NCBI RefSeq assembly: GCF_004348985.1
Contig: NZ_SMKW01000033.1
Span: 1-64,000, forward strand
Direction: 5' to 3'
DNA from: Saccharopolyspora elongata
GTDB lineage: Bacteria; Actinomycetota; Actinomycetes; Mycobacteriales; Pseudonocardiaceae
DNA length: 64,000 nt
Made by a program: the position numbers and the translations under genes. Below are positions 1 to 64,000 of the stretch, in pieces. The notes below the pieces were generated by a model. That model was not told where the DNA came from. It searched no databases and saw nothing but the letters and a program-made list of their open reading frames with translations. How positions within the stretch are numbered: the first letter of the stretch is position 1; each line of letters opens with the position of its first letter.

Positions 1-37
1 CCACCGCCCCACCCCGCCCCAGGTCCACGCCTGAAGT

Positions 38-94
38 GCAGTTTCAATTGAAACTGCGCGCCTAGGACTCCGGTCTGCAGTTTCAATTGAAACT
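38..94. repeat. Pair of TTTCAATTGAAA palindromes
   Basis: Two copies of an AT-rich dyad lie 21 bp apart in otherwise GC-rich intergenic DNA. The first, GCAGTTTCAATTGAAACTGC (38-57), is a perfect 20-bp palindrome. The second, AGTTTCAATTGAAACT (79-94), is a perfect 16-mer. Further copies of the same core lie at 23147-23160 and 25356-25377. The left gene is outside the window. The role is unknown; a transcription end structure or a protein-binding dyad would both fit. Confidence 0.85.
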
Positions 95-153
95 CGGGCC
101 GGGGCCTCAGCCCGTGATCACGCAACGCAGTTGATGGAGTAGACGAACACCCG

Positions 154-1935
154 ATGGTGAACCTGGTCAATCTGGAATCGGTCAGCAAGAGCTATGGCGT
201 GCGCCCGCTGCTGGACGGCGTTTCGCTCGGGGTCTCGGCGGGGGAGCGCATCGGGGTCGTCGGCCTCAACGGCGGCGGCAAGACCACGCTGCTGGAGGTG
301 CTCGCCGGCCTCGCGGAGCCCGACAGCGGCCGGGCCAGCCAGAGCCGCGACCTGCGGATGGCCGTCGTCACGCAGCGCACCGAGCTGCCCGCTGACTCCA
401 CGGTGCGCAACGCGGTGCTCGACCCGCACGGCTTCAGCGCCGAGCACGAATGGGCCGCCGACCCGCAGGTGCGCTCGGTGCTCAGCGGCCTCGGCATGAC
501 CCGCCTCGGCCTGGACACCCCGGTCACCGACTTCTCCGGCGGCGAGCGCCGCCGCGTCGCGCTGGCCGCCGCGCTGGTGCGCGACCTGGACCTGCTGGTG
601 CTGGACGAGCCGACCAACCACCTGGACGTCGAGGGCGTGCACTGGCTGGCCGATCACCTGCTGGAGCGCAAGTGCGCGCTGGTGATCGTCACCCACGACC
701 GCTGGTTCCTGGACACCGTCTGCAACCGCACCTGGGAGGTCGTCCAGGGCCGCGTGGAGCAGTACGAAGGCGGCTACGCCGACTGGATCTTCGCCCGCGC
801 CGAACGCGCCCGCATCGCCCAGCAGGCGGAGGAGAAGCGGCAGAACCTCGCGCGCAAGGAACTCGCGTGGCTGCAGCGCGGCGCGAAGGCCCGCACCTCC
901 AAGCCCCGGTACCGGATGGAGGCGGCCGAGGCGCTGATCGCCGACGTGCCGCCGCCGCGCGACACCGTCGAGCTGGTGGCGTTCGCCAAGCGCCGCCTCG
1001 GGAAGACGGTGCTGGAGCTGGAGGACGTCGACCTCCGGATCGCCGACCGCACGCTGATGGAGGGCGTCACCTGGCGCATCGGCCCCGGCGACCGGATCGG
1101 CCTGGTCGGCGTCAACGGCTCCGGCAAGACGACGCTGCTGAAACTGCTCGCCGGCGAACGCGAAGCCGACGCGGGCAAGCGCATTGAGGGCAAGACGGTG
1201 CGGCTGGCGCACCTGACCCAGGAACTGCACGACCTGCCGGGGCACTGGCGGGTGCTGGAGGCGATCGAGAACGTCGCCGAGCGGGTCACCCTCGGCAAGT
1301 ACGAGCTGTCCGCATCGCAGCTCGGCGAGCGCTTCGGCTTCGGCAAGGGACGGCAGTGGACGCCCGTCGAGGACCTCTCCGGCGGCGAGCGCCGCCGCCT
1401 GCAGCTGGCCCGGCTGCTGATGGCCGAGCCGAACGTGCTGATCCTCGACGAGCCCACCAACGACCTCGACATCGACACCCTGCAGCAGCTCGAAGACCTG
1501 CTCGACACCTGGCCGGGCACGCTGGTGGTCGTCTCCCACGACCGCTACCTGGTGGAGCGCGTGTGCGACAGCGTGCACGCGCTGTTCGGCGACGGCGGCC
1601 TCACGCACCTGCCGGGCGGCATCGACGAATACTTGCAGCGGCGTCAGTCGCTGCTGGAAGCGGCCGAAGGCAGCGTCGGCAAGCAGGCGACCGACGCGGC
1701 GAAGCCGCGAGGGCTCTCCGGGGCGGAGGAGCACGCGGCGCGCAAGGACCTTGCGCGCTGCGAGCGTCAGCTCGACAAGCTCGCGGAGCGCGAAGCGCGG
1801 CTGCACGAGAAGCTCGCGGAGGCCGCGACAGCGCCGGAGCGGCTGGCGGAGCTGAACGCGGAGCTGCGCGGGCTCCAGCAGGAGAAGGACGAGGTCGAAG
1901 CGCGCTGGATGGAGCTCGCCGACCAGCTCGGCTGA
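154..1935 (+). CDS. ABC-F family ATPase (Uup/EttA type)
   Basis: A 593-residue soluble protein with two tandem ABC ATPase domains and no membrane segment, which is the ABC-F architecture; such proteins act on ribosomes. Domain 1 has Walker A GLNGGGKTT (37-45), signature FSGGERRR (127-134) and Walker B VLDEPTNHLD (about 149-158). Domain 2 has GVNGSGKTT near 325, LSGGERRR, and LILDEPTNDLD. The interdomain linker is charged and arginine-rich. The C-terminal ~70 residues are a Glu/Arg/Leu-rich coiled coil, as in Uup-type members. The start is ATG, preceded by a weak GGAG at about 134. It may be an antibiotic-protection or a housekeeping translation factor; the sequence alone does not decide this. 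Confidence 0.92.
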   Translation: MVNLVNLESVSKSYGVRPLLDGVSLGVSAGERIGVVGLNGGGKTTLLEVLAGLAEPDSGRASQSRDLRMAVVTQRTELPADSTVRNAVLDPHGFSAEHEWAADPQVRSVLSGLGMTRLGLDTPVTDFSGGERRRVALAAALVRDLDLLVLDEPTNHLDVEGVHWLADHLLERKCALVIVTHDRWFLDTVCNRTWEVVQGRVEQYEGGYADWIFARAERARIAQQAEEKRQNLARKELAWLQRGAKARTSKPRYRMEAAEALIADVPPPRDTVELVAFAKRRLGKTVLELEDVDLRIADRTLMEGVTWRIGPGDRIGLVGVNGSGKTTLLKLLAGEREADAGKRIEGKTVRLAHLTQELHDLPGHWRVLEAIENVAERVTLGKYELSASQLGERFGFGKGRQWTPVEDLSGGERRRLQLARLLMAEPNVLILDEPTNDLDIDTLQQLEDLLDTWPGTLVVVSHDRYLVERVCDSVHALFGDGGLTHLPGGIDEYLQRRQSLLEAAEGSVGKQATDAAKPRGLSGAEEHAARKDLARCERQLDKLAEREARLHEKLAEAATAPERLAELNAELRGLQQEKDEVEARWMELADQLG

Positions 1936-1940
1936 CCTGG

Positions 1941-2109
1941 AGGTGTCCAATTTTGCCTAAAATTGGACACCTTCCCCACGTCCCGGGAGGCGCGGTGCGA
2001 GCCCCGAGATAGCTCCCGATTTTGCCTAAAATTGGACACCTTCCCCACGTCCCGGGGGGCGCGGTGCGAGCCCCGAGATAGCTCCCGATTTTGCCTAAAA
2101 TTGGGAGCT
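1941..2109. repeat. Three TTTTgcctAAAA hairpins in a 69-bp tandem duplication
   Basis: Three hairpins with the core CCAATTTTGCCTAAAATTGG or its G-variant follow the ABC-F stop codon. The first (1941-1972) has perfect 14-bp arms around the loop gcct. The second is around 2016-2035, and the third (2080-2109) has 13-bp arms with one G-T pair. The 69 bp at 1965-2033 is repeated at 2034-2102 with a single difference that I can see (gggagg versus gggggg), so the second hairpin arose by tandem duplication. The same family recurs at 19408-19508. Confidence 0.9.
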
Positions 2110-2200
2110 CCGCCGTCGCGCGGTGCTTCGGGACGCTCGATGAGCTGGGCATTGTGGCGAAACCTGTGCGCGCGATCACCGTGCTCGTAAGCTGCGTCAC

Positions 2201-3853
2201 ATGAGTCGGTTCGTGGAGACATTGGTGGCGTCCGCGCGGGAGAACTCCGGTCCGCAGGCGCGGGGGCTCACGACGGGCGAGCCCGAGCAGCCGTGGTTCC
2301 GGACGTGGGCGGAGGTGCACGCCGACGCGCTGCGGATGGCCGGGGCGCTGGGCGACGACCTCGGGACCGGGCGGGTCGTCGCGATCCTCGCCGCCGATCC
2401 CGGCCTGATCGCTCCCGCCGTGCAGGCCGTGTGGCTCGGCGGCGGCAGCGTGACGATGCTGCACCAGCCGACGCCGCGCACCGACCTCGCGCACTGGGCC
2501 GAGGACACCGTCCGGGTGCTCAAGATGATCGGCGCCAGGCTGGTGCTGCTGGGCGCACCGTTCGAGGACTTGGCCGGTGTGCTGGAGGAGAACGCGATCG
2601 GCTGCCGGAACCTGGCCGGGCTCACCGACGGCGAACCGCTCGCCGAGCCGGTCGACGTCGACGAGGACGCGACCGCGCTGCTGCAGCTGACCAGCGGCTC
2701 CACCGCCGACCCCAAGGCCGTGCGGATCACCCACGGCAACCTCTACGCCAACCTGCTGGCGATGGTCAGCGCCGCCCAGCTCGATCCCGCGCACGACGTC
2801 GCGGTGTCCTGGCTGCCGCTGTTCCACGACATGGGGATGGTCGGCTGCCTGACGGTGCCGATGGCGATCGGCATGTCGGCGGTCAAGGTCACCCCGGCCG
2901 ACTTCCTGACCCGGCCGCTGCTCTGGCCCGAGCTGATCAGCCGCTACCGGGGGACCGTGACCGCCGCGCCGAACTTCGCCTACGCGATCGTCGGTCGCCG
3001 GATGGCCCGCGCCGACGACGGCGATTTCGACCTGTCGAGCCTGCGGTTCACGCTCAACGGCGCCGAACCGATCGATCCGGCGGCGGCGCAGGCGTTCACC
3101 GACGCGGGGGCCAGGTTCGGGCTGAGCCCGGACTGCATGGTGTGCGCGTTCGGGATGGCCGAGGCCACGCTCGCGGTGTCGTTCGCGCCGCTGGGGCGCG
3201 GGCTGGAGGTCGACACCGTCGACGCGGATGCGCTGGAGCAGCAGCGGCGGGCCGAACCCGCATCGCCGGACGCCGAGCGGGCGCGGCGGTTCGCGTTGCT
3301 GGGAAACCCGTTGCCGGGCTTGGAGGTCGACGTCGTCGACGACTCGGGCCGGCGGCTGGAGGAGCGGCAGGTGGGGCGGCTGCGGATCCGGGGCGAGGCG
3401 GTGACGCCGGGCTACCTGACGATGGACGGTCCGCTGTCCACGCAGGACGATGACGGCTGGCTGGACACCGGGGACGAGGGCTACCTGGTCGACGGCCAGG
3501 TGGTGATCTGCGGGCGCCGCAAGGACGTGATCATCATGGGCGGCCGCAACATCTACCCGGTGGACATCGAGCGGGCCGCCTGCCAGGTCGAGGGCGTGCG
3601 CGCGGGCAACGCCGCCGCGGTCCGGCAGGACGCCGGGAGCCGGCGCGAGCGGTTCGCGGTGGTGCTGGAGTCGCGCCTGGCGGGCGACGAGTCCGCGGAG
3701 AAGGCGCTGCGCAAGGAGGTCGCGGCGCGCATCGTCGACGCGGTGGGCGTGCGCCCGTCGGCGGTCGTCGTGCTGCGGCCGGGCTCGTTGCCCAAGACCC
3801 CGTCGGGGAAGCTCAGACGAGCTGCCACCGCGTCCCTGGTCCCCAACGGCTGA
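2201..3853 (+). CDS. Fatty acyl-AMP ligase / acyl-CoA synthetase
   Basis: A 550-residue adenylate-forming enzyme of the ANL superfamily that activates a fatty or other carboxylic acid as the acyl-AMP. Visible motifs are the phosphate loop TSGSTADPK (164-172), WLPLFHDMGMVG (typical of fatty acyl-AMP ligases), the hinge region YLDTGDEGY...GRRKDVIIMGGRN, and the C-terminal catalytic lysine motif LPKTPSGKLRR. No carrier domain is fused. Its position just before pth matches M. tuberculosis pks16 (Rv1013), its likely orthologue. It is convergent with pth. Whether it passes the acyl group to CoA or to a carrier protein cannot be read from the sequence. Confidence 0.9.
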   Translation: MSRFVETLVASARENSGPQARGLTTGEPEQPWFRTWAEVHADALRMAGALGDDLGTGRVVAILAADPGLIAPAVQAVWLGGGSVTMLHQPTPRTDLAHWAEDTVRVLKMIGARLVLLGAPFEDLAGVLEENAIGCRNLAGLTDGEPLAEPVDVDEDATALLQLTSGSTADPKAVRITHGNLYANLLAMVSAAQLDPAHDVAVSWLPLFHDMGMVGCLTVPMAIGMSAVKVTPADFLTRPLLWPELISRYRGTVTAAPNFAYAIVGRRMARADDGDFDLSSLRFTLNGAEPIDPAAAQAFTDAGARFGLSPDCMVCAFGMAEATLAVSFAPLGRGLEVDTVDADALEQQRRAEPASPDAERARRFALLGNPLPGLEVDVVDDSGRRLEERQVGRLRIRGEAVTPGYLTMDGPLSTQDDDGWLDTGDEGYLVDGQVVICGRRKDVIIMGGRNIYPVDIERAACQVEGVRAGNAAAVRQDAGSRRERFAVVLESRLAGDESAEKALRKEVAARIVDAVGVRPSAVVVLRPGSLPKTPSGKLRRAATASLVPNG

Positions 3854-3897
3854 CCAATCTGGACGGTCGCGCCGATCTGATGGTCACCTGGGCGGGG

Positions 3898-4473
3898 TCA
3901 GTGGAAGCGGTTCTGGGCGGCTTCGAGGCCGTCGGTGACCAGGGCCTCCACCGCGTCCGCGCAGAGGTCGATGAAGTACGCGAGCTCCTTGCGCTCGGCG
4001 CCGGAGAAGTCCTTGAGGACGTAGTCGGCCGGATCCATCCGGCCGGGCGGACGGCCGATGCCGAAGCGGACCCGCAGGTAGTCGCGGGTGCCGATGGACT
4101 TGCTGATCGAACGCAGCCCGTTGTGGCCGTTCTCGCCGCCGCCGCGCTTGAGCCGGATGGTGCCGAACGGCAGGTCGAGCTCGTCGTGGATCACGATCAC
4201 GGATTCCGGCGGCGCCTTGTAGAACTTCACCGCGCCGGCCACCGGCCCGCCGGAGAGGTTCATGAACGAGCGCGGTTTCACCAGCACGGCGCGCGCGCCG
4301 GCCAGCCGCCCCTCGACGACGTCGGCACCGGCCTTGTGCGCCTTGAACTTCCCACCGATCCGGTCGGCGAGCTCGTCGGCGACCAGGAAACCGATGTTGT
4401 GCCGGTTCCCCTCGTAGCGCGGCCCGGGATTGCCGAGTCCGACGATCAGAGCGACCGAGTCCGGAGTGCTCAC
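3898..4473 (-). CDS. pth: Peptidyl-tRNA hydrolase
   Basis: A 191-residue cytosolic enzyme that cleaves the ester of peptidyl-tRNAs dropped from ribosomes and so recycles tRNA. It shows the family N-terminus [10 protein letters not shown], the catalytic histidine in NRHNIGF (His25), the FMNLSG motif, the HDELDLPFG segment holding the catalytic aspartate, and [12 protein letters not shown]. Length is normal. The GTG start at 4473 has an AGGAGA upstream. It lies downstream of rplY on the same strand, as in mycobacteria (Rv1014c-Rv1015c), but a hairpin at 4621-4657 in the 205-bp gap suggests partly separate transcription. Confidence 0.97.
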
Positions 4474-4620
4474 GGGAAGAAGTCTCCTGCTCTGAGGACT
4501 GTGTCGAAGGTGGCTTGGGCGGCCCCCTGCGGGATTGCGGCCGCCTTCTCACTGCGGGATCCCCGACGCCGATTCACCACGTCGGGGCGCCGCTTGTGGA
4601 ACAGGCCTGGATGACACGCA

Positions 4621-4657
4621 GCGCGCCGCCCCGATCGGATGGATCGGGACGGCGCGC
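4621..4657 (-). terminator. Hairpin terminator of rplY
   Basis: Arms 4621-4636 and 4642-4657 pair over 16 positions with one mismatch (C4629/A4649) around the 5-nt loop ggatg. The structure begins 22 nt after the rplY stop codon. No U-tract is evident, which is common for actinobacterial hairpin terminators. Confidence 0.75.
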
Positions 4658-4678
4658 GGTGCGCCCGACGTCGGAGGC

Positions 4679-5281
4679 TCAGGCCTCTTCGGCGGTCTCG
4701 CCTTCGGCGGCCTCGGCGGCTTCCTCGGCCATCGAAGCCGCGGCCTCGCTGACGTTGACGACCAGCGCCTCGGGGTCGGCCTGCAGGGTGACGCCCGCGG
4801 GCAGCTGGATGTCGGAGGCGTGGAGCTGGGTGCCGATCTCGGCACCGGCGATCGACAGCTCCAGCTGCTCGGGGATGTGCAGGGCCTCGGCCTCGATCTC
4901 GACCTCGGTGATCTCCTGGCTGACCAGGCCGCCGGGGCCGGCCTCGCCGACCAGCACGACCGGCACCGCGACGGTGACCTTCTCACCGCGCTTGACCAGC
5001 AGCAGGTCGACGTGCTCGATGTAGTTCTTGATCGGGTGCGTGGTGATGGTCTTGGTGAGGGCGAGCTCGCTGTCGCCACCGGACACATCAAGCGTCAGCA
5101 CCGCGTTGTGCCCGTTCTCGCGGATCGCGCGGGCGAACTCCACGGAGGGCAGGGACAGGTGCTTCGGGTCGGAGCCATGACCGTAGAGCACCGCGGGGAT
5201 CTTGCCGGCGCGGCGGGTGCGGCGGGCCGCTCCCTTGCCGAACTCGGTGCGCTGCTCGACGGCGATACGTACCTCGGACAC
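4679..5281 (-). CDS. rplY: 50S ribosomal protein L25/CTC family
   Basis: A 200-residue L25 of the long CTC type, which binds 5S rRNA in the large subunit. The N-terminal L25 domain has [24 protein letters not shown], and the downstream TL5-like beta domain runs from about residue 95 to 180. The tail is very acidic and alanine/glutamate-rich. The GTG start at 5281 is chosen because GAGGAG lies just upstream and homology begins there; the frame stays open further upstream without family similarity. It is followed by pth on the same strand. Confidence 0.96.
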
Positions 5282-5647
5282 GGTGGTGCACTCCTCATGA
5301 CGTCGGGCGGAACGTGAATTGGTCGCTGGCCTGCGGCGGTGGGGCGCGCTACTGGCGTGATTACGACGCGGTGCCGAACGGGCACCCGGGGTGTGAGCGA
5401 CATCAGTGCGCCAACCAAAGTGGTCGGCGGCCACCGTGCCACCGCGCCGATCACGCCGGGCGAACGTCCCGACCTCGCCGAGGCAACCCGAATAGTCTAA
5501 ACGGTGCTTGCATAGTCGTTTTCGCACGGGTGACCCCACCCGGTTCCGGTCGTGCTCGCCCAATGGTTACCCGCAGGAACTCAGCGCACGTTGAAGTCAC
5601 CGGTAACCGCTGGTTAGCGTCGGTGACCAGCACATAAGGAGGATGCG
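5282..5647. other. Divergent intergenic region (366 bp)
   Basis: Separates rplY (leftward) from the NAD(P)H-binding gene (rightward), so it must hold promoters for both. The part around 5490-5530 is relatively AT-rich. I see no gene, hairpin or repeat. M. tuberculosis has lpqT next to rplY; no lpqT-like gene is present here. Confidence 0.6.
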
Positions 5648-6283
5648 ATGCGACTGGTCCTGTTCGGCGCGACCGGCTACGCCGGCGGCGCGATCCTGCG
5701 GGAGGCGAAGCGGCGCGGCCACGAGGTGATCGGCGTGGCCCGGAGTGCCGAGTCGCTGGCCGAGCCCGGGAAAGCGGGTTCGCTGCACGACGAGCAGTTC
5801 GTGCTCGACGTTACGGCGGGAGCGGACGCGCTGCTGGTGGCCATCCCGGCCCGGCCGATGCCCGACGGCACGAAGCTGCTCGACGCGGTGCCCACGCTGT
5901 TCGCGGCGGCAGAGCGGCACGGCCTGCGGATCGGCGTGGTCGGTGGCGCGGGGAGCCTCCGCGTGTCCGAGGACGGCCCGCGGGTGATCGACACGCCCGG
6001 GTTCCCGGACGAGTTCAAGCCGGAGGCCGGCGCGCACGCCGAGGTGCTCGCGGCGTTCCAGCAGGCGCCTGCCGGGGTGGACTGGTTCTACCTCAGCCCG
6101 GCGGGGACGTTCGGGGCCTACGCTCCGGGCGAGCGGACCGGCTCCTACCGGCTCGGCGGCGACGTGCTGGTGACCGACGCCGACGGGAACTCCGCGATCG
6201 GCGGCGAGGACTACGCGATCGCGTTCGTCGACGAGCTGGAGAAGCCCGCGCACCGGCGGCGGCGCTTCACGGTGGGCTACTGA
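5648..6283 (+). CDS. NAD(P)H-binding protein, YwnB-like atypical SDR
   Basis: A 211-residue single-domain Rossmann protein. The N-terminus MRLVLFGATGYAGG carries the GxxGxxG dinucleotide motif, and the C-terminal half (DWFYLSPAGTFGAYAPGERTGSYRLGGD) resembles the YwnB/BVR-B-type atypical short-chain dehydrogenase family. No catalytic YxxxK is seen, as expected for this subgroup. An excellent ribosome site, AAGGAGG, sits 5-6 nt before the ATG. It stands alone ahead of a nitroreductase gene 132 bp downstream. The substrate is unknown. Confidence 0.85.
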   Translation: MRLVLFGATGYAGGAILREAKRRGHEVIGVARSAESLAEPGKAGSLHDEQFVLDVTAGADALLVAIPARPMPDGTKLLDAVPTLFAAAERHGLRIGVVGGAGSLRVSEDGPRVIDTPGFPDEFKPEAGAHAEVLAAFQQAPAGVDWFYLSPAGTFGAYAPGERTGSYRLGGDVLVTDADGNSAIGGEDYAIAFVDELEKPAHRRRRFTVGY

Positions 6284-6323
6284 CCGCCCGTGAGGCCGGT
6301 CACAGCGAGCCGGTCCCGGAATA

Positions 6324-6337
6324 TTTGAAAGCTCAAA
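6324..6337. promoter_or_regulatory. TTTGA-N4-TCAAA dyad upstream of nitroreductase gene
   Basis: TTTGAAAGCTCAAA is an inverted repeat of 5-bp arms around 4 nt, in an AT-rich patch about 80 bp before the nitroreductase start. MarR/HxlR-type regulators often use such dyads, so it is a candidate operator. No adjacent regulator gene is present. Confidence 0.5.
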
Positions 6338-6415
6338 CAATGTTGAGATGGAGGATCCGCCCGCACCCGGTGCGCGCGCGATCCCCGGAATCCCGACCGC
6401 TCCAGGAGTGAGTTC

Positions 6416-7030
6416 ATGACCGCGATCGACCAGACCGAGCAGCTGGTGCTCGGCGCGGACGCCCAGAACCTGCTGTTCCGCGATGCCCGCACCGCCAACA
6501 GCTTCAGCGACGAGCCGGTCACCGACGAGCAGATCCAGGCCGTCTACGACCTGGTCAAGTGGGCCCCGACGTCGATGAACCAGCAGCCGCTGCGCATCGT
6601 GCTGGTGCGCTCCGACGAGGGCAAGCAGCGCCTGCTGCCGCACCTGATGGAGGGCAACCGGGCCAAGACCGAGAAGGCCCCGCTGGTGGCGATCCTGGCC
6701 GCCGACACCGACTTCCACGAGCACCTGCCGCGGGTGTTCCCGCACGCGGAGGGCGTCCGGGAGATGTTCGCCGGCAACGACGACCTCCGGCTGACCAACG
6801 CGAAGCTCAACGCGAGCCTGCAGATCGCGTACTTCATCCTCGGCGTGCGCGCCGCCGGGCTGGCGGCCGGTCCGATGACCGGTTTCGACAAGGCGGGCCT
6901 CGACGCGGAGTTCTTCCCGGGCGGCAAGCAGCAGGCGCTGGTCGTGGTCAACATCGGCAAGCCGGGCGAGAACCCCTGGTTCGACCGCCTGCCCCGCCTC
7001 GACTACGACGAGGTCGTCACCACCGTCTGA
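6416..7030 (+). CDS. Malonic semialdehyde reductase / RutE-type nitroreductase
   Basis: A 204-residue flavoprotein of the nitroreductase superfamily, RutE/HadB-like branch. Supporting segments are FRDARTANSFSDEPVTDEQ, the FMN-contact region YDLVKWAPTSMNQQPLR, the AYFILGVRAAGLAAGPMTGFD segment, and the C-terminal FFPGGKQQALVVVNIGKPG. Length matches the family. RutE-type enzymes reduce malonic semialdehyde to 3-hydroxypropionate in pyrimidine breakdown, but no rut genes are nearby, so the physiological substrate here is open. It converges on prs with repeat elements between them. Confidence 0.88.
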   Translation: MTAIDQTEQLVLGADAQNLLFRDARTANSFSDEPVTDEQIQAVYDLVKWAPTSMNQQPLRIVLVRSDEGKQRLLPHLMEGNRAKTEKAPLVAILAADTDFHEHLPRVFPHAEGVREMFAGNDDLRLTNAKLNASLQIAYFILGVRAAGLAAGPMTGFDKAGLDAEFFPGGKQQALVVVNIGKPGENPWFDRLPRLDYDEVVTTV

Positions 7031-7064
7031 TCCCACACGCGGTCCGCTGCGCGGTCCCCACGAG

Positions 7065-7211
7065 TGGTCCGCAATTTCCATTGAAATCGAAGATCCAATT
7101 TCAATGGAAATTGCGGACCATCGGCGTGTCGGGCTCCGACACGCCGATGCCTGTGGACAACTCCCGCAATTTCAATGGAAATCAGAGGTTCGATTTCCAT
7201 TGAAATTGCGG
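7065..7211. repeat. Composite palindromic element, copy 1
   Basis: Three hairpins in a row. (a) 7065-7120 has perfect 23-bp arms around a 10-nt loop; each arm holds a TTTC-CATT-GAAA or TTTC-AATG-GAAA dyad. (b) 7121-7147 has 10-bp arms TCGGCGTGTC/GACACGCCGA. (c) After the spacer ctgtggacaac, 7164-7211 has perfect 20-bp arms with the dyads in the opposite order. It lies between convergent genes. Related composites are at 14274-14420, 23182-23312 and 29550-29690; the last has the spacer and hairpin (b) inverted. Confidence 0.92.
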
Positions 7212-7263
7212 AACCTCGAACCTGGAACCTGGAACCTCGAACCTCGAACCTCGAACCTCGAAC
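7211..7263. repeat. Heptamer tandem repeat (GAACCTS)x7
   Basis: Seven perfect-phase units of GAACCTC or GAACCTG run from 7211 to 7259, plus a partial GAAC. The last units form part of the left arm of the following hairpin, so the array touches both the composite element and the prs terminator. Confidence 0.9.
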
Positions 7264-7302
7264 GGCCCCGGTCCGAAGTGGACCGGGGCCGTTCGAGGTT
7301 CG
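7252..7302 (-). terminator. Strong hairpin terminator after prs
   Basis: Perfect 23-bp arms at 7252-7274 and 7280-7302 surround the loop gaagt. On the minus strand it starts about 33 nt after the prs stop codon. The core of the stem is GC-rich, and its base is made from the GAACCTC heptamers. There is no U-tract. Confidence 0.85.
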
Positions 7303-7334
7303 TGGCCGTTCGAGCGGGGGCGCCCCGATGTGGA

Positions 7335-8321
7335 TCAGGCGCGGCCGTCGAAGAGGCTGGTGACCGAGCCGTCCTCGAAGACCTGGTGGATCGCCTCGGC
7401 GACCAGCGGGGCGATCGACAGGACCGTCAGGTTCGGGAACCGGCGCTCCTCCGGGATCGGCAGCGTGTTGGTCAGCACGACCTCCTTCGCGCCGCAGGAC
7501 GACAGCCGCTCCACCGCCGGGCCGGACAGCACCGCGTGGGTGGCCGCGATGATGACGTCCTTCGCGCCCGCCGCCAGCAGCTGCTCGGTGGCCTTGGTGA
7601 TCGTGCCGCCGGTGTCGATCATGTCGTCGACCAGCACGCACAGCCGGCCCTCGACGTCACCGACGACGCGGTTGGCGACCACCTGGTTGGGCTTGCTGGG
7701 GTCGCGGGTCTTGTGGATGAACGCCAGCGGCGTGCCGCCGAGGTCGTCGGCCCACTTCTCCGCCACCCGGACCCGGCCCGAGTCGGGGGAGACCACGGTG
7801 ATCTGCTCGCCCGCGTAGGTGTCGCGCATGTAGCTGGCCAGCAGCTTCTGGGCCATCAGGTGGTCCACCGGGCCGTCGAAGAAGCCCTGGATCTGATCGG
7901 TGTGCAGGTCCACCGCCATGATCCGGTCCGCGCCGGCGGTCTTGAACAGGTCCGCCATCAGCCGCGCCGAGATCGGCTCGCGGCCCTTGTGCTTCTTGTC
8001 CTGGCGGGCGTAGCCGTAGAACGGCATGACCACGGTGATGCGCTTGGCGCTGGCGCGCTTGAGCGCGTCCACCATGATCAGCTGTTCCATGATCGCGTCG
8101 TTGAGCGGGTTGCAGTGCGACTGGATGACGAACGCGTCGCACCCGCGAACCGACTCGTCGTAGCGCACGAAGATCTCGCCGTTGGCGAACTTGTAGGCAG
8201 CCTGGGGCGTGACCGTTACGTCGAGCTGCTTGGCCACCTCCTCGGCAAGTTCCGGGTGACTGCTGCCGGAGAAGAGCTTCAGGCTCTTCTTCGGAGTCGC
8301 AGACATCGCACTCACGGTCAT
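7335..8321 (-). CDS. prs: Ribose-phosphate pyrophosphokinase (PRPP synthase)
   Basis: A 328-residue cytosolic enzyme that makes PRPP from ribose-5-phosphate and ATP, feeding purine, pyrimidine, His, Trp, NAD and decaprenyl-phosphoryl-arabinose pathways. Visible motifs are LKLFSGSSHPELAEEVA, the ATP-binding flexible loop YARQDKKHKGREPISA, the DLHTDQIQGFF metal-binding segment, and the PRPP loop VLVDDMIDTGGT. The ATG at 8321 is preferred because GGGGAGG lies about 6 nt upstream; an internal ATG at 8306 is possible. It is directly downstream of glmU (23-nt gap), an operon shared with mycobacteria. Confidence 0.97.
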   Translation of the reverse strand: MTVSAMSATPKKSLKLFSGSSHPELAEEVAKQLDVTVTPQAAYKFANGEIFVRYDESVRGCDAFVIQSHCNPLNDAIMEQLIMVDALKRASAKRITVVMPFYGYARQDKKHKGREPISARLMADLFKTAGADRIMAVDLHTDQIQGFFDGPVDHLMAQKLLASYMRDTYAGEQITVVSPDSGRVRVAEKWADDLGGTPLAFIHKTRDPSKPNQVVANRVVGDVEGRLCVLVDDMIDTGGTITKATEQLLAAGAKDVIIAATHAVLSGPAVERLSSCGAKEVVLTNTLPIPEERRFPNLTVLSIAPLVAEAIHQVFEDGSVTSLFDGRA

Positions 8322-8344
8322 CGTCCCTCCCCGTAAGACGCCCG

Positions 8345-9859
8345 TCATTGGGCGCCATTCGTCGGATTGGTGGTTGGTTCTTTCGACAAAGCCTGTTGTG
8401 CGGCCTGGTCTGCGGCGGTACCGGGGCGGCGTCTGGCGACCCAGCCTTCGATGTTGCTCTGCTTCCCGCGGGCGACCGCCATCGCGCCGGGCGGGACATC
8501 CTGGGTGATCACCGAGCCGGCGGCGGTGTAGGCGCCGTCGCCGATCTCCACCGGGGCGACGAACATGTTGTCCGCGCCGGTCCGGGCGTGTGATCCGATC
8601 ACGGTGTGGTGCTTGGCCACCCCGTCGTAGTTGACGAAGACCGTGGCGGCGCCGATGTTGCTCTGCTCGCCGATCGTCGCGTCGCCGACGTAGGTCAGGT
8701 GCGGCACCTTGGTGCCGTCGCCGATCTCGGCGTTCTTGGTCTCGACGAAGGTGCCGATCTTGCCCTTGGTGCCGAGCCGGGTGCCGGGGCGCAGGAACGC
8801 GAACGGCCCGACCTTGGCGTCCGGCCCGATCTCGGCGCCCTCGCCGTGGGTGCGCACGACCGACGCGCCGGGGTGGATCACGCAGTCGGTGAGCGTGGTG
8901 TCCGGGCCGACGACCGCGCCCTCGCCGACCTTGGTGCCGCCGCGCAGCTGCACGCCCGGCTCCAGCAGGACGTCGCGGTCCAGCTCCACGTCGCAGTCCA
9001 GCCACACCGATTTCGGGTCGATGATCGTGACACCGGCGTGCATCCAGCGCAGCAGCAGCCGGCGGTTGAGCTCGGCGCCGAGGCGGGCCAGTTGCACCCG
9101 GTCGTTCACGCCCTCGACCAGCCACGGGTCGGTGCAGATCAGCGCGCCGACCGGGCGGCCGTCCCCGCGCGCGATCGACAGCACGTCGGTCAGGTAGAGC
9201 TCGCCCTGGGCGTTGTCGGTGGACAGCCGCTTGAGCGCGTCGGCGAGCACTTCCGCGTCGAAGGCGTAGACGCCGGAGTTGATCTCGGTGATCGCCGCCT
9301 GCTCGGGGGTGGCGTCCTTCTGCTCGACGATCCCGGTCACCTGGCCGTCGGCATCGCGCAGCATCCGGCCGTAGCCGGTCGGCTCGTCGACGACCGCGGT
9401 CAGCACGGTGACGGCGTTGCCGGCTTCGCGGTGTTCGGAGAGCAGGGCGCGCAGCGCTTCGCTGTCGAGCAGCGGCACGTCGCCGTAGCTGACCAGCACC
9501 GTGCCCGTGAGGCCGGCCGGCAGCTCGGAAAGCCCGCAGGAGACAGCGTGTCCGGTGCCGAGCTGCTCCTCCTGCACCGCCGTGACGACCGTGCGGTCCA
9601 GGGCGTCGGCCAGGCCGGTCAAGTGCTCGGCCACGGCGTCGCGGCCGTGTCCCAGCACGACCACCAGCGAGTCGGGGTCGAGACCGGCCGCGGCGCGCAC
9701 GGCGTGTTCGACCAGGGGCCTGCCCGCAAGCTGGTGCAGGACCTTCGGCGTCGCCGATCGCATCCGAGTGCCCTCGCCCGCGGCGAGCACGATCGTGCTG
9801 ACGGTTTCCGAAGACGCATCGCTGCGGGAGGAGGGCTGGGCGGTGTCGCCCTGGAGCAT
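8345..9859 (-). CDS. glmU: Bifunctional GlmU
   Basis: A 504-residue bifunctional enzyme that makes UDP-GlcNAc for peptidoglycan: N-terminal uridyltransferase and C-terminal left-handed beta-helix acetyltransferase. Seen are LAAGEGTRM (25-33) with the following TPKVLHQLAGRPLVEH, YGDVPLL, and in the C-terminal half hexapeptide repeats (IGPDAKVGPFAFLRPGT) and VNYDGVAKHHTVIG with the catalytic histidine region. An alanine/glutamine-rich tail follows. Start ATG 9859, with GGGAGAG upstream. It is co-transcribed with prs. Confidence 0.97.
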   Translation of the reverse strand: MLQGDTAQPSSRSDASSETVSTIVLAAGEGTRMRSATPKVLHQLAGRPLVEHAVRAAAGLDPDSLVVVLGHGRDAVAEHLTGLADALDRTVVTAVQEEQLGTGHAVSCGLSELPAGLTGTVLVSYGDVPLLDSEALRALLSEHREAGNAVTVLTAVVDEPTGYGRMLRDADGQVTGIVEQKDATPEQAAITEINSGVYAFDAEVLADALKRLSTDNAQGELYLTDVLSIARGDGRPVGALICTDPWLVEGVNDRVQLARLGAELNRRLLLRWMHAGVTIIDPKSVWLDCDVELDRDVLLEPGVQLRGGTKVGEGAVVGPDTTLTDCVIHPGASVVRTHGEGAEIGPDAKVGPFAFLRPGTRLGTKGKIGTFVETKNAEIGDGTKVPHLTYVGDATIGEQSNIGAATVFVNYDGVAKHHTVIGSHARTGADNMFVAPVEIGDGAYTAAGSVITQDVPPGAMAVARGKQSNIEGWVARRRPGTAADQAAQQALSKEPTTNPTNGAQ

Positions 9860-10202
9860 CAGCGCTCTCCCTTGATCTCTAGATGCGGCTCGGCGGCGTG
9901 GTTCAGCCGTCGGGCCGACGGTGCCTGTTGCGTCCAAGCGGGTGAAGAGTAACCGGCCCGGTACCCCCACGGCTCCGGTGCCCCTGCGCGCCTGTCCGGC
10001 GGATGTGATGGTACCGCCGACCGGCCCTAATACGTGCTCGAAGCCAGCCTTCTAGCTGCGGTTATGTGATCTTCGATGCACTCGGCGCGGTCCGCGGCGG
10101 GCATCGCTGTGGCCGATCACACGGGTGTTTCCGCGCCGACCGAACGGCAGGTCCGGCGGGCGCTGCCCGGCGGGGGAGGCCGCCGGGCAGCACCTGATCG
10201 GG
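9860..10202. other. Intergenic region with terminator of the GGDEF gene
   Basis: 343 bp between the glmU start and the GGDEF gene stop, both leftward. A hairpin at 10162-10191 has 11-bp arms (GCTGCCCGGCG at 10162-10172, partner 10181-10191) and begins 11 nt after the GGDEF stop; it is probably that gene's terminator. The rest should hold the glmU-prs promoter. I see no gene or repeat. Confidence 0.65.
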
Positions 10203-11969
10203 TTAGAGAGCGTCCGGGGGAATCCACACCGAGTGATCCGCCGGGCCCTCGGCCGGCGGGTTGCTCGGCGGCGCGGCGGTCACGCCGGAGAACGCCGAGA
10301 CGCGGTTGCCGCCGCCGCGCTTGGCCTGGTACATCGCGGCATCCGCGCGAGCCAGCACCTGCGCGGCCGATTCCTGCGGGCGCATCGCGACGACGCCGAT
10401 CGACAGGGTCACCCCGTACGAGACCTCGCTCGGCAGGCTGTCGACGGCCTCGGTGGTGCGCTGCAACGCCGCCTCGGCGGCGCCGAGCGTCGCGCCCGGC
10501 AGCAGCACGACGAACTCGTCACCGCCGTAGCGGGCCACGAAGTCGTCGACTCGCAACGTGTCGCGCAAGGTCATCGCGACCGTGCGCAGCACGTCGTCGC
10601 CTTCCGCGTGCGAGCAGCGGTCGTTGACGCCCTTGAACCCGTCGAGGTCTACCAGCGCCACCGCCAGCGGCTGGGCGTCGGGCGCGTTGAGCATCGTCTC
10701 CAGCCGGTCGTCCAGCGCGCGGCGGTTGGACAGGCCGGTGAGCGGATCTTGCAGCGCCTGCCGGGTGATCGCGTCGTGCTTGTGGGTCAGCCGCGAGTTT
10801 TCCAGCCTGATGACCAAAGTGGACAGCCGGGCCTGGCGCATCGCCCACAGCTCGGTCTCCAACTCCAGCGCGTAGTCCCGCAGCGCGGCGGGGCGGCCGC
10901 CGGGGTCGACCAGCTGCGCGTGCTCCCGGGCCAGCGAGATCCGCAGCGTCGGCTCCGAAGTGTCGGTCTCCATGTCGGCGCGGGCATCGGACAGCACCTG
11001 CACCGCCTCGTCGCTGCGATCCGCGCGGGTCAGGCATCGGGACAGCGCGATCGCGACGATGATCTCCTCCCGCGGGTGGATCGCCCGGTCCAGGCTGCGC
11101 AGCACCTCCAGCCGCTCGATGTACTCGATGTGCGGCTGGGCCAGCGCGTGGGCGGCACCGAGCACCGGGACCTGTTCGGCGGCGGGGCGGTCGGACACGC
11201 GGGGGAACAGCGACTCCCGCCACGGGCCCTCCACCGCGACGGCGATCTGCGAGGCGGTGTCGAACCGGGTGTTCGCCTCTTCGTACTGCCCGATGCGCTC
11301 CAGCCGCAGGCCCCAACCGAGCAGCATCCGGCACCGGTTGATCATGTGCACCGCGATCTCGTGCGGGCCGCCGCTCTCCCGGATCCGCTGGTGGGCGCGG
11401 GTCATCACCTCGTCGGCCGTCTCGTAGACGCCGAGCTGGGTGAGCACCAGGCCGATGTCGATCAGCGAGGTGGCCAGCAGCCGCTCCCACGACCGGCGGC
11501 CCAGCGTGCGGTCCGGGACCAGCTCGTCGTCGAGCATCGCCAGGCCGTGCGCCACCTCGGTCAGCGCGCTGTCCTCGCTGCCGCCGATCAGCGCGCGCCG
11601 GCTGCGCAGCGCGTGCGCGTCGGCTTCCAGGACCCTCAGCCCGTGCCGACGGGTGTGCATGAGGAGTTCGTCGAGCAGCGGATCGGCGCTGTCGACCAGG
11701 CCGGGTGTCGCCAGCCGCATCGAGGCGCAATGCCGCAGGAGCTGGCCGACGATGCGCGGCTCGCCGCGCCGCTGGGCCTCGGCGAGCAGGTCGTCCGCCT
11801 CGCGGATGGTGCTTCGCTGGCCGGACGCATCGCTGTGCTGGCCGACTGCGTTGAGTTCGCGTGCGCGCCCCACCAGCCAGGCGTCGGACACCTCGCTCAG
11901 CGTGGTCATCGGGTCTTCGCGCACGGCGGTCGTGTCGTCGCGCAGCGGCGCACACCCCCTGTTCACCAT
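10203..11969 (-). CDS. TPR-containing diguanylate cyclase (GGDEF)
   Basis: A 588-residue cytosolic protein. The long N-terminal part is helical and TPR-like (for example RIGQYEEANTRFDTASQIA). The C-terminal ~165 residues form a GGDEF domain starting at DPLTGLSNRRALDDRL, with an intact active site YGGDEF. RVDD lies five residues before GGDEF and fits the RxxD inhibitory I-site, so an active, product-inhibited cyclic-di-GMP synthase is likely. No EAL domain and no membrane segment. In streptomycetes such TPR-GGDEF proteins affect development; a similar role is inference. ATG 11969 has GGGGAG at good spacing. Confidence 0.9.
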   Translation of the reverse strand: MVNRGCAPLRDDTTAVREDPMTTLSEVSDAWLVGRARELNAVGQHSDASGQRSTIREADDLLAEAQRRGEPRIVGQLLRHCASMRLATPGLVDSADPLLDELLMHTRRHGLRVLEADAHALRSRRALIGGSEDSALTEVAHGLAMLDDELVPDRTLGRRSWERLLATSLIDIGLVLTQLGVYETADEVMTRAHQRIRESGGPHEIAVHMINRCRMLLGWGLRLERIGQYEEANTRFDTASQIAVAVEGPWRESLFPRVSDRPAAEQVPVLGAAHALAQPHIEYIERLEVLRSLDRAIHPREEIIVAIALSRCLTRADRSDEAVQVLSDARADMETDTSEPTLRISLAREHAQLVDPGGRPAALRDYALELETELWAMRQARLSTLVIRLENSRLTHKHDAITRQALQDPLTGLSNRRALDDRLETMLNAPDAQPLAVALVDLDGFKGVNDRCSHAEGDDVLRTVAMTLRDTLRVDDFVARYGGDEFVVLLPGATLGAAEAALQRTTEAVDSLPSEVSYGVTLSIGVVAMRPQESAAQVLARADAAMYQAKRGGGNRVSAFSGVTAAPPSNPPAEGPADHSVWIPPDAL

Positions 11970-12046
11970 CGCTCCCCGGCGGCCCGGGCGGCGCGCTGGG
12001 CCTCACGAGGGGCTGCGCGCCGCGCCGGGTCCGGGAGGACCGCTCG

Positions 12047-12117
12047 CTCCGCCGCCAGGATTCGAACCTGGACCATCGGAACCAAAATCCGAGGTGCTGC
12101 CTTTACACCACGGCGGA
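12047..12117 (-). tRNA. tRNA-Gln (anticodon TTG)
   Basis: On the minus strand, acceptor TCCGCCG pairs with CGGCGGA. The anticodon stem TCGGA/TCCGA encloses the loop with TTG, and the T arm has the TTCGAAT loop. The discriminator is G. Length is 71 nt, and no CCA is encoded. All arms fold cleanly. Confidence 0.95.
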
Positions 12118-12536
12118 TCGGGCGCTGTCTGCCCGCGATGCCGGTTTGTGATCCCCGGCACCGCGGCCCGAGCTTACCGGCCCGGGCCGACAGGCGGTGG
12201 TACCCGGCCGACATCGTGACATGCCCCGGCCGCCGGGTCGGCGTCGGGCTTGCGGGTCCTCGGGCTTCCTCGCGCGCTGGCACGTGAATGGGACGTACAC
12301 CGGCATCCACCGGTTGCGTACAAGATCGCCGCTGTTCGGGTGAACAAGGGCGATTCGGACACGCCCGGAGGCACGCGACACGCCGCAATGTTGCCGCTCG
12401 GGGGTGACGATTCGGCATCGAATAACTTACGCTTGCGTAGGTTACGGTCCCGTAGGGTGGAGGTGTTGCGGGGCCGTGCTCTCCCGGCGCTGACCGCAGT
12501 TTTCCCACCTCCCCAACGCTATTCGAGGTAGTGAGT
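12118..12536. promoter_or_regulatory. Desaturase upstream region with two TACG-N4-CGTA operator dyads
   Basis: Two perfect 12-bp dyads with the same outline, TACGCTTGCGTA (12428-12439) and TACGGTCCCGTA (12443-12454), lie 15 bp apart centre to centre, about 85-110 bp before the desaturase start. The rest of this 419-bp gap must contain the promoter of the leftward tRNA-Gln; I see no gene in it. TetR-family regulators of fatty-acid desaturases bind dyads of this kind, and a TetR gene lies just downstream of the desaturase. Confidence 0.75.
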
Positions 12537-13505
12537 ATGACCGCAGCAACCGAGCGCGTGGCCACGTCAGAGGCCCGCGCCGAGTCCGGGCCGAAGCCCC
12601 TGATCGCGGGTAGCCGACCGTGGGTGGCGCAGCTGTCGGTGTATGTGTTCGTCCTGGTGCCGTTCCTTGCCCTCGTGCTGGCGGTGCCGGCCGCCTGGGG
12701 CTGGGGCCTGGGCTGGGTCGACATCACCTTGGCGCTGGTCTTCTACTTCGCGTCGGGGCTGGGTGTGACGGTCGGCTTCCACCGGTACTTCACGCACGGC
12801 TCGTTCAAGGCCAAGCGCGGGGTCAAGATCGCGTTGGCCATCTTCGGCATGATGGCCGTGCAGGGACCGGCGATCACGTGGGTCGCCGACCACCGCCGGC
12901 ACCACGCCTTCTCCGACCGCGAGGGCGACCCGCACTCGCCGTGGCGCTTCGGCAGCTCGCCCGCCGCGCTGGCGAAGGGCTTCTGGCACGCGCACATGGG
13001 CTGGCTGTTCGAGCGCGATCTGACCAACGAGGACCGCTTCGCGCCGGACCTGCTCAAGGACGCGGAACTGGTGAAGGTCAACCGGCTGTTCCCGCTGTGG
13101 ACGGCCCTCAGCCTCGTGCTGCCCGCCGTGCTGGGCGGGCTGCTCACCTGGTCGCTGTGGGGCGCATTCACCGCGTTCTTCTGGGCCGGGCTGGTCCGGG
13201 TGTCCTTCCTGCACCACGTGACCTGGTCGGTGAACTCGATCTGCCACATGATCGGCGAGCGGCCGTTCAAGAGCCGGGACAAGGCGGCGAACTTCTGGCC
13301 GCTGGCGATCCTGTCCTTCGGCGAGTCGTGGCACAACCTGCACCACGCCGACCCGACCTGCGCCCGGCACGGCGTGCTGCGCGGCCAGATCGACATCTCG
13401 GCGCGCGTCATCTGGATCTTCGAGAAGCTCGGCTGGGCCTGGAACGTCCGCTGGTCCAACGAGAAGCGGCTCGCCCGGATCTCGGTCACCGAGTACAAGG
13501 GCTGA
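12537..13505 (+). CDS. Membrane acyl-CoA (stearoyl-type) Delta9 desaturase
   Basis: A 322-residue integral membrane di-iron enzyme that introduces a double bond into fatty acyl-CoA, tuning membrane fluidity. All three histidine boxes are present: HRYFTH (82-87), HRRHH (119-123) and HNLHH near residue 272. Hydrophobic segments lie around 35-58, 62-80, 98-112 and 175-205. ATG 12537 is chosen because GAGG lies 8 nt upstream; the GTG at 12531 is too close. Regulation is probably through the two dyads upstream. A strong terminator follows. Homologous to mycobacterial DesA3-type enzymes. Confidence 0.93.
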   Translation: MTAATERVATSEARAESGPKPLIAGSRPWVAQLSVYVFVLVPFLALVLAVPAAWGWGLGWVDITLALVFYFASGLGVTVGFHRYFTHGSFKAKRGVKIALAIFGMMAVQGPAITWVADHRRHHAFSDREGDPHSPWRFGSSPAALAKGFWHAHMGWLFERDLTNEDRFAPDLLKDAELVKVNRLFPLWTALSLVLPAVLGGLLTWSLWGAFTAFFWAGLVRVSFLHHVTWSVNSICHMIGERPFKSRDKAANFWPLAILSFGESWHNLHHADPTCARHGVLRGQIDISARVIWIFEKLGWAWNVRWSNEKRLARISVTEYKG

Positions 13506-13522
13506 TCCCCACCCGGTTCGAG

Positions 13523-13556
13523 GTGCCCGCGCGGCGAGATCGCGCGGGCACTTTTT
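13523..13556 (+). terminator. Intrinsic terminator of desaturase gene
   Basis: GTGCCCGCGCG (13523-13533) pairs perfectly with 13541-13551 around a 7-nt loop and is followed by TTTTT (13552-13556). A textbook Rho-independent terminator, 17 nt after the stop codon. Confidence 0.93.
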
Positions 13557-13598
13557 CATCAGGCCTGGACATGCGTGTCGGGCCAGCACCTTAGGGTT

Positions 13599-14273
13599 GT
13601 GCGAGTGGTATCACGGCGACGCGGGCGGACTGCGCCCGAACCCGAGGCGCGGCCGAAAGGGCGCACCGCACGGGTCAGGATGACGGGCAAGGAACGTCGG
13701 CAGCAGCTGCTGGACGTCGCTAGGGCGCTGTTCGCGGAGAAGGGCTTCGACGGCACGTCCATCGAGGAGATCGCGCACCGCGCCGGGGTGTCGAAGCCGG
13801 TCGTCTACGAGCACTTCGGCGGCAAGGAAGGCGTCTACGCGGTGGTGGTCGACCGCGAGATGCGCAACCTGCTGGACCTGGTCGTCTCCGCCCTGTCGGC
13901 GGGGCATCCGCGGGACCTCCTGGAGCAGGCGGCGCGGGCGCTGCTGGACTACATCGACAACAACACCGACGGTTTCCGGGTGCTGGTGCGCGATTCGCCG
14001 GTGGCCAGCAACAGCGGCACCTTCTCCAGCCTGCTCAACGACATCGCGAGCCAGGTCGAGCACATCCTCGCCCTGCAGTTCAGCGCGCGGGGCTACGACG
14101 CGAAGCTCGCCCCGCTGTACAGCCAGGCGCTGGTCGGCATGGTCGCGCTGACCGGCCAGTGGTGGCTGGAGGCGCGCAAGCCGAAGAAGGAGGAGGTGGC
14201 CGCGCACCTGGTCAACCTCGCCTGGAACGGCCTCTCCCACCTGGAGCACAAGCCCCGCCTGTCCACGAAGTGA
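13599..14273 (+). CDS. TetR/AcrR-family transcriptional regulator
   Basis: A TetR regulator whose HTH is intact (ERRQQLLDVARALFAEKGFDGTSIEEIAHRAGVSKPVVYEHFGGKEGVY), followed by an all-helical ligand domain. An Arg-rich extension of about 25 residues precedes the HTH. The GTG at 13599 is an estimate: a TAGGGT-like -10 element lies just upstream, so translation could be leaderless, and starts at 13575 or 13680 are also possible. It occupies the position of M. tuberculosis Rv1019 (between glmU and mfd). The desaturase next door, with its twin dyads, is the obvious candidate target (inference). Confidence 0.88.
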   Translation: MRVVSRRRGRTAPEPEARPKGRTARVRMTGKERRQQLLDVARALFAEKGFDGTSIEEIAHRAGVSKPVVYEHFGGKEGVYAVVVDREMRNLLDLVVSALSAGHPRDLLEQAARALLDYIDNNTDGFRVLVRDSPVASNSGTFSSLLNDIASQVEHILALQFSARGYDAKLAPLYSQALVGMVALTGQWWLEARKPKKEEVAAHLVNLAWNGLSHLEHKPRLSTK

Positions 14274-14420
14274 CGCAAGTTCCATTGAAATCGAACCTTC
14301 GATTTCAATGGAACTTGCGGGTTGTCCACACCATCCCCGCGTGTCGGGCGACGACACGCCGGAGGAGTGTGGATGAGCTCTTCGATTTCAATGGAAATCA
14401 GAGGTTCGATTTCCATTGAA
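14274..14420. repeat. Composite palindromic element, copy 2
   Basis: It begins at the TetR stop codon. The first hairpin, 14274-14319, has perfect 22-bp arms meeting at a 2-nt centre. Next is a nested dyad with outer arms TCCACAC (14325-14331) and GTGTGGA (14367-14373) and inner arms GCGTGTCG/CGACACGC (14339-14359). A partly decayed third hairpin (14387-14399 with 14408-14420) contains TTTC-AATG-GAAA and TTTC-CATT-GAAA. It separates convergent genes, like copies 1 and 4. Confidence 0.9.
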
Positions 14421-14439
14421 CTTGCGGGTCACCGGGTGG

Positions 14440-15636
14440 TCAGGTCGTGGTGATGCGGAGGACCTTGTCGTCGGTTCCGTTGGACGTCGTCACGTAGAGG
14501 GCTCCGCCGGGGCCTTGGCGGGCCGCCCGGAGCCGGCCGTGGGTGTCGTTCAGCTCCGGCGGGATCGCCACCTCGTCGATCGTGCCGTCCGGTCGCACCT
14601 CGAAGAGCAGCAGCTTGCTGCCCTTGAGCGCGGTGACCGCGAGCATCCCGTCGAAGCGGCCCCACTGCGAGCCGGTCAGGAACGCTGCCGCGCTGATCGC
14701 CTCGGTGCGATCGCCGGACGACCAGACCGCCTTGGCCGCGTCCGGGAAGCGGTGCAGGTCGGTCATCGGCACCGACTCGTCGTAGCTGTGTTCGGCCCCG
14801 CCGCGCGACGGGTCCCAGCCGTAGTTCCCGCCCGGCCGCAGCAGGTTGATCTCGTCGTCGACGTCCGGCCCGTGCTCCGCGACGAACACCTGACCGCCCG
14901 GCCGCGGCGCGACGCCCTGCGGGTTGCGGTGCCCGTAGGTGTACAGCAGCCGCTCGCGCGGGTTCGGCGAAGCGATGAACGGGTTGTCCGGCAGGGGAGC
15001 GCCGGTGTCGATGTTCATCCGCAGGACCTTCCCGCCGAGCGAGCCGCGGTCCTGCGCGATCGCGGGCCGTGCCGTGTCCCCGGTGCTCACCAGCAGCGCG
15101 CCGTCCTCGGCCACCGCCAGCCGGCAGCCGGAGTGCCGCCCGCTGGGATTCACCGGCAGCCCGGTGAGCAGGTCGCCGACGCGGTCCGCGCGCGAGCCGT
15201 CCTCGGCCAGCCGCCAGGTGATCAGCCGGACGTCGACCGCGGCGCCGTTCTCCTGGTGCGTCTGGCAGGTGATGAACCGCCGGTTGTCGGCGAACGACGG
15301 GTGCACCAGCAGGCCCATCAGCCCGCCTTCGCCCTCCGCGAGCACGTCCCCGAGGCCCGCCTGCACCGGCCGCACCAGCGCGCCTGGCCGGTGATCGGCG
15401 AGCAGGGCCAGCCGGCCCGGGCGCTGCCCGACCAGCGCGGTGCCGTCCGGCAGGAACCCGATGTCCCAGGGGTGTTCCAGCCCGGCCGCTACGACCTCGA
15501 CGCGCAGCGTCGACGGCCCCGGGTCGGCCGTGCTGACCGGTGCGGGCCGATCATCGCTGCTCGCCATGGTGCAGCCGGTCAAGGCCCCGATCAGCGGGAG
15601 AAGCAGGATGATCGCGGCGAACCGGCGCATGGGCAT
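14440..15636 (-). CDS. PQQ-type glucose/sorbosone dehydrogenase-like lipoprotein
   Basis: A 398-residue secreted beta-propeller protein. The N-terminus MPMRRFAAIILLLPLIGALTGC is a lipoprotein signal with a lipobox cysteine. The body matches the GSDH family (AAGLEHPWDIGFLPDGTALVGQRPGRL; LLYTYGHRNPQGVAPRPGGQVFVAEHGPDVDDEINLLRPGGNYGWD). Family members oxidise sugars with pyrroloquinoline quinone, but many actinobacterial members have no proven activity. ATG 15636 is taken because it gives the cleanest signal peptide. It converges on the TetR gene across repeat copy 2, and is divergent from mfd. Confidence 0.88.
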   Translation of the reverse strand: MPMRRFAAIILLLPLIGALTGCTMASSDDRPAPVSTADPGPSTLRVEVVAAGLEHPWDIGFLPDGTALVGQRPGRLALLADHRPGALVRPVQAGLGDVLAEGEGGLMGLLVHPSFADNRRFITCQTHQENGAAVDVRLITWRLAEDGSRADRVGDLLTGLPVNPSGRHSGCRLAVAEDGALLVSTGDTARPAIAQDRGSLGGKVLRMNIDTGAPLPDNPFIASPNPRERLLYTYGHRNPQGVAPRPGGQVFVAEHGPDVDDEINLLRPGGNYGWDPSRGGAEHSYDESVPMTDLHRFPDAAKAVWSSGDRTEAISAAAFLTGSQWGRFDGMLAVTALKGSKLLLFEVRPDGTIDEVAIPPELNDTHGRLRAARQGPGGALYVTTSNGTDDKVLRITTT

Positions 15637-15791
15637 GCGCACAGTGTGACACCGGCCATGCGGTGCGTTCGGGTCGTCGCATTCGTGTCGCACCGGAGTC
15701 GTAGTCTGGAACGCGTCGCCCCTGCGGTCTCGGCGTTCGTCCCGGGCAGGGGTGTGCCCGCATTCGCCATGTCTTGCTGCGAGGTAGCTCC

Positions 15792-18700
15792 ATGAGCCAG
15801 GCCGGTCCCCTGCGCGGACTGCTCGAAATCGTGCTGCGCGATCCCGCCATCCGGCAGGTCGTGGCGGCGGCCGGGCGTCCGCGCCTGGTGCTGGAAGGCC
15901 CTGTCGCGGCCCGGTCGCTGACCGCCGGCGCGCTGGCCGCCGAGGGTGGTGCCGGGCGGCCGGTGCTGCTGGTCACCGCCACCGGTCGGGAGGCGGAGGA
16001 GGCCGCGGCGGCGCTGTCGGACCTGCTCGGCCCGGTCGGCATCGAGGTGTTCCCGTCCTGGGAAACCCTGCCACACGAACGACTTTCGCCCCGCGCCGAC
16101 ACCGTGGGCCGGCGGCTTTCGGTGCTGCGCCGCCTCGCGCATCCCGAGGAGCACGCGCACGGCGCCGTCCAGGTGCTGGTGACCACGGTGCGCAGCCTGA
16201 TCCAGCCGATCGCGCCCGGGCTCGGCGAGCTGGCGCCGGTGCGGCTCGCGGTCGGCGTCGAGCACGACTTCGAGGAACTCGTCGAGCGGCTCGCGTCGCT
16301 GGCCTACGACCGGGTCGACATGGTCGAGAAGCGCGGCGAGTTCGCGGTGCGCGGCGGCATCGTCGACGTGTTCCCGCCGACCGAGGAACACCCGCTGCGG
16401 GTGGAGTTCTGGGGCGACGAGGTCACCGAGATCCGCCCGTTCGCCGTCGCCGACCAGCGCTCGCTCGCGGACTCGCAGAGCACCGAGCTGTTCGCCCCGG
16501 CCTGCCGGGAGCTGCTGATCACCGAGCAGGTCGCCGAGCGCGCCGCGAAGCTCGCCGAGCAGCACCAGACCGACACGCACCTCGCCGAGATGCTGGAGAA
16601 GATCGCCGGCGGTGCCCCGGTGGAGGGCATGGAGGCGCTGATCCCGGCGCTGTGCGAAGGCGAGATGCGGCTGCTGACCGACCTGGTCCCGGCGGGCACG
16701 CACGTGCTGCTCGCCGACCCCGAGAAGATCCACGCCCGCGCCGCCGACCTGGTGCGCACCGGCCAGGAGTTCCTGGAGGCCTCCTGGATGGTCGCCGCCG
16801 ACGGCGGCAAGGCGCCGATCGACCTGGGCGCCTCGGCCTACCGCAGCCTCGCGGAGGTCGCCGAGCACACCCGCTCGCTCGACCTGCCGTGGTGGCCGCT
16901 GACCCAGCTGACCAGCGAGGAGGGCGAGGACGACGACGAGGTCATCCGGCTCGTCCTGAAGCAGGTCGACGCCTACCGCGGTGAGATCGAGCGAGCCTTC
17001 GCCGACCTGCGGGCGCACACCGCCGCCGGCGGCGCGGCGGTGCTGGTGCTGGCCGGTGCGGGCACCGCCCAGCGCGCGGTGCAGCAGCTGCGCGAAGCGG
17101 AGCTGCCCGCGCGGCTGGCCGAGGACGGCCTGGCGGCGGAGCCGGAAGCCGGCGTGGTGACGGTGGTGCGCGGCGGGCTGGAGGACGGCTTCGCGGCGCC
17201 CGGGATCGCGCTGGTGGTGCTCACCGAGGCCGACCTGACCGGCGGCCGGGGCGGCACCTCCACGAAGGACATGCGCCGGATGCCGTCGCGGCGGCGCAAC
17301 GCGGTCGACCCGCTGGCGCTCAAGAACGGCGACTTCGTGGTGCACGACCAGCACGGCATCGGCAAGTACGTGGAGATGGTGCAGCGCACCGTCGCCGGTG
17401 CGACCCGCGAGTACCTGGTGCTGGAGTACGCGGCGAGCAAGCGCGGCCAGCCCGGCGACCGGCTGTTCGTGCCGACCGACCAGCTCGACGAGGTCACCCG
17501 CTACGTCGGCGGCGAGGCGCCGGCGCTGAGCAGGCTCGGCGGCTCGGACTGGAAGAACACCAAGGCCAAGGCGCGCAAGGCGGTCAAGGAGATCGCCGCC
17601 GAGCTGGTGCAGCTGTACGCGGCCCGGCAGTCCTCGCCCGGGCACGCCTTCGGCGGGGACACGCCGTGGCAGCGGGAGCTGGAGGACGCCTTCCCCTACA
17701 CCGAGACCGGCGACCAGCTGGCCGCCATCGACGAGGTGAAGGCCGACATGCAGCGCCCGGTGCCGATGGACCGGGTGATCTGCGGCGACGTCGGTTACGG
17801 CAAGACCGAGATCGCGGTGCGCGCGGCGTTCAAGGCGGTGCAGGACGGCAAGCAGGTCGCCGTGCTGGTGCCGACGACGCTGCTCGCCCAGCAGCACCTG
17901 AACACCTTCACCGACCGGATGCGGTCGTTCCCGGTGGCGGTCAAGGGCCTGTCCCGGTTCACCGACCCGATGGAGTCCGAGGAGACCATCAAGGGCCTGG
18001 CCGACGGCGCGGTCGACATCGTGATCGGCACGCACCGGCTGCTGCAGACCGGGATCCGCTACAAGGACCTGGGCCTGGTGATCGTCGACGAGGAGCAGCG
18101 CTTCGGCGTCGAGCACAAGGAGCACATCAAGGCCCTGCGGACGCACGTGGACGTGCTGACCATGTCGGCGACGCCGATCCCGCGGACGCTGGAGATGAGC
18201 ATGGCGGGCATCCGGGAGATGTCGACCATCCTCACCCCGCCGGAGGAGCGGCACCCGATCCTGACCTACGTCGGCGCCTACGACCAGAAGCAGGTCGCCG
18301 CCGCGATCCGGCGCGAGCTGCTGCGCGACGGCCAGGTGTTCTTCGTGCACAACCGGGTGCACGACATCGAGAAGGTCGCGCGCCAGCTGCGGGAACTGGT
18401 GCCGGAGGCGCGGATCGTCACGGCGCACGGGCAGATGAACGAGGACCGGCTGGAGAAGATCATCCAGGGGTTCTGGGAGCGCGAGCACGACGTGCTGGTG
18501 TGCACCACGATCGTCGAGACCGGCCTGGACATCTCCAACGCGAACACGCTGATCGTGGACCGCTCCGACCTGCTCGGCCTCGCCCAGCTGCACCAGCTGC
18601 GCGGCCGCGTCGGGCGGGCGCGGGAGCGCGGCTACGCCTACTTCCTGTACCCGCCGGAGAAGCCGCTGACCGACACGGCGCACGACCGGCTGGCGACCAT

Positions 18701-19400
18701 CGCGCAGAACTCCGAGCTCGGCGCGGGCATGGCGGTCGCGATGAAGGACCTGGAGATCCGCGGCGCGGGCAACATCCTCGGCGCCGAGCAGTCCGGGCAC
18801 ATCGCGGGCGTCGGCTTCGACCTGTACGTGCGGCTGGTCGGCGAGGCCGTGGAGAGTTACAGGGCCGCGTTCTCGAAAGACTCCGGTGCGGAGCCGGGCG
18901 AGGCGGAGGAGGAGCTCACCGAGGTCCGGGTCGACCTGCCCATCGACGCGCACATCCCGCACGACTACGTGCCGGGGGAGCGGCTGCGGCTGGAGGCGTA
19001 TCGCAAGCTCGCGGCGGCGGTCGACGTCGAGGCGCTGGAGGCGGTGCGAGCGGAGCTCGTCGACCGGTACGGGCAGCTGCCCGAGCCGGTGGAGCGGCTG
19101 CTGAAGGTGGCGCGGTTCCGGCAGGCCTGCCGCGAGCACGGGGTCCGCGAGGTGACCCTGCAGGGCGCGTCGCTGCGGCTGGCGCCGCTGGAGCTGCCCG
19201 ACTCGAAGCAGGTGCGGCTCAAGCGCCTCTACCCGAAGGCGGTGTACAAGCCGACGGTCCGCACGGTGTCGGTGCCGAGGCCGACGGAGGGCGCGGCGGG
19301 CGGCCGGATCGGCGCGCCGCAGCTGCGCGACGAGGCGCTGCTGGACTGGTGCACCAAGTTCCTGGAGGACCTCACCACCGCCCCGGCCCCGGTCGCCTGA
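15792..19400 (+). CDS. mfd: Transcription-repair coupling factor Mfd
   Basis: A 1202-residue DNA translocase that removes RNA polymerase stalled at lesions and recruits UvrA. Domains in order: UvrB-like N-terminal region (about 1-350); the RNA-polymerase-interaction CarD-like domain at [20 protein letters not shown] (about 510-590); RecG-like motor with Walker [10 protein letters not shown] (near 666), DEEQ box [15 protein letters not shown] (near 765), SATPIPRT and [18 protein letters not shown]-terminal TRCF domain. The ATG at 15792 has GAGG upstream. Position between the TetR gene and mazG is as in mycobacteria. Confidence 0.97.
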
Positions 19401-19407
19401 GCCCGAG

Positions 19408-19508
19408 GCCGGTGTCCTCCCGATTTTGCCTAAAATTGGAAGACACCGGCGCTGACCTGGCCTTTCGTGGCTGGTCGCGGGCTTCCGATTTTGCCTAAAA
19501 TTGGGAGC
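19408..19508. repeat. Two TTTTgcctAAAA hairpins after mfd
   Basis: The first hairpin spans 19408-19450. Outer arms GCCGGTGTC (19408-19416) and GACACCGGC (19442-19450) clamp a core ATTTTgcctAAAAT, and it begins 8 nt after the mfd stop. The second (19481-19508) pairs about 12 positions, including two G-T pairs, around the same gcct loop. Same family as 1941-2109. Likely transcription end structures as well as repeats. Confidence 0.88.
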
Positions 19509-19712
19509 ACTCCGCGCTGGACCGGCGCCTTCCGCCCTCGGGAGTTCCGGGATTTCGCCGGGCGACTCATCGCGCGCGCTTTCGGTCGTCGTGGCGGCCC
19601 AAAGCTCGCGGCGCTTGGCGCGCAGGGACGCCGTGCTTCTGAGTTGCCGGGATCCCGCCCTGGCGTGACGGTTGATCCGGCTTCGCAGGGCGTCACGAGG
19701 AGGCGCGGCATC

Positions 19713-21410
19713 ATGACCAGGAAGTCCTCGGAACCGAAGAAGGCGGGCAGCGGCATTCCGCAGTCCCCCGCCGCGTTCGCCGTCGAGCAGGCGCCCCGCA
19801 CCGATTTCGTCGTCTTCGGGGTCACCGCCGCGATCACCGTCGTCTTCGTCTGCTGGGGCGTGTTCTCCACCGAATCGCTGGCGCGGATGTCGTCCGCCGC
19901 GCTGTCCTGGCTGGTCATCAACATCGGCTGGGGCTTCGTGCTCGCCGCCACCGGGTTCGTGGCGTTCGCGCTGTGGCTGGCGATCAGCCGCTACGGCGCG
20001 ATCCCGCTCGGGCAGGACGACGAGCAGCCGGAATTCCACACCGTGTCGTGGATCGCGATGATGTTCAGCGCCGGCATGGGCATCGGCCTGATGTTCTTCG
20101 GCGTCGCCGAGCCGCTGGCGCACTTCGTCAAGCCGCCGCCGGGCACGGTGCCGCCGCTGAGCGAGGAGGCGGTGGATACCGCGATGGCGACGTCGCTGTT
20201 CCACTGGACGCTGCACCCGTGGTCGATCTACGCGGTCGTCGGGCTGGCCATCGCCTACGGCAGCTTCCGGCGCGGCCGCAAGCAGCTGATCAGCGCGGCG
20301 TTCACGCCGCTGCTCGGCAGGCGCAACGCGGAGGGGTGGGTCGGCAAGCTGATCGACATCCTCGCGCTGTTCGCGACGCTGTTCGGTTCCGCCGCGTCGC
20401 TGGGGCTGGGGACGCTGCAGATCCAGAGCGGCATGCAGTCGGCCGGCTGGATCGCCGGCGTTGGCACCACGGTCCTGGTGCTGATCATCGTGGTGCTGAC
20501 GATCTGCTTCATCGTCTCGGCGGTGACGGGCGTGGCCAAGGGCATCCAGTGGCTGTCCAACATCAACATGGTGCTGGCCGCGCTGCTCGCGATCTTCGTG
20601 TTCGTGGTCGGCCCGACGGTGTTCATCCTCGACCTGCTGCCCACCACGATCGGCGTCTACCTGCGCGACTTCGGCGAGATGGCCTCCCGGTCCGGCGCCA
20701 CCGGCGGCGCGGCGATGAACGACTGGCTGTCCAGCTGGACGATCTTCTACTGGGCCTGGTGGATCTCGTGGACGCCGTTCGTGGGCATGTTCATCGCCCG
20801 CATCAGCCGCGGCCGCACCATCCGGCAGTTCGTGGCCGGCGTGATCCTGGTGCCCAGCGCGGTGAGCCTGGTGTGGTTCGCGATCTTCGGCGGCAGCGCG
20901 ATCCGGGTGCAGCAGAGCGGTGTCGACGTGTACCGCAGCGGCGGCGAGGAGGCGCAGACGTTCGCCGTGCTGGACACGCTGCCGCTGTCGGCGATCACCA
21001 CGGTGCTGGTGATGATCCTGGTGGCGATCTTCTTCGTCTCCGGCGCCGACGCGGCGTCAGTGGTGATGGGCACGCTGTCGCAGCGCGGTTCGATCGAGCC
21101 GAAGCGGTGGATGGTGGTCTTCTGGGGCTCGGCGACGGGAGCGGTGGCCGCGATCATGCTCATCGTCGGCGGCGAGAACGCGCTCAGCGGCATCCAGAAC
21201 CTGACCTTCCTGGCGTCGGCGCCGTTCGCGGTGGTGATGGTGCTGCTGTGCGTCGCGCTGATGAAGGACCTGCGCGAGGACCCGATGATGCAGCGCGGCG
21301 TGAAGGGCGCGCAGGTGCTGGAGCAGGCGGTCATCCACGGAACGGAGCGCCACGGCGGGGACTTCCAGCTGGAAGTGGGTCCGGCCGAAGACGGTTCGAA
21401 GGAGTCCTGA
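19713..21410 (+). CDS. BCCT-family betaine/choline/carnitine transporter
   Basis: A 565-residue secondary transporter with 12 predicted membrane helices that takes up trimethylammonium compounds such as glycine betaine, usually for osmoprotection. Diagnostic segments are SWIAMMFSAGMGIGLMFFGVAEPLAHF, the aromatic-rich motif DWLSSWTIFYWAWWISWTPFVGMFIARISRGRTIR that forms the substrate box, and SGADAASVVMGTLSQRG. The C-terminal tail is about 50 residues and polar. ATG 19713 with ACGAGGAGG upstream; the frame stays open upstream through the repeat but without homology. It appears monocistronic. Confidence 0.94.
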   Translation: MTRKSSEPKKAGSGIPQSPAAFAVEQAPRTDFVVFGVTAAITVVFVCWGVFSTESLARMSSAALSWLVINIGWGFVLAATGFVAFALWLAISRYGAIPLGQDDEQPEFHTVSWIAMMFSAGMGIGLMFFGVAEPLAHFVKPPPGTVPPLSEEAVDTAMATSLFHWTLHPWSIYAVVGLAIAYGSFRRGRKQLISAAFTPLLGRRNAEGWVGKLIDILALFATLFGSAASLGLGTLQIQSGMQSAGWIAGVGTTVLVLIIVVLTICFIVSAVTGVAKGIQWLSNINMVLAALLAIFVFVVGPTVFILDLLPTTIGVYLRDFGEMASRSGATGGAAMNDWLSSWTIFYWAWWISWTPFVGMFIARISRGRTIRQFVAGVILVPSAVSLVWFAIFGGSAIRVQQSGVDVYRSGGEEAQTFAVLDTLPLSAITTVLVMILVAIFFVSGADAASVVMGTLSQRGSIEPKRWMVVFWGSATGAVAAIMLIVGGENALSGIQNLTFLASAPFAVVMVLLCVALMKDLREDPMMQRGVKGAQVLEQAVIHGTERHGGDFQLEVGPAEDGSKES

Positions 21411-21570
21411 TCGTCCCCTGTGGATGGTCCACTGAGGATTTCTGGTCGCTGGTCCCCGGTTCGGTGGATCGCGCGCCAGATGTCCGGAAGATCAGTTCGG
21501 TGCGATGCGGAACCTCCCGCGCCGGGGTGCGTCTATGGGAGAAAGGCTTTCCTGGCGAGAGGTTCTGACG

Positions 21571-22116
21571 ATGTCGTTGCGCAGCAAGCTGGTTCTGGCG
21601 ACCGGTTCGATCGCGCTGTCCGTGCTGGCGTTGACCGGATGCGCCGCGGGCGCCGAGACGCCGGCCCCCGCGCCCTCGGCCGGTGGTTCCGCGCCGGTCG
21701 GCGGCGTGTCCAACCTGACGTCGTCGGCCGCCAAGCCGGAGATCCGCGCCGGTGTGCACGGCGGCGAGGAGCGGGTGGTGTTCGACTTCAGCAAGCTCCC
21801 GAACGCTTCGGGCCTGAAGGTGATGAAGCACGAGATCAACTCGCAGTCGCCGGCCTGGGGCGGCTCCGGCGAGCCGGTCGAGGGCATGACCGGCAAGGCG
21901 TTCCTGCACATCTACGTGGAGATCGCCGACCAGGACCGCAGCACCGCCGGGCCGGAGCAGCTCGGCCAGAAGCTGGCGAAGAGCGCGGTCGTCAACGACA
22001 ACTCGCACGGCACCGGCGAGCTGACCATCGGGCTTTCCCAGGGCGTCGACTACGAGGTGCTGGTCGAGGGCGAGAAGGTGATCGTCAACATGGCCGAGGG
22101 TCCGTTGGGCCGTTGA
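21571..22116 (+). CDS. AMIN-like domain lipoprotein
   Basis: A 181-residue exported lipoprotein. Signal MSLRSKLVLATGSIALSVLALTGC ends in a lipobox, followed by a Pro/Ala/Ser linker. The mature domain (VHGGEERVVFDFSKLPNASGLKV... ELTIGLSQGVDYEVLVEGEKVIVNMA) resembles the short AMIN-like beta domain found in actinobacterial secreted proteins, probably a cell-envelope binding module. ATG 21571 is supported by GAGAGG upstream. The next gene is another lipoprotein 80 bp downstream, so the two may be co-expressed. Confidence 0.75.
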   Translation: MSLRSKLVLATGSIALSVLALTGCAAGAETPAPAPSAGGSAPVGGVSNLTSSAAKPEIRAGVHGGEERVVFDFSKLPNASGLKVMKHEINSQSPAWGGSGEPVEGMTGKAFLHIYVEIADQDRSTAGPEQLGQKLAKSAVVNDNSHGTGELTIGLSQGVDYEVLVEGEKVIVNMAEGPLGR

Positions 22117-22196
22117 GTCCAACCGGTGTCACGAGCGTCGACTTCGGACTGTGTCGAGGCTTCACCGGAACGTGACTTCGTGAGAGGGTGCCCGCT

Positions 22197-23132
22197 GTGA
22201 GGTTCCGCATGCCGCGCCACGGGCGCCTTCTCGCATCGATCGCCGCAGCCGGCCTGCTGCTCGCCGGTTGCGGCTCCGGCCCCAGCCAGGTCGGTGCCGC
22301 CGCCATCGTCGGCGAAACCCGAATCCCGGTCTCCGAAGTCCAGTCCTGGTTCGGCGAGGTGCTCGCGAAGGAGCCGGACCTCAAACCGCAGCTGCAGCAG
22401 CAGGGGAACCTCGACGAGCTCGGCAGGCAGCTGGCCGCGCAGCTCGTCCGGCAGGAGTTGGTCGACCAGGCGGCCCGCGACGAGCGGCTGACCGTCACCG
22501 ATCAGCAGATCACCGACCGGATCAACCGGATGGGCGGTCCGCAGGCGGCGACCGAGGGCAAGATCTACACCCCGCAGAACCTCCGCGACGTGGTCCGGAC
22601 CCAGCTGCTGACGACGGAACTCGGCCGCAAGTACTTCGACCGGCTGGAGATCACCTTCGACTACACCCAGGCGACCACGCGCGGCGAGGCGGAGGAGAAG
22701 GCGCGCCGCATGGCGCAGGGCCCGGCGGGGGCCGCCGCGGTCGTCAACGAGGCGGCCAGGGCGGGCGTCCCGGCCGCGCTCGACCAGAAGTTGCGCGCCA
22801 CCGACAGCCCGCAGCTCGCGGCCTCGACGCCGCTGTTCGGCGCGCAGCCCGGCACGGTCCTGGCCTTCGAGCCGGAGCAGAACTCCGGCCAGTGGCTGAT
22901 CGCGCGGATCAAGGAGCGCCGCACCGACGTGCCGCCGATGCCGGCTGCGGGCGGCGCGGACGAGGAGACGCTGCAAGGCGTCGGCGCGTACCTGCTCGGC
23001 ATCACCGCGGACCGCGTCGGGGTGCGGCTCAGCCCGCGCTACGGCACGTGGGACCCGGTGGGCCTGACCGCGGTCCCGAGCGAGGGCGAAACCACCGGAT
23101 TCCGCCTCACCGGCCGGCCCGCGGCCGGCTGA
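22197..23132 (+). CDS. SurA N-terminal-domain lipoprotein (putative foldase)
   Basis: A 311-residue lipoprotein with the signal MPRHGRLLASIAAAGLLLAGC. After the cysteine, AAAIVGETRIPVSEVQSWF and the helical stretch ELGRQLAAQLVRQELVDQAARDERLTVTDQQITDRI match the SurA/PrsA N-terminal chaperone fold. No clear parvulin catalytic domain follows, so it is probably a holdase rather than a prolyl isomerase. GTG 22197 is preferred (GAGAGGG about 8 nt upstream); starts at 22188 and 22209 are possible. It precedes mazG; I recall similar lipoproteins before mazG in other actinomycetes. Confidence 0.78.
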   Translation: MRFRMPRHGRLLASIAAAGLLLAGCGSGPSQVGAAAIVGETRIPVSEVQSWFGEVLAKEPDLKPQLQQQGNLDELGRQLAAQLVRQELVDQAARDERLTVTDQQITDRINRMGGPQAATEGKIYTPQNLRDVVRTQLLTTELGRKYFDRLEITFDYTQATTRGEAEEKARRMAQGPAGAAAVVNEAARAGVPAALDQKLRATDSPQLAASTPLFGAQPGTVLAFEPEQNSGQWLIARIKERRTDVPPMPAAGGADEETLQGVGAYLLGITADRVGVRLSPRYGTWDPVGLTAVPSEGETTGFRLTGRPAAG

Positions 23133-23146
23133 CCTCGGGGCCTGCG

Positions 23147-23160
23147 GTTTCAATTGAAAC
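23147..23160. repeat. GTTTCAATTGAAAC palindrome
   Basis: A 14-bp perfect palindrome 15 nt after the upstream stop codon. It has the TTTC-AATT-GAAA core of the copies at 38-94 and 25356-25377 and sits immediately before composite copy 3. Confidence 0.85.
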
Positions 23161-23181
23161 TGCCGACCTCGTGTCCGCGGA

Positions 23182-23312
23182 CCGCAATTTCCATTGAAAT
23201 CGAAGATCCAATTTCAATGGAAATTGCGGACCGTCGGCGTGTCGGACCCCGACACGCCGACGCCTGTGGACAACTCCCGCAATTTCAATGGAAATCGAAG
23301 GTCCGATTTCCA
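23182..23312. repeat. Composite palindromic element, copy 3
   Basis: Same order as copy 1: hairpin 23182-23229 (19-bp arms, identical 10-nt loop cgaagatcca), hairpin 23234-23260 (12-bp TCGGCGTGTCGG type), the spacer ctgtggacaac, then a third hairpin (about 23279-23312) whose right arm has decayed (ATGGGAACCGC instead of ATTGAAATTGC). This copy lies between two rightward genes rather than in a convergent gap. Confidence 0.9.
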
Positions 23313-23409
23313 TGGGAACCGCAGGCCGGGGCATGGTGACCAACGCCTCTGCACCTGCGCCCACGGCGCGGGTTGCGGCTGGGACAATCGCAGCATGAGG
23401 GAGGTCCGA

Positions 23410-24411
23410 GTGGCGGAAGGTTCTGCGGTCGTCCTGGTCGACGACCGGCTTGGCGAAGTCCTACCGGCCGCGGCGTTGCCGCTGCTGCGCAGCGCGGCCG
23501 CCGTCTACGCCGAGCCTGGTCTTGCGCCCGCTACGCGCGCGGCGCTCGACGCTCCCGCCCCGCCTCCCGTCGCGGACCTGCTGGCGCAGGCCGCCCGGGA
23601 ACCGGTCGTGCTGGTCGCCGGCGAGCTCGACTCCGCCGAGGCCGACGGCTTGCGCGCCGCTGGTGCGCGGGTGATCGCCGCCCCGGCGCCGGCCGGGATC
23701 GAGCTGCTGGACGCGGTGACGGTGATGGACCGGCTGCGCTCGCCAGGCGGCTGCCCGTGGGACGCCGAGCAGGACCACGACACGCTGCGCAAATACCTCG
23801 TCGAGGAGACCTACGAGCTGCTCGACGCGATCGACCTCCGCGATCGGGAGGCGCTGCGCGAGGAGCTGGGCGACGTGCTGCTGCAGGTCCTGTTCCACGC
23901 GCGGGTGGCGACCGAGGATGCGGCCGATCCGTTCGACATCGACGCCGTTGCCGCGGGCCTGGTCAGCAAGCTCGTGTCCCGGCACCCGCACGTCTTCGCG
24001 GGCGACCCGGAGCTGCTGGACGCCGAGTCGCAGCACGCCCGCTGGGAAGAGCTGAAGCAGCGGGAGAAGCAGCGCGAATCCATTGTGGATGGTGTGGCGC
24101 TGGGGCAGCCCGCGGTGGCCCTGGCCGCCAAGCTGGTGCAGCGCGCGGACCGCGCCGGGATCCCGGCGGACGCGATGCCGCGCGGCGAAGCGCCCGGCGA
24201 GGCGCTGTTCGGCATCGCCGCGCAGGCGAAGCTCGCCGGTCGCGATCCGGAGGACGAGCTGCGCGCGGTCGCGCTGGCCTTCGCCGAGCGCATCCGGGCG
24301 GCCGAGCGGCGGGCTCGCGAGTCCGGCCGGGAGCCGGCGGCGCTCTCGGTGGCCGACTGGCGGGAGCTCATGTCTGATTTGCCGGACCCTGCGGGTGTGC
24401 GCTCGGAGTAG
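23410..24411 (+). CDS. mazG: Nucleoside triphosphate pyrophosphohydrolase MazG
   Basis: A 333-residue cytosolic enzyme that hydrolyses NTPs/dNTPs to monophosphates, cleaning oxidised or surplus nucleotides. The core segment MDRLRSPGGCPWDAEQDHDTLRKYLVEETYELLDAID has the EExxE-type helix, followed by REELGDVLLQVLFHARVA with the metal-binding ExxD. The N-terminal ~95 residues form the poorly conserved actinobacterial extension. GTG 23410 is chosen because GGGAGG lies 6 nt before it; ATG 23395 lacks such a site. Synteny with Rv1021. Confidence 0.93.
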   Translation: MAEGSAVVLVDDRLGEVLPAAALPLLRSAAAVYAEPGLAPATRAALDAPAPPPVADLLAQAAREPVVLVAGELDSAEADGLRAAGARVIAAPAPAGIELLDAVTVMDRLRSPGGCPWDAEQDHDTLRKYLVEETYELLDAIDLRDREALREELGDVLLQVLFHARVATEDAADPFDIDAVAAGLVSKLVSRHPHVFAGDPELLDAESQHARWEELKQREKQRESIVDGVALGQPAVALAAKLVQRADRAGIPADAMPRGEAPGEALFGIAAQAKLAGRDPEDELRAVALAFAERIRAAERRARESGREPAALSVADWRELMSDLPDPAGVRSE

Positions 24412-24502
24412 TGACGCACACTGATCGCGGGCGCATCGGCTGACGAAACGGCGACTCGCGGCGATATCTCTCGATGGGGCATGCCTGCTGGATCGGAGCC
24501 CC

Positions 24503-25318
24503 GTGCATCTGGGTGCGTTGAGGAGGTTGGTCTTGCCGCGTCGGTTATGGCTGCTGCTGGCTCCCGTGATCACGTTGTTGGCGTCTTGCGCGCCGCAGGT
24601 TCCGACGTCGTCGACGCGGAGCAGCGGCGAGTTCACGCTGCCGTCCGCGGTCGCGCCGCCCGACCCGGGCGTCGATCCGCCGTCGGTGCGGCTGCTCGCA
24701 CCGGGCGGGCCGCCGCTGCCGGTGAGCGCCCGGCCGCAGGGGCAGCTGGCCGGCTGGGCCGAGTCGATGGCCGACGAGCTCAACATCCCGCGCGCCGCGC
24801 TCCAGGCCTACGGCTACGCGCAGCAGCTCATCGGGGAGAACTCGCCGAACTGCGGCCTGAGCTGGTCGGTGCTCGCCGGGATCGGCGCGGTGGAATCCAG
24901 CCACGGCCGCTACGGAGGGGCGCGGCTGGACGAGACCGGGCGGCCGAGCATCCCGGTCGTCGGGCTGCCGCTGGACGGCAGCACCGGGGTCAAGCGCATC
25001 CCGGACACCGACGGCGCCGAGTTCGACGGCGACCGGGTGTGGGATCGCGCGGTGGGGCCGCTGCAGTTCATCCCGAGCACCTGGCGCGACTGGCAGTACG
25101 ACGCGGACGGCGACGGAGTCGCGGATCCGCAGGACATCGACGACGCGGCCGTCGCGGCCGGCAACTACCTGTGCAGCGTGGGCGGCGACCTGCGCGATCC
25201 GGAGCGGTTCTGGAAAGCGCTGCTGACCTACAACGAGAGCCGCAGCTACGGCCAGGAAGTGCTGGACTACGCCGACTACTACGGCAAGGCGAGCCGCCGC
25301 ATCCCGATCGAGGGCTGA
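24503..25318 (+). CDS. Secreted lytic transglycosylase-like lipoprotein (paralogue 1)
   Basis: A 271-residue exported protein with a signal ending in LLASC. A Pro-rich linker (about 35-75) leads to an MltB/SLT-type domain: NCGLSWSVLAGIGAVESSHGRYGG supplies the catalytic glutamate, followed by RAVGPLQFIPSTWRDW and DADGDGVADPQDIDDAA, an EF-hand-like DxDxDG loop that may bind calcium. It cleaves glycan strands of peptidoglycan. Position between mazG and eno matches M. tuberculosis lpqU. GTG start with GGAG upstream. Two paralogues lie at 25625 and 31517. Confidence 0.88.
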   Translation: MHLGALRRLVLPRRLWLLLAPVITLLASCAPQVPTSSTRSSGEFTLPSAVAPPDPGVDPPSVRLLAPGGPPLPVSARPQGQLAGWAESMADELNIPRAALQAYGYAQQLIGENSPNCGLSWSVLAGIGAVESSHGRYGGARLDETGRPSIPVVGLPLDGSTGVKRIPDTDGAEFDGDRVWDRAVGPLQFIPSTWRDWQYDADGDGVADPQDIDDAAVAAGNYLCSVGGDLRDPERFWKALLTYNESRSYGQEVLDYADYYGKASRRIPIEG

Positions 25319-25624
25319 GCACTGCGACCCTGGGCAACGCCCCGCCTGGGCATCCCGCAGTTTCAATTGAAACTGCGCATCTCCGGAACGGAACCTCTCC
25401 GGTGCGGTCTGCGAGGAGGTCCCGACGCACTTCGGGCCGTCCGGAGCGGGGTGGCGATTTCGCGCGAAATCGGCGCGCGCGACGAGTCCCGGACGGACTG
25501 ATGCGGCCGTGAACGGGAAACCCGGGTCTGGTCGGTGCCGTCGTGGGGTGGCGCGCGGTCCGGGGCGTGGAACGACTGATCGGACGCTGGAGGTCCGGGG
25601 CTACTAGCAAGTAGCCTGGGCGGC
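25319..25624. repeat. Intergenic region with two palindromes and a promoter-proximal dyad
   Basis: Within 306 bp are the 22-bp perfect palindrome at 25356-25377 (AATT core, flanks CGCAG/CTGCG), the 18-bp palindrome CGATTTCGCGCGAAATCG at 25455-25472 (GCGC core), and GGCTACTAGCAAGTAGCC at 25599-25616, a 7-bp-arm dyad ending 8 nt before the GTG of the next gene. The first two belong to the TTTC-N4-GAAA repeat set. The last is a candidate operator or 5'-leader hairpin. No gene is seen. Confidence 0.8.
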
Positions 25625-26443
25625 GTGATCAAGACCACCTCGCCGCTGTCGGCCGCCTCCGGGCGGCTCGCGGTCGCGGTCGGGCTGCTGGCCGCGATGG
25701 TCGGCGGGGTCGGGCTGGTCAGCGCGTTCGCCGAGCCGCAGGCCGCCCCGGTGGCCGCACCGCCGCCCGAGCAGCAGGAGGTCGAGCCCGCACAGGTGGC
25801 GCCCGGCTCGGTCGCGCCCCCGATCGAGGAACCCCTCCCGCAGCCCGGCCCCGACCTCGACCCGGTGCGCGCCGACCCGGTGCGGGAGTGGGCCGACGAG
25901 GTGTCGGCGGTGGTGGACATCCCGGCCCGCGCGATCGTCTCCTACGTCAACGCCGACCTGGCGATGCGCCGGTACCAGCCCGGCTGCCGGATCTCCTGGG
26001 CGACCCTCGCGGGCATCGGGCGCATCGAATCCAACCACGGCCGCTTCGCCGGCCGGCAGCTGCGCGAGGACGGTCGCCCGTCGAACCCGATCATCGGGGT
26101 GCCGCTCGACGGCGGGCCGGGCATCCGGCTGATCCCGGACACCGACGGCGGCGCGTTCGACGGCGACACCGTGCACGACCGCGCGGTCGGCCCGATGCAG
26201 TTCATCCCGTCCACGTGGCGGAGGTGGGCGACCGACGGCAACGGCGACGGCCTCGGCGATCCGCAGAGCCTCGACGACGCCGCGATGGCCGCGGCCCGCT
26301 ACCTGTGCGCGGGCGGCCGGGACATGACCACCGGCTCGGGCTGGTGGGCCGGGGTCTTTTCGTACAACAACTCGGTGGAGTACGGCCAGAAGGTGTTCGC
26401 GCTGGCGGAGTCCTACGCCGAAGCGGGCAACCGCCGCCGCTGA
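25625..26443 (+). CDS. Secreted lytic transglycosylase-like protein (paralogue 2)
   Basis: A 272-residue protein with an N-terminal signal/anchor (about 14-36, no lipobox cysteine), a Pro/Glu-rich linker, then the same catalytic domain as its neighbour: CRISWATLAGIGRIESNHGRF with the catalytic glutamate, VGPMQFIPSTWRRW and TDGNGDGLGDPQSLDDAA. It probably acts on cell-wall glycan outside the membrane. The GTG start directly follows the dyad at 25599-25616. It appears to be a tandem duplication of the upstream gene, separated by repeats. Confidence 0.87.
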   Translation: MIKTTSPLSAASGRLAVAVGLLAAMVGGVGLVSAFAEPQAAPVAAPPPEQQEVEPAQVAPGSVAPPIEEPLPQPGPDLDPVRADPVREWADEVSAVVDIPARAIVSYVNADLAMRRYQPGCRISWATLAGIGRIESNHGRFAGRQLREDGRPSNPIIGVPLDGGPGIRLIPDTDGGAFDGDTVHDRAVGPMQFIPSTWRRWATDGNGDGLGDPQSLDDAAMAAARYLCAGGRDMTTGSGWWAGVFSYNNSVEYGQKVFALAESYAEAGNRRR

Positions 26444-26460
26444 CCGGCCCGGTCGTGCCG

Positions 26461-26521
26461 GCGATTTCGCGCGAAATCGCCAGCCGCCAGGCGTGGCGAA
26501 CGCCGATTTCGCGCGAAATCG
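26461..26521. repeat. Paired TTTCGCGCGAAA palindromes, copy A
   Basis: GCGATTTCGCGCGAAATCGC (26461-26480, perfect 20-mer) and CGATTTCGCGCGAAATCG (26504-26521) are separated by a 23-nt spacer reading ...ccgccaggcgtggcgaacgcc. The pair fills the gap between convergent genes. At 33392-33452 the same two-palindrome unit recurs with the spacer in the opposite orientation. Confidence 0.9.
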
Positions 26522-26529
26522 CCCCGGGG

Positions 26530-26907
26530 TCAGATGTCGCGGGTGGCGATGTGGGCGTTGATCTCGCCCAACGCTTCCTGGTAAGCGGGCACCGGGTGCA
26601 TCGTGGCGGCCAGCCTGATCTGGGCGCGCGCCTCGTTCAGGCGGCCCAGGCGCTGCAGCGTTCGGCCCAGCACCAGGCGCGCGTAGTGGTCCGACGGATC
26701 GAACTCCAGCACGCGCAGGAACGCCCGCTCTGCACGGCGCAGCTGGGCCGAGAAGTAGTAAGCCCGCCCGAGCAGCAGCTGCACGCTCGGCTTGTCGGCG
26801 GCGACGTCGAGCACGGGTTCTAGGACGCGGATGGCTTCCAATGGACGGCGTTGCGCGAGCAGTTCCTCCGCTCGGCGGAACGCTTCGACGGTGCCTTCGG
26901 TCGTCAT
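26530..26907 (-). CDS. Small TPR-repeat protein
   Basis: A 125-residue protein made almost wholly of tetratricopeptide-like helices: VEAFRRAEELLAQRRPLEAIRVLEPVLD, VQLLLGRAYYFSAQLRRAERAFLRVLEFDPSDHYARLVLGRTLQRLGRLNEARAQIRLA. TPRs mediate protein-protein contacts; no enzyme domain and no signal peptide. ATG 26907 gives the homologous start, although the frame is open to 27153. Divergent from eno with a 272-bp gap. The partner is unknown. Confidence 0.85.
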   Translation of the reverse strand: MTTEGTVEAFRRAEELLAQRRPLEAIRVLEPVLDVAADKPSVQLLLGRAYYFSAQLRRAERAFLRVLEFDPSDHYARLVLGRTLQRLGRLNEARAQIRLAATMHPVPAYQEALGEINAHIATRDI

Positions 26908-27155
26908 GGCGGGGACAACGTTACGTGTCGATCGGCTGTTCCGAGACGTCCGTCCGGATGGTCTTCCGGTGTCTTCGATGCGAACGCGGGCCGAACGCCG
27001 GCTTGCCGGCCGGGGGCGAAATGTCCGGCCGGGGGCGAAGGCGAGCGAGCCTGCGGCGGCGGCTCTACCGGCCCGGTTAGGCTCGTAGGCGGTCGTCGGG
27101 CGTTCGGCCGATTCGCTGCGTGCGGGAACGCCGGGGCGGCCCGCTTCGTCCATAG

Positions 27156-28466
<1,311 letters not shown>

Positions 28467-28469
28467 GCC

Positions 28470-29003
28470 ATGCCGGTCGGGCGCGCATCCGATCCACAGC
28501 GGCGAAACCGCCGGGGGGACTCCCCGGCGGAGCGCCGCAGTGAGCGCGCCCGCCGGGACGGGACCAAGACCTCGGGCCGGAGACCGGGGCGGCCGACGCC
28601 GACCCGGTCCCGCCCGAAGTCCAGCACCGGGGGAGCGTTCAAGCTCTCCTCGACCAGGCGGGCCGCCGGCCTGGCGATGCTGGTCTGCGTGATGGCGCTG
28701 AGCGTGTCGGTGCCGCTGCGCACCTACCTGAGCCAGCGCGCGGAGCTGGCGGCGCAGGAACAGCAGCAGATCGAGCTGTCCCGGCAGGTCCAGGAGCTGG
28801 AGCAGCGCAAGGAGGAGCTCTCCGACCCGGCGCAGCTGGAAGCGGAAGCGCGGGCCCGGCTGGGCTACGTCCGGCCGGGCGAGACGCCGTACATCGTGGA
28901 GGTGCCGGCCGCGCCGCCACCGCCGCCTCCGGTCACGTCCTCCGACGACGGCGTGCCGTGGTACGAAGAATTCTGGAATTCGGTGATGGGAAAGGGATCT
29001 TGA
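28470..29003 (+). CDS. ftsB: FtsB/DivIC-family septum formation initiator
   Basis: A 177-residue bitopic membrane protein of the divisome. The N-terminal ~65 residues are basic, Arg/Pro-rich and cytosolic. One membrane helix (AAGLAMLVCVMALSVSV, about 67-83) is followed by a coiled coil rich in Gln/Glu/Leu (about 88-118) and the conserved RLGYVRPGETPYIV. The tail has a PPPPPP run. FtsB links FtsL and FtsQ during septation. Synteny eno-divIC (Rv1023-Rv1024) supports the call. Confidence 0.92.
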   Translation: MPVGRASDPQRRNRRGDSPAERRSERARRDGTKTSGRRPGRPTPTRSRPKSSTGGAFKLSSTRRAAGLAMLVCVMALSVSVPLRTYLSQRAELAAQEQQQIELSRQVQELEQRKEELSDPAQLEAEARARLGYVRPGETPYIVEVPAAPPPPPPVTSSDDGVPWYEEFWNSVMGKGS

Positions 29004-29005
29004 CG

Positions 29006-29506
29006 GTGAACTCGGGCGTGCCGGCGATCAGCGATGCGGATCGGGAGTGCATCCGGCGGCAGCTCGGTCGGCCGCCGCGCGGGCTGCACGCGATCGCGGC
29101 GCGGGACACGGCCGGAGATCCCACGGTGGTGCAGACCTGGCCCCGGCTGGAGGACGGCACCCCGTTCCCGACGCTGTACTACTTGACCGCGCCGCAGCTG
29201 GTGGCGCACGCCTCCACCTTCGAGGCCGAAGGCCTGATGCGGGAGATGGCCGACCGGCTCACCACCGACCCGGACCTGGCGGAGCGCTACCGCCGGGCGC
29301 ACGAGTCCTACCTCGCGGAGCGCAACGCGCTCGAATCGCTGGGCACCGAGGTCAGCGCGGGCGGCATGCCGGACCGGGTCAAGTGCCTCCACGTGCACAT
29401 CGCCCACGCCCTGGCGAAGGGCCCCGGGGTGAACCCGTTCGGCGACGAGGCGGTCGACCTGATCGCCGAGCGCTGGCCCGAACACCGCTACCTGCTCAAC
29501 CGCTGA
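29006..29506 (+). CDS. DUF501 family protein
   Basis: A 166-residue protein conserved across actinobacteria next to ftsB and ppx. It shows RQLGRPPRGLHAIAARD, the central TLYYLTAPQLVAHASTFEAEGLMREM, and the histidine/cysteine-containing GMPDRVKCLHVHIAHALAKGPGVNPFGDEA. The function is not established; the CLHVHIAHAL helix suggests metal or nucleotide binding (inference). GTG 29006 starts 2 nt after the ftsB stop, so translation is probably coupled. Orthologue of Rv1025. Confidence 0.9.
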   Translation: MNSGVPAISDADRECIRRQLGRPPRGLHAIAARDTAGDPTVVQTWPRLEDGTPFPTLYYLTAPQLVAHASTFEAEGLMREMADRLTTDPDLAERYRRAHESYLAERNALESLGTEVSAGGMPDRVKCLHVHIAHALAKGPGVNPFGDEAVDLIAERWPEHRYLLNR

Positions 29507-29549
29507 CCCGGCCTGGAGCGCCGGCCCGGAGGTTCGGCGGCTCGGAGGT

Positions 29550-29690
29550 CCGCAATTTCAATGGAAATCAGAGGTTCGATTTCCATTGAAATTGCGGGTA
29601 GTCGTCCACAGGCGTCGGCGTGTCGGGGTGCGGCATGCCGATGATCCGCAAGTTCCATTGAAATCGAACCTTCGATTTCAATGGAACTTG
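29550..29690. repeat. Composite palindromic element, copy 4 (inverted spacer)
   Basis: Hairpin 29550-29597 (20-bp arms) comes first, then the spacer gtccacaggcg and a degenerate TCGGCGTGTCGG dyad (29615-29641), then hairpin 29649-29690 with 20-bp arms around cc. Spacer and middle hairpin run opposite to copies 1 and 3, so the unit exists in both orientations. It lies between convergent genes, ending 5 nt from the acyl-CoA dehydrogenase stop. Confidence 0.9.
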
Positions 29691-29695
29691 GAGTG

Positions 29696-31309
29696 TCACC
29701 GCATCGGAGCGATCCGGTCGAGGAGGGCGCGGGCGCCCGGGATCGACGTCGCACCGAAGGTGCGCCCCGCGGCGCCGAGCCGCGTAGCGGCGAACGCCTC
29801 CGCGACGTGCGACGGCGCGTAGCGCAGGAGCAGCGACGCCTGGAGCGTCAGCGACAGGAGCTCCGCGAGGCCGCGCGCCCGTTCGGGCGCCGGCGCGGCG
29901 AGCTCGCCGCGGAGCGTGCGCAGCGCAGCGTCGTAGTCGGCGTGGCCGCCGGAGGCGGCTTCGAGCTCCGCGAGGACGGCGTCCAGTGTGGACGGTTGCT
30001 TTTCCAGGGCGCGCAGGAGGTCCAGGGCGGTCACGTTGCCCGAGCCTTCCCAGATCGAGCTCAGCGGTGCTTCCCGGTACAGGCGCGGCATTCCCGATTC
30101 TTCGACGTAACCGTTGCCGCCCAGGCACTCCAGTGCTTCCGCCACCACCGCCGGGGCTCGCTTGCAGACGTAGTACTTCGCCGCCGGTAGCGCCAGGCGC
30201 AGCAGGTCGTTCTCGCCCTGCTCGACCGCCGCCGCCAGGCGCATCGCCAGCGTCGTCGCCGCTTCCGATTCCAGCGCCAGGTCCGCCACCACGTTCTGCA
30301 TCAGCGGCTGGTCCGCGAGCCGGTGGCCGAACGCGCTGCGGTGCCGCACGTGGTGGGCCGCCTCCGACAGGGCGATCCGGACGTTCGCTGCCGAGCCGAG
30401 CACGCAGTCGAGCCTGGTCATCGACACCATCTCGATGATGCAGCGGACCCCGCGCCCCTCCTCTCCGATCAGGTGGCCCAGCGCTCCCGCGTACTCGATC
30501 TCGGCCGATGCGTTGGACTTGTTGCCCAGCTTGTCCTTCAGCCGCTGCAGGCGGATCTCGTTGCGGGTGCCGTCCGGCAGAACCCGCGGCACCAGGAAGC
30601 AGCTCAGCCCGCCGGGCGCCTGCGCCAGGGTCAGGAACAGGTCGTTCATCGGCGCCGAGGTGAACCACTTGTGCCCGACGAGCCGGTAGGTGCCGTCCGC
30701 GAGGGGTTCGGCGGTGGTGGTGTTGGCCCGCACGTCCGAGCCGCCCTGCTTCTCCGTCATCGACATGCCCGCCAGCAGCGCCGACTTCTCGTGCGGCGGG
30801 CGCAGCCCGAACTCGTAGGCGGAAGCCGCCAGCTTCGGCTCGTACTCGCCGGCCAGCCCCGGCGCGTACCGCAGCGCGGGCACGGCGGAGTACGTCATGG
30901 AGATCGGGCAGCCGTGCCCGGCCTCGACCTGCGACCAGAGGTAGAAACCCGCCGCGCGGCGCAGGTGCGCGCCCGGCCCCAGCGACCACGGCGCCGCGTG
31001 CAGGCCGTGGTCGATCGCGCGCGACATCAGCCAGTGCCAGGACGGGTGGAAGTCGACCTCGTCGACCCGGTTGCCATAGCGGTCGTGGGTGCGCAGCACC
31101 GGCGGGTGCTCGTTGGCCAGCCGACCGTGCTCGCGCGCCTCGGCCGAGCCCGCCTCCAGCGCCAGCGCGGTGAGATCGCCGACGGCGTAGCGGGTGAGCG
31201 CTGCGCCCAGGGCCGGGTCGCAGGCGAGCGGGTCGAACCCGGCCAGCGGCGGCGGCTGGTTGGCCACGCGGTGGGTGGTGAACGCGGTCGGCTCGTCGAT
31301 GAGCGTCAT
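29696..31309 (-). CDS. AidB-like acyl-CoA dehydrogenase
   Basis: A 537-residue FAD enzyme of the acyl-CoA dehydrogenase superfamily, AidB branch. Evidence: SMTEKQGGSDVRANTTTAEP and HKWFTSAPMNDLFLTLAQA (FAD and substrate pocket), IGEEGRGVRCIIEMVSMTRLDCVLGSAANVR, RSAFGHRLADQPLMQNVVADLALE, and LECLGGNGYVEESGMPRLYREAPLSSIWEGSGNV. AidB-like proteins are tied to alkylation-stress response or isovaleryl-CoA oxidation; which applies here is unknown. ATG 31309 is chosen by homology start. It interrupts the DUF501-ppx order seen in mycobacteria. Confidence 0.92.
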   Translation of the reverse strand: MTLIDEPTAFTTHRVANQPPPLAGFDPLACDPALGAALTRYAVGDLTALALEAGSAEAREHGRLANEHPPVLRTHDRYGNRVDEVDFHPSWHWLMSRAIDHGLHAAPWSLGPGAHLRRAAGFYLWSQVEAGHGCPISMTYSAVPALRYAPGLAGEYEPKLAASAYEFGLRPPHEKSALLAGMSMTEKQGGSDVRANTTTAEPLADGTYRLVGHKWFTSAPMNDLFLTLAQAPGGLSCFLVPRVLPDGTRNEIRLQRLKDKLGNKSNASAEIEYAGALGHLIGEEGRGVRCIIEMVSMTRLDCVLGSAANVRIALSEAAHHVRHRSAFGHRLADQPLMQNVVADLALESEAATTLAMRLAAAVEQGENDLLRLALPAAKYYVCKRAPAVVAEALECLGGNGYVEESGMPRLYREAPLSSIWEGSGNVTALDLLRALEKQPSTLDAVLAELEAASGGHADYDAALRTLRGELAAPAPERARGLAELLSLTLQASLLLRYAPSHVAEAFAATRLGAAGRTFGATSIPGARALLDRIAPMR

Positions 31310-31516
31310 GCTCGGAGAGTAGGCGCAAACCCCCTCCGGACAGCACGGGTTCGGGTGATCATTTCCGCCCGCACGGAGCAATGGGTCGGTTGGCCGGGGC
31401 CGCCGCCAGTCGTACGGGTGATGTGCCCGCCCGCCATCCGGCGTTCCTCGAACCGGTGGTGTATCCAGGGACCCGTCTCGGTTTTTCCGGTGATGTTCGG
31501 TCTGGGGATGGAGCTA

Positions 31517-33349
31517 GTGACGGCTCGCAATAAACGCCACGGCAAGCACGAGTGGAAGTCGGTGCCGCGGCTCGGCGCCGCAGCGCGGCGGAGGGCGCGG
31601 AGGTGGGTCGCGCTGACGGCCCTGGCTCCCGTGCTGCTGGTGCCGACCACGTTGATGGCGGCGTCGAGTTCGTTCCTGGCCGAGCCGCGCCATCCGGTCC
31701 TGGGGGATCCGGACTCGCGCGAACTGGGCGTCAGCGGGAACCTCCCGCAGGCCCCGCTGCTCAGCCCCGAGGTGCTGGAGCGGGCGGCCGATCCGCAGCG
31801 GCTCGCCGCCGAGGCGGAACAGCTGGTGGAGCTGCCGACCGGGCCGCTGGGCATCCCGGAGTCGATGCTGGCCGCGTACGTCAAGGCCGCGCGCCAGGTG
31901 GAGCGCGGCTGCGGCCTGCACTGGTCCGTGCTCGCGTCGATCGGCCGGATCGAATCGGGCCACGCGCGTTCCGGCAGCGTCGACGTGCTCGGCACGACGG
32001 TCCGGGCGGTCCTCGGCCCGCGGCTGTCCGGTGGGCCGGGCATCGCGGCGATCCCGGACACCGACGCGGGCCGCTACGACGGCGACCCGGTGTGGGACCG
32101 GGCGGTCGGGCCGATGCAGTTCATCCCGTCGACGTGGAACAAGTTCGCCGTCGACGGGAACGACGACGGCGTCACCAGCCCGCACAACATCCACGACGCG
32201 AGCCTCGCGGCGGCACGCTACCTCTGCAGTGGCGGCGGTGACCTGCGCGAACCGCAGAGCCTCGCGGCGGCGGTGTTCCGCTACAACCACTCCGACAGCT
32301 ACGTGCGGACGGTGCTGATCTGGGCGGTGGCGTACGCGAAGGGCGTGACGCCGACGCCGTCGGAGCTGGCACCGGAGGTCGGCGACGTGCTCGACGGCGA
32401 GCGCCTCCCGGACGGCCCGCAGGTGCTGGCGATGGCCCCGCCGGCCCCGGCGCCCGCACAAGCACCGGCCCCGGCGTCTGCGCCGCCTGCCGCACCCGCG
32501 CCGACCGGCCCGCCGCCGCCCGCGCCGGAATCCCGTCCCGCGGAGTCGCAGATCAGCATCACGCCGCCGGAGATCGCGCGGCCGTCCGCACCGGATCTCA
32601 ACCCGCCGGTCGCGACCCCGCCGAACTCGACGCAACCGGGCCACCTGCCCATGCCCCACCCGGCACCGCCGGGCGCGACGCAGCCTGGTCCGCCGCCGAG
32701 CACGACGCAGCCCGGTCCGCCGCCGACGGCGCCCCAGCCCGGCCCGCCGCCGAGCGGGACGCAGCCGAGCCCGCCGCCGACGGCGCCCCAGCCCGGTCCG
32801 CCGCCGAGCGGGACGCAGCCGAGCCCGCCGCCGACGGCGCCCCAGCCCGGTCCGCCGCCGAGCGGGACTCAGCCGGGTCCGCCGCCGGGCGCGACGCAGC
32901 CGGGTCCGCCGCCGAGTGGGACTCAGCCCGGCCCACCGCCGGACGGGACTCAGCCGGGTCCGCCGCCGGGCGCGACGCAGCCGGGTCCGCCGTCGACGCA
33001 GCCTGGCCCGCCGCCGACGGTGCCCCAGCCTGGCCCACCGCCGAGCGGGACTCAGCCGGGTTCGCCGCCCGACTCGTCCCAGCCCGGCCCGCCGCCTCCG
33101 GCGGAGCAGCCCGCGGCTCCGCCGCCGGAACCGACGAGCCCGCCCTCGTCGACGCCGGACGAGGCGCCGAAGGCTTGCGATCCGACGGTTCTCGCCAACG
33201 GCGGGTTCGCCACGTCGCCGGGCGCGGTCCCCGGCGCGAGCGATCCGCACAGCGCGGTGCCGGGCCAGACCGTCTACGTCGATCAGGGAACGGCGGGTCA
33301 GCTCGAACCCTGCGTCGTCCCGGACGGCTTCGCCGCCCCGCCTCGGTGA
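31517..33349 (+). CDS. Lytic transglycosylase-like protein with long Pro-rich repeat tail (paralogue 3)
   Basis: A protein of about 610 residues. A basic N-terminus and one hydrophobic signal/anchor (WVALTALAPVLLVPTTLMA) precede the transglycosylase domain: CGLHWSVLASIGRIESGHAR with the catalytic glutamate, VGPMQFIPSTWNKF and DGNDDGVTSPHNIHDAS. From about residue 305 the protein is disordered and Pro-rich, with 9-residue repeats of PQPGPPPSG/TQPSPPPTA type (DNA 32680-33115). A short globular C-terminus has two cysteines. The tail may span or bind the cell wall. GTG 31517 is an estimate; ATG 31508 is possible. Confidence 0.85.
   Translation: MTARNKRHGKHEWKSVPRLGAAARRRARRWVALTALAPVLLVPTTLMAASSSFLAEPRHPVLGDPDSRELGVSGNLPQAPLLSPEVLERAADPQRLAAEAEQLVELPTGPLGIPESMLAAYVKAARQVERGCGLHWSVLASIGRIESGHARSGSVDVLGTTVRAVLGPRLSGGPGIAAIPDTDAGRYDGDPVWDRAVGPMQFIPSTWNKFAVDGNDDGVTSPHNIHDASLAAARYLCSGGGDLREPQSLAAAVFRYNHSDSYVRTVLIWAVAYAKGVTPTPSELAPEVGDVLDGERLPDGPQVLAMAPPAPAPAQAPAPASAPPAAPAPTGPPPPAPESRPAESQISITPPEIARPSAPDLNPPVATPPNSTQPGHLPMPHPAPPGATQPGPPPSTTQPGPPPTAPQPGPPPSGTQPSPPPTAPQPGPPPSGTQPSPPPTAPQPGPPPSGTQPGPPPGATQPGPPPSGTQPGPPPDGTQPGPPPGATQPGPPSTQPGPPPTVPQPGPPPSGTQPGSPPDSSQPGPPPPAEQPAAPPPEPTSPPSSTPDEAPKACDPTVLANGGFATSPGAVPGASDPHSAVPGQTVYVDQGTAGQLEPCVVPDGFAAPPR
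32680..33115. repeat. 27/54-bp coding tandem repeats (PGPPP units)
   Basis: An in-frame array of 27-bp units encoding nine residues, alternating PQPGPPPSG and TQPSPPPTA early and TQPGPPPGA/TQPGPPPDG later. At the left, 54-bp double units are almost identical at the nucleotide level, so the array probably expands and contracts by slippage or recombination. Confidence 0.88.
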
Positions 33350-33391
33350 GCCTTCGGGGCTGCGGCAAGGACTGTCGGAGCCTCGTTCTGC

Positions 33392-33452
33392 GCCGGTTTC
33401 GCGCGAAAACGGCGTTCGCCATGCCTGCCGGATGATGGTTTCGCGCGAAACC
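33392..33452. repeat. Paired TTTCGCGCGAAA palindromes, copy B (inverted)
   Basis: 33392-33413 pairs with one mismatch around a GCGC core. 33437-33452 (GGTTTCGCGCGAAACC) is a perfect 16-mer. The spacer ggcgttcgccatgcctgccgg is close to the reverse complement of that in copy A (26461-26521). The arms here carry GTTTC/GAAAC instead of ATTTC/GAAAT, which are paired compensating changes. Confidence 0.88.
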
Positions 33453-33626
33453 GGCGCCTCACGCCGCGCGGCCACCGGGCGGCATAGCCACGTCTGGAAC
33501 AGCCTTCGCAGCGGGCCGAAGGGCTCGTGGCCACCGCATGTCGGGGTCGTCCGGGGTGCTCGGGGTGGCCGGTAGCGTTAGCGGTGGGTGCGCGGTGGGC
33601 GGCCCCGGCGAGCGAGGAGGACGCGG

Positions 33627-34580
33627 ATGTCACGGGTGGCGGCTATCGACTGCGGGACCAATTCGATCCGCCTGCTGGTGGCAGACGTGACTGTGCATGA
33701 CGACGGCCGGCGCGACCTGCGCGACATCTACCGCACGATGAAGATCGTCCGGCTGGGGCAGGGCGTGGACGCCACCGGGCGGCTGGCCGACGAGGCGCTG
33801 GAGCGCACCCGGGCGGCGCTGGTCGACTACGCCGCGATCGCCGTCCGCAAGGGCGTCGAGCGGATCCGCATGGTCGCCACCTCGGCCACCCGGGACGCGT
33901 CCAACCGCGAGGACTTCTTCGCCATGGTGCGGGAAACGCTCGGCGTCGACGCCGAGGTGATCACCGGCGACGAGGAGGCGCGGCTGTCGTTCACCGGCGC
34001 GGTCGGCGACCTCGCCCCGGAGGACGGGCCGTTCGTGGTGACCGACATCGGCGGTGGCTCCACCGAGCTGGTCGTGGGCACCTGGGACGGCGTGCGCGCG
34101 GACATCACCGCGGCGCATTCCGCCGACGTCGGCTGCGTGCGGCTGACCGAGCGCTGCCTGCACAGCGATCCGCCCACCGACGAGGAGGTGCGGGAGGCGG
34201 AGAAGGTGACCCGGCAGATCCTCGACGACGCGTTCGCTGCCGTGGACTGCTCGGGGGCGCGAACTTGGGTCGGGGTGGCCGGCACGGTCACCACTTTGTC
34301 CGCCATCGCGCAGGAACTGCCCGAATACGATCCGGTGGCAATTCATCTTTCCCATGTTTCCCAGAAAAGAGTCGAACAAATCACCGAGGAGCTGCTCGGG
34401 AAGTCGCACGACGAGCGCGCCGCGATCGGTTCCATGCATCCGGGGCGGGTAGACGTGATCGGCGGAGGTGCGCTGGTCGTGAAGGTGTTGGCGGAGGAAT
34501 TGGCGGAGCGCGCGGGCATTTCCGCCATGACTGTCAGTGAGCATGACATTCTCGACGGTATAGCCCTGTCTATCAGCTAG
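33627..34580 (+). CDS. ppx: Exopolyphosphatase / Ppx-GppA phosphatase
   Basis: A 317-residue enzyme of the ASKHA fold that hydrolyses terminal phosphates of polyphosphate and/or pppGpp. It has the phosphate-1 motif AAIDCGTNSIRLLVADV (4-20), the catalytic-glutamate region ITGDEEARLSFTGAVGDL, and the phosphate-2 motif VVTDIGGGSTELVVG. The C-terminal HD-type extension of long GppA proteins is missing, as in actinobacterial Ppx1/Ppx2. The ATG has a GAGGAGG ribosome site. Orthologue of Rv1026 by position, closing the conserved block. Confidence 0.94.
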   Translation: MSRVAAIDCGTNSIRLLVADVTVHDDGRRDLRDIYRTMKIVRLGQGVDATGRLADEALERTRAALVDYAAIAVRKGVERIRMVATSATRDASNREDFFAMVRETLGVDAEVITGDEEARLSFTGAVGDLAPEDGPFVVTDIGGGSTELVVGTWDGVRADITAAHSADVGCVRLTERCLHSDPPTDEEVREAEKVTRQILDDAFAAVDCSGARTWVGVAGTVTTLSAIAQELPEYDPVAIHLSHVSQKRVEQITEELLGKSHDERAAIGSMHPGRVDVIGGGALVVKVLAEELAERAGISAMTVSEHDILDGIALSIS

Positions 34581-34785
34581 TTCCCGGGATGTGGACACCA
34601 CATTCCACCTTTTGGGTGAAGAATCGACTACACCGATTCAGAAAGTGACGGCTTTGTGACAGGGCATTGCCGTGAACGGGTTCTCACTTATGTTTACGCT
34701 CGTCTGACGCGGCGGTGAATGATCCGCCGCGCGTGATGACCCCGGAAATCACTGCTGGGGCACGCGTGGAAGCGGGAGGACCTAC

Positions 34786-36411
34786 ATGCGAAAGGGACGT
34801 TTGGCCGCAATGGTCGCGGCCCCGCTGGCGGTGGCGATGCTCGCCACTGCTTGCGGTGGCGGCGGCAGCGGCTCCGGAGAGGACGGCATCATCACCCTCG
34901 ACTGGGGTGAGCCGGAGAATCCTCTGGTCCCGGCGAACACCACCGAAGAGAACGGTGGCTTCATCGTCAACGCCATGTTCACCGGCCTGGTCGACTACCG
35001 GGCCAGTGATCTGAAGGTGGAGAACGCGGTCGCGGAGTCGATCGAGTCCACAGACCACCAGAACTACACGATCAAGCTGAAGCCGGGCTGGACGTTCCAC
35101 GACGGGACCCCGGTCAAGGCCAAGAACTTCGTGGACGCCTGGAACTACAACGCATACGGTCCGAATGGCCTCCAGGGCGCGAGCTTCTTCGAGCAGATCG
35201 ACGGCTACGACCAGATGCAGTCCGAGGACCCGGACGAGGACGGGCCGGCGCAGGCCCCGGAGCCGGCGGCCAAGGAGCTGTCCGGTCTCAAGGTGGTCGA
35301 CGACAACACCTTCACCGTCAGGCTGAAGGCGCCGTTCACGATCTTCCCGGTCGTGCTGGGCTACTCCTCTTACATGCCGCTGCCCGACTCGTTCTTCAAG
35401 GACCCGAAGGCCTTCGAGGCTCACCCGATCGGCAACGGGCCGTTCAAGTTCGAGTCCCGCGTTCCGAACCAGGAGCTCAACCTCGCCGCGTACGAGAACT
35501 ACGCGGGTGCGGACAAGCCGACCATCAAGGGCGCCAAGTTCAAGGTCTACGAGCAGCTCGACGGCGCCTACCAGGACCTGGTCTCGGGCAACCTGGACTT
35601 CCTGCGTGCCATCCCGGTCTCCGCGCTGGTCGGCGACAAGTGGAAGCAGGACCTCGGCGAGCGCGCGAAGCAGAAGCCGGGCCTGCTGACCCAGACGATG
35701 GGCTTCCCGATCTACGACGAGAAGTTCAAGAACCCCTTGCTGCGCAAGGCGATCTCGATGTCGGTCGACCGCAAGACGATCACCCAGCAGGTGTTCGCCG
35801 GTGGTCGTGACCCGATGGACGGCTGGGCCACCCCGGCCGTCGAGGGCTACCGCCCGAACCAGTGCGGCGAGGCCTGCGAGTTCAACCCGGAGAAGGCCAA
35901 GCAGTACCTGCAGCAGGCGGGTGGCTTCCAGGGCGTGCTGACCGTCGAGACCAACGGCGACGGCGGCCACAACGAGTGGGCGCAGGCCGTGGCCGCGAGC
36001 ATCAAGCAGAACCTCGGCATCGAGACCCAGTTCGTCCCGGTCCCGACGTTCGGCGAGTTCCGCCAGAAGGCCAACGCGTTCAAGTTCACCGGCCTGTTCC
36101 GGACCGGTTGGAAGGCCGACTACCCGAACATCGAGACCTTCCTGACCCAGCTGTACCGCACGAACGCGTCGTCGAACGACTACAAGTACGACAACCCGGC
36201 GTTCAACGCGGCGCTCGACAAGGCGAACGCGGCTCCGACCATCGAGGCCGCCACCGCCGCCTACGCCGATGCGGAGAAGCTGCTGGCCGAGGACCTGCCG
36301 CTGATCCCGCTGTGGTCGCAGCCGGTGCAGTACGGCTTCTCGGAGCGGATCGCTGAAGGTGAGGTCAAGGCTTACCGTGAGCTTGACCTGACCACGGTGC
36401 GCCTGAAGTAA
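34786..36411 (+). CDS. oppA: Peptide ABC transporter substrate-binding lipoprotein (OppA type)
   Basis: A 541-residue extracytoplasmic solute receptor of SBP family 5. The lipoprotein signal is MRKGRLAAMVAAPLAVAMLATAC. The signature YTIKLKPGWTFHDGTPVKAKNFVDAWNY and the C-terminal LPLIPLWSQPVQYGFSERI fit oligopeptide receptors. GGGAGGA lies 5 nt before the ATG. It is first in a five-gene importer operon and separated from oppB by a GC-rich hairpin, which could keep receptor mRNA more abundant than permease mRNA. Upstream is an AT-rich promoter region with a small dyad (34620-34638). Confidence 0.95.
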   Translation: MRKGRLAAMVAAPLAVAMLATACGGGGSGSGEDGIITLDWGEPENPLVPANTTEENGGFIVNAMFTGLVDYRASDLKVENAVAESIESTDHQNYTIKLKPGWTFHDGTPVKAKNFVDAWNYNAYGPNGLQGASFFEQIDGYDQMQSEDPDEDGPAQAPEPAAKELSGLKVVDDNTFTVRLKAPFTIFPVVLGYSSYMPLPDSFFKDPKAFEAHPIGNGPFKFESRVPNQELNLAAYENYAGADKPTIKGAKFKVYEQLDGAYQDLVSGNLDFLRAIPVSALVGDKWKQDLGERAKQKPGLLTQTMGFPIYDEKFKNPLLRKAISMSVDRKTITQQVFAGGRDPMDGWATPAVEGYRPNQCGEACEFNPEKAKQYLQQAGGFQGVLTVETNGDGGHNEWAQAVAASIKQNLGIETQFVPVPTFGEFRQKANAFKFTGLFRTGWKADYPNIETFLTQLYRTNASSNDYKYDNPAFNAALDKANAAPTIEAATAAYADAEKLLAEDLPLIPLWSQPVQYGFSERIAEGEVKAYRELDLTTVRLK

Positions 36412-36424
36412 GAACCGAGCCGGA

Positions 36425-36455
36425 GCCCGGCCCGCCGTGATCCGGCGGGCCGGGC
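36425..36455 (+). terminator. Intercistronic hairpin between oppA and oppB
   Basis: GCCCGGCCCGCCG (36425-36437) pairs with 36443-36455 around a 5-nt loop, 14 nt after the oppA stop. There is no T-run, and oppB starts 30 nt downstream with its own AGGAGG. It is therefore more likely a partial terminator or mRNA-stabilising hairpin than a full stop. Confidence 0.75.
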
Positions 36456-36484
36456 CCTGCATTGGCTGTGATTAGGAGGCCCGA

Positions 36485-37411
36485 ATGGGTCGCTACGTGT
36501 TGCGGCGGCTGCTGCAACTGATCCCGGTGTTCATCGGGACAACTCTGATCATCTACTTGCTCGTCTGGGCGATTCCGGGTGACCCGTTCGCGGGAAAGTG
36601 CGGCGACCGCGGCTGTCCGCCCGCCTACATCGCCGAGATGCACGAGAAGTACAACCTGGACGACCCGCTGGTCATCCAGTACTTCAAATACTTGGGGAAG
36701 CTCCTCACCGGTGACTTCGGGGAGACCTACGCGGGCGTGGAGATCAGCACGCTGATCCAGAACGCCTACCCGACCACCATCAAGCTCGCCGTCGTCGCGC
36801 TGATCATCGAGGGTGTCATCGGCCTGGCGGCCGGCATCCTGACCGGCCTGCGCGGCCGCGGCTTCCTGGACAACCTGGTCCTGGTGTCCACCCTGTTCCT
36901 GATCTCGCTGCCGGTGTTCGTCACCGGTTTCGTGCTGCAGATCACCCTGGGCAGCGAACTCGGCATCATCAAGCCGACGGTCAGCTCGGACCCGTCGATC
37001 GGGGAGCTGATCGTGCCCGGCTTCGTGCTCGGCTCGCTGTCCATGGCCTACGTGGCGCGGCTGACCAGGACCAGCATGATGGAGAACCGCCACGCGGACT
37101 TCGTCCGGACCGCGACGGCCAAGGGCCTGGAGCCCAGGCGCGTGGTCGGCGTGCACCTGCTGCGGAACTCGCTGATCCCGGTGATCACCTTCCTGGGGAC
37201 CGACCTCGGCACGCTGATGGGTGGCGCGATCGTCACCGAGGGCGTGTTCAACATCCGCGGTATCGGCGGCCTGGTCTTCAAGTCGATCCTGACCAAGGAA
37301 GGCGCCACGGTGACCGGGATCGTCACCCTGCTGGTGCTGGTTTACCTGCTGATGAACCTGCTCGTGGACATCCTCTACGCGGTTCTCGACCCGAGGATCC
37401 GATATGACTGA
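36485..37411 (+). CDS. oppB: Peptide ABC transporter permease (OppB type)
   Basis: A 308-residue inner-membrane permease with six predicted helices. The N-terminus RYVLRRLLQLIPVFIGTTLIIYLLVWAIPGDP is characteristic of DppB/OppB. The coupling-helix EAA region is VRTATAKGLEPRRVVGVHLLRNSLIPVITFLGTDLG. A CGDRGCPP cysteine pair is in the first outer loop. The AGGAGG ribosome site is 4 nt from the ATG. Its 3' end overlaps oppC by 8 nt. Confidence 0.95.
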   Translation: MGRYVLRRLLQLIPVFIGTTLIIYLLVWAIPGDPFAGKCGDRGCPPAYIAEMHEKYNLDDPLVIQYFKYLGKLLTGDFGETYAGVEISTLIQNAYPTTIKLAVVALIIEGVIGLAAGILTGLRGRGFLDNLVLVSTLFLISLPVFVTGFVLQITLGSELGIIKPTVSSDPSIGELIVPGFVLGSLSMAYVARLTRTSMMENRHADFVRTATAKGLEPRRVVGVHLLRNSLIPVITFLGTDLGTLMGGAIVTEGVFNIRGIGGLVFKSILTKEGATVTGIVTLLVLVYLLMNLLVDILYAVLDPRIRYD

Positions 37412-38384
37412 CCCAAGTTCTGGCACCTCCGGGCTGGTGAGCGCGGCGAGCGCGTCCGCGGCGGGTGGAGCGGCCGCCGAGATCGCGGAGAAAGCCCCGC
37501 GGAACAAGAACGAGAAGCCCCGCGGCCTCTGGGGCGACGCGTGGCTGGACCTGCGGCGCCGCCCGCTGTTCATCGCGGCGTCGCTGATCATCCTGGTGCT
37601 GCTGTTCATCGCCGCGTTCCCGAGCGTGTTCACCTCGGCCGACCCGGCCTTCCAGGACCTCTCCAAGGTGCGGCAGACCCCGTCCGCGGAGGCCTGGTTC
37701 GGCTACGACAACCTCGGCCGTGACATCTTCGCGCGGGCCGTCTACGGCACCCGTGCGTCGATCGCGGTGGGTCTGCTGGCCACGCTGCTGACCGTGGTGC
37801 TCGGCGGCACCGTCGGCATCATCGCCGGCTACTTCGGCGGCTGGGTGGACAACCTGCTGTCCCGGTTCTCCGAGATCTTCCTGGGCCTGCCGTTCGTGCT
37901 GGGCGCGATCGTCATCCTGACCACCTTCAACGCCGAGGTGGTCATCCCCAGCTCGACGCGGATCATCGCCCAGGTGGTGCTGACGATCGCCGTGCTGTCG
38001 TGGCCGATCTCGATGCGCATCATGCGGTCGGCGGCGATCTCGGCGAAGCAGCAGGACTACGTGAAGGCGGCTCGGGCGCTCGGCGCCAGCGCGCCGCGGA
38101 TCATCATGCGGCACATGCTGCCGAACTGCCTCGCGCCGGTCCTGGTGTACTCCACGATCGCGCTGGGCGGCTTCATCGGTGCCGAGGCGACGCTGTCGTT
38201 CCTGGGCATCGGGTTGCGCGACCCGGTCGTGTCGTGGGGCGTGATGATCGCCGAGTCGCGGAACTACATCCAGGCGGCGCCGCACCTGCTGTTCTTCCCG
38301 GCCGGGTTCCTGGTCGTCACGGTGCTGGCGTTCGTGATGCTCGGTGACGCCGTGCGCGACGCGCTCGACCCGAAGCAGAAGTAG
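37404..38384 (+). CDS. oppC: Peptide ABC transporter permease (OppC type)
   Basis: A 326-residue partner permease. A Ser/Ala-rich cytosolic N-terminus precedes the OppC_N segment (LWGDAWLDLRRRPLFIAASLIILVLLFIAAFPSVF). Typical GYDNLGRDIFARAVYGTRASIAVG and the EAA loop YVKAARALGASAPRIIMRHMLPNCLAPV follow. Six membrane helices are expected. Overlap with oppB implies translational coupling; oppD follows 11 nt later. Confidence 0.95.
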   Translation: MTDPSSGTSGLVSAASASAAGGAAAEIAEKAPRNKNEKPRGLWGDAWLDLRRRPLFIAASLIILVLLFIAAFPSVFTSADPAFQDLSKVRQTPSAEAWFGYDNLGRDIFARAVYGTRASIAVGLLATLLTVVLGGTVGIIAGYFGGWVDNLLSRFSEIFLGLPFVLGAIVILTTFNAEVVIPSSTRIIAQVVLTIAVLSWPISMRIMRSAAISAKQQDYVKAARALGASAPRIIMRHMLPNCLAPVLVYSTIALGGFIGAEATLSFLGIGLRDPVVSWGVMIAESRNYIQAAPHLLFFPAGFLVVTVLAFVMLGDAVRDALDPKQK

Positions 38385-38395
38385 GAGAAACCGCT

Positions 38396-39406
38396 TTGTC
38401 TACTGTGGACAACAAGGCCCCGGCGGAGCGGCTGCTGGAGGTCGAGGACCTGCACGTGGAGTTCCGCACCCGGGACGGCGTCGCCAAGGTCCTCAACGGC
38501 GTCAGCTACCACGTCGACGCCGGTGAGACCCTCGCGGTGCTGGGCGAATCCGGCTCGGGCAAGAGCGTCACCGCGCAGACCATCATGGGCATCCTGGACA
38601 TCCCGCCGGGTGCGATCACCGGCGGCTCGATCAAGTACCGGGGCGAGGACCTGCTCGCCGCGTCGGACCGCCGCCGGCGGGAGCTGCGCGGCGAGTCGAT
38701 GGCGATGATCTTCCAGGACGCGCTGTCCGCGCTGAACCCGGTCTACACCGTCGGGTTCCAGATCGCCGAGCAGCTGCGGACCCGCCGCGGCATGTCCCGC
38801 AAGGACGCCACGATCAGGGCCGTCGAGCTGCTGGACCAGGTGAAGATCCCGAACGCGAAGCAGCGCGTGAAGGAGTACCCGCACCAGTTCTCCGGCGGCA
38901 TGCGGCAGCGCGCGATGATCGCGATGTCGCTGGCGCTGGACCCGGACCTGCTCATCGCCGACGAGCCGACCACGGCGCTGGACGTCACGGTGCAGGCCCA
39001 GATCATGGACCTGCTCGACGAGCTGCGCCGGGACCGCGGCATGGGCCTCATCCTGATCACCCACGACCTGGGTGTGGTCGCCGAAGTCGCGGACCGGATC
39101 GTGGTGATGTACGCGGGCCGGATCGTGGAGAGCGCGGACGCGTACTCGCTCTACAAGCAGCCGGGTCACCCTTACACCGAGGGCCTGATGCGGTCGATCC
39201 CGCGCCTGGACCTCAAGGGGCAGGAGCTGGAGACCATCAAGGGGCTGCCGCCGAACCTGCTCGCGGTGCCCTCGGGCTGCCCGTTCCACCCGCGCTGCGC
39301 GCGCGCCGTGGAACGCTGCAGCCAGGAGGTCCCGACCTACCACCAGCTGGGCCTGGGGCGGGCCAGTGCCTGCCACTTCGCCGAGGAGTTGATTACCCGT
39401 GGCTGA
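38396..39406 (+). CDS. oppD: Peptide ABC transporter ATPase (OppD type)
   Basis: A 336-residue cytosolic ATPase energising the importer. It has Walker A GESGSGKS, signature FSGGMRQR and Walker [15 protein letters not shown], then the oligopeptide C-terminal domain with four cysteines ([15 protein letters not shown]...ACHF) that can hold an Fe-S cluster in relatives. The start is a TTG at 38396 with AGGAGAAA just upstream; no ATG or GTG fits better. It overlaps oppF by 8 nt. Confidence 0.94.
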
Positions 39407-40400
39407 GCCGATCCTCCAGGTGCGGGACCTGGTCAAGCACTTCCCGGTGACCCAGGGGGTGCTGTTCAAGCGCACGATCGGCCACGTGCGTGCCGTCGAC
39501 GGCGTGTCGTTCGACCTCAACCGCGGCGAAACGCTCGGCGTGGTGGGCGAGTCCGGTTGCGGCAAGTCGACCCTGGCGCAGGTGCTGATGCGGCTGGAGA
39601 AGCCGACCAGCGGCAGCGCGCTGTTCGAGGGTCGCGACATGTTCAAGATGCACGGCGCCGAGCTGCGCAAGCTGCGGCGCGATCTGCAGATCGTGCTGCA
39701 GGACCCGTACACCTCGCTGAACCCGCGGCGCACCGTCGGCGACATCATCGGGGAGCCGTTCGAGATCCACCCCGAGGTGGCGCCGAAGGGCGAGCGGCGG
39801 CGGAAGGTGCAGGAACTGCTGGAGGTGGTCGGGCTCAACCCGGAGCACATCCAGCGCTACCCGCACCAGTTCTCCGGCGGTCAGCGGCAGCGCATCGGCA
39901 TCGCGCGGGCGCTGGCGCTGCGGCCGAAGGTGATCATCTGCGACGAGCCGGTGTCGGCGCTGGACGTGTCGATCCAGGCGCAGGTGATGAACCTGCTCGG
40001 CGACCTGCAGCAGGAGTTCGGGCTGTCGTACGTGTTCATCGCCCACGACCTCGGCGTGGTCCGCCACCTGTCGGACCGCGTGGCGGTGATGTACCTGGGC
40101 AAGGTCGTGGAGATCGGCTCCGACGAGCAGATCTACGAGCACCCGCAGCACCCGTACACGCAGGCGCTGCTGTCGTCGGTGCCGGTGCCGGACCCGACGC
40201 TGCGCGGCAAGCGCGAGGTGATTCGCCTGACCGGCGACGTGCCGAGCCCGGCGAACCCGCCCTCGGGCTGCCGCTTCCGCACCCGCTGCTGGAAGGCGCA
40301 GGACATCTGCGCGGAGCAGGTCCCGGAGCTGGAGGTCCGCCTGGGCAGCCACCCGTCGGCCTGCCACTTCGCGGAGGAACGGCCCCGCGTGGTGTCCTGA
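39399..40400 (+). CDS. oppF: Peptide ABC transporter ATPase (OppF type)
   Basis: A 333-residue second ATPase of the importer. Walker [10 protein letters not shown], signature SGGQRQR, Walker [15 protein letters not shown], and the C-terminal cysteine motif [15 protein letters not shown]...ACHF. GTG start inside the oppD end. It is the last gene of the operon, followed by a strong hairpin terminator. With oppABCD it forms a complete importer for peptides or related solutes. Confidence 0.94.
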
Positions 40401-40421
40401 CGGGAGAGTTTCGAGGCGGAG

Positions 40422-40452
40422 GGCGCCTTCGAGCCGCTGGCTCGGAGGCGCC
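40422..40452 (+). terminator. Terminator of the opp operon
   Basis: Arms 40422-40435 and 40439-40452 pair over 14 positions (one G-T) around gct and are followed by tttcgctt. It starts 21 nt after the oppF stop. Confidence 0.85.
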
Positions 40453-40481
40453 TTTCGCTTGTCCGATGGCCCGGGTCGGAG

Positions 40482-40525
40482 TCGTGAGCGGTTTGGATCG
40501 CTGTGGCGCTCCAAAGTGCTCACGA
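40482..40525 (-). terminator. TCGTGAGC...GCTCACGA hairpin overlapping the tetR stop
   Basis: Outer arms TCGTGAGC (40482-40489) and GCTCACGA (40518-40525) enclose an inner TTTGG/CCAAA pair and a GC-rich tip. It overlaps the last codons of the leftward TetR gene. The outer arms are related to the hairpin at 42104-42147, so this looks like another repeated terminator family. Confidence 0.7.
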
Positions 40526-41107
40526 GCCAGGGGGTCCGCCGAGCGGGCGGAGGCCTGCGTAGAGGACCGCCAGTTCGCTGGCCGGGCGTTGTTCGGCGAC
40601 CGCTCGGCGGTACATGTTCAGGCCCCCCACGATCAGCGATCGCAGCTCCGCCGTCGTCAGGTCCGCGCGTACCGCGCTCGCCTGCTGCGCGCGTTCCAGG
40701 AGGGTGCCGATGGCGTCGTTGAAGTCGGTTTCCAGGCAGGCCGTTTTCGGTGGCTGCCCGGTCGATTCCAGCGCGTCGCAGATGTCCTTGTTCAGCGCGG
40801 CGTACTCGATGACGCGCTGGAAGTAGTCGAAGAACGCGCGGCCGGGATCGCCGGACTCCGCCTGGTCGCGGGCTTCGTCGACCATCGCCCGGATCCGTTC
40901 CGCCACGACGGCCTCGAAAAGCGCTTCCTTGGTGGGGAAGTGGCGGTAGACGGTGCCGGGGCCGACGCCGGCGCGGCGGGCGATGTCGTCCAGCGGGACG
41001 GCCAGTCCTTCGGCGGCGAACAGCTCCTGGGCCGCGGCGAGGACCCGTTCGCGGTTGCGCTGGGCGTCCGCGCGCAGCCGTTTTCCGGGGGCGTTCTCGG
41101 TCGTCAC
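40520..41107 (-). CDS. TetR-family regulator
   Basis: A 195-residue repressor-type protein. The HTH is intact: RNRERVLAAAQELFAAEGLAVPLDDIARRAGVGPGTVYRHFPTKEALFEAVV. The C-terminal helices match the common SbtR/TetR_C-like dimer domain of actinobacteria. GTG start at 41107. It is divergent from an NmrA-like gene with exactly 100 bp between starts, and the gap is filled with repeated half-sites, so it most likely controls that neighbour and itself. Confidence 0.9.
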   Translation of the reverse strand: MTTENAPGKRLRADAQRNRERVLAAAQELFAAEGLAVPLDDIARRAGVGPGTVYRHFPTKEALFEAVVAERIRAMVDEARDQAESGDPGRAFFDYFQRVIEYAALNKDICDALESTGQPPKTACLETDFNDAIGTLLERAQQASAVRADLTTAELRSLIVGGLNMYRRAVAEQRPASELAVLYAGLRPLGGPPGS

Positions 41108-41132
41108 GGGTCGAGCCTACCGCTTTCGTGGA

Positions 41133-41182
41133 CAACCGGGGCGCACGTTCCGTATCGTACGAACCGGGGCGCGCGTTCCGGT
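41133..41182. promoter_or_regulatory. Operator region of the tetR/NmrA divergon
   Basis: The ~18-bp sequence ACCGGGGCGCRCGTTCCG occurs twice as a direct repeat, near 41135-41152 and 41163-41180. Between them GTTC-N10-GAAC forms a dyad, and the outermost ACAACCGG/CCGGTTGT ends are inverted. Tandem dyads overlapping both promoters fit autoregulation by the TetR protein. Confidence 0.65.
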
Positions 41183-41207
41183 TGTGCCCATCGATGCGGA
41201 GGCCTAA

Positions 41208-42098
41208 GTGTCCAAACCAGAAGGAATCGTGCTCGTCGTCGGAGCCACCGGGCAGCAGGGCGGCGCCACGGCCGCCAAGCTGCTCGCCCGCGGCTGGCGC
41301 GTTCGAGCACTCACCCGCAACGCCACCGGAGCCGCCGCGCGGCGGCTGGCCGAGGCCGGCGCGGAACTGGTCCAAGGCGACATGGACGACCAGGAAGCGC
41401 TCCATGCCGCGATGCGGGGCGTGCACGGCGTTTTCAGCGTCCAGCCGACCTTCATCACGCCCGAGCTGTCCCCGGGCATCAGCCACGAGGACGAACGCCG
41501 CTGGGGCAAGAACGTCGCGGACGCTGCGAAAGGCGCCGGCGTGCAGCACCTCGTCTACGCCTCGGCGGTCAACGCGGATCGGCGCACCGGCGTCGTCACG
41601 CTGGAGAACAAGAGGGAGATCGAGGAGCACATACGCGCGCTGGGAATTCCGGCCACGATGCTGCGGCCGGTGTCGTTCATGGAGAACTACGTGGCGATGA
41701 TGCCCGGCCAGGCCGCCGCGGGCGACGAGCTGGTGAGCGCGGTCCGGGCCGACGTGTCGCAGCCGCTGATCGCGCTCGACGACATCGGCGAGTTCGCCGC
41801 GCTGGCCTTCGAGAATCCCGGCGACTACATCGGCCGGGCGGTGGAGATCGCCGGGGATTCGCTGACACCGCCGGAGATCGCGGACGCGCTGTCCCGCGCG
41901 ACCGGTCGGCGGCTCCGCCACGTCGAGCTGCCGCTGGAGCCGCTGCGCGAGCAGAACCCCGACCTCCACCGCGCCTACACGGCGATCAACGAGCTCGACA
42001 TGACGGTGGACATCCCGGCCCTGCGCCGCCGCCACCCGGGCCTGATGACCTTCGAAACCTGGCTGACGACCCGGGGCCGGGCCCTGCTCGGTGCCTGA
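41208..42098 (+). CDS. NmrA-like NAD(P)-binding protein
   Basis: A 296-residue atypical short-chain dehydrogenase fold. The N-terminal VLVVGATGQQGGATAAKLL carries the dinucleotide motif. ALTRNATGAAARRLAEAGAELVQGDMDD and RPVSFMENYVAMM fit NmrA-like/quinone reductase 2-like proteins, which sense NADP redox state or reduce quinones. GTG start with GCGGAGG 5 nt upstream. Probably repressed by the divergent TetR. The substrate is unknown. Confidence 0.88.
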   Translation: MSKPEGIVLVVGATGQQGGATAAKLLARGWRVRALTRNATGAAARRLAEAGAELVQGDMDDQEALHAAMRGVHGVFSVQPTFITPELSPGISHEDERRWGKNVADAAKGAGVQHLVYASAVNADRRTGVVTLENKREIEEHIRALGIPATMLRPVSFMENYVAMMPGQAAAGDELVSAVRADVSQPLIALDDIGEFAALAFENPGDYIGRAVEIAGDSLTPPEIADALSRATGRRLRHVELPLEPLREQNPDLHRAYTAINELDMTVDIPALRRRHPGLMTFETWLTTRGRALLGA

Positions 42099-42103
42099 AT
42101 GAG

Positions 42104-42147
42104 TCGTGAGTGCTGGGTCCGGTAAGAACCGGACTCAGCACTCACGA
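42104..42147. terminator. Bidirectional 20-bp hairpin terminator
   Basis: Arms 42104-42123 and 42128-42147 pair at all 20 positions (one G-T) around aaga. It lies exactly between the convergent stop codons of the NmrA-like gene (42098) and the XRE gene (42154). The TCGTGAGTGCTG arms resemble the 40482-40525 hairpin. Confidence 0.9.
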
Positions 42148-42153
42148 GCCGGC

Positions 42154-42393
42154 TCAGGCGGAGCGTTCTCCCGTGCCGATGCGGGGGAAGGGGTGGATGG
42201 AGAACACCACTTCGACCGGCACCTCGAAGTGCTCCGCGATGCGCAACGCCAGGTGCAGGCTCGGGCTGTACTCGCCGCGCTCCAGGTAGCCGATGGTCTG
42301 GTAGTGCACGCCGAGCGCTTCGGAGAGCTGCCGGCGGCTGATCCCGCGTTCGGCCCGCAGCATCGCGATGCGGTTGTAGATCGTCTCGCTCAT
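42154..42393 (-). CDS. Small XRE-family regulator
   Basis: A 79-residue HTH_3 protein: IYNRIAMLRAERGISRRQLSEALGVHYQTIGYLERGEYSPSLHLALRIAEHFEVPVEVVF. Proteins of this size (YozG/CopG-neighbour type) commonly follow ABC-2 exporter genes. ATG 42393 has a strong GGAGGAG 4 nt upstream and is 16 nt past the permease stop, so it is the third gene of the exporter operon and may autoregulate it. Confidence 0.9.
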   Translation of the reverse strand: MSETIYNRIAMLRAERGISRRQLSEALGVHYQTIGYLERGEYSPSLHLALRIAEHFEVPVEVVFSIHPFPRIGTGERSA

Positions 42394-42409
42394 GTTCTCC
42401 TCCGCCACA

Positions 42410-43246
42410 TCAGCGAATTCGCTGGATGGCCTTCTCGCGACGCGCGGCCACGCTCGACCCCGACTCGCGCCGCGCCATCCGGCGCAGCACCACAGGAGCC
42501 ACCACCAGCCCGATCACGGCCCACAGGCCGAGCACCCCGACAGTCTCCAGGTGTCGCCAGGACTCGCCGATCTCGGCCGCCGCCATCGCGTCCGGCAGCA
42601 GCGCCGAGCGCATGCCCAGCCCCAGCCAGTACATCGGGAACGCCTGCGCGATCCACTGCAGCCACTCCGGGTACTCGGTGATGGGGTAGAAGATCCCGGA
42701 GATCGCGATCAGCCCCATCATCGGCACGATGACCAGGCCCAGGCTCCGCGGGCTGGAGAACAGCGAGCCGATGATCGCCCCGATCGGCATCGTCGCGACC
42801 AGCCCCAGCACCAGCACCCACGCGAGGGTCAGCCAGGTGTCGGCGCCGGTGGCGAGGCCGTCGAACATCACCAGGCCGGGCACCAGCAGGATCAGCAGGC
42901 TGACCAGCGACATGCAGCCGACCATCGTGATCTTGCCGATCAGGTAGCCGAGCATCCCGTCGGGGGTCGCCTTGGCGCGCAGCAGGGTGCCGTCCTCGCG
43001 CTCGACGGTCAGCTGCTGGGCGATGTTGATCAGCCCGGCGAACCCGATGCCCATGCCGAGCACCCCGGGCAGCGTCATCGCGCCCAGCGAGAAACCGGCC
43101 ACAGTGGACCCGCTCTGGAACGACATCACGACCAGCAGGATCACGGTGGGGAACAGGTAGCCCCACAGGTCCTGCGCGGTGGTCAGGGTCTGGCGGAATT
43201 CGATCCAGCCGCGCTGCAGGCCGGCTCGTGCTGCGGTCGCCTTCAC
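42410..43246 (-). CDS. ABC-2 type exporter permease
   Basis: A 278-residue membrane protein with about six helices (LWGYLFPTVILLVVMSF, FSLGAMTLPGVLGMGIGFAGLINIA, MSLVSLLILLVPGLVMF, WVLVLGLVATMPIGAIIGSLF, LGLVIVPMMGLIAISGIFYPI, VGVLGLWAVIGLVVAPVVL). The DGTLLRAKATPDGMLGYLIGKI segment is typical of drug-resistance ABC-2 permeases. GTG 43246 overlaps the ATPase stop as GTGA, so translation is coupled. The exported substrate is unknown. Confidence 0.9.
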   Translation of the reverse strand: MKATAARAGLQRGWIEFRQTLTTAQDLWGYLFPTVILLVVMSFQSGSTVAGFSLGAMTLPGVLGMGIGFAGLINIAQQLTVEREDGTLLRAKATPDGMLGYLIGKITMVGCMSLVSLLILLVPGLVMFDGLATGADTWLTLAWVLVLGLVATMPIGAIIGSLFSSPRSLGLVIVPMMGLIAISGIFYPITEYPEWLQWIAQAFPMYWLGLGMRSALLPDAMAAAEIGESWRHLETVGVLGLWAVIGLVVAPVVLRRMARRESGSSVAARREKAIQRIR

Positions 43247-44238
43247 CGGTTCGCCTCCTCGGTGCTGCCGTTGTTCTCCGCGGAGAAGGTCAGCGCGACG
43301 TTCTCGCCCCGCCCGGATTCGTGGGCGCGCACCATCGCCATGTAGGTGTCCTCCAGGGTCGCCCGGCGCACCTCCAGTTCGGTGATCTCGTCGCCGTGCT
43401 GCGCGAACAGGTCCCGGACGAACCGGGTGGCGTCGGCGGTCGGGTGCACGAAGCGCCGGCCGTTGCGGGTCCACTTCACCTCAGACTCGGCGGCCACCTG
43501 CCGGGACAGCTCGTCGGCGGAGCCGTCGGCGACGATCCGGCCGCCGGCCAGGATCAGGATGCGGTCGGCCAGCTTCTCGGCCTCGTCCAGGTCGTGCGTG
43601 GTGAGCAGGATGCCGGTGTTGTCGTCGTCGGCGAGCCGGTGCACGAGGTCGTGGAACTCGCGGCGGGCCTGCGGGTCGAAGCCGACCGTGGGCTCGTCCA
43701 GGAACAGCAGTTCCGGGCGCCCGACGATGCCGATCGCCACGTCGAGCCGGCGGCGCTGGCCGCCGGAGAGCTGCCCGGCCCGCTTGTTCGCGTGCTCGGA
43801 CAGGCCGACCGCCGCGACGAGTTCGTCGACGTCCCAGGGGCGGGTGATCCGGTCCGTGGAGTACGGCGCGTAGTAGGTCCCCAGGTGCGCCAGCAGTTCC
43901 CGGACCCGCCACTTGCTGTGGTCGCGCCAGGACTGCAGCACGACGCCGAGCCGGGCCCGCCAGCGCTCGTCGCCGTGCGCCGGGTCGGCGCCGAGCACCT
44001 GGACGTCGCCGCCGGAGCGCATCCGGAAGCCCTCCAGGATCTCGATCGTCGTGGTCTTGCCCGCCCCGTTCGGCCCCAGCAGCGCGACCACCTCGCCGCG
44101 GCGCGCGGTGAGGTCGACGCCCTTGAGGACATCGGTCGTGCCGTAGCGCATCCGCAGGTTGCGGACGTCGAGCACGGTGTCCGCGTCCGGTAACCGCACC
44201 GGCGGCGGTGGCGCCTCCGATTCATTCGCGACTGTCAT
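43243..44238 (-). CDS. ABC-2 exporter ATPase (DrrA type)
   Basis: A 331-residue ATPase with Walker A LLGPNGAGKTTT, signature LSGGQRRR, and Walker B LLFLDEPTVGFDPQARREFHDLV, followed by the DrrA-like C-terminal regulatory region. ATG 44238 is chosen by homology; the open frame reaches 44286. A dyad (44274-44293) lies just upstream, and the tetR-like gene expected to read it is truncated, so this exporter may have lost its local repressor. Confidence 0.92.
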   Translation of the reverse strand: MTVANESEAPPPPVRLPDADTVLDVRNLRMRYGTTDVLKGVDLTARRGEVVALLGPNGAGKTTTIEILEGFRMRSGGDVQVLGADPAHGDERWRARLGVVLQSWRDHSKWRVRELLAHLGTYYAPYSTDRITRPWDVDELVAAVGLSEHANKRAGQLSGGQRRRLDVAIGIVGRPELLFLDEPTVGFDPQARREFHDLVHRLADDDNTGILLTTHDLDEAEKLADRILILAGGRIVADGSADELSRQVAAESEVKWTRNGRRFVHPTADATRFVRDLFAQHGDEITELEVRRATLEDTYMAMVRAHESGRGENVALTFSAENNGSTEEANR

Positions 44239-44273
44239 AACCCCAGTGCCTCTCGTAGCAGTGATAGCCCTGC

Positions 44274-44293
44274 ATGTAGCACACATACTACAT
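44274..44293. promoter_or_regulatory. ATGTAG-N8-CTACAT dyad before exporter operon
   Basis: Perfect 6-bp arms (44274-44279 and 44288-44293) about 35 bp upstream of the ATPase start, in an AT-rich patch. A likely promoter/operator for a TetR- or GntR-type repressor. Confidence 0.55.
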
Positions 44294-44341
44294 ACCGAAG
44301 GATCATTGCTTCGTCGAAGTGGGGATCGGATCGGCCGTCGT

Positions 44342-44780
44342 TCAGGGGGAGATCGCCCGGCGGGCGGCGGCGATCAGCGCCTCGGCGGTGGCCCGGTCCA
44401 GCGGTTCGCCGGTGCTCAGCCAGTGGTAGACCAGCGACCCGAACAACAGGTCCCGGATGGTCTCCGCGGCGAGGTCCGGGTGGAGCGCTCCTTGCTGCCG
44501 GGCGCGTTCGATCGCCTCGGTGATCGCCGCGTCGCGCGGCTTCAGGTAGCGGTCGCGCAGCGGCTCCGCGAGCTGCGCGCGACGGCCGCTTTCGGCGTGC
44601 ACGCCGAGCACGACGCGGCCGAGCGGTGACTCGGAGAGCTGGAGCACGAACGAGATCGCCAGTTCGCAGAGGTCGCCCAAGGCGTCGCTGGTGTCCGGCA
44701 GGTCGAGCGGTCGCACCGCGTGGGCGAGCGCGTGGACCGCGAGGTCGTCCTTGGTCTTACGAGCCGCTCCGGGCGTGGCT
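44342..44780 (-). pseudogene. TetR regulator lacking its DNA-binding domain
   Basis: The open segment from GTG 44716 encodes only 124 residues that match a TetR C-terminal ligand/dimer domain (VRPLDLPDTSDALGDLCELAISFVLQLSESPLGRVVLGV ... LLFGSLVYHWLSTGEPL). Reading upstream in the same frame gives ARKTKDDLAVHALAHA, which aligns with the stretch just after an HTH (the F-x-x-KDDL region), and then turns into the terminator hairpin of the peptidase gene. The whole HTH is gone. It is oriented to have been the repressor of the exporter next to it. Confidence 0.8.
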
Positions 44781-44782
44781 GA

Positions 44783-44826
44783 GCGAATCGCGGCCCCGCT
44801 CCGATCCGAGCGGGGCCGCGATTCGC
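44783..44826 (-). terminator. 19-bp perfect hairpin terminator of the S10 peptidase gene
   Basis: Arms 44783-44801 and 44808-44826 are perfectly complementary around the loop cgatcc, 7 nt after the peptidase stop codon. GC-rich, without a T-run. Confidence 0.88.
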
Positions 44827-44833
44827 ACCGGCG

Positions 44834-46306
44834 CTACGGGCGGGTGTTCACGAACGCCGCGAGGTCCGCCGACTGCTGGATCCGGGACTCCTCGTGGACG
44901 TACATCATGTGGCCCGCCGGGTAGTAGCGGACGTCGATGTTCTCCCGCAGCCGCTCCGGGATCGGCACCTGCGCCAGCACGTGCTCGGCGGCGAAGTACG
45001 GGGTCGCGCCGTCGGTGTAGCCGCAGCCGACGTGGACCCGCAGGTGCGGGTTGGCCTGGAACGCCGCGCCGAGTTTGTCCACAACGGACACGCTCGCGCC
45101 CTCGAACTCCTTGTACGACCAGGGATGCACCCGGCTGGACAGCGTCTCGTACGGCAGATCGCTGGCGTAGTCGAGCTCTTCGCGCAGGTAGTGGTTGATC
45201 GCCGCCGAGTAGGCGCCGCGGATGCCGGAGATGCTCGGGTCGTCGGTGAAGTGCTCCCCGGCGGCATCCCGCTCCCAGCCGGTGAACCGGCCGTCCATCC
45301 GCCCCACGGTCTCCCGCCGGTCGCGCAGCAGCTCGGTGAAGAACCGGATGTGCTCGATGCGCAGGTTCGCGCGGTCCACGTAGTCCTCGGACAGCCCGGA
45401 CAGCGAGGCGACCCGCCGCACGATGTCCTCGCGCTCGGACGCGCTCAAGCGCGCGCCGCGCGCCAGCGCCCACGGGTAATCCTCGGCGGCGAACTTCTCC
45501 GCCTCGTCCAGCACCTCGCGCAGCGGCCGGTCGCCGTGCTTGCCGTGGTAGTGCGCGATCGCCGCGTACGTCGGCAGGAACAGCGAGTACGGCAGGTCGT
45601 TGCCCTCGGTGAACCGGATCGTCCCCATGTCCAGCACGGACGAGATCAGCAGCAGGCCGTTCGGGTAGAGGCCGTGCCGCGACTGGAGGTGCTCGGCGAG
45701 CGCGGCCGCGCGCAGCGTGCCGTAGGACTCGCCGGCGAGGTACTTCGGCGACATCCAGCGGCCGTTGCGGGTGGTCCACAGCCGGATCACCTCGGCGATG
45801 GACTCGATGTCCTTCTGGTATCCGTGGAAATCGCCGGGCGTGCCGCCCTCGACCGCCCGCGAGTATCCGGTGGACACCGGGTCGATGAACACCAGATCAC
45901 TGTGCCGCAGAAGGGTTTCCGGGTTGTCGGCCAGCCCGTACGGCGGCGGCGCGAGGTCGCCGGCGTCACCGGAGACGACCCGCCGCGGGCCGAGCAGCCC
46001 GACGTGCAGCCACACGCTGGAGGAGCCAGGACCACCGTTGAACGCGAACGTCACCGGGCGGCTGCCGGGTTCGCCGTCGGCCACGTACGAGGTCAGGAAG
46101 ACCTCGGCCTTCGGCTTGAAGCCCTCGAACTTGCCGTCGGCGTGGACCTCCTCGCGCAGCACGATGCGGCCCGTCGTCGCGGTGTAGGCCAGTTCCGCGC
46201 CGTCGGCGGTGATGGTGTGGTGGGTGCTCACCAGATCGTCGACCGGCTCGGCCGGGGTGGTGGATTCCTGCTTCGCCTCGTCGGCCTTGTCCTCGCTGGC
46301 TGCCAT
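44834..46306 (-). CDS. S10 family serine carboxypeptidase
   Basis: A 490-residue alpha/beta-hydrolase of peptidase family S10. The catalytic serine is in YLAGESYGTLRAAALAEHL. The oxyanion-hole region is FAFNGGPGSSSVWLHVG. The catalytic aspartate lies in VGCGYTDGATPYFAAEH and the histidine in YYPAGHMMYVH. No signal peptide is evident; the N-terminus is acidic and polar. ATG 46306 is used because homology starts there, and the open frame upstream is antisense to udgB. Such enzymes trim C-terminal residues from peptides; the physiological substrate is unknown. Confidence 0.9.
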   Translation of the reverse strand: MAASEDKADEAKQESTTPAEPVDDLVSTHHTITADGAELAYTATTGRIVLREEVHADGKFEGFKPKAEVFLTSYVADGEPGSRPVTFAFNGGPGSSSVWLHVGLLGPRRVVSGDAGDLAPPPYGLADNPETLLRHSDLVFIDPVSTGYSRAVEGGTPGDFHGYQKDIESIAEVIRLWTTRNGRWMSPKYLAGESYGTLRAAALAEHLQSRHGLYPNGLLLISSVLDMGTIRFTEGNDLPYSLFLPTYAAIAHYHGKHGDRPLREVLDEAEKFAAEDYPWALARGARLSASEREDIVRRVASLSGLSEDYVDRANLRIEHIRFFTELLRDRRETVGRMDGRFTGWERDAAGEHFTDDPSISGIRGAYSAAINHYLREELDYASDLPYETLSSRVHPWSYKEFEGASVSVVDKLGAAFQANPHLRVHVGCGYTDGATPYFAAEHVLAQVPIPERLRENIDVRYYPAGHMMYVHEESRIQQSADLAAFVNTRP

Positions 46307-46355
46307 GCCGCCCACATTACGTGCCGTCGAACGGGTTTTCTGCCACTTTTGGGAG

Positions 46356-47126
46356 GTGCCAGAAACGACCTCCCGGCTGATCGACAACCCCATCGACGAC
46401 CCCTCCGCCGCGGCCCCGGGGGCCGCCGACCTGGCCGGCCTGGACGAGCTGGTCACCCGCTGCACGGCCTGCCCGCGGCTGGTCGAGTGGCGGGAGGAGG
46501 TCGCGCGGGTCAAGCGCGCGGCGTTCCGCGACCAGGAGTACTGGGGCCGGCCGGTGCCCGGCTTCGGCCCGCCGGACGCGGCGATCGCGATCGTCGGGCT
46601 GGCGCCGGCGGCGCACGGCGGCAACCGGACGGGCCGGATCTTCACCGGCGACCGCTCCGGCGACGTCCTCTTCCAGGCGCTCTACGACGTCGGCCTGGCG
46701 TCCCAGCCCGAGGCGTGGCACATCGACGACGGTTTGACGTTGCACAGCACCAGGATCACGGCGCCGGTGCACTGCGCCCCGCCCGCCAACAAGCCGACGC
46801 CGGCGGAGCGCGACACCTGCCGCCCGTGGCTGGTCCGCGAGCTCGACCTGCTGCGCCCGACGCTGCGAGCGGTCGTGGTGCTGGGCGCGTTCGGCTGGCA
46901 GGCCCTGCTGCCGGTGCTGGCGGACGCGGCCTGGCAGGTCCCGAAGCCGCGCCCTAAGTTCGGCCACGACGCCCACGCGGAACTCCCGGCCACGGACGGA
47001 GGAGCACCCCTCCACCTCCTCGGCTCCTACCACGTCAGCCAGCAGAACACTTTTACGGGCAGGCTCACCCCGGCGATGCTGCGGGCGGTGCTGGAGCGGG
47101 CGAAGGGGCTGGCGGAGCTTCGGTGA
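46356..47126 (+). CDS. udgB: Family 5 uracil-DNA glycosylase UdgB
   Basis: A 256-residue Fe-S cluster DNA repair enzyme that excises uracil and other deaminated bases. The cysteines begin with RCTACPRLVEWREE and continue with CAPPANKPTPAERDTC. Motif A is GLAPAAHGGNRTGRIFTGDRSGD, and the C-terminal motif is GSYHVSQQNTFTGRLTPAMLR. The GTG at 46356 abuts GGGAG, so the exact start is uncertain. Its last ~87 bp recur at 48019 and 49289, marking the gene end as an integration target. Orthologue of M. tuberculosis Rv1259 by family. Confidence 0.93.
   Translation: MPETTSRLIDNPIDDPSAAAPGAADLAGLDELVTRCTACPRLVEWREEVARVKRAAFRDQEYWGRPVPGFGPPDAAIAIVGLAPAAHGGNRTGRIFTGDRSGDVLFQALYDVGLASQPEAWHIDDGLTLHSTRITAPVHCAPPANKPTPAERDTCRPWLVRELDLLRPTLRAVVVLGAFGWQALLPVLADAAWQVPKPRPKFGHDAHAELPATDGGAPLHLLGSYHVSQQNTFTGRLTPAMLRAVLERAKGLAELR
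47031..47117 (+). other. udgB 3'-end repeat, copy 1 (in gene)
   Basis: The stretch from CACGTCAGCCAGCAGAACAC to the end of the penultimate helix of UdgB. It is the functional copy of a direct repeat also present at 48019-48104 and 49289-49376. It most likely marks an attachment site in the 3' end of udgB. Confidence 0.8.
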
Positions 47127-47198
47127 ATGGGGTCATGGCGAGTGCAGCAACTCATCCTCAAGTTCCGTGTCCTGCGCACGTGACCCATCGGACTGGCT

Positions 47199-47734
47199 CT
47201 AGTAGGTCTTCAAGCCAAGGTTCTTCTGCAGTGCCCCTGCCTGCTCAGCAGTGGCGAGGACCATTGTGTCGTCGTAGATGCCGTGGTTCTCGCGTTTGAA
47301 GCTGACGCGGCGGAACGCGCGATGGCGTTGCAGGCTGCCGCCGGGTCGTAGTAGTCATCCGAGAGGTGTTCGGCCGGGATCGATACGAGCTGGCCGTTCC
47401 GTTCGAACTCCAGGACGTCGTAGCGGGATCCGTCGACGAATTCGCCTTCATGCAGCCGGACGCTGGTGACGGTGACTGCGCCGCGGGTGAGTGCGGCTGC
47501 CGCTTCCAGGAGGTCTTCGTAGCCTTCTTCCAGGTAGTCGATGTCTTCGGCGTGGACCGAGACCGCCACGTCGAAGGTTTCGAGGGCGCATGCGACGTTG
47601 TAGGGCGTCAGTTCGTCGTGCGCATAGTCGACGTATTCATCAAGGACGGTCTGCGCCTTTTCCTGCGGCACCATGCCGATCTCCTGAAGGACCATGACTA
47701 CACGTTCGTATGTCATCGATGAAGCGTTCGACAT
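47199..47734 (-). pseudogene. Frameshifted gene of unknown function
   Basis: The first ~140 codons read well (MTYERVVMVLQEIGMVPQEKAQTVLDEYVDYAHDELTPYNVACALETFDVAVSVHAEDIDYLEEGYEDLLEAAAALTRGAVTV...). After DPAAACNAIA the frame turns to low-complexity Ser/Thr/Ala. In the neighbouring frame the sequence continues sensibly as FRRVSFKRENHGIYDDTMVLATAEQ and ends in GLKTY-stop at 47199. One missing base near 47313-47322 (run cgcgc) explains this. Either real inactivation or a sequencing error. I do not recognise the family; it is acidic and cytosolic. It lies inside the first module between udgB-end repeats. Confidence 0.75.
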
Positions 47735-47746
47735 GGAGGCATCTTG

Positions 47747-47896
47747 TCAGCCGAGGGACTTCTTCGTGGCTGCATCCGAGAAATCGCCCCGCCGGCACGG
47801 GAAAACGTTCATCCCCCGGCGAGCTCGCCACGATCTCCTGCACACCCGGCAGATCCGGGTGTGCAGGTAGCCGCCCAGCCCATCCGGCTCGGTCAT
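47747..47896 (-). CDS. Short CxxC-containing ORF, probably a truncated remnant
   Basis: The 49 codons from ATG 47896 read MTEPDGLGGYLHTRICRVCRRSW..., and the same frame stays open upstream through VCTFCRLRHLGAEVDV, giving two CxxC pairs like a small zinc ribbon. The frame runs on into the udgB-end repeat at 48019, so the original start was probably lost at that junction. Too short for a firm family call. Confidence 0.4.
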   Translation of the reverse strand: MTEPDGLGGYLHTRICRVCRRSWRARRGMNVFPCRRGDFSDAATKKSLG

Positions 47897-48018
47897 CACA
47901 TCCACCTCGGCACCCAGGTGCCGCAGCCGGCAAAACGTACAGACTGGGGGCTCACCTGCGATGTTGCCGGATTTCCCCGGGCGAGCGAAGGCGGTGGCAG
48001 GACTTCCGTAAATCCGTT

Positions 48019-48104
48019 CACTTCAGCCAGCAGAACACTTTCACGGGAAAGCTCACGCCCGCGATGCTGCGGGACGTGCTGGAGCGGGCGAAGAAGCTGG
48101 CGGG
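48019..48104 (+). other. udgB 3'-end repeat, copy 2
   Basis: Aligns gap-free with 47031-47117; by hand I count about 11 mismatches in 87 positions. It could encode SQQNTFTGKLTPAMLRDVLERAKKL, but has no gene in front. The 17 bp just before it, TCCGTAAATCCGTTCAC (48005-48021), recurs with one change (TCCGTGAATCCGTTCAC) before copy 3 but is absent before copy 1, so the similarity with udgB begins abruptly. Confidence 0.85.
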
Positions 48105-48150
48105 GTATCTGACGCCTCACCGATGCGCTGCCGCGTCGAACCCTGATGGC

Positions 48151-48573
48151 CTAATTCGCGTACCAGGGATTCACGAGTTCGATGCCCGTCTCTTCGAAAT
48201 CCTTGGTATTGCGAGTGGCCAGTGTTGCCCGGCGTGCACGGCAGATCGCTGCGATTTGCGCATCAGCGGCGCTGATGGGGCGGCCGAGCCTCTCGCGTTC
48301 GCTGACCACGACGGCGTACTCGGCGGCAGCAGGCGCATCGAACGGCTCGACCCGCCCGTGGAAATCGTCGTTGATCAGCGCGTGAACTGCTGCGTTCAGC
48401 GACGTTTTCCGGTGTCCGTCGGGCAGTCGTGTCACGCCGTACAGCAGCTCGGCGGCAGTGATCGCTGTCGTTGCGACCTCTGCCGCAGGGAGCGAGTCAA
48501 GCCATGCCAGTACGTCGGCGTCTGGCGCTTGGCGAGTGACTTCTGACAGGACGTTGGTGTCGAGAATGATCAC
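48151..48573 (-). CDS. vapC: PIN-domain toxin (VapC/FitB type)
   Basis: A 140-residue PIN ribonuclease. MIILDTNVLSEV holds the first catalytic aspartate, AAELLYGVTRLPDG the conserved glutamate, and SAADAQIAAICRARRATLATRNTKDF the remaining acidic residues. It probably cleaves tRNA or rRNA when free of its antitoxin. Its start overlaps the antitoxin stop by 4 nt. It sits in the second module between udgB-end repeats. Confidence 0.92.
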   Translation of the reverse strand: MIILDTNVLSEVTRQAPDADVLAWLDSLPAAEVATTAITAAELLYGVTRLPDGHRKTSLNAAVHALINDDFHGRVEPFDAPAAAEYAVVVSERERLGRPISAADAQIAAICRARRATLATRNTKDFEETGIELVNPWYAN

Positions 48574-48815
48574 GAGTCGAAATCCGCCGCACGAGGAGGT
48601 TCGCTACGGGTGGGGAGTTCAAGTTCGGGCTCGCCGAGGCCAGCGAACCGGGCGTGGATGCGACTGCCCAGACCGCGGGAGGGCGGGGGCGGTGCCACGG
48701 CGGCTTGCAGGATCGCCCGGACCTCGGCTTCCATCGAGTGCCCGTGTTGCGCCGCTTGGACACGGAGTCGTGCGTGTGTCTCGTCGTCCAGACCGCGAAT
48801 CGTCAAGGTCGACAC
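48570..48815 (-). CDS. vapB: Antitoxin of the VapC/FitB toxin (FitA-like)
   Basis: An 81-residue Arc/ribbon-helix-helix protein: STLTIRGLDDETHARLRVQAAQHGHSMEAEVRAILQAAV is the FitA-type DNA-binding domain, followed by a Pro-rich linker and an acidic tail that should wrap the toxin. GTG 48815 follows a strong GGAGGAGG. An 8-bp palindrome TGCTAGCA (48853-48860), in the AT-richest part of the upstream region, is a candidate operator half-site. Confidence 0.9.
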   Translation of the reverse strand: MSTLTIRGLDDETHARLRVQAAQHGHSMEAEVRAILQAAVAPPPPSRGLGSRIHARFAGLGEPELELPTRSEPPRAADFDS

Positions 48816-48965
48816 GATGACTACCTCCTCCCAGTGCTGTCGTTGACTGCAATGCTAGCACTCGTGGGCGTCTCGGCGTACCTGCCACATCAAGGGTTTT
48901 GGCGGGGTTACGTGACCCGTTGCGGTTGATCCGGGCGCCATGGAGCGGCCTCTGGCATCACCAGA

Positions 48966-49205
48966 TCACTCGTCGTCCGGCTCCGGATCAGCGAAGAACT
49001 CAAGGTGAGAACACTTGCGACAACGGAATGCGGCAATCGGCAGCCGCCTCCTTCTCCGCAACTTGATCCCGCCGAACAGGGCGTGCTCCACAGGGCCCTC
49101 GACCCAGTGCGCCTGTCGATGCGATGCAACGTCCACGCTGTTCGGCAAGAAGCCTTGCTCCAGGTCGTTTGCCCCGCAGAAGGTGCATTTCAGATCCGTT
49201 GCCAT
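48966..49205 (-). CDS. Zinc-ribbon hypothetical protein
   Basis: A 79-residue protein with two CxxC knuckles, KCTFCGANDLEQGF near the start and FRCRKCSHLEFF near the end, flanking a basic middle (FGGIKLRRRRRLPIAA). Small zinc ribbons of this layout occur widely in actinobacteria without known function. ATG 49205 is taken from homology-like composition; the frame is open to 49244. It is the distal gene of the second udgB-repeat module, close to copy 3. Confidence 0.75.
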   Translation of the reverse strand: MATDLKCTFCGANDLEQGFLPNSVDVASHRQAHWVEGPVEHALFGGIKLRRRRRLPIAAFRCRKCSHLEFFADPEPDDE

Positions 49206-49288
49206 CCTGGAGAGGCTAGTGCCCGCCCGTACCACCCGGAGCATGAACGCCGCAATCGCGCGCTCGTCGGCGGATCCGTGAATCCGTT

Positions 49289-49376
49289 CACGTCAGCCAG
49301 CAGAACACCTTCACGGGAAGGCTGACCCCGGCGATGCTGCGCGGCGTTCTGGAGCACGCGAAGGAACTCGCGAGGG
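49289..49376 (+). other. udgB 3'-end repeat, copy 3
   Basis: A third, more diverged copy of the udgB gene end (CACGTCAGCCAGCAGAACAC is identical to copy 1 over its first 20 bp). It is preceded by the same 17-bp extension as copy 2. It may represent the displaced end of an ancestral udgB or the right end of the array. Confidence 0.82.
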
Positions 49377-49420
49377 TGGGGCGAGGTCCAGCATCTCCCA
49401 GGGCATAACGCTTGCCGTTA

Positions 49421-49437
49421 TTAACGTGCTACGTTAA
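49421..49437. promoter_or_regulatory. TTAACG-N5-CGTTAA operator of higBA
   Basis: A perfect dyad with 6-bp arms that ends 4 nt before the higB ATG. Its position over the start of transcription and translation, and the lack of a Shine-Dalgarno sequence, fit an autoregulatory HigA/HigBA operator on a leaderless or near-leaderless transcript. Confidence 0.75.
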
Positions 49438-49441
49438 GCTG

Positions 49442-49723
49442 ATGCTGCGATCTTTCGCTGACAAGGAGACCGAGCGTGTATGGCAACGGCGTCGTTCGCG
49501 GGTCCTCGACCCAAATGTCCAGCGGGCGGCTCTGCGCAAGCTCGCCATCCTTGACGCGGCGGAGACCGTGGAGGACCTGCGGGTCCCTCCGGGGAACCGG
49601 CTGGAGAAGCTGAATGGAGATCGAGCCGGTAAGTACAGCATTCGGATCAACCAGCAGTGGCGCATTTGCTTCGAGTGGACGCCGGCTGGTCCGGAGAACG
49701 TTGAGATCGTGGACTACCACTGA
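49442..49723 (+). CDS. higB: HigB/RelE-family mRNA interferase toxin
   Basis: A 93-residue toxin of the plasmid-maintenance killer group: MLRSFADKETERVWQRRRSRVLD, VQRAALRKLAILDAAETVEDLRVPPGNRLEKLNGDRAGKYSIRINQQWRICFEW, VEIVDYH. The conserved GKYSIRINQQWRICF strand and C-terminal DYH are family hallmarks. It would cleave mRNA on the ribosome. The toxin gene comes first, as is usual for higBA. ATG 49442 replaces an upstream in-frame start that would run through the operator. Confidence 0.94.
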   Translation: MLRSFADKETERVWQRRRSRVLDPNVQRAALRKLAILDAAETVEDLRVPPGNRLEKLNGDRAGKYSIRINQQWRICFEWTPAGPENVEIVDYH

Positions 49724-49734
49724 AGGGAACGAGG

Positions 49735-50034
49735 ATGTCTGACGAGTTCGTCATGCCTCCGGTTCACCCGGGGGAGGTCCTAGCTGAGGAGTACCTCGAA
49801 CCACTTGGTGTCACTCAACATCGACTGGCCGTCGCGATTGGGGTTCCGCCCCGTCGTATCAACGAGATCGTGCACGGCAAGCGTGGAATCTCGGCTGACA
49901 CCGCATTGCGGCTGGCGCGCTTCTTCGGTACGTCCGAGCGATTTTGGCTCAACCTCCAGTCGCGTTACGACCTGGAGCGGGAGAAGAATGCGCTCGCCGA
50001 CACGCTGGCTCGCATTCAGCCACTGTCTGCCTGA
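49735..50034 (+). CDS. higA: HigA antitoxin (XRE HTH)
   Basis: A 99-residue antitoxin with the HigA N-terminus PPVHPGEVLAEEYLEPLGVTQHRLAVAIGVPPRRINEIVHGKRGISADTALRLARFFGTSERFWLNLQSRYDLE. It binds HigB and represses the operon through the dyad at 49421. It starts 11 nt after higB, with GGGAACGAGG upstream. Confidence 0.94.
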   Translation: MSDEFVMPPVHPGEVLAEEYLEPLGVTQHRLAVAIGVPPRRINEIVHGKRGISADTALRLARFFGTSERFWLNLQSRYDLEREKNALADTLARIQPLSA

Positions 50035-50113
50035 CGTGAAGATGAGCCCGCCGCTGGCCGCGGGTCCGCCACGACCGGCGCTCTCCGCTCCGCCGCGTCG
50101 CTACCATCTGCCG

Positions 50114-50503
50114 ATGGTCCGCAGCAGGAAGAAGGCTCGACGCCTCGTGATCGATGACGTGACCTTCTTGTGGTCGGTGCGTCACCAGCACCACGTCGAG
50201 CAGGACCGGGGCCAGGTCTGCCGCGAGGTCCTCGCGATCGGCCGTGCCGGAGCGCCTGGGCGAGTCCGGATCGTCTTCCAGGGAGGCGCCGGGCGGCTGG
50301 TCCCCGATGGCCTGCTGCACTCCGGAGGCGTTGGCACCGGGGGAAGTTGGCTCAACCTGCACGAGCCGGGCACCGTGCGAGCCCTGCTCGACGAGGCTTT
50401 GGCCGGCGGGTGGGACCCGACCGATCCGTCGACCGAGCAGATCGACGGCTGGCTCCTGTTCGACGCGGTGTCTGCGCTCCGGAACGCGCCCCAGTCCGTC
50501 TGA
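50114..50503 (+). CDS. Hypothetical protein
   Basis: A 129-residue protein not assigned to a family. It begins MVRSRKKARRLVIDDVTFLWSVRHQH and has a beta-rich body with VRIVFQGGAGRLVPDG, GSWLNLHEPGTVRALLDEALAGGWDP and a helical end IDGWLLFDAVSALRNA. No signal or membrane segment. ATG 50114 is preferred; an ATG at 50043 would add a Pro-rich N-terminus. Similar uncharacterised proteins are common near TA modules and in accessory regions of actinomycetes (recollection, not checked). Confidence 0.65.
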   Translation: MVRSRKKARRLVIDDVTFLWSVRHQHHVEQDRGQVCREVLAIGRAGAPGRVRIVFQGGAGRLVPDGLLHSGGVGTGGSWLNLHEPGTVRALLDEALAGGWDPTDPSTEQIDGWLLFDAVSALRNAPQSV

Positions 50504-50581
50504 CCGTGCCCTGGCGAACGGTTCTGTGAAGACCTCGTTACGCGTCGAGGCCGGTCGGCCGGTTCCTGACAGCATGTCGGG

Positions 50582-51103
50582 ATGGCCGCGAAATTGGTGG
50601 TCCGGGACGCCGAAGCCGGTGACGCGGAAGCGATCGGCGAGCTGTTCCGGAGGTACGTCGAGACAACGGTGACGACTTTCGAGGAAGTGCCGCCGACGGC
50701 GCAGGACTGGCGGGGCAAGATCGGCGCGATAGCGCGAGACGGCTGGCCGTTCCTGGTGGCAACGCTGGAAGACGATCTGGTCGGTTACGCCTACGTGTCC
50801 CCGTGGCGACCCAAACCCGCCTACCGCCACACCGTCGAGAACACGATCTACCTGCACCCGGGCCACGTCGGGCGCGGCATCGGCCGCCACCTGCTCGGCG
50901 AACTCCTGCGGCGCGCGGCAGCGGCGGGCGCGCACCAGGTCATCGCGGTGATCGCGGATACCGGCAACCCGGCATCGGAGGCACTGCACCGCAAAGCGGG
51001 GTTCGAGGTCGTCGGGAAGCTGAACGAGGTCGGCCGCAAGAAGGGGAAGTGGATCGACACGACCCTGATGCAACTCGACCTGACGACCCAGAACGCCGGC
51101 TGA
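50582..51103 (+). CDS. GNAT acetyltransferase, phosphinothricin-acetyltransferase-like
   Basis: A 173-residue N-acetyltransferase. VVRDAEAGDAEAIGELFRRYVETTVTTFEEVPPT is the N-terminal element of the PAT/MddA group. The acetyl-CoA loop is YLHPGHVGRGIGRHLLGELL, and NPASEALHRKAGFEVVGKLNEVGRKKGKWIDTTLMQ completes the fold. Substrates of relatives are phosphinothricin or methionine sulfone/sulfoximine; the true one here is not known. Confidence 0.9.
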   Translation: MAAKLVVRDAEAGDAEAIGELFRRYVETTVTTFEEVPPTAQDWRGKIGAIARDGWPFLVATLEDDLVGYAYVSPWRPKPAYRHTVENTIYLHPGHVGRGIGRHLLGELLRRAAAAGAHQVIAVIADTGNPASEALHRKAGFEVVGKLNEVGRKKGKWIDTTLMQLDLTTQNAG

Positions 51104-51202
51104 CCGGCTTCCGGAGGCGTTCCGGTGACTCGAACGGGTGGACCTCCATTCAGTCATCGCCGCAGGTGGATATGCGTTTACCACTGGCGGTAGCATTGCT
51201 GC

Positions 51203-51592
51203 ATGAATGCCGTGCCGCATGAGCCTGCAGGTGGGCTTCCGGGTAGAGATGCCGACTTCGCCGAGCGGTTGGCCTGGCTGTTGAGCCAGTACCGCGAACT
51301 CGACTCGAGAACGGCTGGGCCCGAAGGTGCTCCGGATCTCGACTCCGCGCGCAACGTGCGGTCGCTCGGGCGGGCTCGCAAGGTCAGCGTGTCCATGCCG
51401 GAGGACCTGACCTCGGCCGTCCAGCATCGGGTGGGGCGGGGAGCGTTCAGCCAGTACGTCACCGACGCGGTAGCCAAGCAGCTCGAGCTCGATCTCGTGG
51501 CCGAACTCGCCGAGCTGCTCGAGGCGGAGCACGGGCCGGTGCCGGAGGAGTACTTGGCGGAGGCAGGGGCGGCATGGCCGGACGCCGAGTAG
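51203..51592 (+). CDS. Antitoxin of a PIN-domain TA system
   Basis: A 129-residue antitoxin-like protein. The N-terminal ~50 residues are polar. RKVSVSMPEDLTSAVQHRVGRGAFSQYVTDAVAKQLELDLVAELAELLEAEHGPVPEEYL is an RHH-type module plus acidic helix typical of antitoxins paired with PIN toxins. It overlaps the toxin gene by 19 nt. A TAGCAT -10-like element (51191-51196) ends 6 nt before the ATG, and no Shine-Dalgarno is present, so a leaderless transcript is likely. A TACC-N6-GGTA dyad overlaps this promoter. Confidence 0.82.
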   Translation: MNAVPHEPAGGLPGRDADFAERLAWLLSQYRELDSRTAGPEGAPDLDSARNVRSLGRARKVSVSMPEDLTSAVQHRVGRGAFSQYVTDAVAKQLELDLVAELAELLEAEHGPVPEEYLAEAGAAWPDAE

Positions 51593-52008
51593 CCGCAGGC
51601 GGGGCGCTCGTTCTCGACAGCGAGGGCCTGTCGAAGCTCGCCACCGGGGATGGCCGTGCCCGCGCGTACCTCGAGACTGCGCGGCTTCGGCGCTCCAGGG
51701 TTGTGGTCAGTGCGATCACGCTGACCGAGGTGCTTCGCGGCTGCGCGCGAGATGCCCTGGTGCACCGCGTGCTGTCCCGGGTCTCGGTCGTTCCCGTGAC
51801 GCCCGAACTCGCCCGCGCCGCCGGAGAACTCCTTGGTACGACTGGATTGTCGGGGCATCGCTGCGCGATCGATGCGGTGGTGGCCGCCACCGCGATGGAG
51901 CTCGCGCGGCCGGTGGTGCTGCTGACGAGCGATCCCGACGGTCTGAGCAAGCTCGTCGAAGAGCCTGCGCGCCCGAAGCCTGAGCGGGTGGTCGTGGTGC
52001 ACGTGTGA
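51574..52008 (+). CDS. PIN-domain toxin
   Basis: A 144-residue PIN nuclease-like protein: ALVLDSEGLSKLATGDGRARAYLETARLRRSRVVVSAITLTEVLRGCARDALVHRVLSRV..., with CAIDAVVAATAMELARPVVLLTSDPDGLSKL at the end. The first acidic residue (LDSE), the glutamate in TLTEVLRG and the C-terminal Asp cluster (IDAVVAA, SDPDGL) are retained. Translated from within the antitoxin gene. Third TA pair within 4 kb. Confidence 0.86.
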   Translation: MAGRRVAAGGALVLDSEGLSKLATGDGRARAYLETARLRRSRVVVSAITLTEVLRGCARDALVHRVLSRVSVVPVTPELARAAGELLGTTGLSGHRCAIDAVVAATAMELARPVVLLTSDPDGLSKLVEEPARPKPERVVVVHV

Positions 52009-52302
52009 GCTCGGGCCGTGGTCGGAGCTCGTACGTTCGGTCCGGTGGGGGCGATCTTCCCGGAAGAATTTTCGCGGGCGTGGGCATCGGCGCTCAAGAT
52101 TCGGTAGGGTGGCCTGAACCAGCCTCCATGACACCTCGGTGATGTCAGTCTGACGTCACCCGCCGCCGCCCCTGCGGTGCGCGTACGCAGCGCGTTTGTT
52201 CGTGCACAACGCGTTGACCGTGATCGATGCCACCCGCGACTGGCGTCACATTAAGGGGGGTCGGCGCAGCGCGAATACGGTCAGTGGTGCGACCATGAAG
52301 GC

Positions 52303-53625
52303 ATGGCTGGTAAATCCGATCCCACGCGGATTCTCATCCTCGGCGGCGGTTACGTCGGCATGTACACGGCACTTCAGCTGCAGAAGAAGCTGGGTCGCCG
52401 CGAGGCCTCCGTGACGGTCGTCGATCCTCAGCCGCACATGACCTACCAGCCCTTCCTCCCGGAAGCGGCCGCGGGTTCGGTCGAACCCCGGCACGTGGTA
52501 GCGCCACTGCGACGAGTGTTGAAGCGGTGCCATGTGGTCACCGCCGCTGTCACCGAGATCAAGCACGACGAGAAGGTCGTGACGGTCGAGAACCCGCAGA
52601 CCGGTTCCGAGGACATCGCCTACGACGTGCTGGTCGTGGCGCTCGGTTCGGTTTCGCGGCTGCTGCCGATCCCCGGCCTCGCCGAGGAGGGCATCTCGCT
52701 GAAGACCGTTGGCGAAGCCACCTACCTGCGCAACCACGTGCTGGGCAAGATGGACGCCGCGGCCAACACCGACGACCCCGAGCTGCGCAACCGGCTGCTG
52801 ACGTTCACCTTCGTCGGCGGCGGCTTCGCAGGCGTCGAGGCGCTGGCGGAGCTGGAGGACATGGCCCGCTACGCCACGCGCTACTACGACAACATCAAGC
52901 CCGACGACATGTCCTGGGCGCTCGTCGAGGCCGCCGGCCGGGTGATGCCCGAGGTCAGCGAGAAGATGGGCGTCTACGTCGTCAAGGCCCTCGAAGAGCG
53001 CGGCATCAAGGTCTACCTGAACACCTTCCTGAAGTCCGTCGAGGGCGGCCACGCGATGCTCTCCGACGGCACGGAGTTCGACACCGACACCCTGGTGTGG
53101 AACGCGGGTGTGAAGGCCAACCCGGTGCTGAAGAACAGCGACCTGCCGCTGGACGAGCGCGGCCGGGTCAAGGCCACCGCGCACCTGCAGGTCGAGGGTC
53201 TGCCCGGCGTGTGGGCGGCCGGTGACTGCGCTGCGGTCCCGGACCTGTCCAAGACCGAGGAGAACCCCGGCGCCACCTGCGCGCCTTCCGCGCAGCACGC
53301 GGTGCGGCAGGCCAACCAGCTGGCCAAGAACATGCTGGCCTCGCTGCGCGGCAAGTCGACCAAGGAGTACCGCCACGCCTACGCCGGCTCGGTCGCCGGC
53401 ATGGGGCTGTACAAGGGCGTCGCCGACGTCTACGGCTTCAAGGCCAAGGGCTTCATCGCGTGGTTCATGCACCGCTCGTACCACGTGAGCCGGATGCCCA
53501 CGTTCAACCGCAAGCTGCGCATCATCATCGACTGGACGCTGGCGTTCCTGTTCAAGCGCGAAGTCGTGTCGATGGGTCAGATCGAGAACCCGCGGGCCGC
53601 GTTCGAGCGGGCCGCCGAGAGCTGA
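52303..53625 (+). CDS. ndh: Type II NADH dehydrogenase (NDH-2)
   Basis: A 440-residue single-subunit FAD enzyme passing electrons from NADH to menaquinone without proton pumping. RILILGGGYVGMYTALQLQKKL is the FAD Rossmann motif; FTFVGGGFAGVEALAELEDMA is the NADH motif; GLPGVWAAGDCAAVPD is the C-terminal FAD contact. The C-terminal amphipathic helices (GFIAWFMHRSYHVSRMP) fit membrane attachment. The 294-bp upstream gap contains a TGACGTCA palindrome (52151-52158) and presumably the promoter. A terminator follows at 53660. Confidence 0.95.
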   Translation: MAGKSDPTRILILGGGYVGMYTALQLQKKLGRREASVTVVDPQPHMTYQPFLPEAAAGSVEPRHVVAPLRRVLKRCHVVTAAVTEIKHDEKVVTVENPQTGSEDIAYDVLVVALGSVSRLLPIPGLAEEGISLKTVGEATYLRNHVLGKMDAAANTDDPELRNRLLTFTFVGGGFAGVEALAELEDMARYATRYYDNIKPDDMSWALVEAAGRVMPEVSEKMGVYVVKALEERGIKVYLNTFLKSVEGGHAMLSDGTEFDTDTLVWNAGVKANPVLKNSDLPLDERGRVKATAHLQVEGLPGVWAAGDCAAVPDLSKTEENPGATCAPSAQHAVRQANQLAKNMLASLRGKSTKEYRHAYAGSVAGMGLYKGVADVYGFKAKGFIAWFMHRSYHVSRMPTFNRKLRIIIDWTLAFLFKREVVSMGQIENPRAAFERAAES

Positions 53626-53659
53626 CCGGCGCCGAAGGACCGGGCACTCGCAGCTACGG

Positions 53660-53687
53660 GGCCGCGTGCCGGAATGGGCACGCGGCC
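53660..53687 (+). terminator. Intrinsic terminator of ndh
   Basis: GGCCGCGTGCC (53660-53670) pairs perfectly with 53677-53687 around ggaatg and is followed by TTCTCGT. It lies 35 nt after the ndh stop. Confidence 0.9.
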
Positions 53688-53793
53688 TTCTCGTCCCCGA
53701 CGCCGTGCTCCGTGCGGGCTATCTGGAGGGCGGCTAACCTTGACAATCCGTAGCGGGAAATCGAAGACTATAGCGAGTTCGTCACCTGAAAGG

Positions 53794-53943
53794 ATGCGTC
53801 ACACGGGGGAAGGGGTGAATCCCTTGACGCTGAAAGAACTTGCCGCCCTACTGCGGAGCGGTGCTGTTGAGGAAGGTCCGCTCGCAGACTTCGCGGAGGA
53901 CTACCAGGAAGCAGCTCGGGTCTTCTGGAAGAAGGACGACTGA
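53794..53943 (+). CDS. Short peptide, candidate RiPP precursor for the adjacent ATP-grasp
   Basis: Encodes 49 residues from ATG 53794 (AAGG upstream) or 42 from GTG 53815 (GGGGGA 5-6 nt upstream). The C-terminal part is LTLKELAALLRSGAVEEGPLADFAEDYQEAARVFWKKDD in pieces: a helical Leu-rich first half, then an acidic second half ending in KKDD. It stops 2 nt before the ATP-grasp gene. MvdD-like ATP-grasp ligases make ester or amide crosslinks between Asp/Glu and Ser/Thr/Lys of a small precursor, so this peptide is the natural substrate candidate (inference). It could instead be an unrelated small regulator. Confidence 0.6.
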   Translation: MRHTGEGVNPLTLKELAALLRSGAVEEGPLADFAEDYQEAARVFWKKDD

Positions 53944-53945
53944 GC

Positions 53946-55082
53946 ATGGACGAGGCCGAGGGACGGCCCGCCGACCTCGGAAACCCGCCCGGGGCGGCCG
54001 CCCAGCCGTTCCTCCGCCCGACCCCGATGCTGTTGCAGGGGCAGGACTACTTCTTCCGCTCGCCGGACACGCTGCTGGACTTCCAGGAGCGGATGTTCGG
54101 CGCGGACCTCGTCGCCGATGAGCCCGGCGACCCGGTGCCGTGCGTGCTGGTGCTGGCGCGCGCCGCCGACATGGAGATGAACGAGCTGTCGCTGGCGCTG
54201 GCCGAGCACGACATCCGCATGGTGCGCATCGATGCCGACCGCAGCCTGGACCTCGCCCTCACCATCTACACGGACACGCCGCTGATCGAGTTCCAGCGCT
54301 GGCTGCTGCGGCCGGTCCTGGTCTGGCGGCGGCACTTCGACATCAGCGCAATCCCGGTGGACCCGACCACGGTGCACGGCGCCTACGTCCGCGAGCAGTG
54401 GAGCGCGGTGGCGAACTGGCTCGCCTGCCGGGGTGACTGGGATCAGGTGAACTCGGTGCGCTCCACCGAACACCTCGACCGGCTGACGCAGCTGCAGGGC
54501 GCGTCGGCGGTCGGCCTGCGGGTGCCCCGGACCGCGGTGACCACCATGCCCGGGCGGAGCCGTCCGGGCGGCGGCCGGTGCATCGTCAAGGCGGCCGGGC
54601 ACCACCTGCTCGAACCCGAGCCGGGCGCGCTGCGCGGCCTCTTCCCGCGCCCCCTGGACATCCGGCTCACCGGCGAGGCTCGCGAGCCGGCGCCGGTGCT
54701 GGTCCAGCAGTACCTCGACGCGGATCACGAGCTGCGCGTGTTCGTCATCGGCGATCGGGCGATCGGCTTCCGGGTGCAGAAGCTGGACCCGGCGCAGCTG
54801 TGGGTCGATCCTGATTCGGTAGTGGTGGAACGCGTGGAGGTGCCCGAGGACCTGGTCCAGCGGCTGTTGGCGCTGTGCCGGCAGTGGCGGCTGGACGTGG
54901 CCGGCTTCGACTTACTCGGCGTCGGCGGCGAATGGGTGTTCCTCGAGGTCAACGTGAACTGCGACTGGCGCTGGTTCGAGCACCGGGCCGACTGCGCGGA
55001 CGTCTCGACCGCCGTGCACGACTGGGTGCGGAGCCGCTTCACCGAGCTCTCGACCGCGAAGAACGGCTGGGGGAGCTGGTGA
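53946..55082 (+). CDS. MvdD/RimK-like ATP-grasp ligase
   Basis: A 378-residue ATP-grasp protein. The pre-ATP-grasp region contains RPVLVWRRHFD and REQWSAVANWL, as in MvdC/MvdD and related graspetide ligases. The central KAAGHHLLEPEPG, APVLVQQYLDADHELRVFVIGDRAIGFRVQK and LDVAGFDLLGVGGEWVFLEVNVNCDWRWFE give the ATP- and Mg-binding residues (DHELRVFV; EVNVN). No N-terminal signal. It is coupled to the short peptide gene upstream. Biosynthesis of a crosslinked peptide is my preferred role; no transporter or protease gene is adjacent. Confidence 0.82.
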   Translation: MDEAEGRPADLGNPPGAAAQPFLRPTPMLLQGQDYFFRSPDTLLDFQERMFGADLVADEPGDPVPCVLVLARAADMEMNELSLALAEHDIRMVRIDADRSLDLALTIYTDTPLIEFQRWLLRPVLVWRRHFDISAIPVDPTTVHGAYVREQWSAVANWLACRGDWDQVNSVRSTEHLDRLTQLQGASAVGLRVPRTAVTTMPGRSRPGGGRCIVKAAGHHLLEPEPGALRGLFPRPLDIRLTGEAREPAPVLVQQYLDADHELRVFVIGDRAIGFRVQKLDPAQLWVDPDSVVVERVEVPEDLVQRLLALCRQWRLDVAGFDLLGVGGEWVFLEVNVNCDWRWFEHRADCADVSTAVHDWVRSRFTELSTAKNGWGSW

Positions 55083-55192
55083 CCCAGCGCCCGCCGGCAC
55101 ACCGAGGTGTCCTTCGGCGGTTCGAGGGAACCGAGCGAAGCGCCACTGCGTCGTAACGTGTGCGGCACCCGCCGCGACGAGCAGTGCTGACC

Positions 55193-55266
55193 GCCCCCGT
55201 AGCCCAACTGGCAGAGGCAGACGACTTAAAATCGTCCAAGTGTCGGTTCGAACCCGACCGGGGGCA
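55193..55266 (+). tRNA. Class I tRNA with anticodon TAA (would read UUA, Leu)
   Basis: 74 nt. Acceptor GCCCCCG/CGGGGGC; D arm GCC/GGC; anticodon stem GACGA/TCGTC around the 7-nt loop CTTAAAA (anticodon TAA); variable region only about 5 nt; T arm GTCGG-TTCGAAC-CCGAC; discriminator A; no encoded CCA. A canonical tRNA-Leu has a long class II variable arm, which is missing. An integrase remnant begins 108 bp downstream, so this gene is also the probable attachment site of the element. Confidence 0.85.
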
Positions 55267-55373
55267 CTAGTCCTCGCAGGTCAGTGACCTGGAGAGGCGT
55301 TTTCGGGGCTAGCGGGACGGTGGAGGTATCCATCGTCTACTCATCGCTTTGGTCCTCGGCAAGGGAGTCGGAG

Positions 55374-55804
55374 ATGGGTCGACCGCCCCTCCAGATCGGC
55401 ACTCGCGGCAAGATCAACACGACGCGGTTGGACGGTTGGACGACGTCGCCTGGCGGGCGCGCACGCGGTTCCGGGCCTTCGACGGCAAGACGCGGCTCGT
55501 CGAGCGCTCCGGCCCGACGGAGAAGCGAGCCGTCGAACGGTTGGAGTCGGCGATCGAGCAGCTGCAGAAGTCCAGGGCTCGGCTGACCGTCGACTTTAAA
55601 TTCCGTGACGTGGCGGGGGTATGGCTTGAGAAGGTCGCGCAGCGCCGGGCGGAGACGACCCGCGACAACTATGAGCAGACCCTGAAGAGGATTGTGCTCG
55701 ACCGGATCGGTGATCTGCGTCTGCGGGAGATCAGCGTTCCGGTCCTCGAGGAGTTCTTCGAGAAGCTGGAAGCGGACGGGTATTCGGCGGGCTACCGGCG
55801 ATCG
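55374..55804 (+). pseudogene. Tyrosine integrase, N-terminal fragment
   Basis: MGRPPLQIGTRGKINTTRLD starts in one frame and continues in another as DDVAWRARTRFRAFDGKTRLVERSGPTEKRAVERL..., the AP2-like arm-binding and core-binding domains. The frameshift is explained by a perfect 8-bp tandem duplication GTTGGACG (55427-55434 and 55435-55442); removing one copy restores TRLDDVAWRA. Homology stops at GYRRS (55804), so the catalytic domain is missing here. The C-terminal part is found at 61984-63143. Confidence 0.88.
55553..55804 (+). repeat. 252-bp direct repeat of integrase core, left copy
   Basis: From ATCGAGCAGCTGCAGAAG to GGCGATCG. It matches 61986-62237 at a constant offset of 6433 bp, with scattered mismatches and no gap. 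The two copies bound the lower-GC cargo region. Confidence 0.9.
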
Positions 55805-56354
55805 CTGTCAGCCTCCAGCGCACTGGACAGGGAAACGCCGCATCGTTTGCCATCCCTACGAATGGCGACACGACTTCCAGAACGTTGGCTTGGACTTGGA
55901 TGAGCAACTACGAGCCAAAGTCGCCGTCCGTCAGCACCTCAACGGTCCAGGCGCAGCTGCAACGTGTAACATCCAACAGCAGAAGCTTCAGATCGTGCGC
56001 GCTCCTCAAATCCACTGGCGCAGAGCCTGAAACCGCCTGTGGCTGACAGTCATTGGAAGCGCAGCAATGACAGCCCAACATCACAGAGTGTGACTATCTC
56101 TGTTGTGGTGACCGAGATCCGAATGGGCCGCTCTGGGATGGCGCTGTCGCCCCGATCTTGAGGCCGGGTATAGCTGACTCGCCGATATCTGTGAACAGCA
56201 TGATGTCTTTGCTGACGATGGCAAAAGGGTGAATCTATCAGTGCCTCAGGGCGTAGGCCTTGTCTAGCCCGTTCCGGGCTGACAACATGATCTCGAGCTG
56301 CGCGGACGCATTCTTGGCACTGACTGGGCAGATGCTGAAGAAATAGGAGAATTG
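55805..56354. other. Degenerate region between integrase fragment and cargo genes
   Basis: 550 bp without a convincing gene. Right after the integrase breakpoint one frame reads IVCHPYEWRHDFQNVGLDLDEQ...VAVRQHLNGPGAA... to a stop near 56030, possibly a decayed gene end that I cannot identify. TCACAGAGTGTGA (56081-56093) is a perfect 13-bp dyad. Base composition drops relative to the flanks. AGGAGA at 56345-56350 serves the next gene. Confidence 0.55.
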
Positions 56355-56849
56355 ATGGAAGCGGATCCATTGGGAACGGCATGGAAAATGCATGCTGCAC
56401 TTGTGGAATGGACAGGTAAAGCGGACCTTAAAGCATCATTCTCCTTGACTGTGCAGTCGGTGACGCTGGTTCTTATGGGGATTCTTACCAGTTCCGGTCG
56501 GTTAGCCATGGGATCCGGGTCTGGGGCTTCGCAGATCTTGCTGTGGGCAGGATTCCTACTCATGGCAGGGGGAGCTTCGTGTGCTGCGGTTACGATATCT
56601 CCCAATCTGCGCAAAGAGCGGAGAGGGCCGAATAAGAATGATGATTTCCTCTTCTTCGGCCACCTGCGCACCTGGGAACCAGGAGAGCTAGAGGCTGTAT
56701 TGCGGGAGACGGACCCTTTGCCAGCGTTGTCCCGGCAGTTGGTAGTCATGAGTGAAATTGCCTGGGTCAAACACCGCTGGGTGCAGTGGTCCTTCATCTT
56801 AGCAGTCGTCGGAGCTGCGACGCTCGGTGTCGGTGCTGTAGTTAGATAA
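56355..56849 (+). CDS. Pycsar-type transmembrane effector (DUF5706-like)
   Basis: A 164-residue membrane protein. AWKMHAALVEWTGKADLKASFSLTVQSVTLVLMGIL, then a second hydrophobic hairpin (ILLWAGFLLMAGGASCAAVTI), a loop NDDFLFFGHLRTWEPGELEAVL, and LSRQLVVMSEIAWVKHRWVQWSFILAVVGAATLGVGAVV. The W-x-x-KADLKAS opening, the ffGhlr motif and the helix L-x-x-Q-x-x-x-x-S-x-I-x-x-x-K before the last membrane segment match the Pycsar effector (PycTM) family as I know it. Such effectors damage the membrane when cyclic pyrimidine nucleotides accumulate. Noticeably lower GC than the chromosome. Confidence 0.78.
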   Translation: MEADPLGTAWKMHAALVEWTGKADLKASFSLTVQSVTLVLMGILTSSGRLAMGSGSGASQILLWAGFLLMAGGASCAAVTISPNLRKERRGPNKNDDFLFFGHLRTWEPGELEAVLRETDPLPALSRQLVVMSEIAWVKHRWVQWSFILAVVGAATLGVGAVVR

Positions 56850-56874
56850 GGCGGTAGCCAGAGAGGCTGGCAGG

Positions 56875-57555
56875 GTGAACTTTCGAGAAAAAGTTCCCGA
56901 TCAGGTTTGGCAAGATCTAATTCAGCGTAGCCAACGGCGGCTTTATCGGCGCGGCGTACCACTTCTGCGGCAGGGAGAATCGTCGACCTCGGTAATAGCC
57001 TTGACCGAGGGAACGGTGAAGGTAGTCCAATCCGTAGAGAGCGGTGAGACTCTTACGCTGATGCTCCGCGGCCCCGGAGAGGTTCTGGGGGAAATGGGAG
57101 CCATTTTGGATAGGCCTCGATCGGCTACGGTTAGCGCGGTCTCCGCGTGCGTTGGCCACGTAATGCCGGCTCATGCTTTCCGTGGGTTCATGGAGCGCCA
57201 TCGGCTAGCGGATACGGTCTACCAGTTGGCAGTGGATCGCATGCAGGAGATTGAACGGCTACGCGCTGATCTTGTGAGCCTGACACCAGCTGCGCGAATA
57301 GCGCGGGTGGTGCTCCACCTGGCTATGGAAATCGGGCGTCCGGGCAATGACGGAATTCTCGTGGAACTGGGAATTCCGCGCGATGAGTTGGCCGTAATGG
57401 CGGCGATGAGCCGCTCAGTTGCGGTTCCTCTGCTGAGCCAACTGCAAGGAGCGGGCATTCTGGGCCTCGGTCGTGGCCGCATCACAGTTAGAGACCTGGG
57501 CCGCCTCCGGATAGCTGCTACAGGCCGAGTAGAGCCAGATTACCCAGTGATGTGA
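56875..57555 (+). CDS. CRP/FNR-family cyclic-nucleotide-responsive regulator
   Basis: A 226-residue protein. The cNMP-binding domain has a phosphate-binding cassette GEVLGEMGAILDRPRSATVSAVS that keeps both the Gly-Glu and the Arg that contact ribose and cyclic phosphate in CRP. A long dimer helix follows, then a winged HTH (LTPAARIARVVLHLAMEIGRPG...IPRDELAVMAAMSRSVAVPLLSQLQGAGILGLGRGRITVRDLGRL). GTG start 25 nt after the effector gene. A CRP-like site overlaps its own stop codon and precedes the cyclase operon, suggesting feedback from the cyclic nucleotide to transcription. Confidence 0.88.
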   Translation: MNFREKVPDQVWQDLIQRSQRRLYRRGVPLLRQGESSTSVIALTEGTVKVVQSVESGETLTLMLRGPGEVLGEMGAILDRPRSATVSAVSACVGHVMPAHAFRGFMERHRLADTVYQLAVDRMQEIERLRADLVSLTPAARIARVVLHLAMEIGRPGNDGILVELGIPRDELAVMAAMSRSVAVPLLSQLQGAGILGLGRGRITVRDLGRLRIAATGRVEPDYPVM

Positions 57556-57566
57556 CGTTCCTCACT
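57551..57566. promoter_or_regulatory. Near-consensus CRP site TGTGA-N6-TCACT
   Basis: TGTGACGTTCCTCACT differs from the classical CRP/GlxR palindrome TGTGA-N6-TCACA only at the last base. It overlaps the crp-like stop codon (57553-57555) and lies about 100 bp before the cyclase start, in the only sizeable gap of the cargo cluster. Confidence 0.7.
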
Positions 57567-57664
57567 GCCGAAGCGTCCGGTTCTAGACGGAAAGGCCTGC
57601 CAAGACACGCCAAGGTATCCGCAGATCGGACTGGGAGCCACAGTCAAGTAAAGGGGAACTGACC

Positions 57665-58453
57665 ATGACGCCATCCTGGGAGACGCTATGGCCCTACCGC
57701 GCGGTGCTGGCAGTGGACGCGCGAGGTTTCAGCGCGCACACCAGCAAGACGATGCAGCAACTGAACGCAGACATCCAGCAGGTGCTGGCTCAGACGCTGT
57801 CTGCCATTGGCATGAGCGGCCGTTGGGAGCAGCGGATGTTCGGGCAGCACACGGGCGATGGGTACGTCGCCGGTCTTGAGCCGGAAGTTCTCCCTGGTCT
57901 GGTCGGATGTTTTCCGGAAGCTCTGCGACAGGTCTTGTCGGCATGGCGGAACGGCCATCCTGGCCAGCCCCCGCTACAGCTCCGGGTCAGCATCCATGTT
58001 GGCCCATTGCCAACCACTGGACTGGGTGTCCCTATGGTCCATACACATCGCCTACTGGACGATCAGGCTCTGAGAGATCTGCTGGCGCGGGCCAATCCGG
58101 AAGTCACCAATACGGTGATGATCATCTCCCAGCGAGTGTACGAGGACGTATTCCAAAGTGGCTGCGCGACCGGAGACACCCTCTCTAGCAACTTTTCCCG
58201 CCGCCTGGCAAGGGTCAAGACCTTTGAACAGCCGGCCTGGCTTCATGTGCCGGGCTTGGATTGGCGGCTCGCGGACCCTGCCATCTTCGAGACGCCCGAT
58301 GCCGAACCTGCCTCTGAGGCCTTGCCGGCGCCTTCGGCTTCAGTGAGTGCGACTGCCGCTCCGGGCAGTGTGACTTTCACTCAGCACGGTCCCTACAGCA
58401 TTTCGGGCTACTCGCAGAACATCAACAACACCTTCGGGGGGAATGGCAGGTGA
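57665..58453 (+). CDS. Class III nucleotidyl-cyclase-like protein
   Basis: 262 residues. YRAVLAVDARGFSAHTSKTM resembles the first cyclase strand with metal ligand Asp18. FGQHTGDGYVAGLEP has the GD motif with Asp65. LQLRVSIHVGPLPTTG matches the (l)R-x-x-I-H-x-G strand. So both metal aspartates of a class III (PycC-like) cyclase are in place, although overall similarity is remote. The C-terminal ~40 residues are a Pro/Ala/Ser linker plus the tag TQHGPYSISGYSQNINNTFGG, which resembles a segment of the next protein. ATG with AAGGGGAA upstream. The stop overlaps the next start (GTGA). Confidence 0.72.
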   Translation: MTPSWETLWPYRAVLAVDARGFSAHTSKTMQQLNADIQQVLAQTLSAIGMSGRWEQRMFGQHTGDGYVAGLEPEVLPGLVGCFPEALRQVLSAWRNGHPGQPPLQLRVSIHVGPLPTTGLGVPMVHTHRLLDDQALRDLLARANPEVTNTVMIISQRVYEDVFQSGCATGDTLSSNFSRRLARVKTFEQPAWLHVPGLDWRLADPAIFETPDAEPASEALPAPSASVSATAAPGSVTFTQHGPYSISGYSQNINNTFGGNGR

Positions 58454-61017
58454 ACAGCGGTAACTACCGTGACGAGACTACGGGGAACACGCCTTTAGAA
58501 GGGCAGCAGCTGGAGGCTGGCACGAAAGGTGACGGCGATCGGTTTCGAAATAGCTGGTGGCCGCTGAAACGGAACCAATCCTTCCGTGATGCTCCAGAGC
58601 ATTCCGATCAGCAGCCCGTGCCGCAGCGTTCAGAGATCGGCGCATCGGGCCTGGAGGGTTCGTACCCGAGGGGCGACTTTCCTGCCACGCCGAACGAGCA
58701 TCCCCAAGCGCTGACCTCCGCATCGCACAACACCATTGGGGAGGACGACGACCTCACCGCCTTCGGTGTGCATGCGGCACAGCCAGCACAATCTCAGGAA
58801 GAGGCTGCTTCCGATCCTGGGAACGAAAGGCCAACGCATGGCCCTCATTGGGCTCCGAACCGGGCATTCAGTGCCGAGAGAGCTGACTGGTCAGATTCAC
58901 GGCATTTTAGCCCGCTTGAGCCGGCAGAAGATGGCGAGAAGCGAAACCCATCGCAGCCTTCCGTAGCCATGGAAAATGGTCTCGCATCGGTCGGCCCGGA
59001 GATATCTCTGGGAAACTCCGGACAAGGTGAGTCGTGCTCGGCTGATCAAGCCAGCGGGCAAGTCAACGCCCAACAAGATGTTGAGGGCCGCCCATCAAAG
59101 GTGCCGACACATGTCTCATTTTTTTCCCAAGGAAATGGTTCGGGTCCCACTCATCAGGCCTTCAATCAGAACGTCAACAACTACTGGAAAGCGGATTTCG
59201 TCAGGAAGATTCCCGTTCCGGCCGCCGGCCTCGAAGCATGCTCCGATCGGCGCTTTGTGGAGCCGCGACAGGCTGGCCAGCTGGCAGACGCGGCCAGGGC
59301 TCTTGAGCTTCACGGCGTAGTAGTCCTTAAGGCGCCACCTGGCAATGGTCGTCGTACGGCGGCGCTGAGACTGCTGGCGACTCTGCGATCCGTCCGTGAG
59401 CCGCTGGCGCTTTTCGATCTTGAGCCCGAATGGTCCAAGCCCAGTGTCGAGTTGCTACCCAAGACCGTGGGTGAGGGCTACGTGCTCGATCTTTCGGAGT
59501 TCCCAGAGGGCGAGCCGGACGATCGCTTCGGTCGCGACTTGGCCAACTACGGCGCTGACGATAACCAAAAGGGCTGGTTCCTGGTAGTCCTCGCGAGCCC
59601 ACAACATTGGAAGGGTTCTTGGTTCGAACCTACTTCCAATTTAACAGTGAGCCTGTCGTCGCCGGACGCGAAGCCGCTGGTTGAGCGCGAACTGTCGGCA
59701 CGATCGTGCTTCGATCGCGTGGAGTGGCTTGCGCAGCCTGCCTTTGAGGAGATTTGGCGATCCAACCCGTCCGCCCAGGAGGCCCGCCGCCTCGGACGCA
59801 TCATCGCCAACGCGGATCACCAGAACCTGCAAAAAATCGTAGATGAGTTCAAAGGCTGGCACGATCACATCGAAATGCTCCTGAATAAAGAGCCTAAAGG
59901 CCAAGGGCATCCCAGCCTTCTCTCTACCCGAGCCACGGTGTGGGCTGGTGCGCTGCTCCACGGAGGACAGTCCCGATCAGTCCTCAAGGCTGCGGACGCG
60001 TTGCTGGAGACACTGGAAATTTCGCGCACGCCGGCAGAGGTACTGGCGGACGCCACGTCGTCGCGCCGTCTGCAGGCCGCCAGCCTGAGCCTACGGGGCG
60101 ACCAGGCGTTCCATCAGGAGGACAAACACGACCTCGCACATGCCATTCTGCAGAATCTCTGGGAGGAGTTTCCCACCCAACGTGAGCTTCTTCGTTCGTG
60201 GGCGGTATCGGTAGCAGCGGACCCGTCGATCCCCGATGAGGACGCCGAACTGATCACAAAGATGTTGCTGCGCCTCTCGACAGCCCGTCGCGATGGCGAC
60301 ATCTTGGATAGCATTGGCTCAGGGATTGTCGGTCGACGCCGTCCCTTGGCTGTCGAGGCTTTGACCGATGCGGCGCTCGATCCGCAGATCGGTGCCTATG
60401 TCAGAAATCGTCTCTATTTGTGGGCTAAGCAGGGCAAAGAGGAGAGTGAGACGCTCAAACTTGTCGCAGAGGTCTGTGGCGGGCGGTTAGGCGAGGAACT
60501 CCCTGAGATAGCCTTGACGCGACTCCGTTGGGTCGCGGGACGCGCTCCTCTCGGGTCCCGGACGGTCGCTGATGCGTTCAGCTGCCTCGTGACGACCCGG
60601 CCCGATGAAGTCCGCAAGGCAATGGATACCTGGTTTGACAACGACAAGCTGAAGTGGCAAGCGTTTGTCGTGTTTCTTGCGCTCGCATCCAGTGATCCCG
60701 GCATCGAATTTCTTCTCCAAGGTGTCGAGGATGCAAATGGTCGTCGGCGCTTCGTCGCGGGATGGCAATGGCTACTGGCCCAGGAAGCGGATAGGGAGGT
60801 TGTGAATCGCCAACTGGACAAGTGGGAGAAGCGCGCGGAACAGGGGAGTCTGTCGCGAGAGCTGCTGATCGATTTGTTTGCTGATGTGTACGAACCGGAG
60901 ATTTACCGTGGCGGGCTCAACCGATTCTTCTCCGACACCCGCGACTTTTTCAGGTCTTTCTGGGGTCAGGTTCTGGACGAGGCAATTTATCGCAACCGTC
61001 GTCGTCGTGAAGGGTGA
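58450..61017 (+). CDS. Large P-loop (STAND-like) protein with disordered N-terminus
   Basis: 855 residues. Residues 1-220 are polar, low-complexity and probably disordered. HVSFFSQGNGSGPTHQAFNQNVNNYW (221-246, in pieces) is the tag shared with the cyclase. VVLKAPPGNGRRTAALRLLATL (290-312) is a Walker A-like loop with Arg-Arg where Lys is usual. GYVLDLSEFPEGEPDDRF and GWFLVVLAS could be Walker B and sensor strands. The rest is long helical repeats with no recognised enzyme. It may be a nucleotide-gated scaffold or effector. GTG start overlaps the cyclase stop; its own stop overlaps the next start. Confidence 0.7.
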   Translation: MNSGNYRDETTGNTPLEGQQLEAGTKGDGDRFRNSWWPLKRNQSFRDAPEHSDQQPVPQRSEIGASGLEGSYPRGDFPATPNEHPQALTSASHNTIGEDDDLTAFGVHAAQPAQSQEEAASDPGNERPTHGPHWAPNRAFSAERADWSDSRHFSPLEPAEDGEKRNPSQPSVAMENGLASVGPEISLGNSGQGESCSADQASGQVNAQQDVEGRPSKVPTHVSFFSQGNGSGPTHQAFNQNVNNYWKADFVRKIPVPAAGLEACSDRRFVEPRQAGQLADAARALELHGVVVLKAPPGNGRRTAALRLLATLRSVREPLALFDLEPEWSKPSVELLPKTVGEGYVLDLSEFPEGEPDDRFGRDLANYGADDNQKGWFLVVLASPQHWKGSWFEPTSNLTVSLSSPDAKPLVERELSARSCFDRVEWLAQPAFEEIWRSNPSAQEARRLGRIIANADHQNLQKIVDEFKGWHDHIEMLLNKEPKGQGHPSLLSTRATVWAGALLHGGQSRSVLKAADALLETLEISRTPAEVLADATSSRRLQAASLSLRGDQAFHQEDKHDLAHAILQNLWEEFPTQRELLRSWAVSVAADPSIPDEDAELITKMLLRLSTARRDGDILDSIGSGIVGRRRPLAVEALTDAALDPQIGAYVRNRLYLWAKQGKEESETLKLVAEVCGGRLGEELPEIALTRLRWVAGRAPLGSRTVADAFSCLVTTRPDEVRKAMDTWFDNDKLKWQAFVVFLALASSDPGIEFLLQGVEDANGRRRFVAGWQWLLAQEADREVVNRQLDKWEKRAEQGSLSRELLIDLFADVYEPEIYRGGLNRFFSDTRDFFRSFWGQVLDEAIYRNRRRREG

Positions 61018-61727
61018 GCAGAGCACCAATGTGGAACCTGCGGCGCTATCCGTGGACGCGCGTTGCGTGCACATGGCAGTCCAACCTTCCGGGAGTCCGT
61101 TTCGTTGCCACGGGCAGACTGGCGTACGCGCCCTCAGCGGAGCTGCGTGAGAAAGGCCGCGCTGCAGGGCGGGCGGCTGCAAGGTTGGCACTCGACGCTG
61201 CCGCCAGTGCTATCACTTCTCGACACTCACCGGCCCAGTTTCAGGTAGCTCAAGAGGAGTTGGCGCTGGCTTTCGCGCGATGGACCGAAGTCGATGGCCA
61301 CCCCCACCTGAAGGTGAAGGCCCGTATCGCCCTGGGCCTCACCCCGGACGATCGCGCTCGTGCACAATCGTTTGAGGATGCACGGCGTGAGGAACGTCTT
61401 CGACAAGAAATCCATCGCGAGCGGCTGATACACCTTCGCGATGCTGTGTTCGCCGACCCAGTCCTGGCACGATCCTGGTGGCTTGATCGCCAGAGAAATG
61501 CGCTCATCCAGATGTCTTGGAGGGACTTCAACGAGAAGGTTCTTTCGTCGGTTGGGGCTGTGGATGACACCCACTCCCGGGCGATGCGAGTTGCTCACGT
61601 GCTGGCCGGGGTCATGGAAGACCTCGGAACCGACCCAGGGCGGCAGAAGCAGTTCATCGCGACCGCCCGCGTGGTCCTGGAACAGATGGGTTGGAATTCC
61701 ACTGCGGAGAAGCTGCCGCAGGATTAG
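61014..61727 (+). CDS. Helical partner protein of unknown function
   Basis: A 237-residue protein starting at the GTG that overlaps the previous stop. The first ~45 residues look beta-rich (WTRVACTWQSNLPGVRFVATGRLAYAPS); the rest is helical and charged (REKGRAAGRAAARLALDAAASAI, RAQSFEDARREERLRQEIHRERLIHLRDAVFADPVLARSWWLDRQ, HSRAMRVAHVLAGVMEDL). No signal or membrane helix. I do not recognise the family. The tight coupling implies it works stoichiometrically with the P-loop protein. Confidence 0.7.
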   Translation: MSRAPMWNLRRYPWTRVACTWQSNLPGVRFVATGRLAYAPSAELREKGRAAGRAAARLALDAAASAITSRHSPAQFQVAQEELALAFARWTEVDGHPHLKVKARIALGLTPDDRARAQSFEDARREERLRQEIHRERLIHLRDAVFADPVLARSWWLDRQRNALIQMSWRDFNEKVLSSVGAVDDTHSRAMRVAHVLAGVMEDLGTDPGRQKQFIATARVVLEQMGWNSTAEKLPQD

Positions 61728-61983
61728 TCACCGTCCCGCGGCCGAGTCGAGGTCTGCCAGGGCAGCCTCCAGCGGACGTAGGCCGGGGATGCTGAGCACT
61801 GATGGCGTCAGCGGCGAAGGTATCTGGTGAGCTTGGGAAGTCCGGATTATGTCGACGACAACCATCGCTTATCCATGGTTTATGGCCCGCTGCCCGGCGT
61901 GGTGAGCCGCGATGAGTCACATGGCGAGATTGGTATCGCCGCAGCTCAGCGCGATCAGGTACGCTGCAGCACGGCAAGCTCTG

Positions 61984-63143
61984 GAATCGAGCAGCTGCAG
62001 AAGTCCCGGGCTCGACTGACCGTCGACTTCAGGTTCCGTGACGTGGCTGAGGTATGGCTGGGCAAGGTCGCGCAGCGCCGAGCGGCGACGACCCGCGACA
62101 CCTATGAGCAGACCTTGAAGAGCGTCGTGCTCGACCGGATCGGCGACCTGCGTCTGCGGGAGATCAGCATTCCGGTCCTAGAAGAGTTTTTCGAGAAGCT
62201 CGAAGCGGACGGGTATTCGGCGAGCTACCGGCGATCGGTCCGCACGACCGTCCGGGGCACCCTCCAGGTGGCCGTTCGCTATGGGCTGCTGGGCAGCAAT
62301 CCGGTGCGGGAGGTCAGCCCGATCGAGGGCCGTCCGCGGAAGGTCCGCACGCTCACCACGGACGAGAGGCGTCGGCTGTTCGAGGGCATGGACAGGTTCG
62401 TCGTCGAGAGCTGCTACTCCAGCGGGTCGGATCTCCCGGACCTCGTCCGGTTCCTGCTTGGGACCGGCTGCCGCATCGGAGGAGCCGTGGCGGTGCGGTG
62501 GAAGGATGTCAATCTCACCGACAAACCCGTGGTCGTTGATGGCACGGAAATTCCGCCATGCTCAGTCTGGATCAACGGCAACATCGTCAACGTCAAGGGC
62601 AAGGGTTTGGTCCGGCACAACGGCAAGACGGAGAACGCCGTCCGCATGGTTGCCCTGCCCGAGTTCGTTGTCACGATGCTGACGGTGCGGTGGCTCATTG
62701 TGTGATCGGCAGCCCAGGCGGAGCGGCTCCGTGTGGACCCGCGCGGGACGCTCGACCAGGCGGACAGGCAGGAGCATCCGGCTGGGGGAGCGGAGGGCAC
62801 TGTTCAGGTCGAGCGCGGCCAGGCGTTCATGGCCGACCGTCTCGAGGAGTCTGTGTTCCCGTCCCGAACGCTGGGGTGGAAGAACCCGAACAACGTGCGG
62901 CGCGGCTGGCGAGTGATCCGGGAGGCGATCGGTCTCGGGTGGGTCACGCCGCACGTGTTCCGGAGGACGGCTGCCACTCTGCTCGATGATGCGAAGCTGA
63001 CCGCACGTCAGATCGCCGACGTCTTGGGCCATTCCCGGCCGTCGATGACCCAGGACCACTACTTGGGGCGTGGATCGGTCCATCCGGCAGCTGCAGCTGC
63101 CCTAGACTCCGCCTTCCGGCAAGCGAGCAGGATGCCGCTGTGA
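61984..63143 (+). pseudogene. Tyrosine integrase, C-terminal fragment with in-frame stop
   Basis: It begins inside the core-binding domain (IEQLQKSRARLTVDFRFRDVAEVWLGKVAQRR), then has the catalytic domain: first Arg in LLGTGCRIGGAVAVRW; HVFRRTAATLLDDAKLTARQIADVLGHSRPSMTQDHYLGRG holds the HxxR, His and Tyr nucleophile. A TGA at 62703-62705 interrupts the frame after VTMLTVRWLIV, and the same frame resumes and ends normally at 63143. The N-terminus is missing; its counterpart is at 55374-55804. Not functional as it stands. Confidence 0.88.
61986..62237 (+). repeat. 252-bp direct repeat of integrase core, right copy
   Basis: Partner of 55553-55804 (offset 6433 bp). The upstream 258 bp (61728-61985), after the last cargo gene, has no recognisable gene. 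Confidence 0.9.
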
Positions 63144-63393
63144 CGTCGGGTTCGCCTTGCGTCGCGACAAAGCCCTTTTCTCGCCACAACCCTCTCAGCC
63201 CACACCCGTTCAGGCGGTTAGGCAAACCCGTAGAGACTCCGGCGGCTCGACGTGACGCCCTCGCGACTTTGGAAGCCCGACTTGGGTGTCACGGTGGTCA
63301 GTACCGACACTTTGCCGTGAGCAGGGTGTCCCAGCGTTGGTCGTGGGCGCGAACAGCCTGCCCGCGGCCAACGCTCTGCAGACACAGCCCGCG

Positions 63394-64000
63394 TCACTGA
63401 CGGTATGCGGTGGTGGTTCCGGTGGTGGCGTTCCATTCGATGTAGCCGCCTTGGAAGTCGATTCGGCGTCCGGCGGGCACCGGGTATTCGTTGCTGGTGG
63501 GGTAACCCAGCCAGGACGTTTCCCAGCCAAGAGCGCTCCAGCGCTCCCGGATGGCTCCGTAGACGAGGTGGGCGCCGGTGGTGGGTGTCCAGTAGATGGA
63601 GGCGTTCTTGGTGAAGTGGTTGTAGCGGCCGAGTCCGTCGGGTGTGCCCAGTTCGTCGGTGGCGGGGTAGCCGGCGGGGCCTGTTTCCCAGCCGCTGGCG
63701 GCCCAGGCGTTGCGGATGGCTCCGTGGACGGCGTGCGCGCCGGTGTCCGGCGTCCAGTAGATCGAGGCGTCATGGGTGAAGTGGTTGAAACGGCCGATCG
63801 TGTCCGGCGTGGCCAGTTCGTCGGTGGTGGGGTAGACGCCCGCGGTCGGTCCGCCGAGCCGGTGGTAGGTGGCGTGGATGTCGCCCTTGACCCAGTGCGC
63901 TGCGAGGTCGCTGCGCCAGGCGATGGTGGAGAAGCCGCTACCGAACACCGTGGCTCGGCCGCCCTCAGGCCAGTTGGTTTCCACAGCGTAGACCGGGCCT
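63394..64000 (-). CDS. LGFP-repeat secreted protein (partial, 5' end outside window)
   Basis: The frame is open to the window edge (PVYAVETNWPEGGRATVFGSGFSTIAW at the truncated start), so the N-terminus is missing. Three LGFP-type units are visible: HRLGGPTAGVYPTTDELATPDTIGRFNHFTHDASIYWTPDTGAHAVHGAIRNAW, ASGWETGPAGYPATDELGTPDGLGRYNHFTKNASIYWTPTTGAHLVYGAIRERW, and LGWETSWLGYPTSNEYPV. LGFP repeats occur in exported actinobacterial hydrolases and envelope proteins and are thought to bind cell-wall glycans. The 250 bp between this stop and the integrase end (63144-63393) shows no gene. Confidence 0.88.
   Translation of the reverse strand, partial: GPVYAVETNWPEGGRATVFGSGFSTIAWRSDLAAHWVKGDIHATYHRLGGPTAGVYPTTDELATPDTIGRFNHFTHDASIYWTPDTGAHAVHGAIRNAWAASGWETGPAGYPATDELGTPDGLGRYNHFTKNASIYWTPTTGAHLVYGAIRERWSALGWETSWLGYPTSNEYPVPAGRRIDFQGGYIEWNATTGTTTAYRQ

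Follow-up and report, generated by a model that had tools for sequence, protein, structure and literature searches.

Five open reading frames (g1 to g5) lie on the + strand between positions 56355 and 61727 of the window, the whole 64,000-nucleotide stretch of DNA that was analysed. All of them exist as first described: they run in the same direction, and GTGA overlaps join g3 to g4 and g4 to g5. They encode a membrane effector of the PycTM family (g1), a CRP-family regulator (g2), a predicted class III nucleotide cyclase-fold protein (g3), a STAND/AAA+-like protein (g4) and a conserved partner (g5). The cluster has a GC content of approximately 0.56-0.63 in 1-kb steps, compared to 0.64-0.71 immediately to its left and 0.65-0.67 immediately to its right, in agreement with the lower GC noted in the original prediction. 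A further GC dip (0.62-0.64) is seen at positions 47000-50000, around 6 kb left of the island. The cluster had also been placed inside integrase remnants, and it is indeed bracketed by two copies of a 252-bp direct repeat, 90% identical to each other, which is the 5' sequence of an integrase gene. Repeat comparison places the left copy at 55553-55804 (+ strand), in an integrase gene remnant whose ORF (55349-55903) matches Phage_int_SAM_3, and the right copy at 61986-62237 (+ strand), within a broken integrase (61827-63143). A tRNA-Leu (taa) gene found by ARAGORN at 55193-55267 (+ strand) adjoins the island.

In the source genome g3 has a single match at E≤0.001. Some g3 match was found in 51 of 150 related genomes, where the best by E-value is 42% identical, compared to 84% for the relative in Streptomyces sp. 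VNUA116, and this difference argues for a recent horizontal gain. S. sioyaensis carries a relative of 80% identity and three further records carry relatives of 84-86%. The cyclase is contained in 7 plasmid records, and the phage records searched gave no match. The plasmid copy in Streptomyces sp. NBC_00055 has been independently annotated as ‘Pycsar system effector’ and ‘Crp/Fnr regulator’ followed by hypothetical proteins, and lies near genes for an N-6 DNA methylase and an endonuclease VII-domain protein. Between two hypothetical genes at the STAND position of this copy (L112, positions 9783-13286) there is an IS701 transposase gene; because of this interruption the copy may be broken.

Proteins encoded by the cluster

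The g1 gene (56355-56849, + strand, with an alternative TTG start at 56352) encodes 164 amino acids with hydrophobic segments at residues 61-79 and 145-163. Its earlier description as a DUF5706/PycTM-like effector was borne out by matches to PF18967 (E=2.4e-19) and to the PADLOC PycTM model (E=5.2e-34). The g2 product (56875-57555, + strand) matches PF00027 (cNMP_binding) and PF13545 (HTH_Crp_2) and so has both the cyclic nucleotide cassette and the HTH of a CRP/FNR protein. The cassette (G72, E73, R82, S83 and A84), which had been called intact, is also conserved over 75 aligned CRPs, with G72 and A84 each in 75/75, R82 in 74/75 and E73 in 72/75. The PADLOC PycTIR and PycC models match this CRP gene (window positions 56875-57555; E=8.4e-9 and 1.1e-5), and so automatic annotation may mistake the CRP for a Pycsar part and miss the true cyclase.

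The g3 protein (57665-58453, + strand) has 262 amino acids, and its AF2 model has a mean pLDDT of 87.6, with 192 of the 262 residues at 90 or above. Comparison of the model by Foldseek and VIA returned class III cyclases, BcPycC among them; we are confident of this fold for the modelled protein, and the structural match was one of two tests that had been set beforehand. Both metal aspartates (Asp18 and Asp65) are present, as had been claimed. Across the cyclase alignment Asp18 occupies 71/71 rows with a letter at this position, and Asp65, Arg129 and Lys185 each occupy 72/72. The position of the transition-state Asn is Val in 38/72 cyclases, that of the window included, and Asn in 33/72, and because of the Val cyclase activity could be reduced or changed. 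Lys at the base position is the mark of an adenylyl cyclase and Glu of a guanylyl cyclase; g3 has neither but Gln61, and the residues that contact the base vary from clade to clade. In Pfam and NCBIfam none of g3, g4 and g5 reached a curated cut-off, nor was anything convincing found for them in PADLOC, whose PycC models match 0/72 family cyclases at E≤1, g3 of the window included. Matches of single family members to ZorA, NsnC and CATASP were judged to be due to chance.

The g4 protein (58450-61017, + strand) was originally described as an 855-residue P-loop protein; the ORF and its length stand, but the P-loop is degenerate. A predicted NTPase domain (around residues 243-472) is followed by a mostly helical part that extends to residue 855, and the AF2 model of residues 225-855 has a mean pLDDT of 90.5. 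The AAA+ NTPase fold and the superstructure repeats after it are those of a STAND protein; an intact Walker A with its Lys is absent, the sequence at residues 298-303 being GNGRRT. This Lys is found in 0/68 STAND rows (Arg in 58, Ala in 5, Ser in 4 and Leu in 1), and NTP-driven assembly of g4 is therefore doubtful. The best family match, nSTAND3 (E=0.016), lies below the curated cut-off, and the VIA list of structures consists mostly of AAA+ proteins, a list from which the absence of a given STAND proves nothing. The last gene, g5 (61014-61727, + strand), encodes 237 amino acids. By hhalign its cluster is clearly related to the same-position genes of two other clusters (E 4e-16 and 5e-12) and weakly to those of a third (E 5e-5), and a search of PDB sequences with g5 gave short weak matches only (best E 0.005). 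An SPFH/band-7 identity was a by-eye impression with no curated Pfam match, and was set aside. We propose that g5 is a conserved accessory within the operon.

Gene set and promoter in related loci

When a collection of genome contigs was scanned with an alignment of the cyclase and of no other gene, 82 loci were confirmed. The best 80 of these were retained; judging by their record titles, all come from actinobacteria. When the 18 close loci (L002-L019) were searched by tblastn with the window proteins, g2, g4 and g5 were each found in 18/18 and g1 in 16/18, being missing in L013 and L017; co-occurrence of the five genes, the other test set beforehand, therefore holds. Chance neighbourhood is ruled out, since the loci were selected by their cyclase only and yet the other genes lie next to it. 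Direct tblastn matches to the window proteins over the best 80 of 82 loci number 75 for g2, 48 for g4, 18 for g1 and 20 for g5, while HMMs trained on members from the loci themselves find the STAND in 72/80 and PycTM in 53/80. The more constant core over these 80 loci is thus the CRP (75), the cyclase and the STAND (72), compared to 53 for PycTM; such counts overstate independence, because sequences within subfamilies are related, and cluster permutation addresses this in part only. The own-member HMM did not find a STAND in L022, L028, L032, L048, L049, L051, L074 and L077, nor was a CRP found in L023, L025, L035, L056 and L077; in L035 the cyclase begins 186 bp into the locus and the upstream side lies outside the sequence. 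Gene calls within loci were made by a simple GC-position script.

Several loci have features of their own. Two Nocardiopsis loci without a STAND match encode a predicted membrane protein after the cyclase with an N/G-rich stretch near its C-terminus (L048, 8710-10551; L049, 8773-10455). A conserved protein of 887-955 amino acids with about ten hydrophobic segments is encoded downstream of the cyclase in L020, L022 and L051 (Saccharopolyspora), and in L027 and L029 a second STAND-cluster gene lies around 4.3 kb after the cyclase. L039 contains a second, diverged CRP-cyclase pair on its other strand (14764-16140). In L018 g1-g2 are on the strand opposite to g3-g5, and the palindrome core described below recurs at either end of the g1-g2 stretch (at about 6462 and 7908, within 6462-8001), as if an inversion had run through them.

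The PycTM genes form three clusters. In two of these the gene is located upstream of that for the CRP; the third is mostly downstream of the cyclase and just upstream of it in two CRP-less loci (L023 and L025). This third cluster is related by hhalign to the other two (E 2e-13 and 4e-8) and passes the PF18967 cut-off (7e-15 and 9e-13), which two tested members of the second cluster miss (2.4e-5 and 0.64). The PycTM of L078 is 62% identical to g1 of the window, yet the neighbouring cyclase is only 26% identical to g3, a sign of exchange of PycTM between loci. As judged from these sequences, PycTM, present in 53 of the best 80 of 82 loci, is exchangeable.

Between g2 and g3 lie a CRP-type site, TGTGA-N6-TCACT (site A, 57551-57566), which overlaps the g2 stop codon, a second site (site B, 57573-57590) and a -10-like element, CAAGGT (57611-57616, + strand). 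The palindrome at the position of site B reads CCGTCCA-N4-TGGACGG in the window's clade, site B being a degenerate copy of it, and GTGCCCA-N4-TGGGCAC in a distant clade. A strict palindrome core is present in 44/78 CRP-cyclase regions, compared to a mean of 1.0 and a maximum of 4 in shuffles; in the other 34/78, window included, it was not found, although some of these carry related imperfect palindromes. Spacing was counted over 49 palindrome rows from 47 loci, the window excluded, two of the rows (second matches in L062 and L067) being probably spurious. A hexamer nAnnnT lies exactly 18 bp past the 22-mer in 45/49 rows, compared to at most 1 at any shift from -8 to +8, and the misses are L022, L024 and the two spurious rows. 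In 41/49 rows (other shifts ≤1) the centre of GTG-N8-CAC lies exactly 23 bp upstream of the palindrome, and in 34 of these 41 the site is GTGA-N6-[TG]CAC; part of the conservation of site A may come from the overlap of its first half-site, in the window, with the CRP stop codon. It is clear that the architecture of the CRP-cyclase promoter is conserved, and the window retains site A and CAAGGT at the family spacings around its degenerate palindrome. By the usual -10 box numbering the palindrome is centred at around -41.5, which we take to be the class II CRP position.

In whole genomes the exact palindrome was found at the locus coordinates in 4/7 of a first set (with two other sites in all) and in 6/6 of a second (with one other site); in the three genomes without it the local copies (L003, L004 and L019) are imperfect. 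The palindrome was not found in L023 and L025, which have no CRP match, nor is there a shared one upstream of g1, where the commonest exact dyad occurs in 3/17 regions. Because the exact palindrome is nearly confined to the locus in these genomes, the CRP-less L023 and L025 lack it and the cassette is intact, the CRP is, to judge from its sequence context, most likely a dedicated local regulator of the cyclase operon, and probably a feedback regulator.

A motif shared by the cyclase tail and the STAND protein

The C-terminal tail of g3 carries a motif, SVTFTQHGPYSISGYSQNINNTFG (residues 235-258; 58367-58438, + strand), that is matched in the N-terminal region of g4 by HVSFFSQGNGSGPTHQAFNQNVNNYW (residues 221-246; 59110-59187, + strand). 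Similarly, the cyclase tail VSFSHTGEHGIQAYN of L008 recurs as VRFSHSGEHGIQAYN immediately before the NTPase domain of the neighbouring STAND, and the corresponding pairs of cyclase tail and STAND are NSGAVAWNNSAGGDFNQSV and NSGAVATGNTIGGDLNQYV in L026, GNLNTGTVHGGQSVAN and GNFNSGAVHGGQRVHN in L027, and SRLIQVGRDY and ARVTQVGRDY in L075. The motifs of both proteins differ between subfamilies but change together. In 60/70 loci the tail has its better score against the 110 amino acids that precede the NTPase domain, compared to the remainder of the STAND; in the other 10/70 the score against the STAND core equals or exceeds it.

The tail match beats 200 shuffles at p<0.01 in 45/70 loci, and 25/70 miss this level, among them 9/18 tested in the window's clade and 12 of the L058-L073 group; the window itself is one of the nine, its own g3/g4 pair giving p=0.09 as a single-pair test. 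When seven window-type cyclase tails were compared with seven STAND regions, p was 0.0035 (2000 column shuffles). Permutation of partners between clusters gave p≤0.0004 with 8 clusters and 0/5000 with 17; at 45% clustering, which leaves 2 clusters and no power, p was around 0.5. The third codon positions of identical motif residues agree in 61%, compared to 50% expected from codon usage, so that the likeness is kept mainly at the protein level; a recent DNA duplication as its source is not favoured. The arrangement characteristic of NLR/BASS systems, a matching motif at the C-terminus of an effector and in the N-terminal region of the adjacent STAND, is thus found here, with the reservation that 25/70 single loci, the window pair among them, miss p<0.01. 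Taken together, the motif pairs indicate that the cyclase is probably activated by the STAND protein via the tail motif that they share.

Models for the function of the operon

In our preferred reading the cluster is a conserved signalling operon of the immune type that has moved horizontally, and in which a STAND-sensed, motif-activated cyclase has PycTM and the CRP as its outputs; we give this explanation as a whole a probability of about 0.6, and within it we infer the defence role, the product, amyloid formation and the sign of the feedback. The g4 protein would sense an invader or damage via its helical part and then assemble, and its N-terminal motifs would seed or capture the same type of motif on the g3 tail, through cross-beta templating of the BASS-like amyloid type or some comparable homotypic contact. 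Class III cyclases need to dimerise for activity, and the contact with g4 would bring g3 subunits together as such a dimer, which would then make a cyclic mononucleotide. This messenger would open g1, harming the membrane and stopping the infection, and would also bind g2, which at around -41.5 on the cyclase promoter would most likely activate the cyclase-STAND-g5 operon in a positive feedback. The original prediction was that the cyclic nucleotide could feed both a membrane effector and a transcription factor; this stays plausible, as the CRP pocket is conserved and PycTM co-occurs, but the CRP seems to serve the operon as a local regulator and not to form a second arm of its own. We put forward a more specific version tentatively and at clearly less than even odds. 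In it immunity would be gated by amyloid: an NLR-like STAND with a degenerate nucleotide site would template the cyclase tail in a prion-like manner and so activate the enzyme, and the messenger would have two effects, opening of the membrane effector and, via the CRP at its class II site, amplification of the operon that encodes the cyclase.

The operon might instead be a regulatory or developmental switch rather than a defence system, with the STAND-triggered cyclic nucleotide acting mainly via the CRP, and PycTM as a tuning or stress channel. That the CRP is more constant than PycTM, which has no match in 27/80 of the best 80 of 82 loci, would fit this, as would the hosts, which are actinobacteria and have complex development. 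Against it, no regulon is visible, the exact palindrome being almost confined to the locus in the 13 genomes searched, and the spread is patchy and mobile (an integrase-flanked island, 7 plasmid records, 42% versus 84% identity). Furthermore, PycTM is described as an abortive-infection effector in PMC11224242. We regard a regulatory switch as unlikely, although it is the first of the alternatives in probability. Next comes the case where the cyclase binds nucleotides as an adaptor with weak or no catalysis, and the signal passes from STAND to effector by protein-protein contact; the change of the transition-state Asn to Val in the window's clade and the Gln61 at the base position, rather than Lys or Glu, point this way. 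Against this, Asp18 (71/71) and Asp65, Arg129 and Lys185 (72/72) are kept, and the neighbouring CRP keeps its cyclic nucleotide cassette, so that we consider this also improbable.

Least probable of these alternatives, in our estimate, is a plain Pycsar system of cyclase and PycTM that makes a cyclic pyrimidine, to which the CRP, STAND and g5 would be dispensable passengers. It is true that g1 belongs to the PycTM family, that the cyclase fold matches BcPycC among others and that a PycTM-like ORF is present in 53/80 of the best 80 of 82 loci; however, in the same loci the CRP (75/80) and STAND (72/80) are more constant than PycTM, no cyclase (0/72) matches a PADLOC PycC model, the cyclase tail and STAND motif co-vary and the promoter architecture is conserved. 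Likeness to Pycsar lies in the class III cyclase fold with both metal aspartates and in the PycTM-family effector (PF18967, PADLOC PycTM) encoded beside it, and would extend to the abortive-infection logic described in PMC11224242. Pycsar, on the other hand, has a cyclase and receptor only, whereas five genes are conserved here with the CRP, STAND and g5 added, and the tail of the cyclase bears a motif. As the PycC models do not recognise its cyclase and it has more than two genes, we do not file the operon under Pycsar.

To return to the motif-activated cyclase, the analogy that we favour is that the operon would work like Pycsar crossed with an NLR/BASS signalosome. As in the NLR/BASS systems reviewed in PMC7889193, a STAND-type gene has as its neighbour a gene for a protein whose C-terminus carries a short motif also found in the N-terminal region of the STAND, there are many motif families and filamentous actinobacteria are among the hosts. 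The effectors named in the passages of that review are Bell, CHAT and TIR, whereas here the effector is a nucleotide cyclase, and a search of the main texts of PMC7889193, PMC8086366 and PMC12261475 for the word ‘cyclase’ gave 0 matches. The nearest published idea, in the literature examined, is a cNMP cyclase sharing an adaptor domain with an iSTAND2 protein, together with the CRP-like factor of AP-ATPase systems: according to passages of PMC8195603 and PMC7159879, an infrequent cNMP cyclase in the EAD/iSTAND2 ternary systems is joined to an adaptor domain that matches the iSTAND2 N-terminus, and CRP-like factors are linked to AP-ATPase systems. As described in these passages, however, the systems in question are of the MoxR-vWA ternary kind and contain EAD or death-like domains, in contrast to the short tail motif, CRP-cyclase core and PycTM found here, and a family profile search gave no match to MoxR or vWA in any of the five proteins. 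CRP/FNR regulators typically have a cyclic-nucleotide pocket, an HTH and a GTGA-N6-TCAC site, all of which have their likeness here, the last in the promoter. The second palindrome, in contrast, is specific to the subfamily, with few occurrences in the searched genomes, which argues for local rather than global control by the CRP. Burroughs and Aravind 2020 reportedly treats cyclic-mononucleotide immune systems, and Dyrka 2020 is said to deal with NLR/BASS amyloid signalosomes. Among the literature matches listed, in their titles, abstract starts and passages, the five-gene set is not described, although a prior mention is possible.

To our knowledge it is an open question how infection switches on Pycsar cyclases, and the pairing of a cyclase with a STAND through an excisable motif bears on how Pycsar-type cyclases are activated. 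The subfamilies with different motif pairs are a ready set for swaps of motif specificity. If the proposal is true, it would bring together two lines of bacterial immunity that have stood apart, signalling by cyclic nucleotides and the NLR-type amyloid signalosomes, and would add a transcriptional feedback that is absent from two-gene Pycsar. The operon would then represent a bacterial immune alarm of a new design, in which an NLR-like sensor acts on a cyclase whose outputs are a pore-type effector and a dedicated transcription factor.
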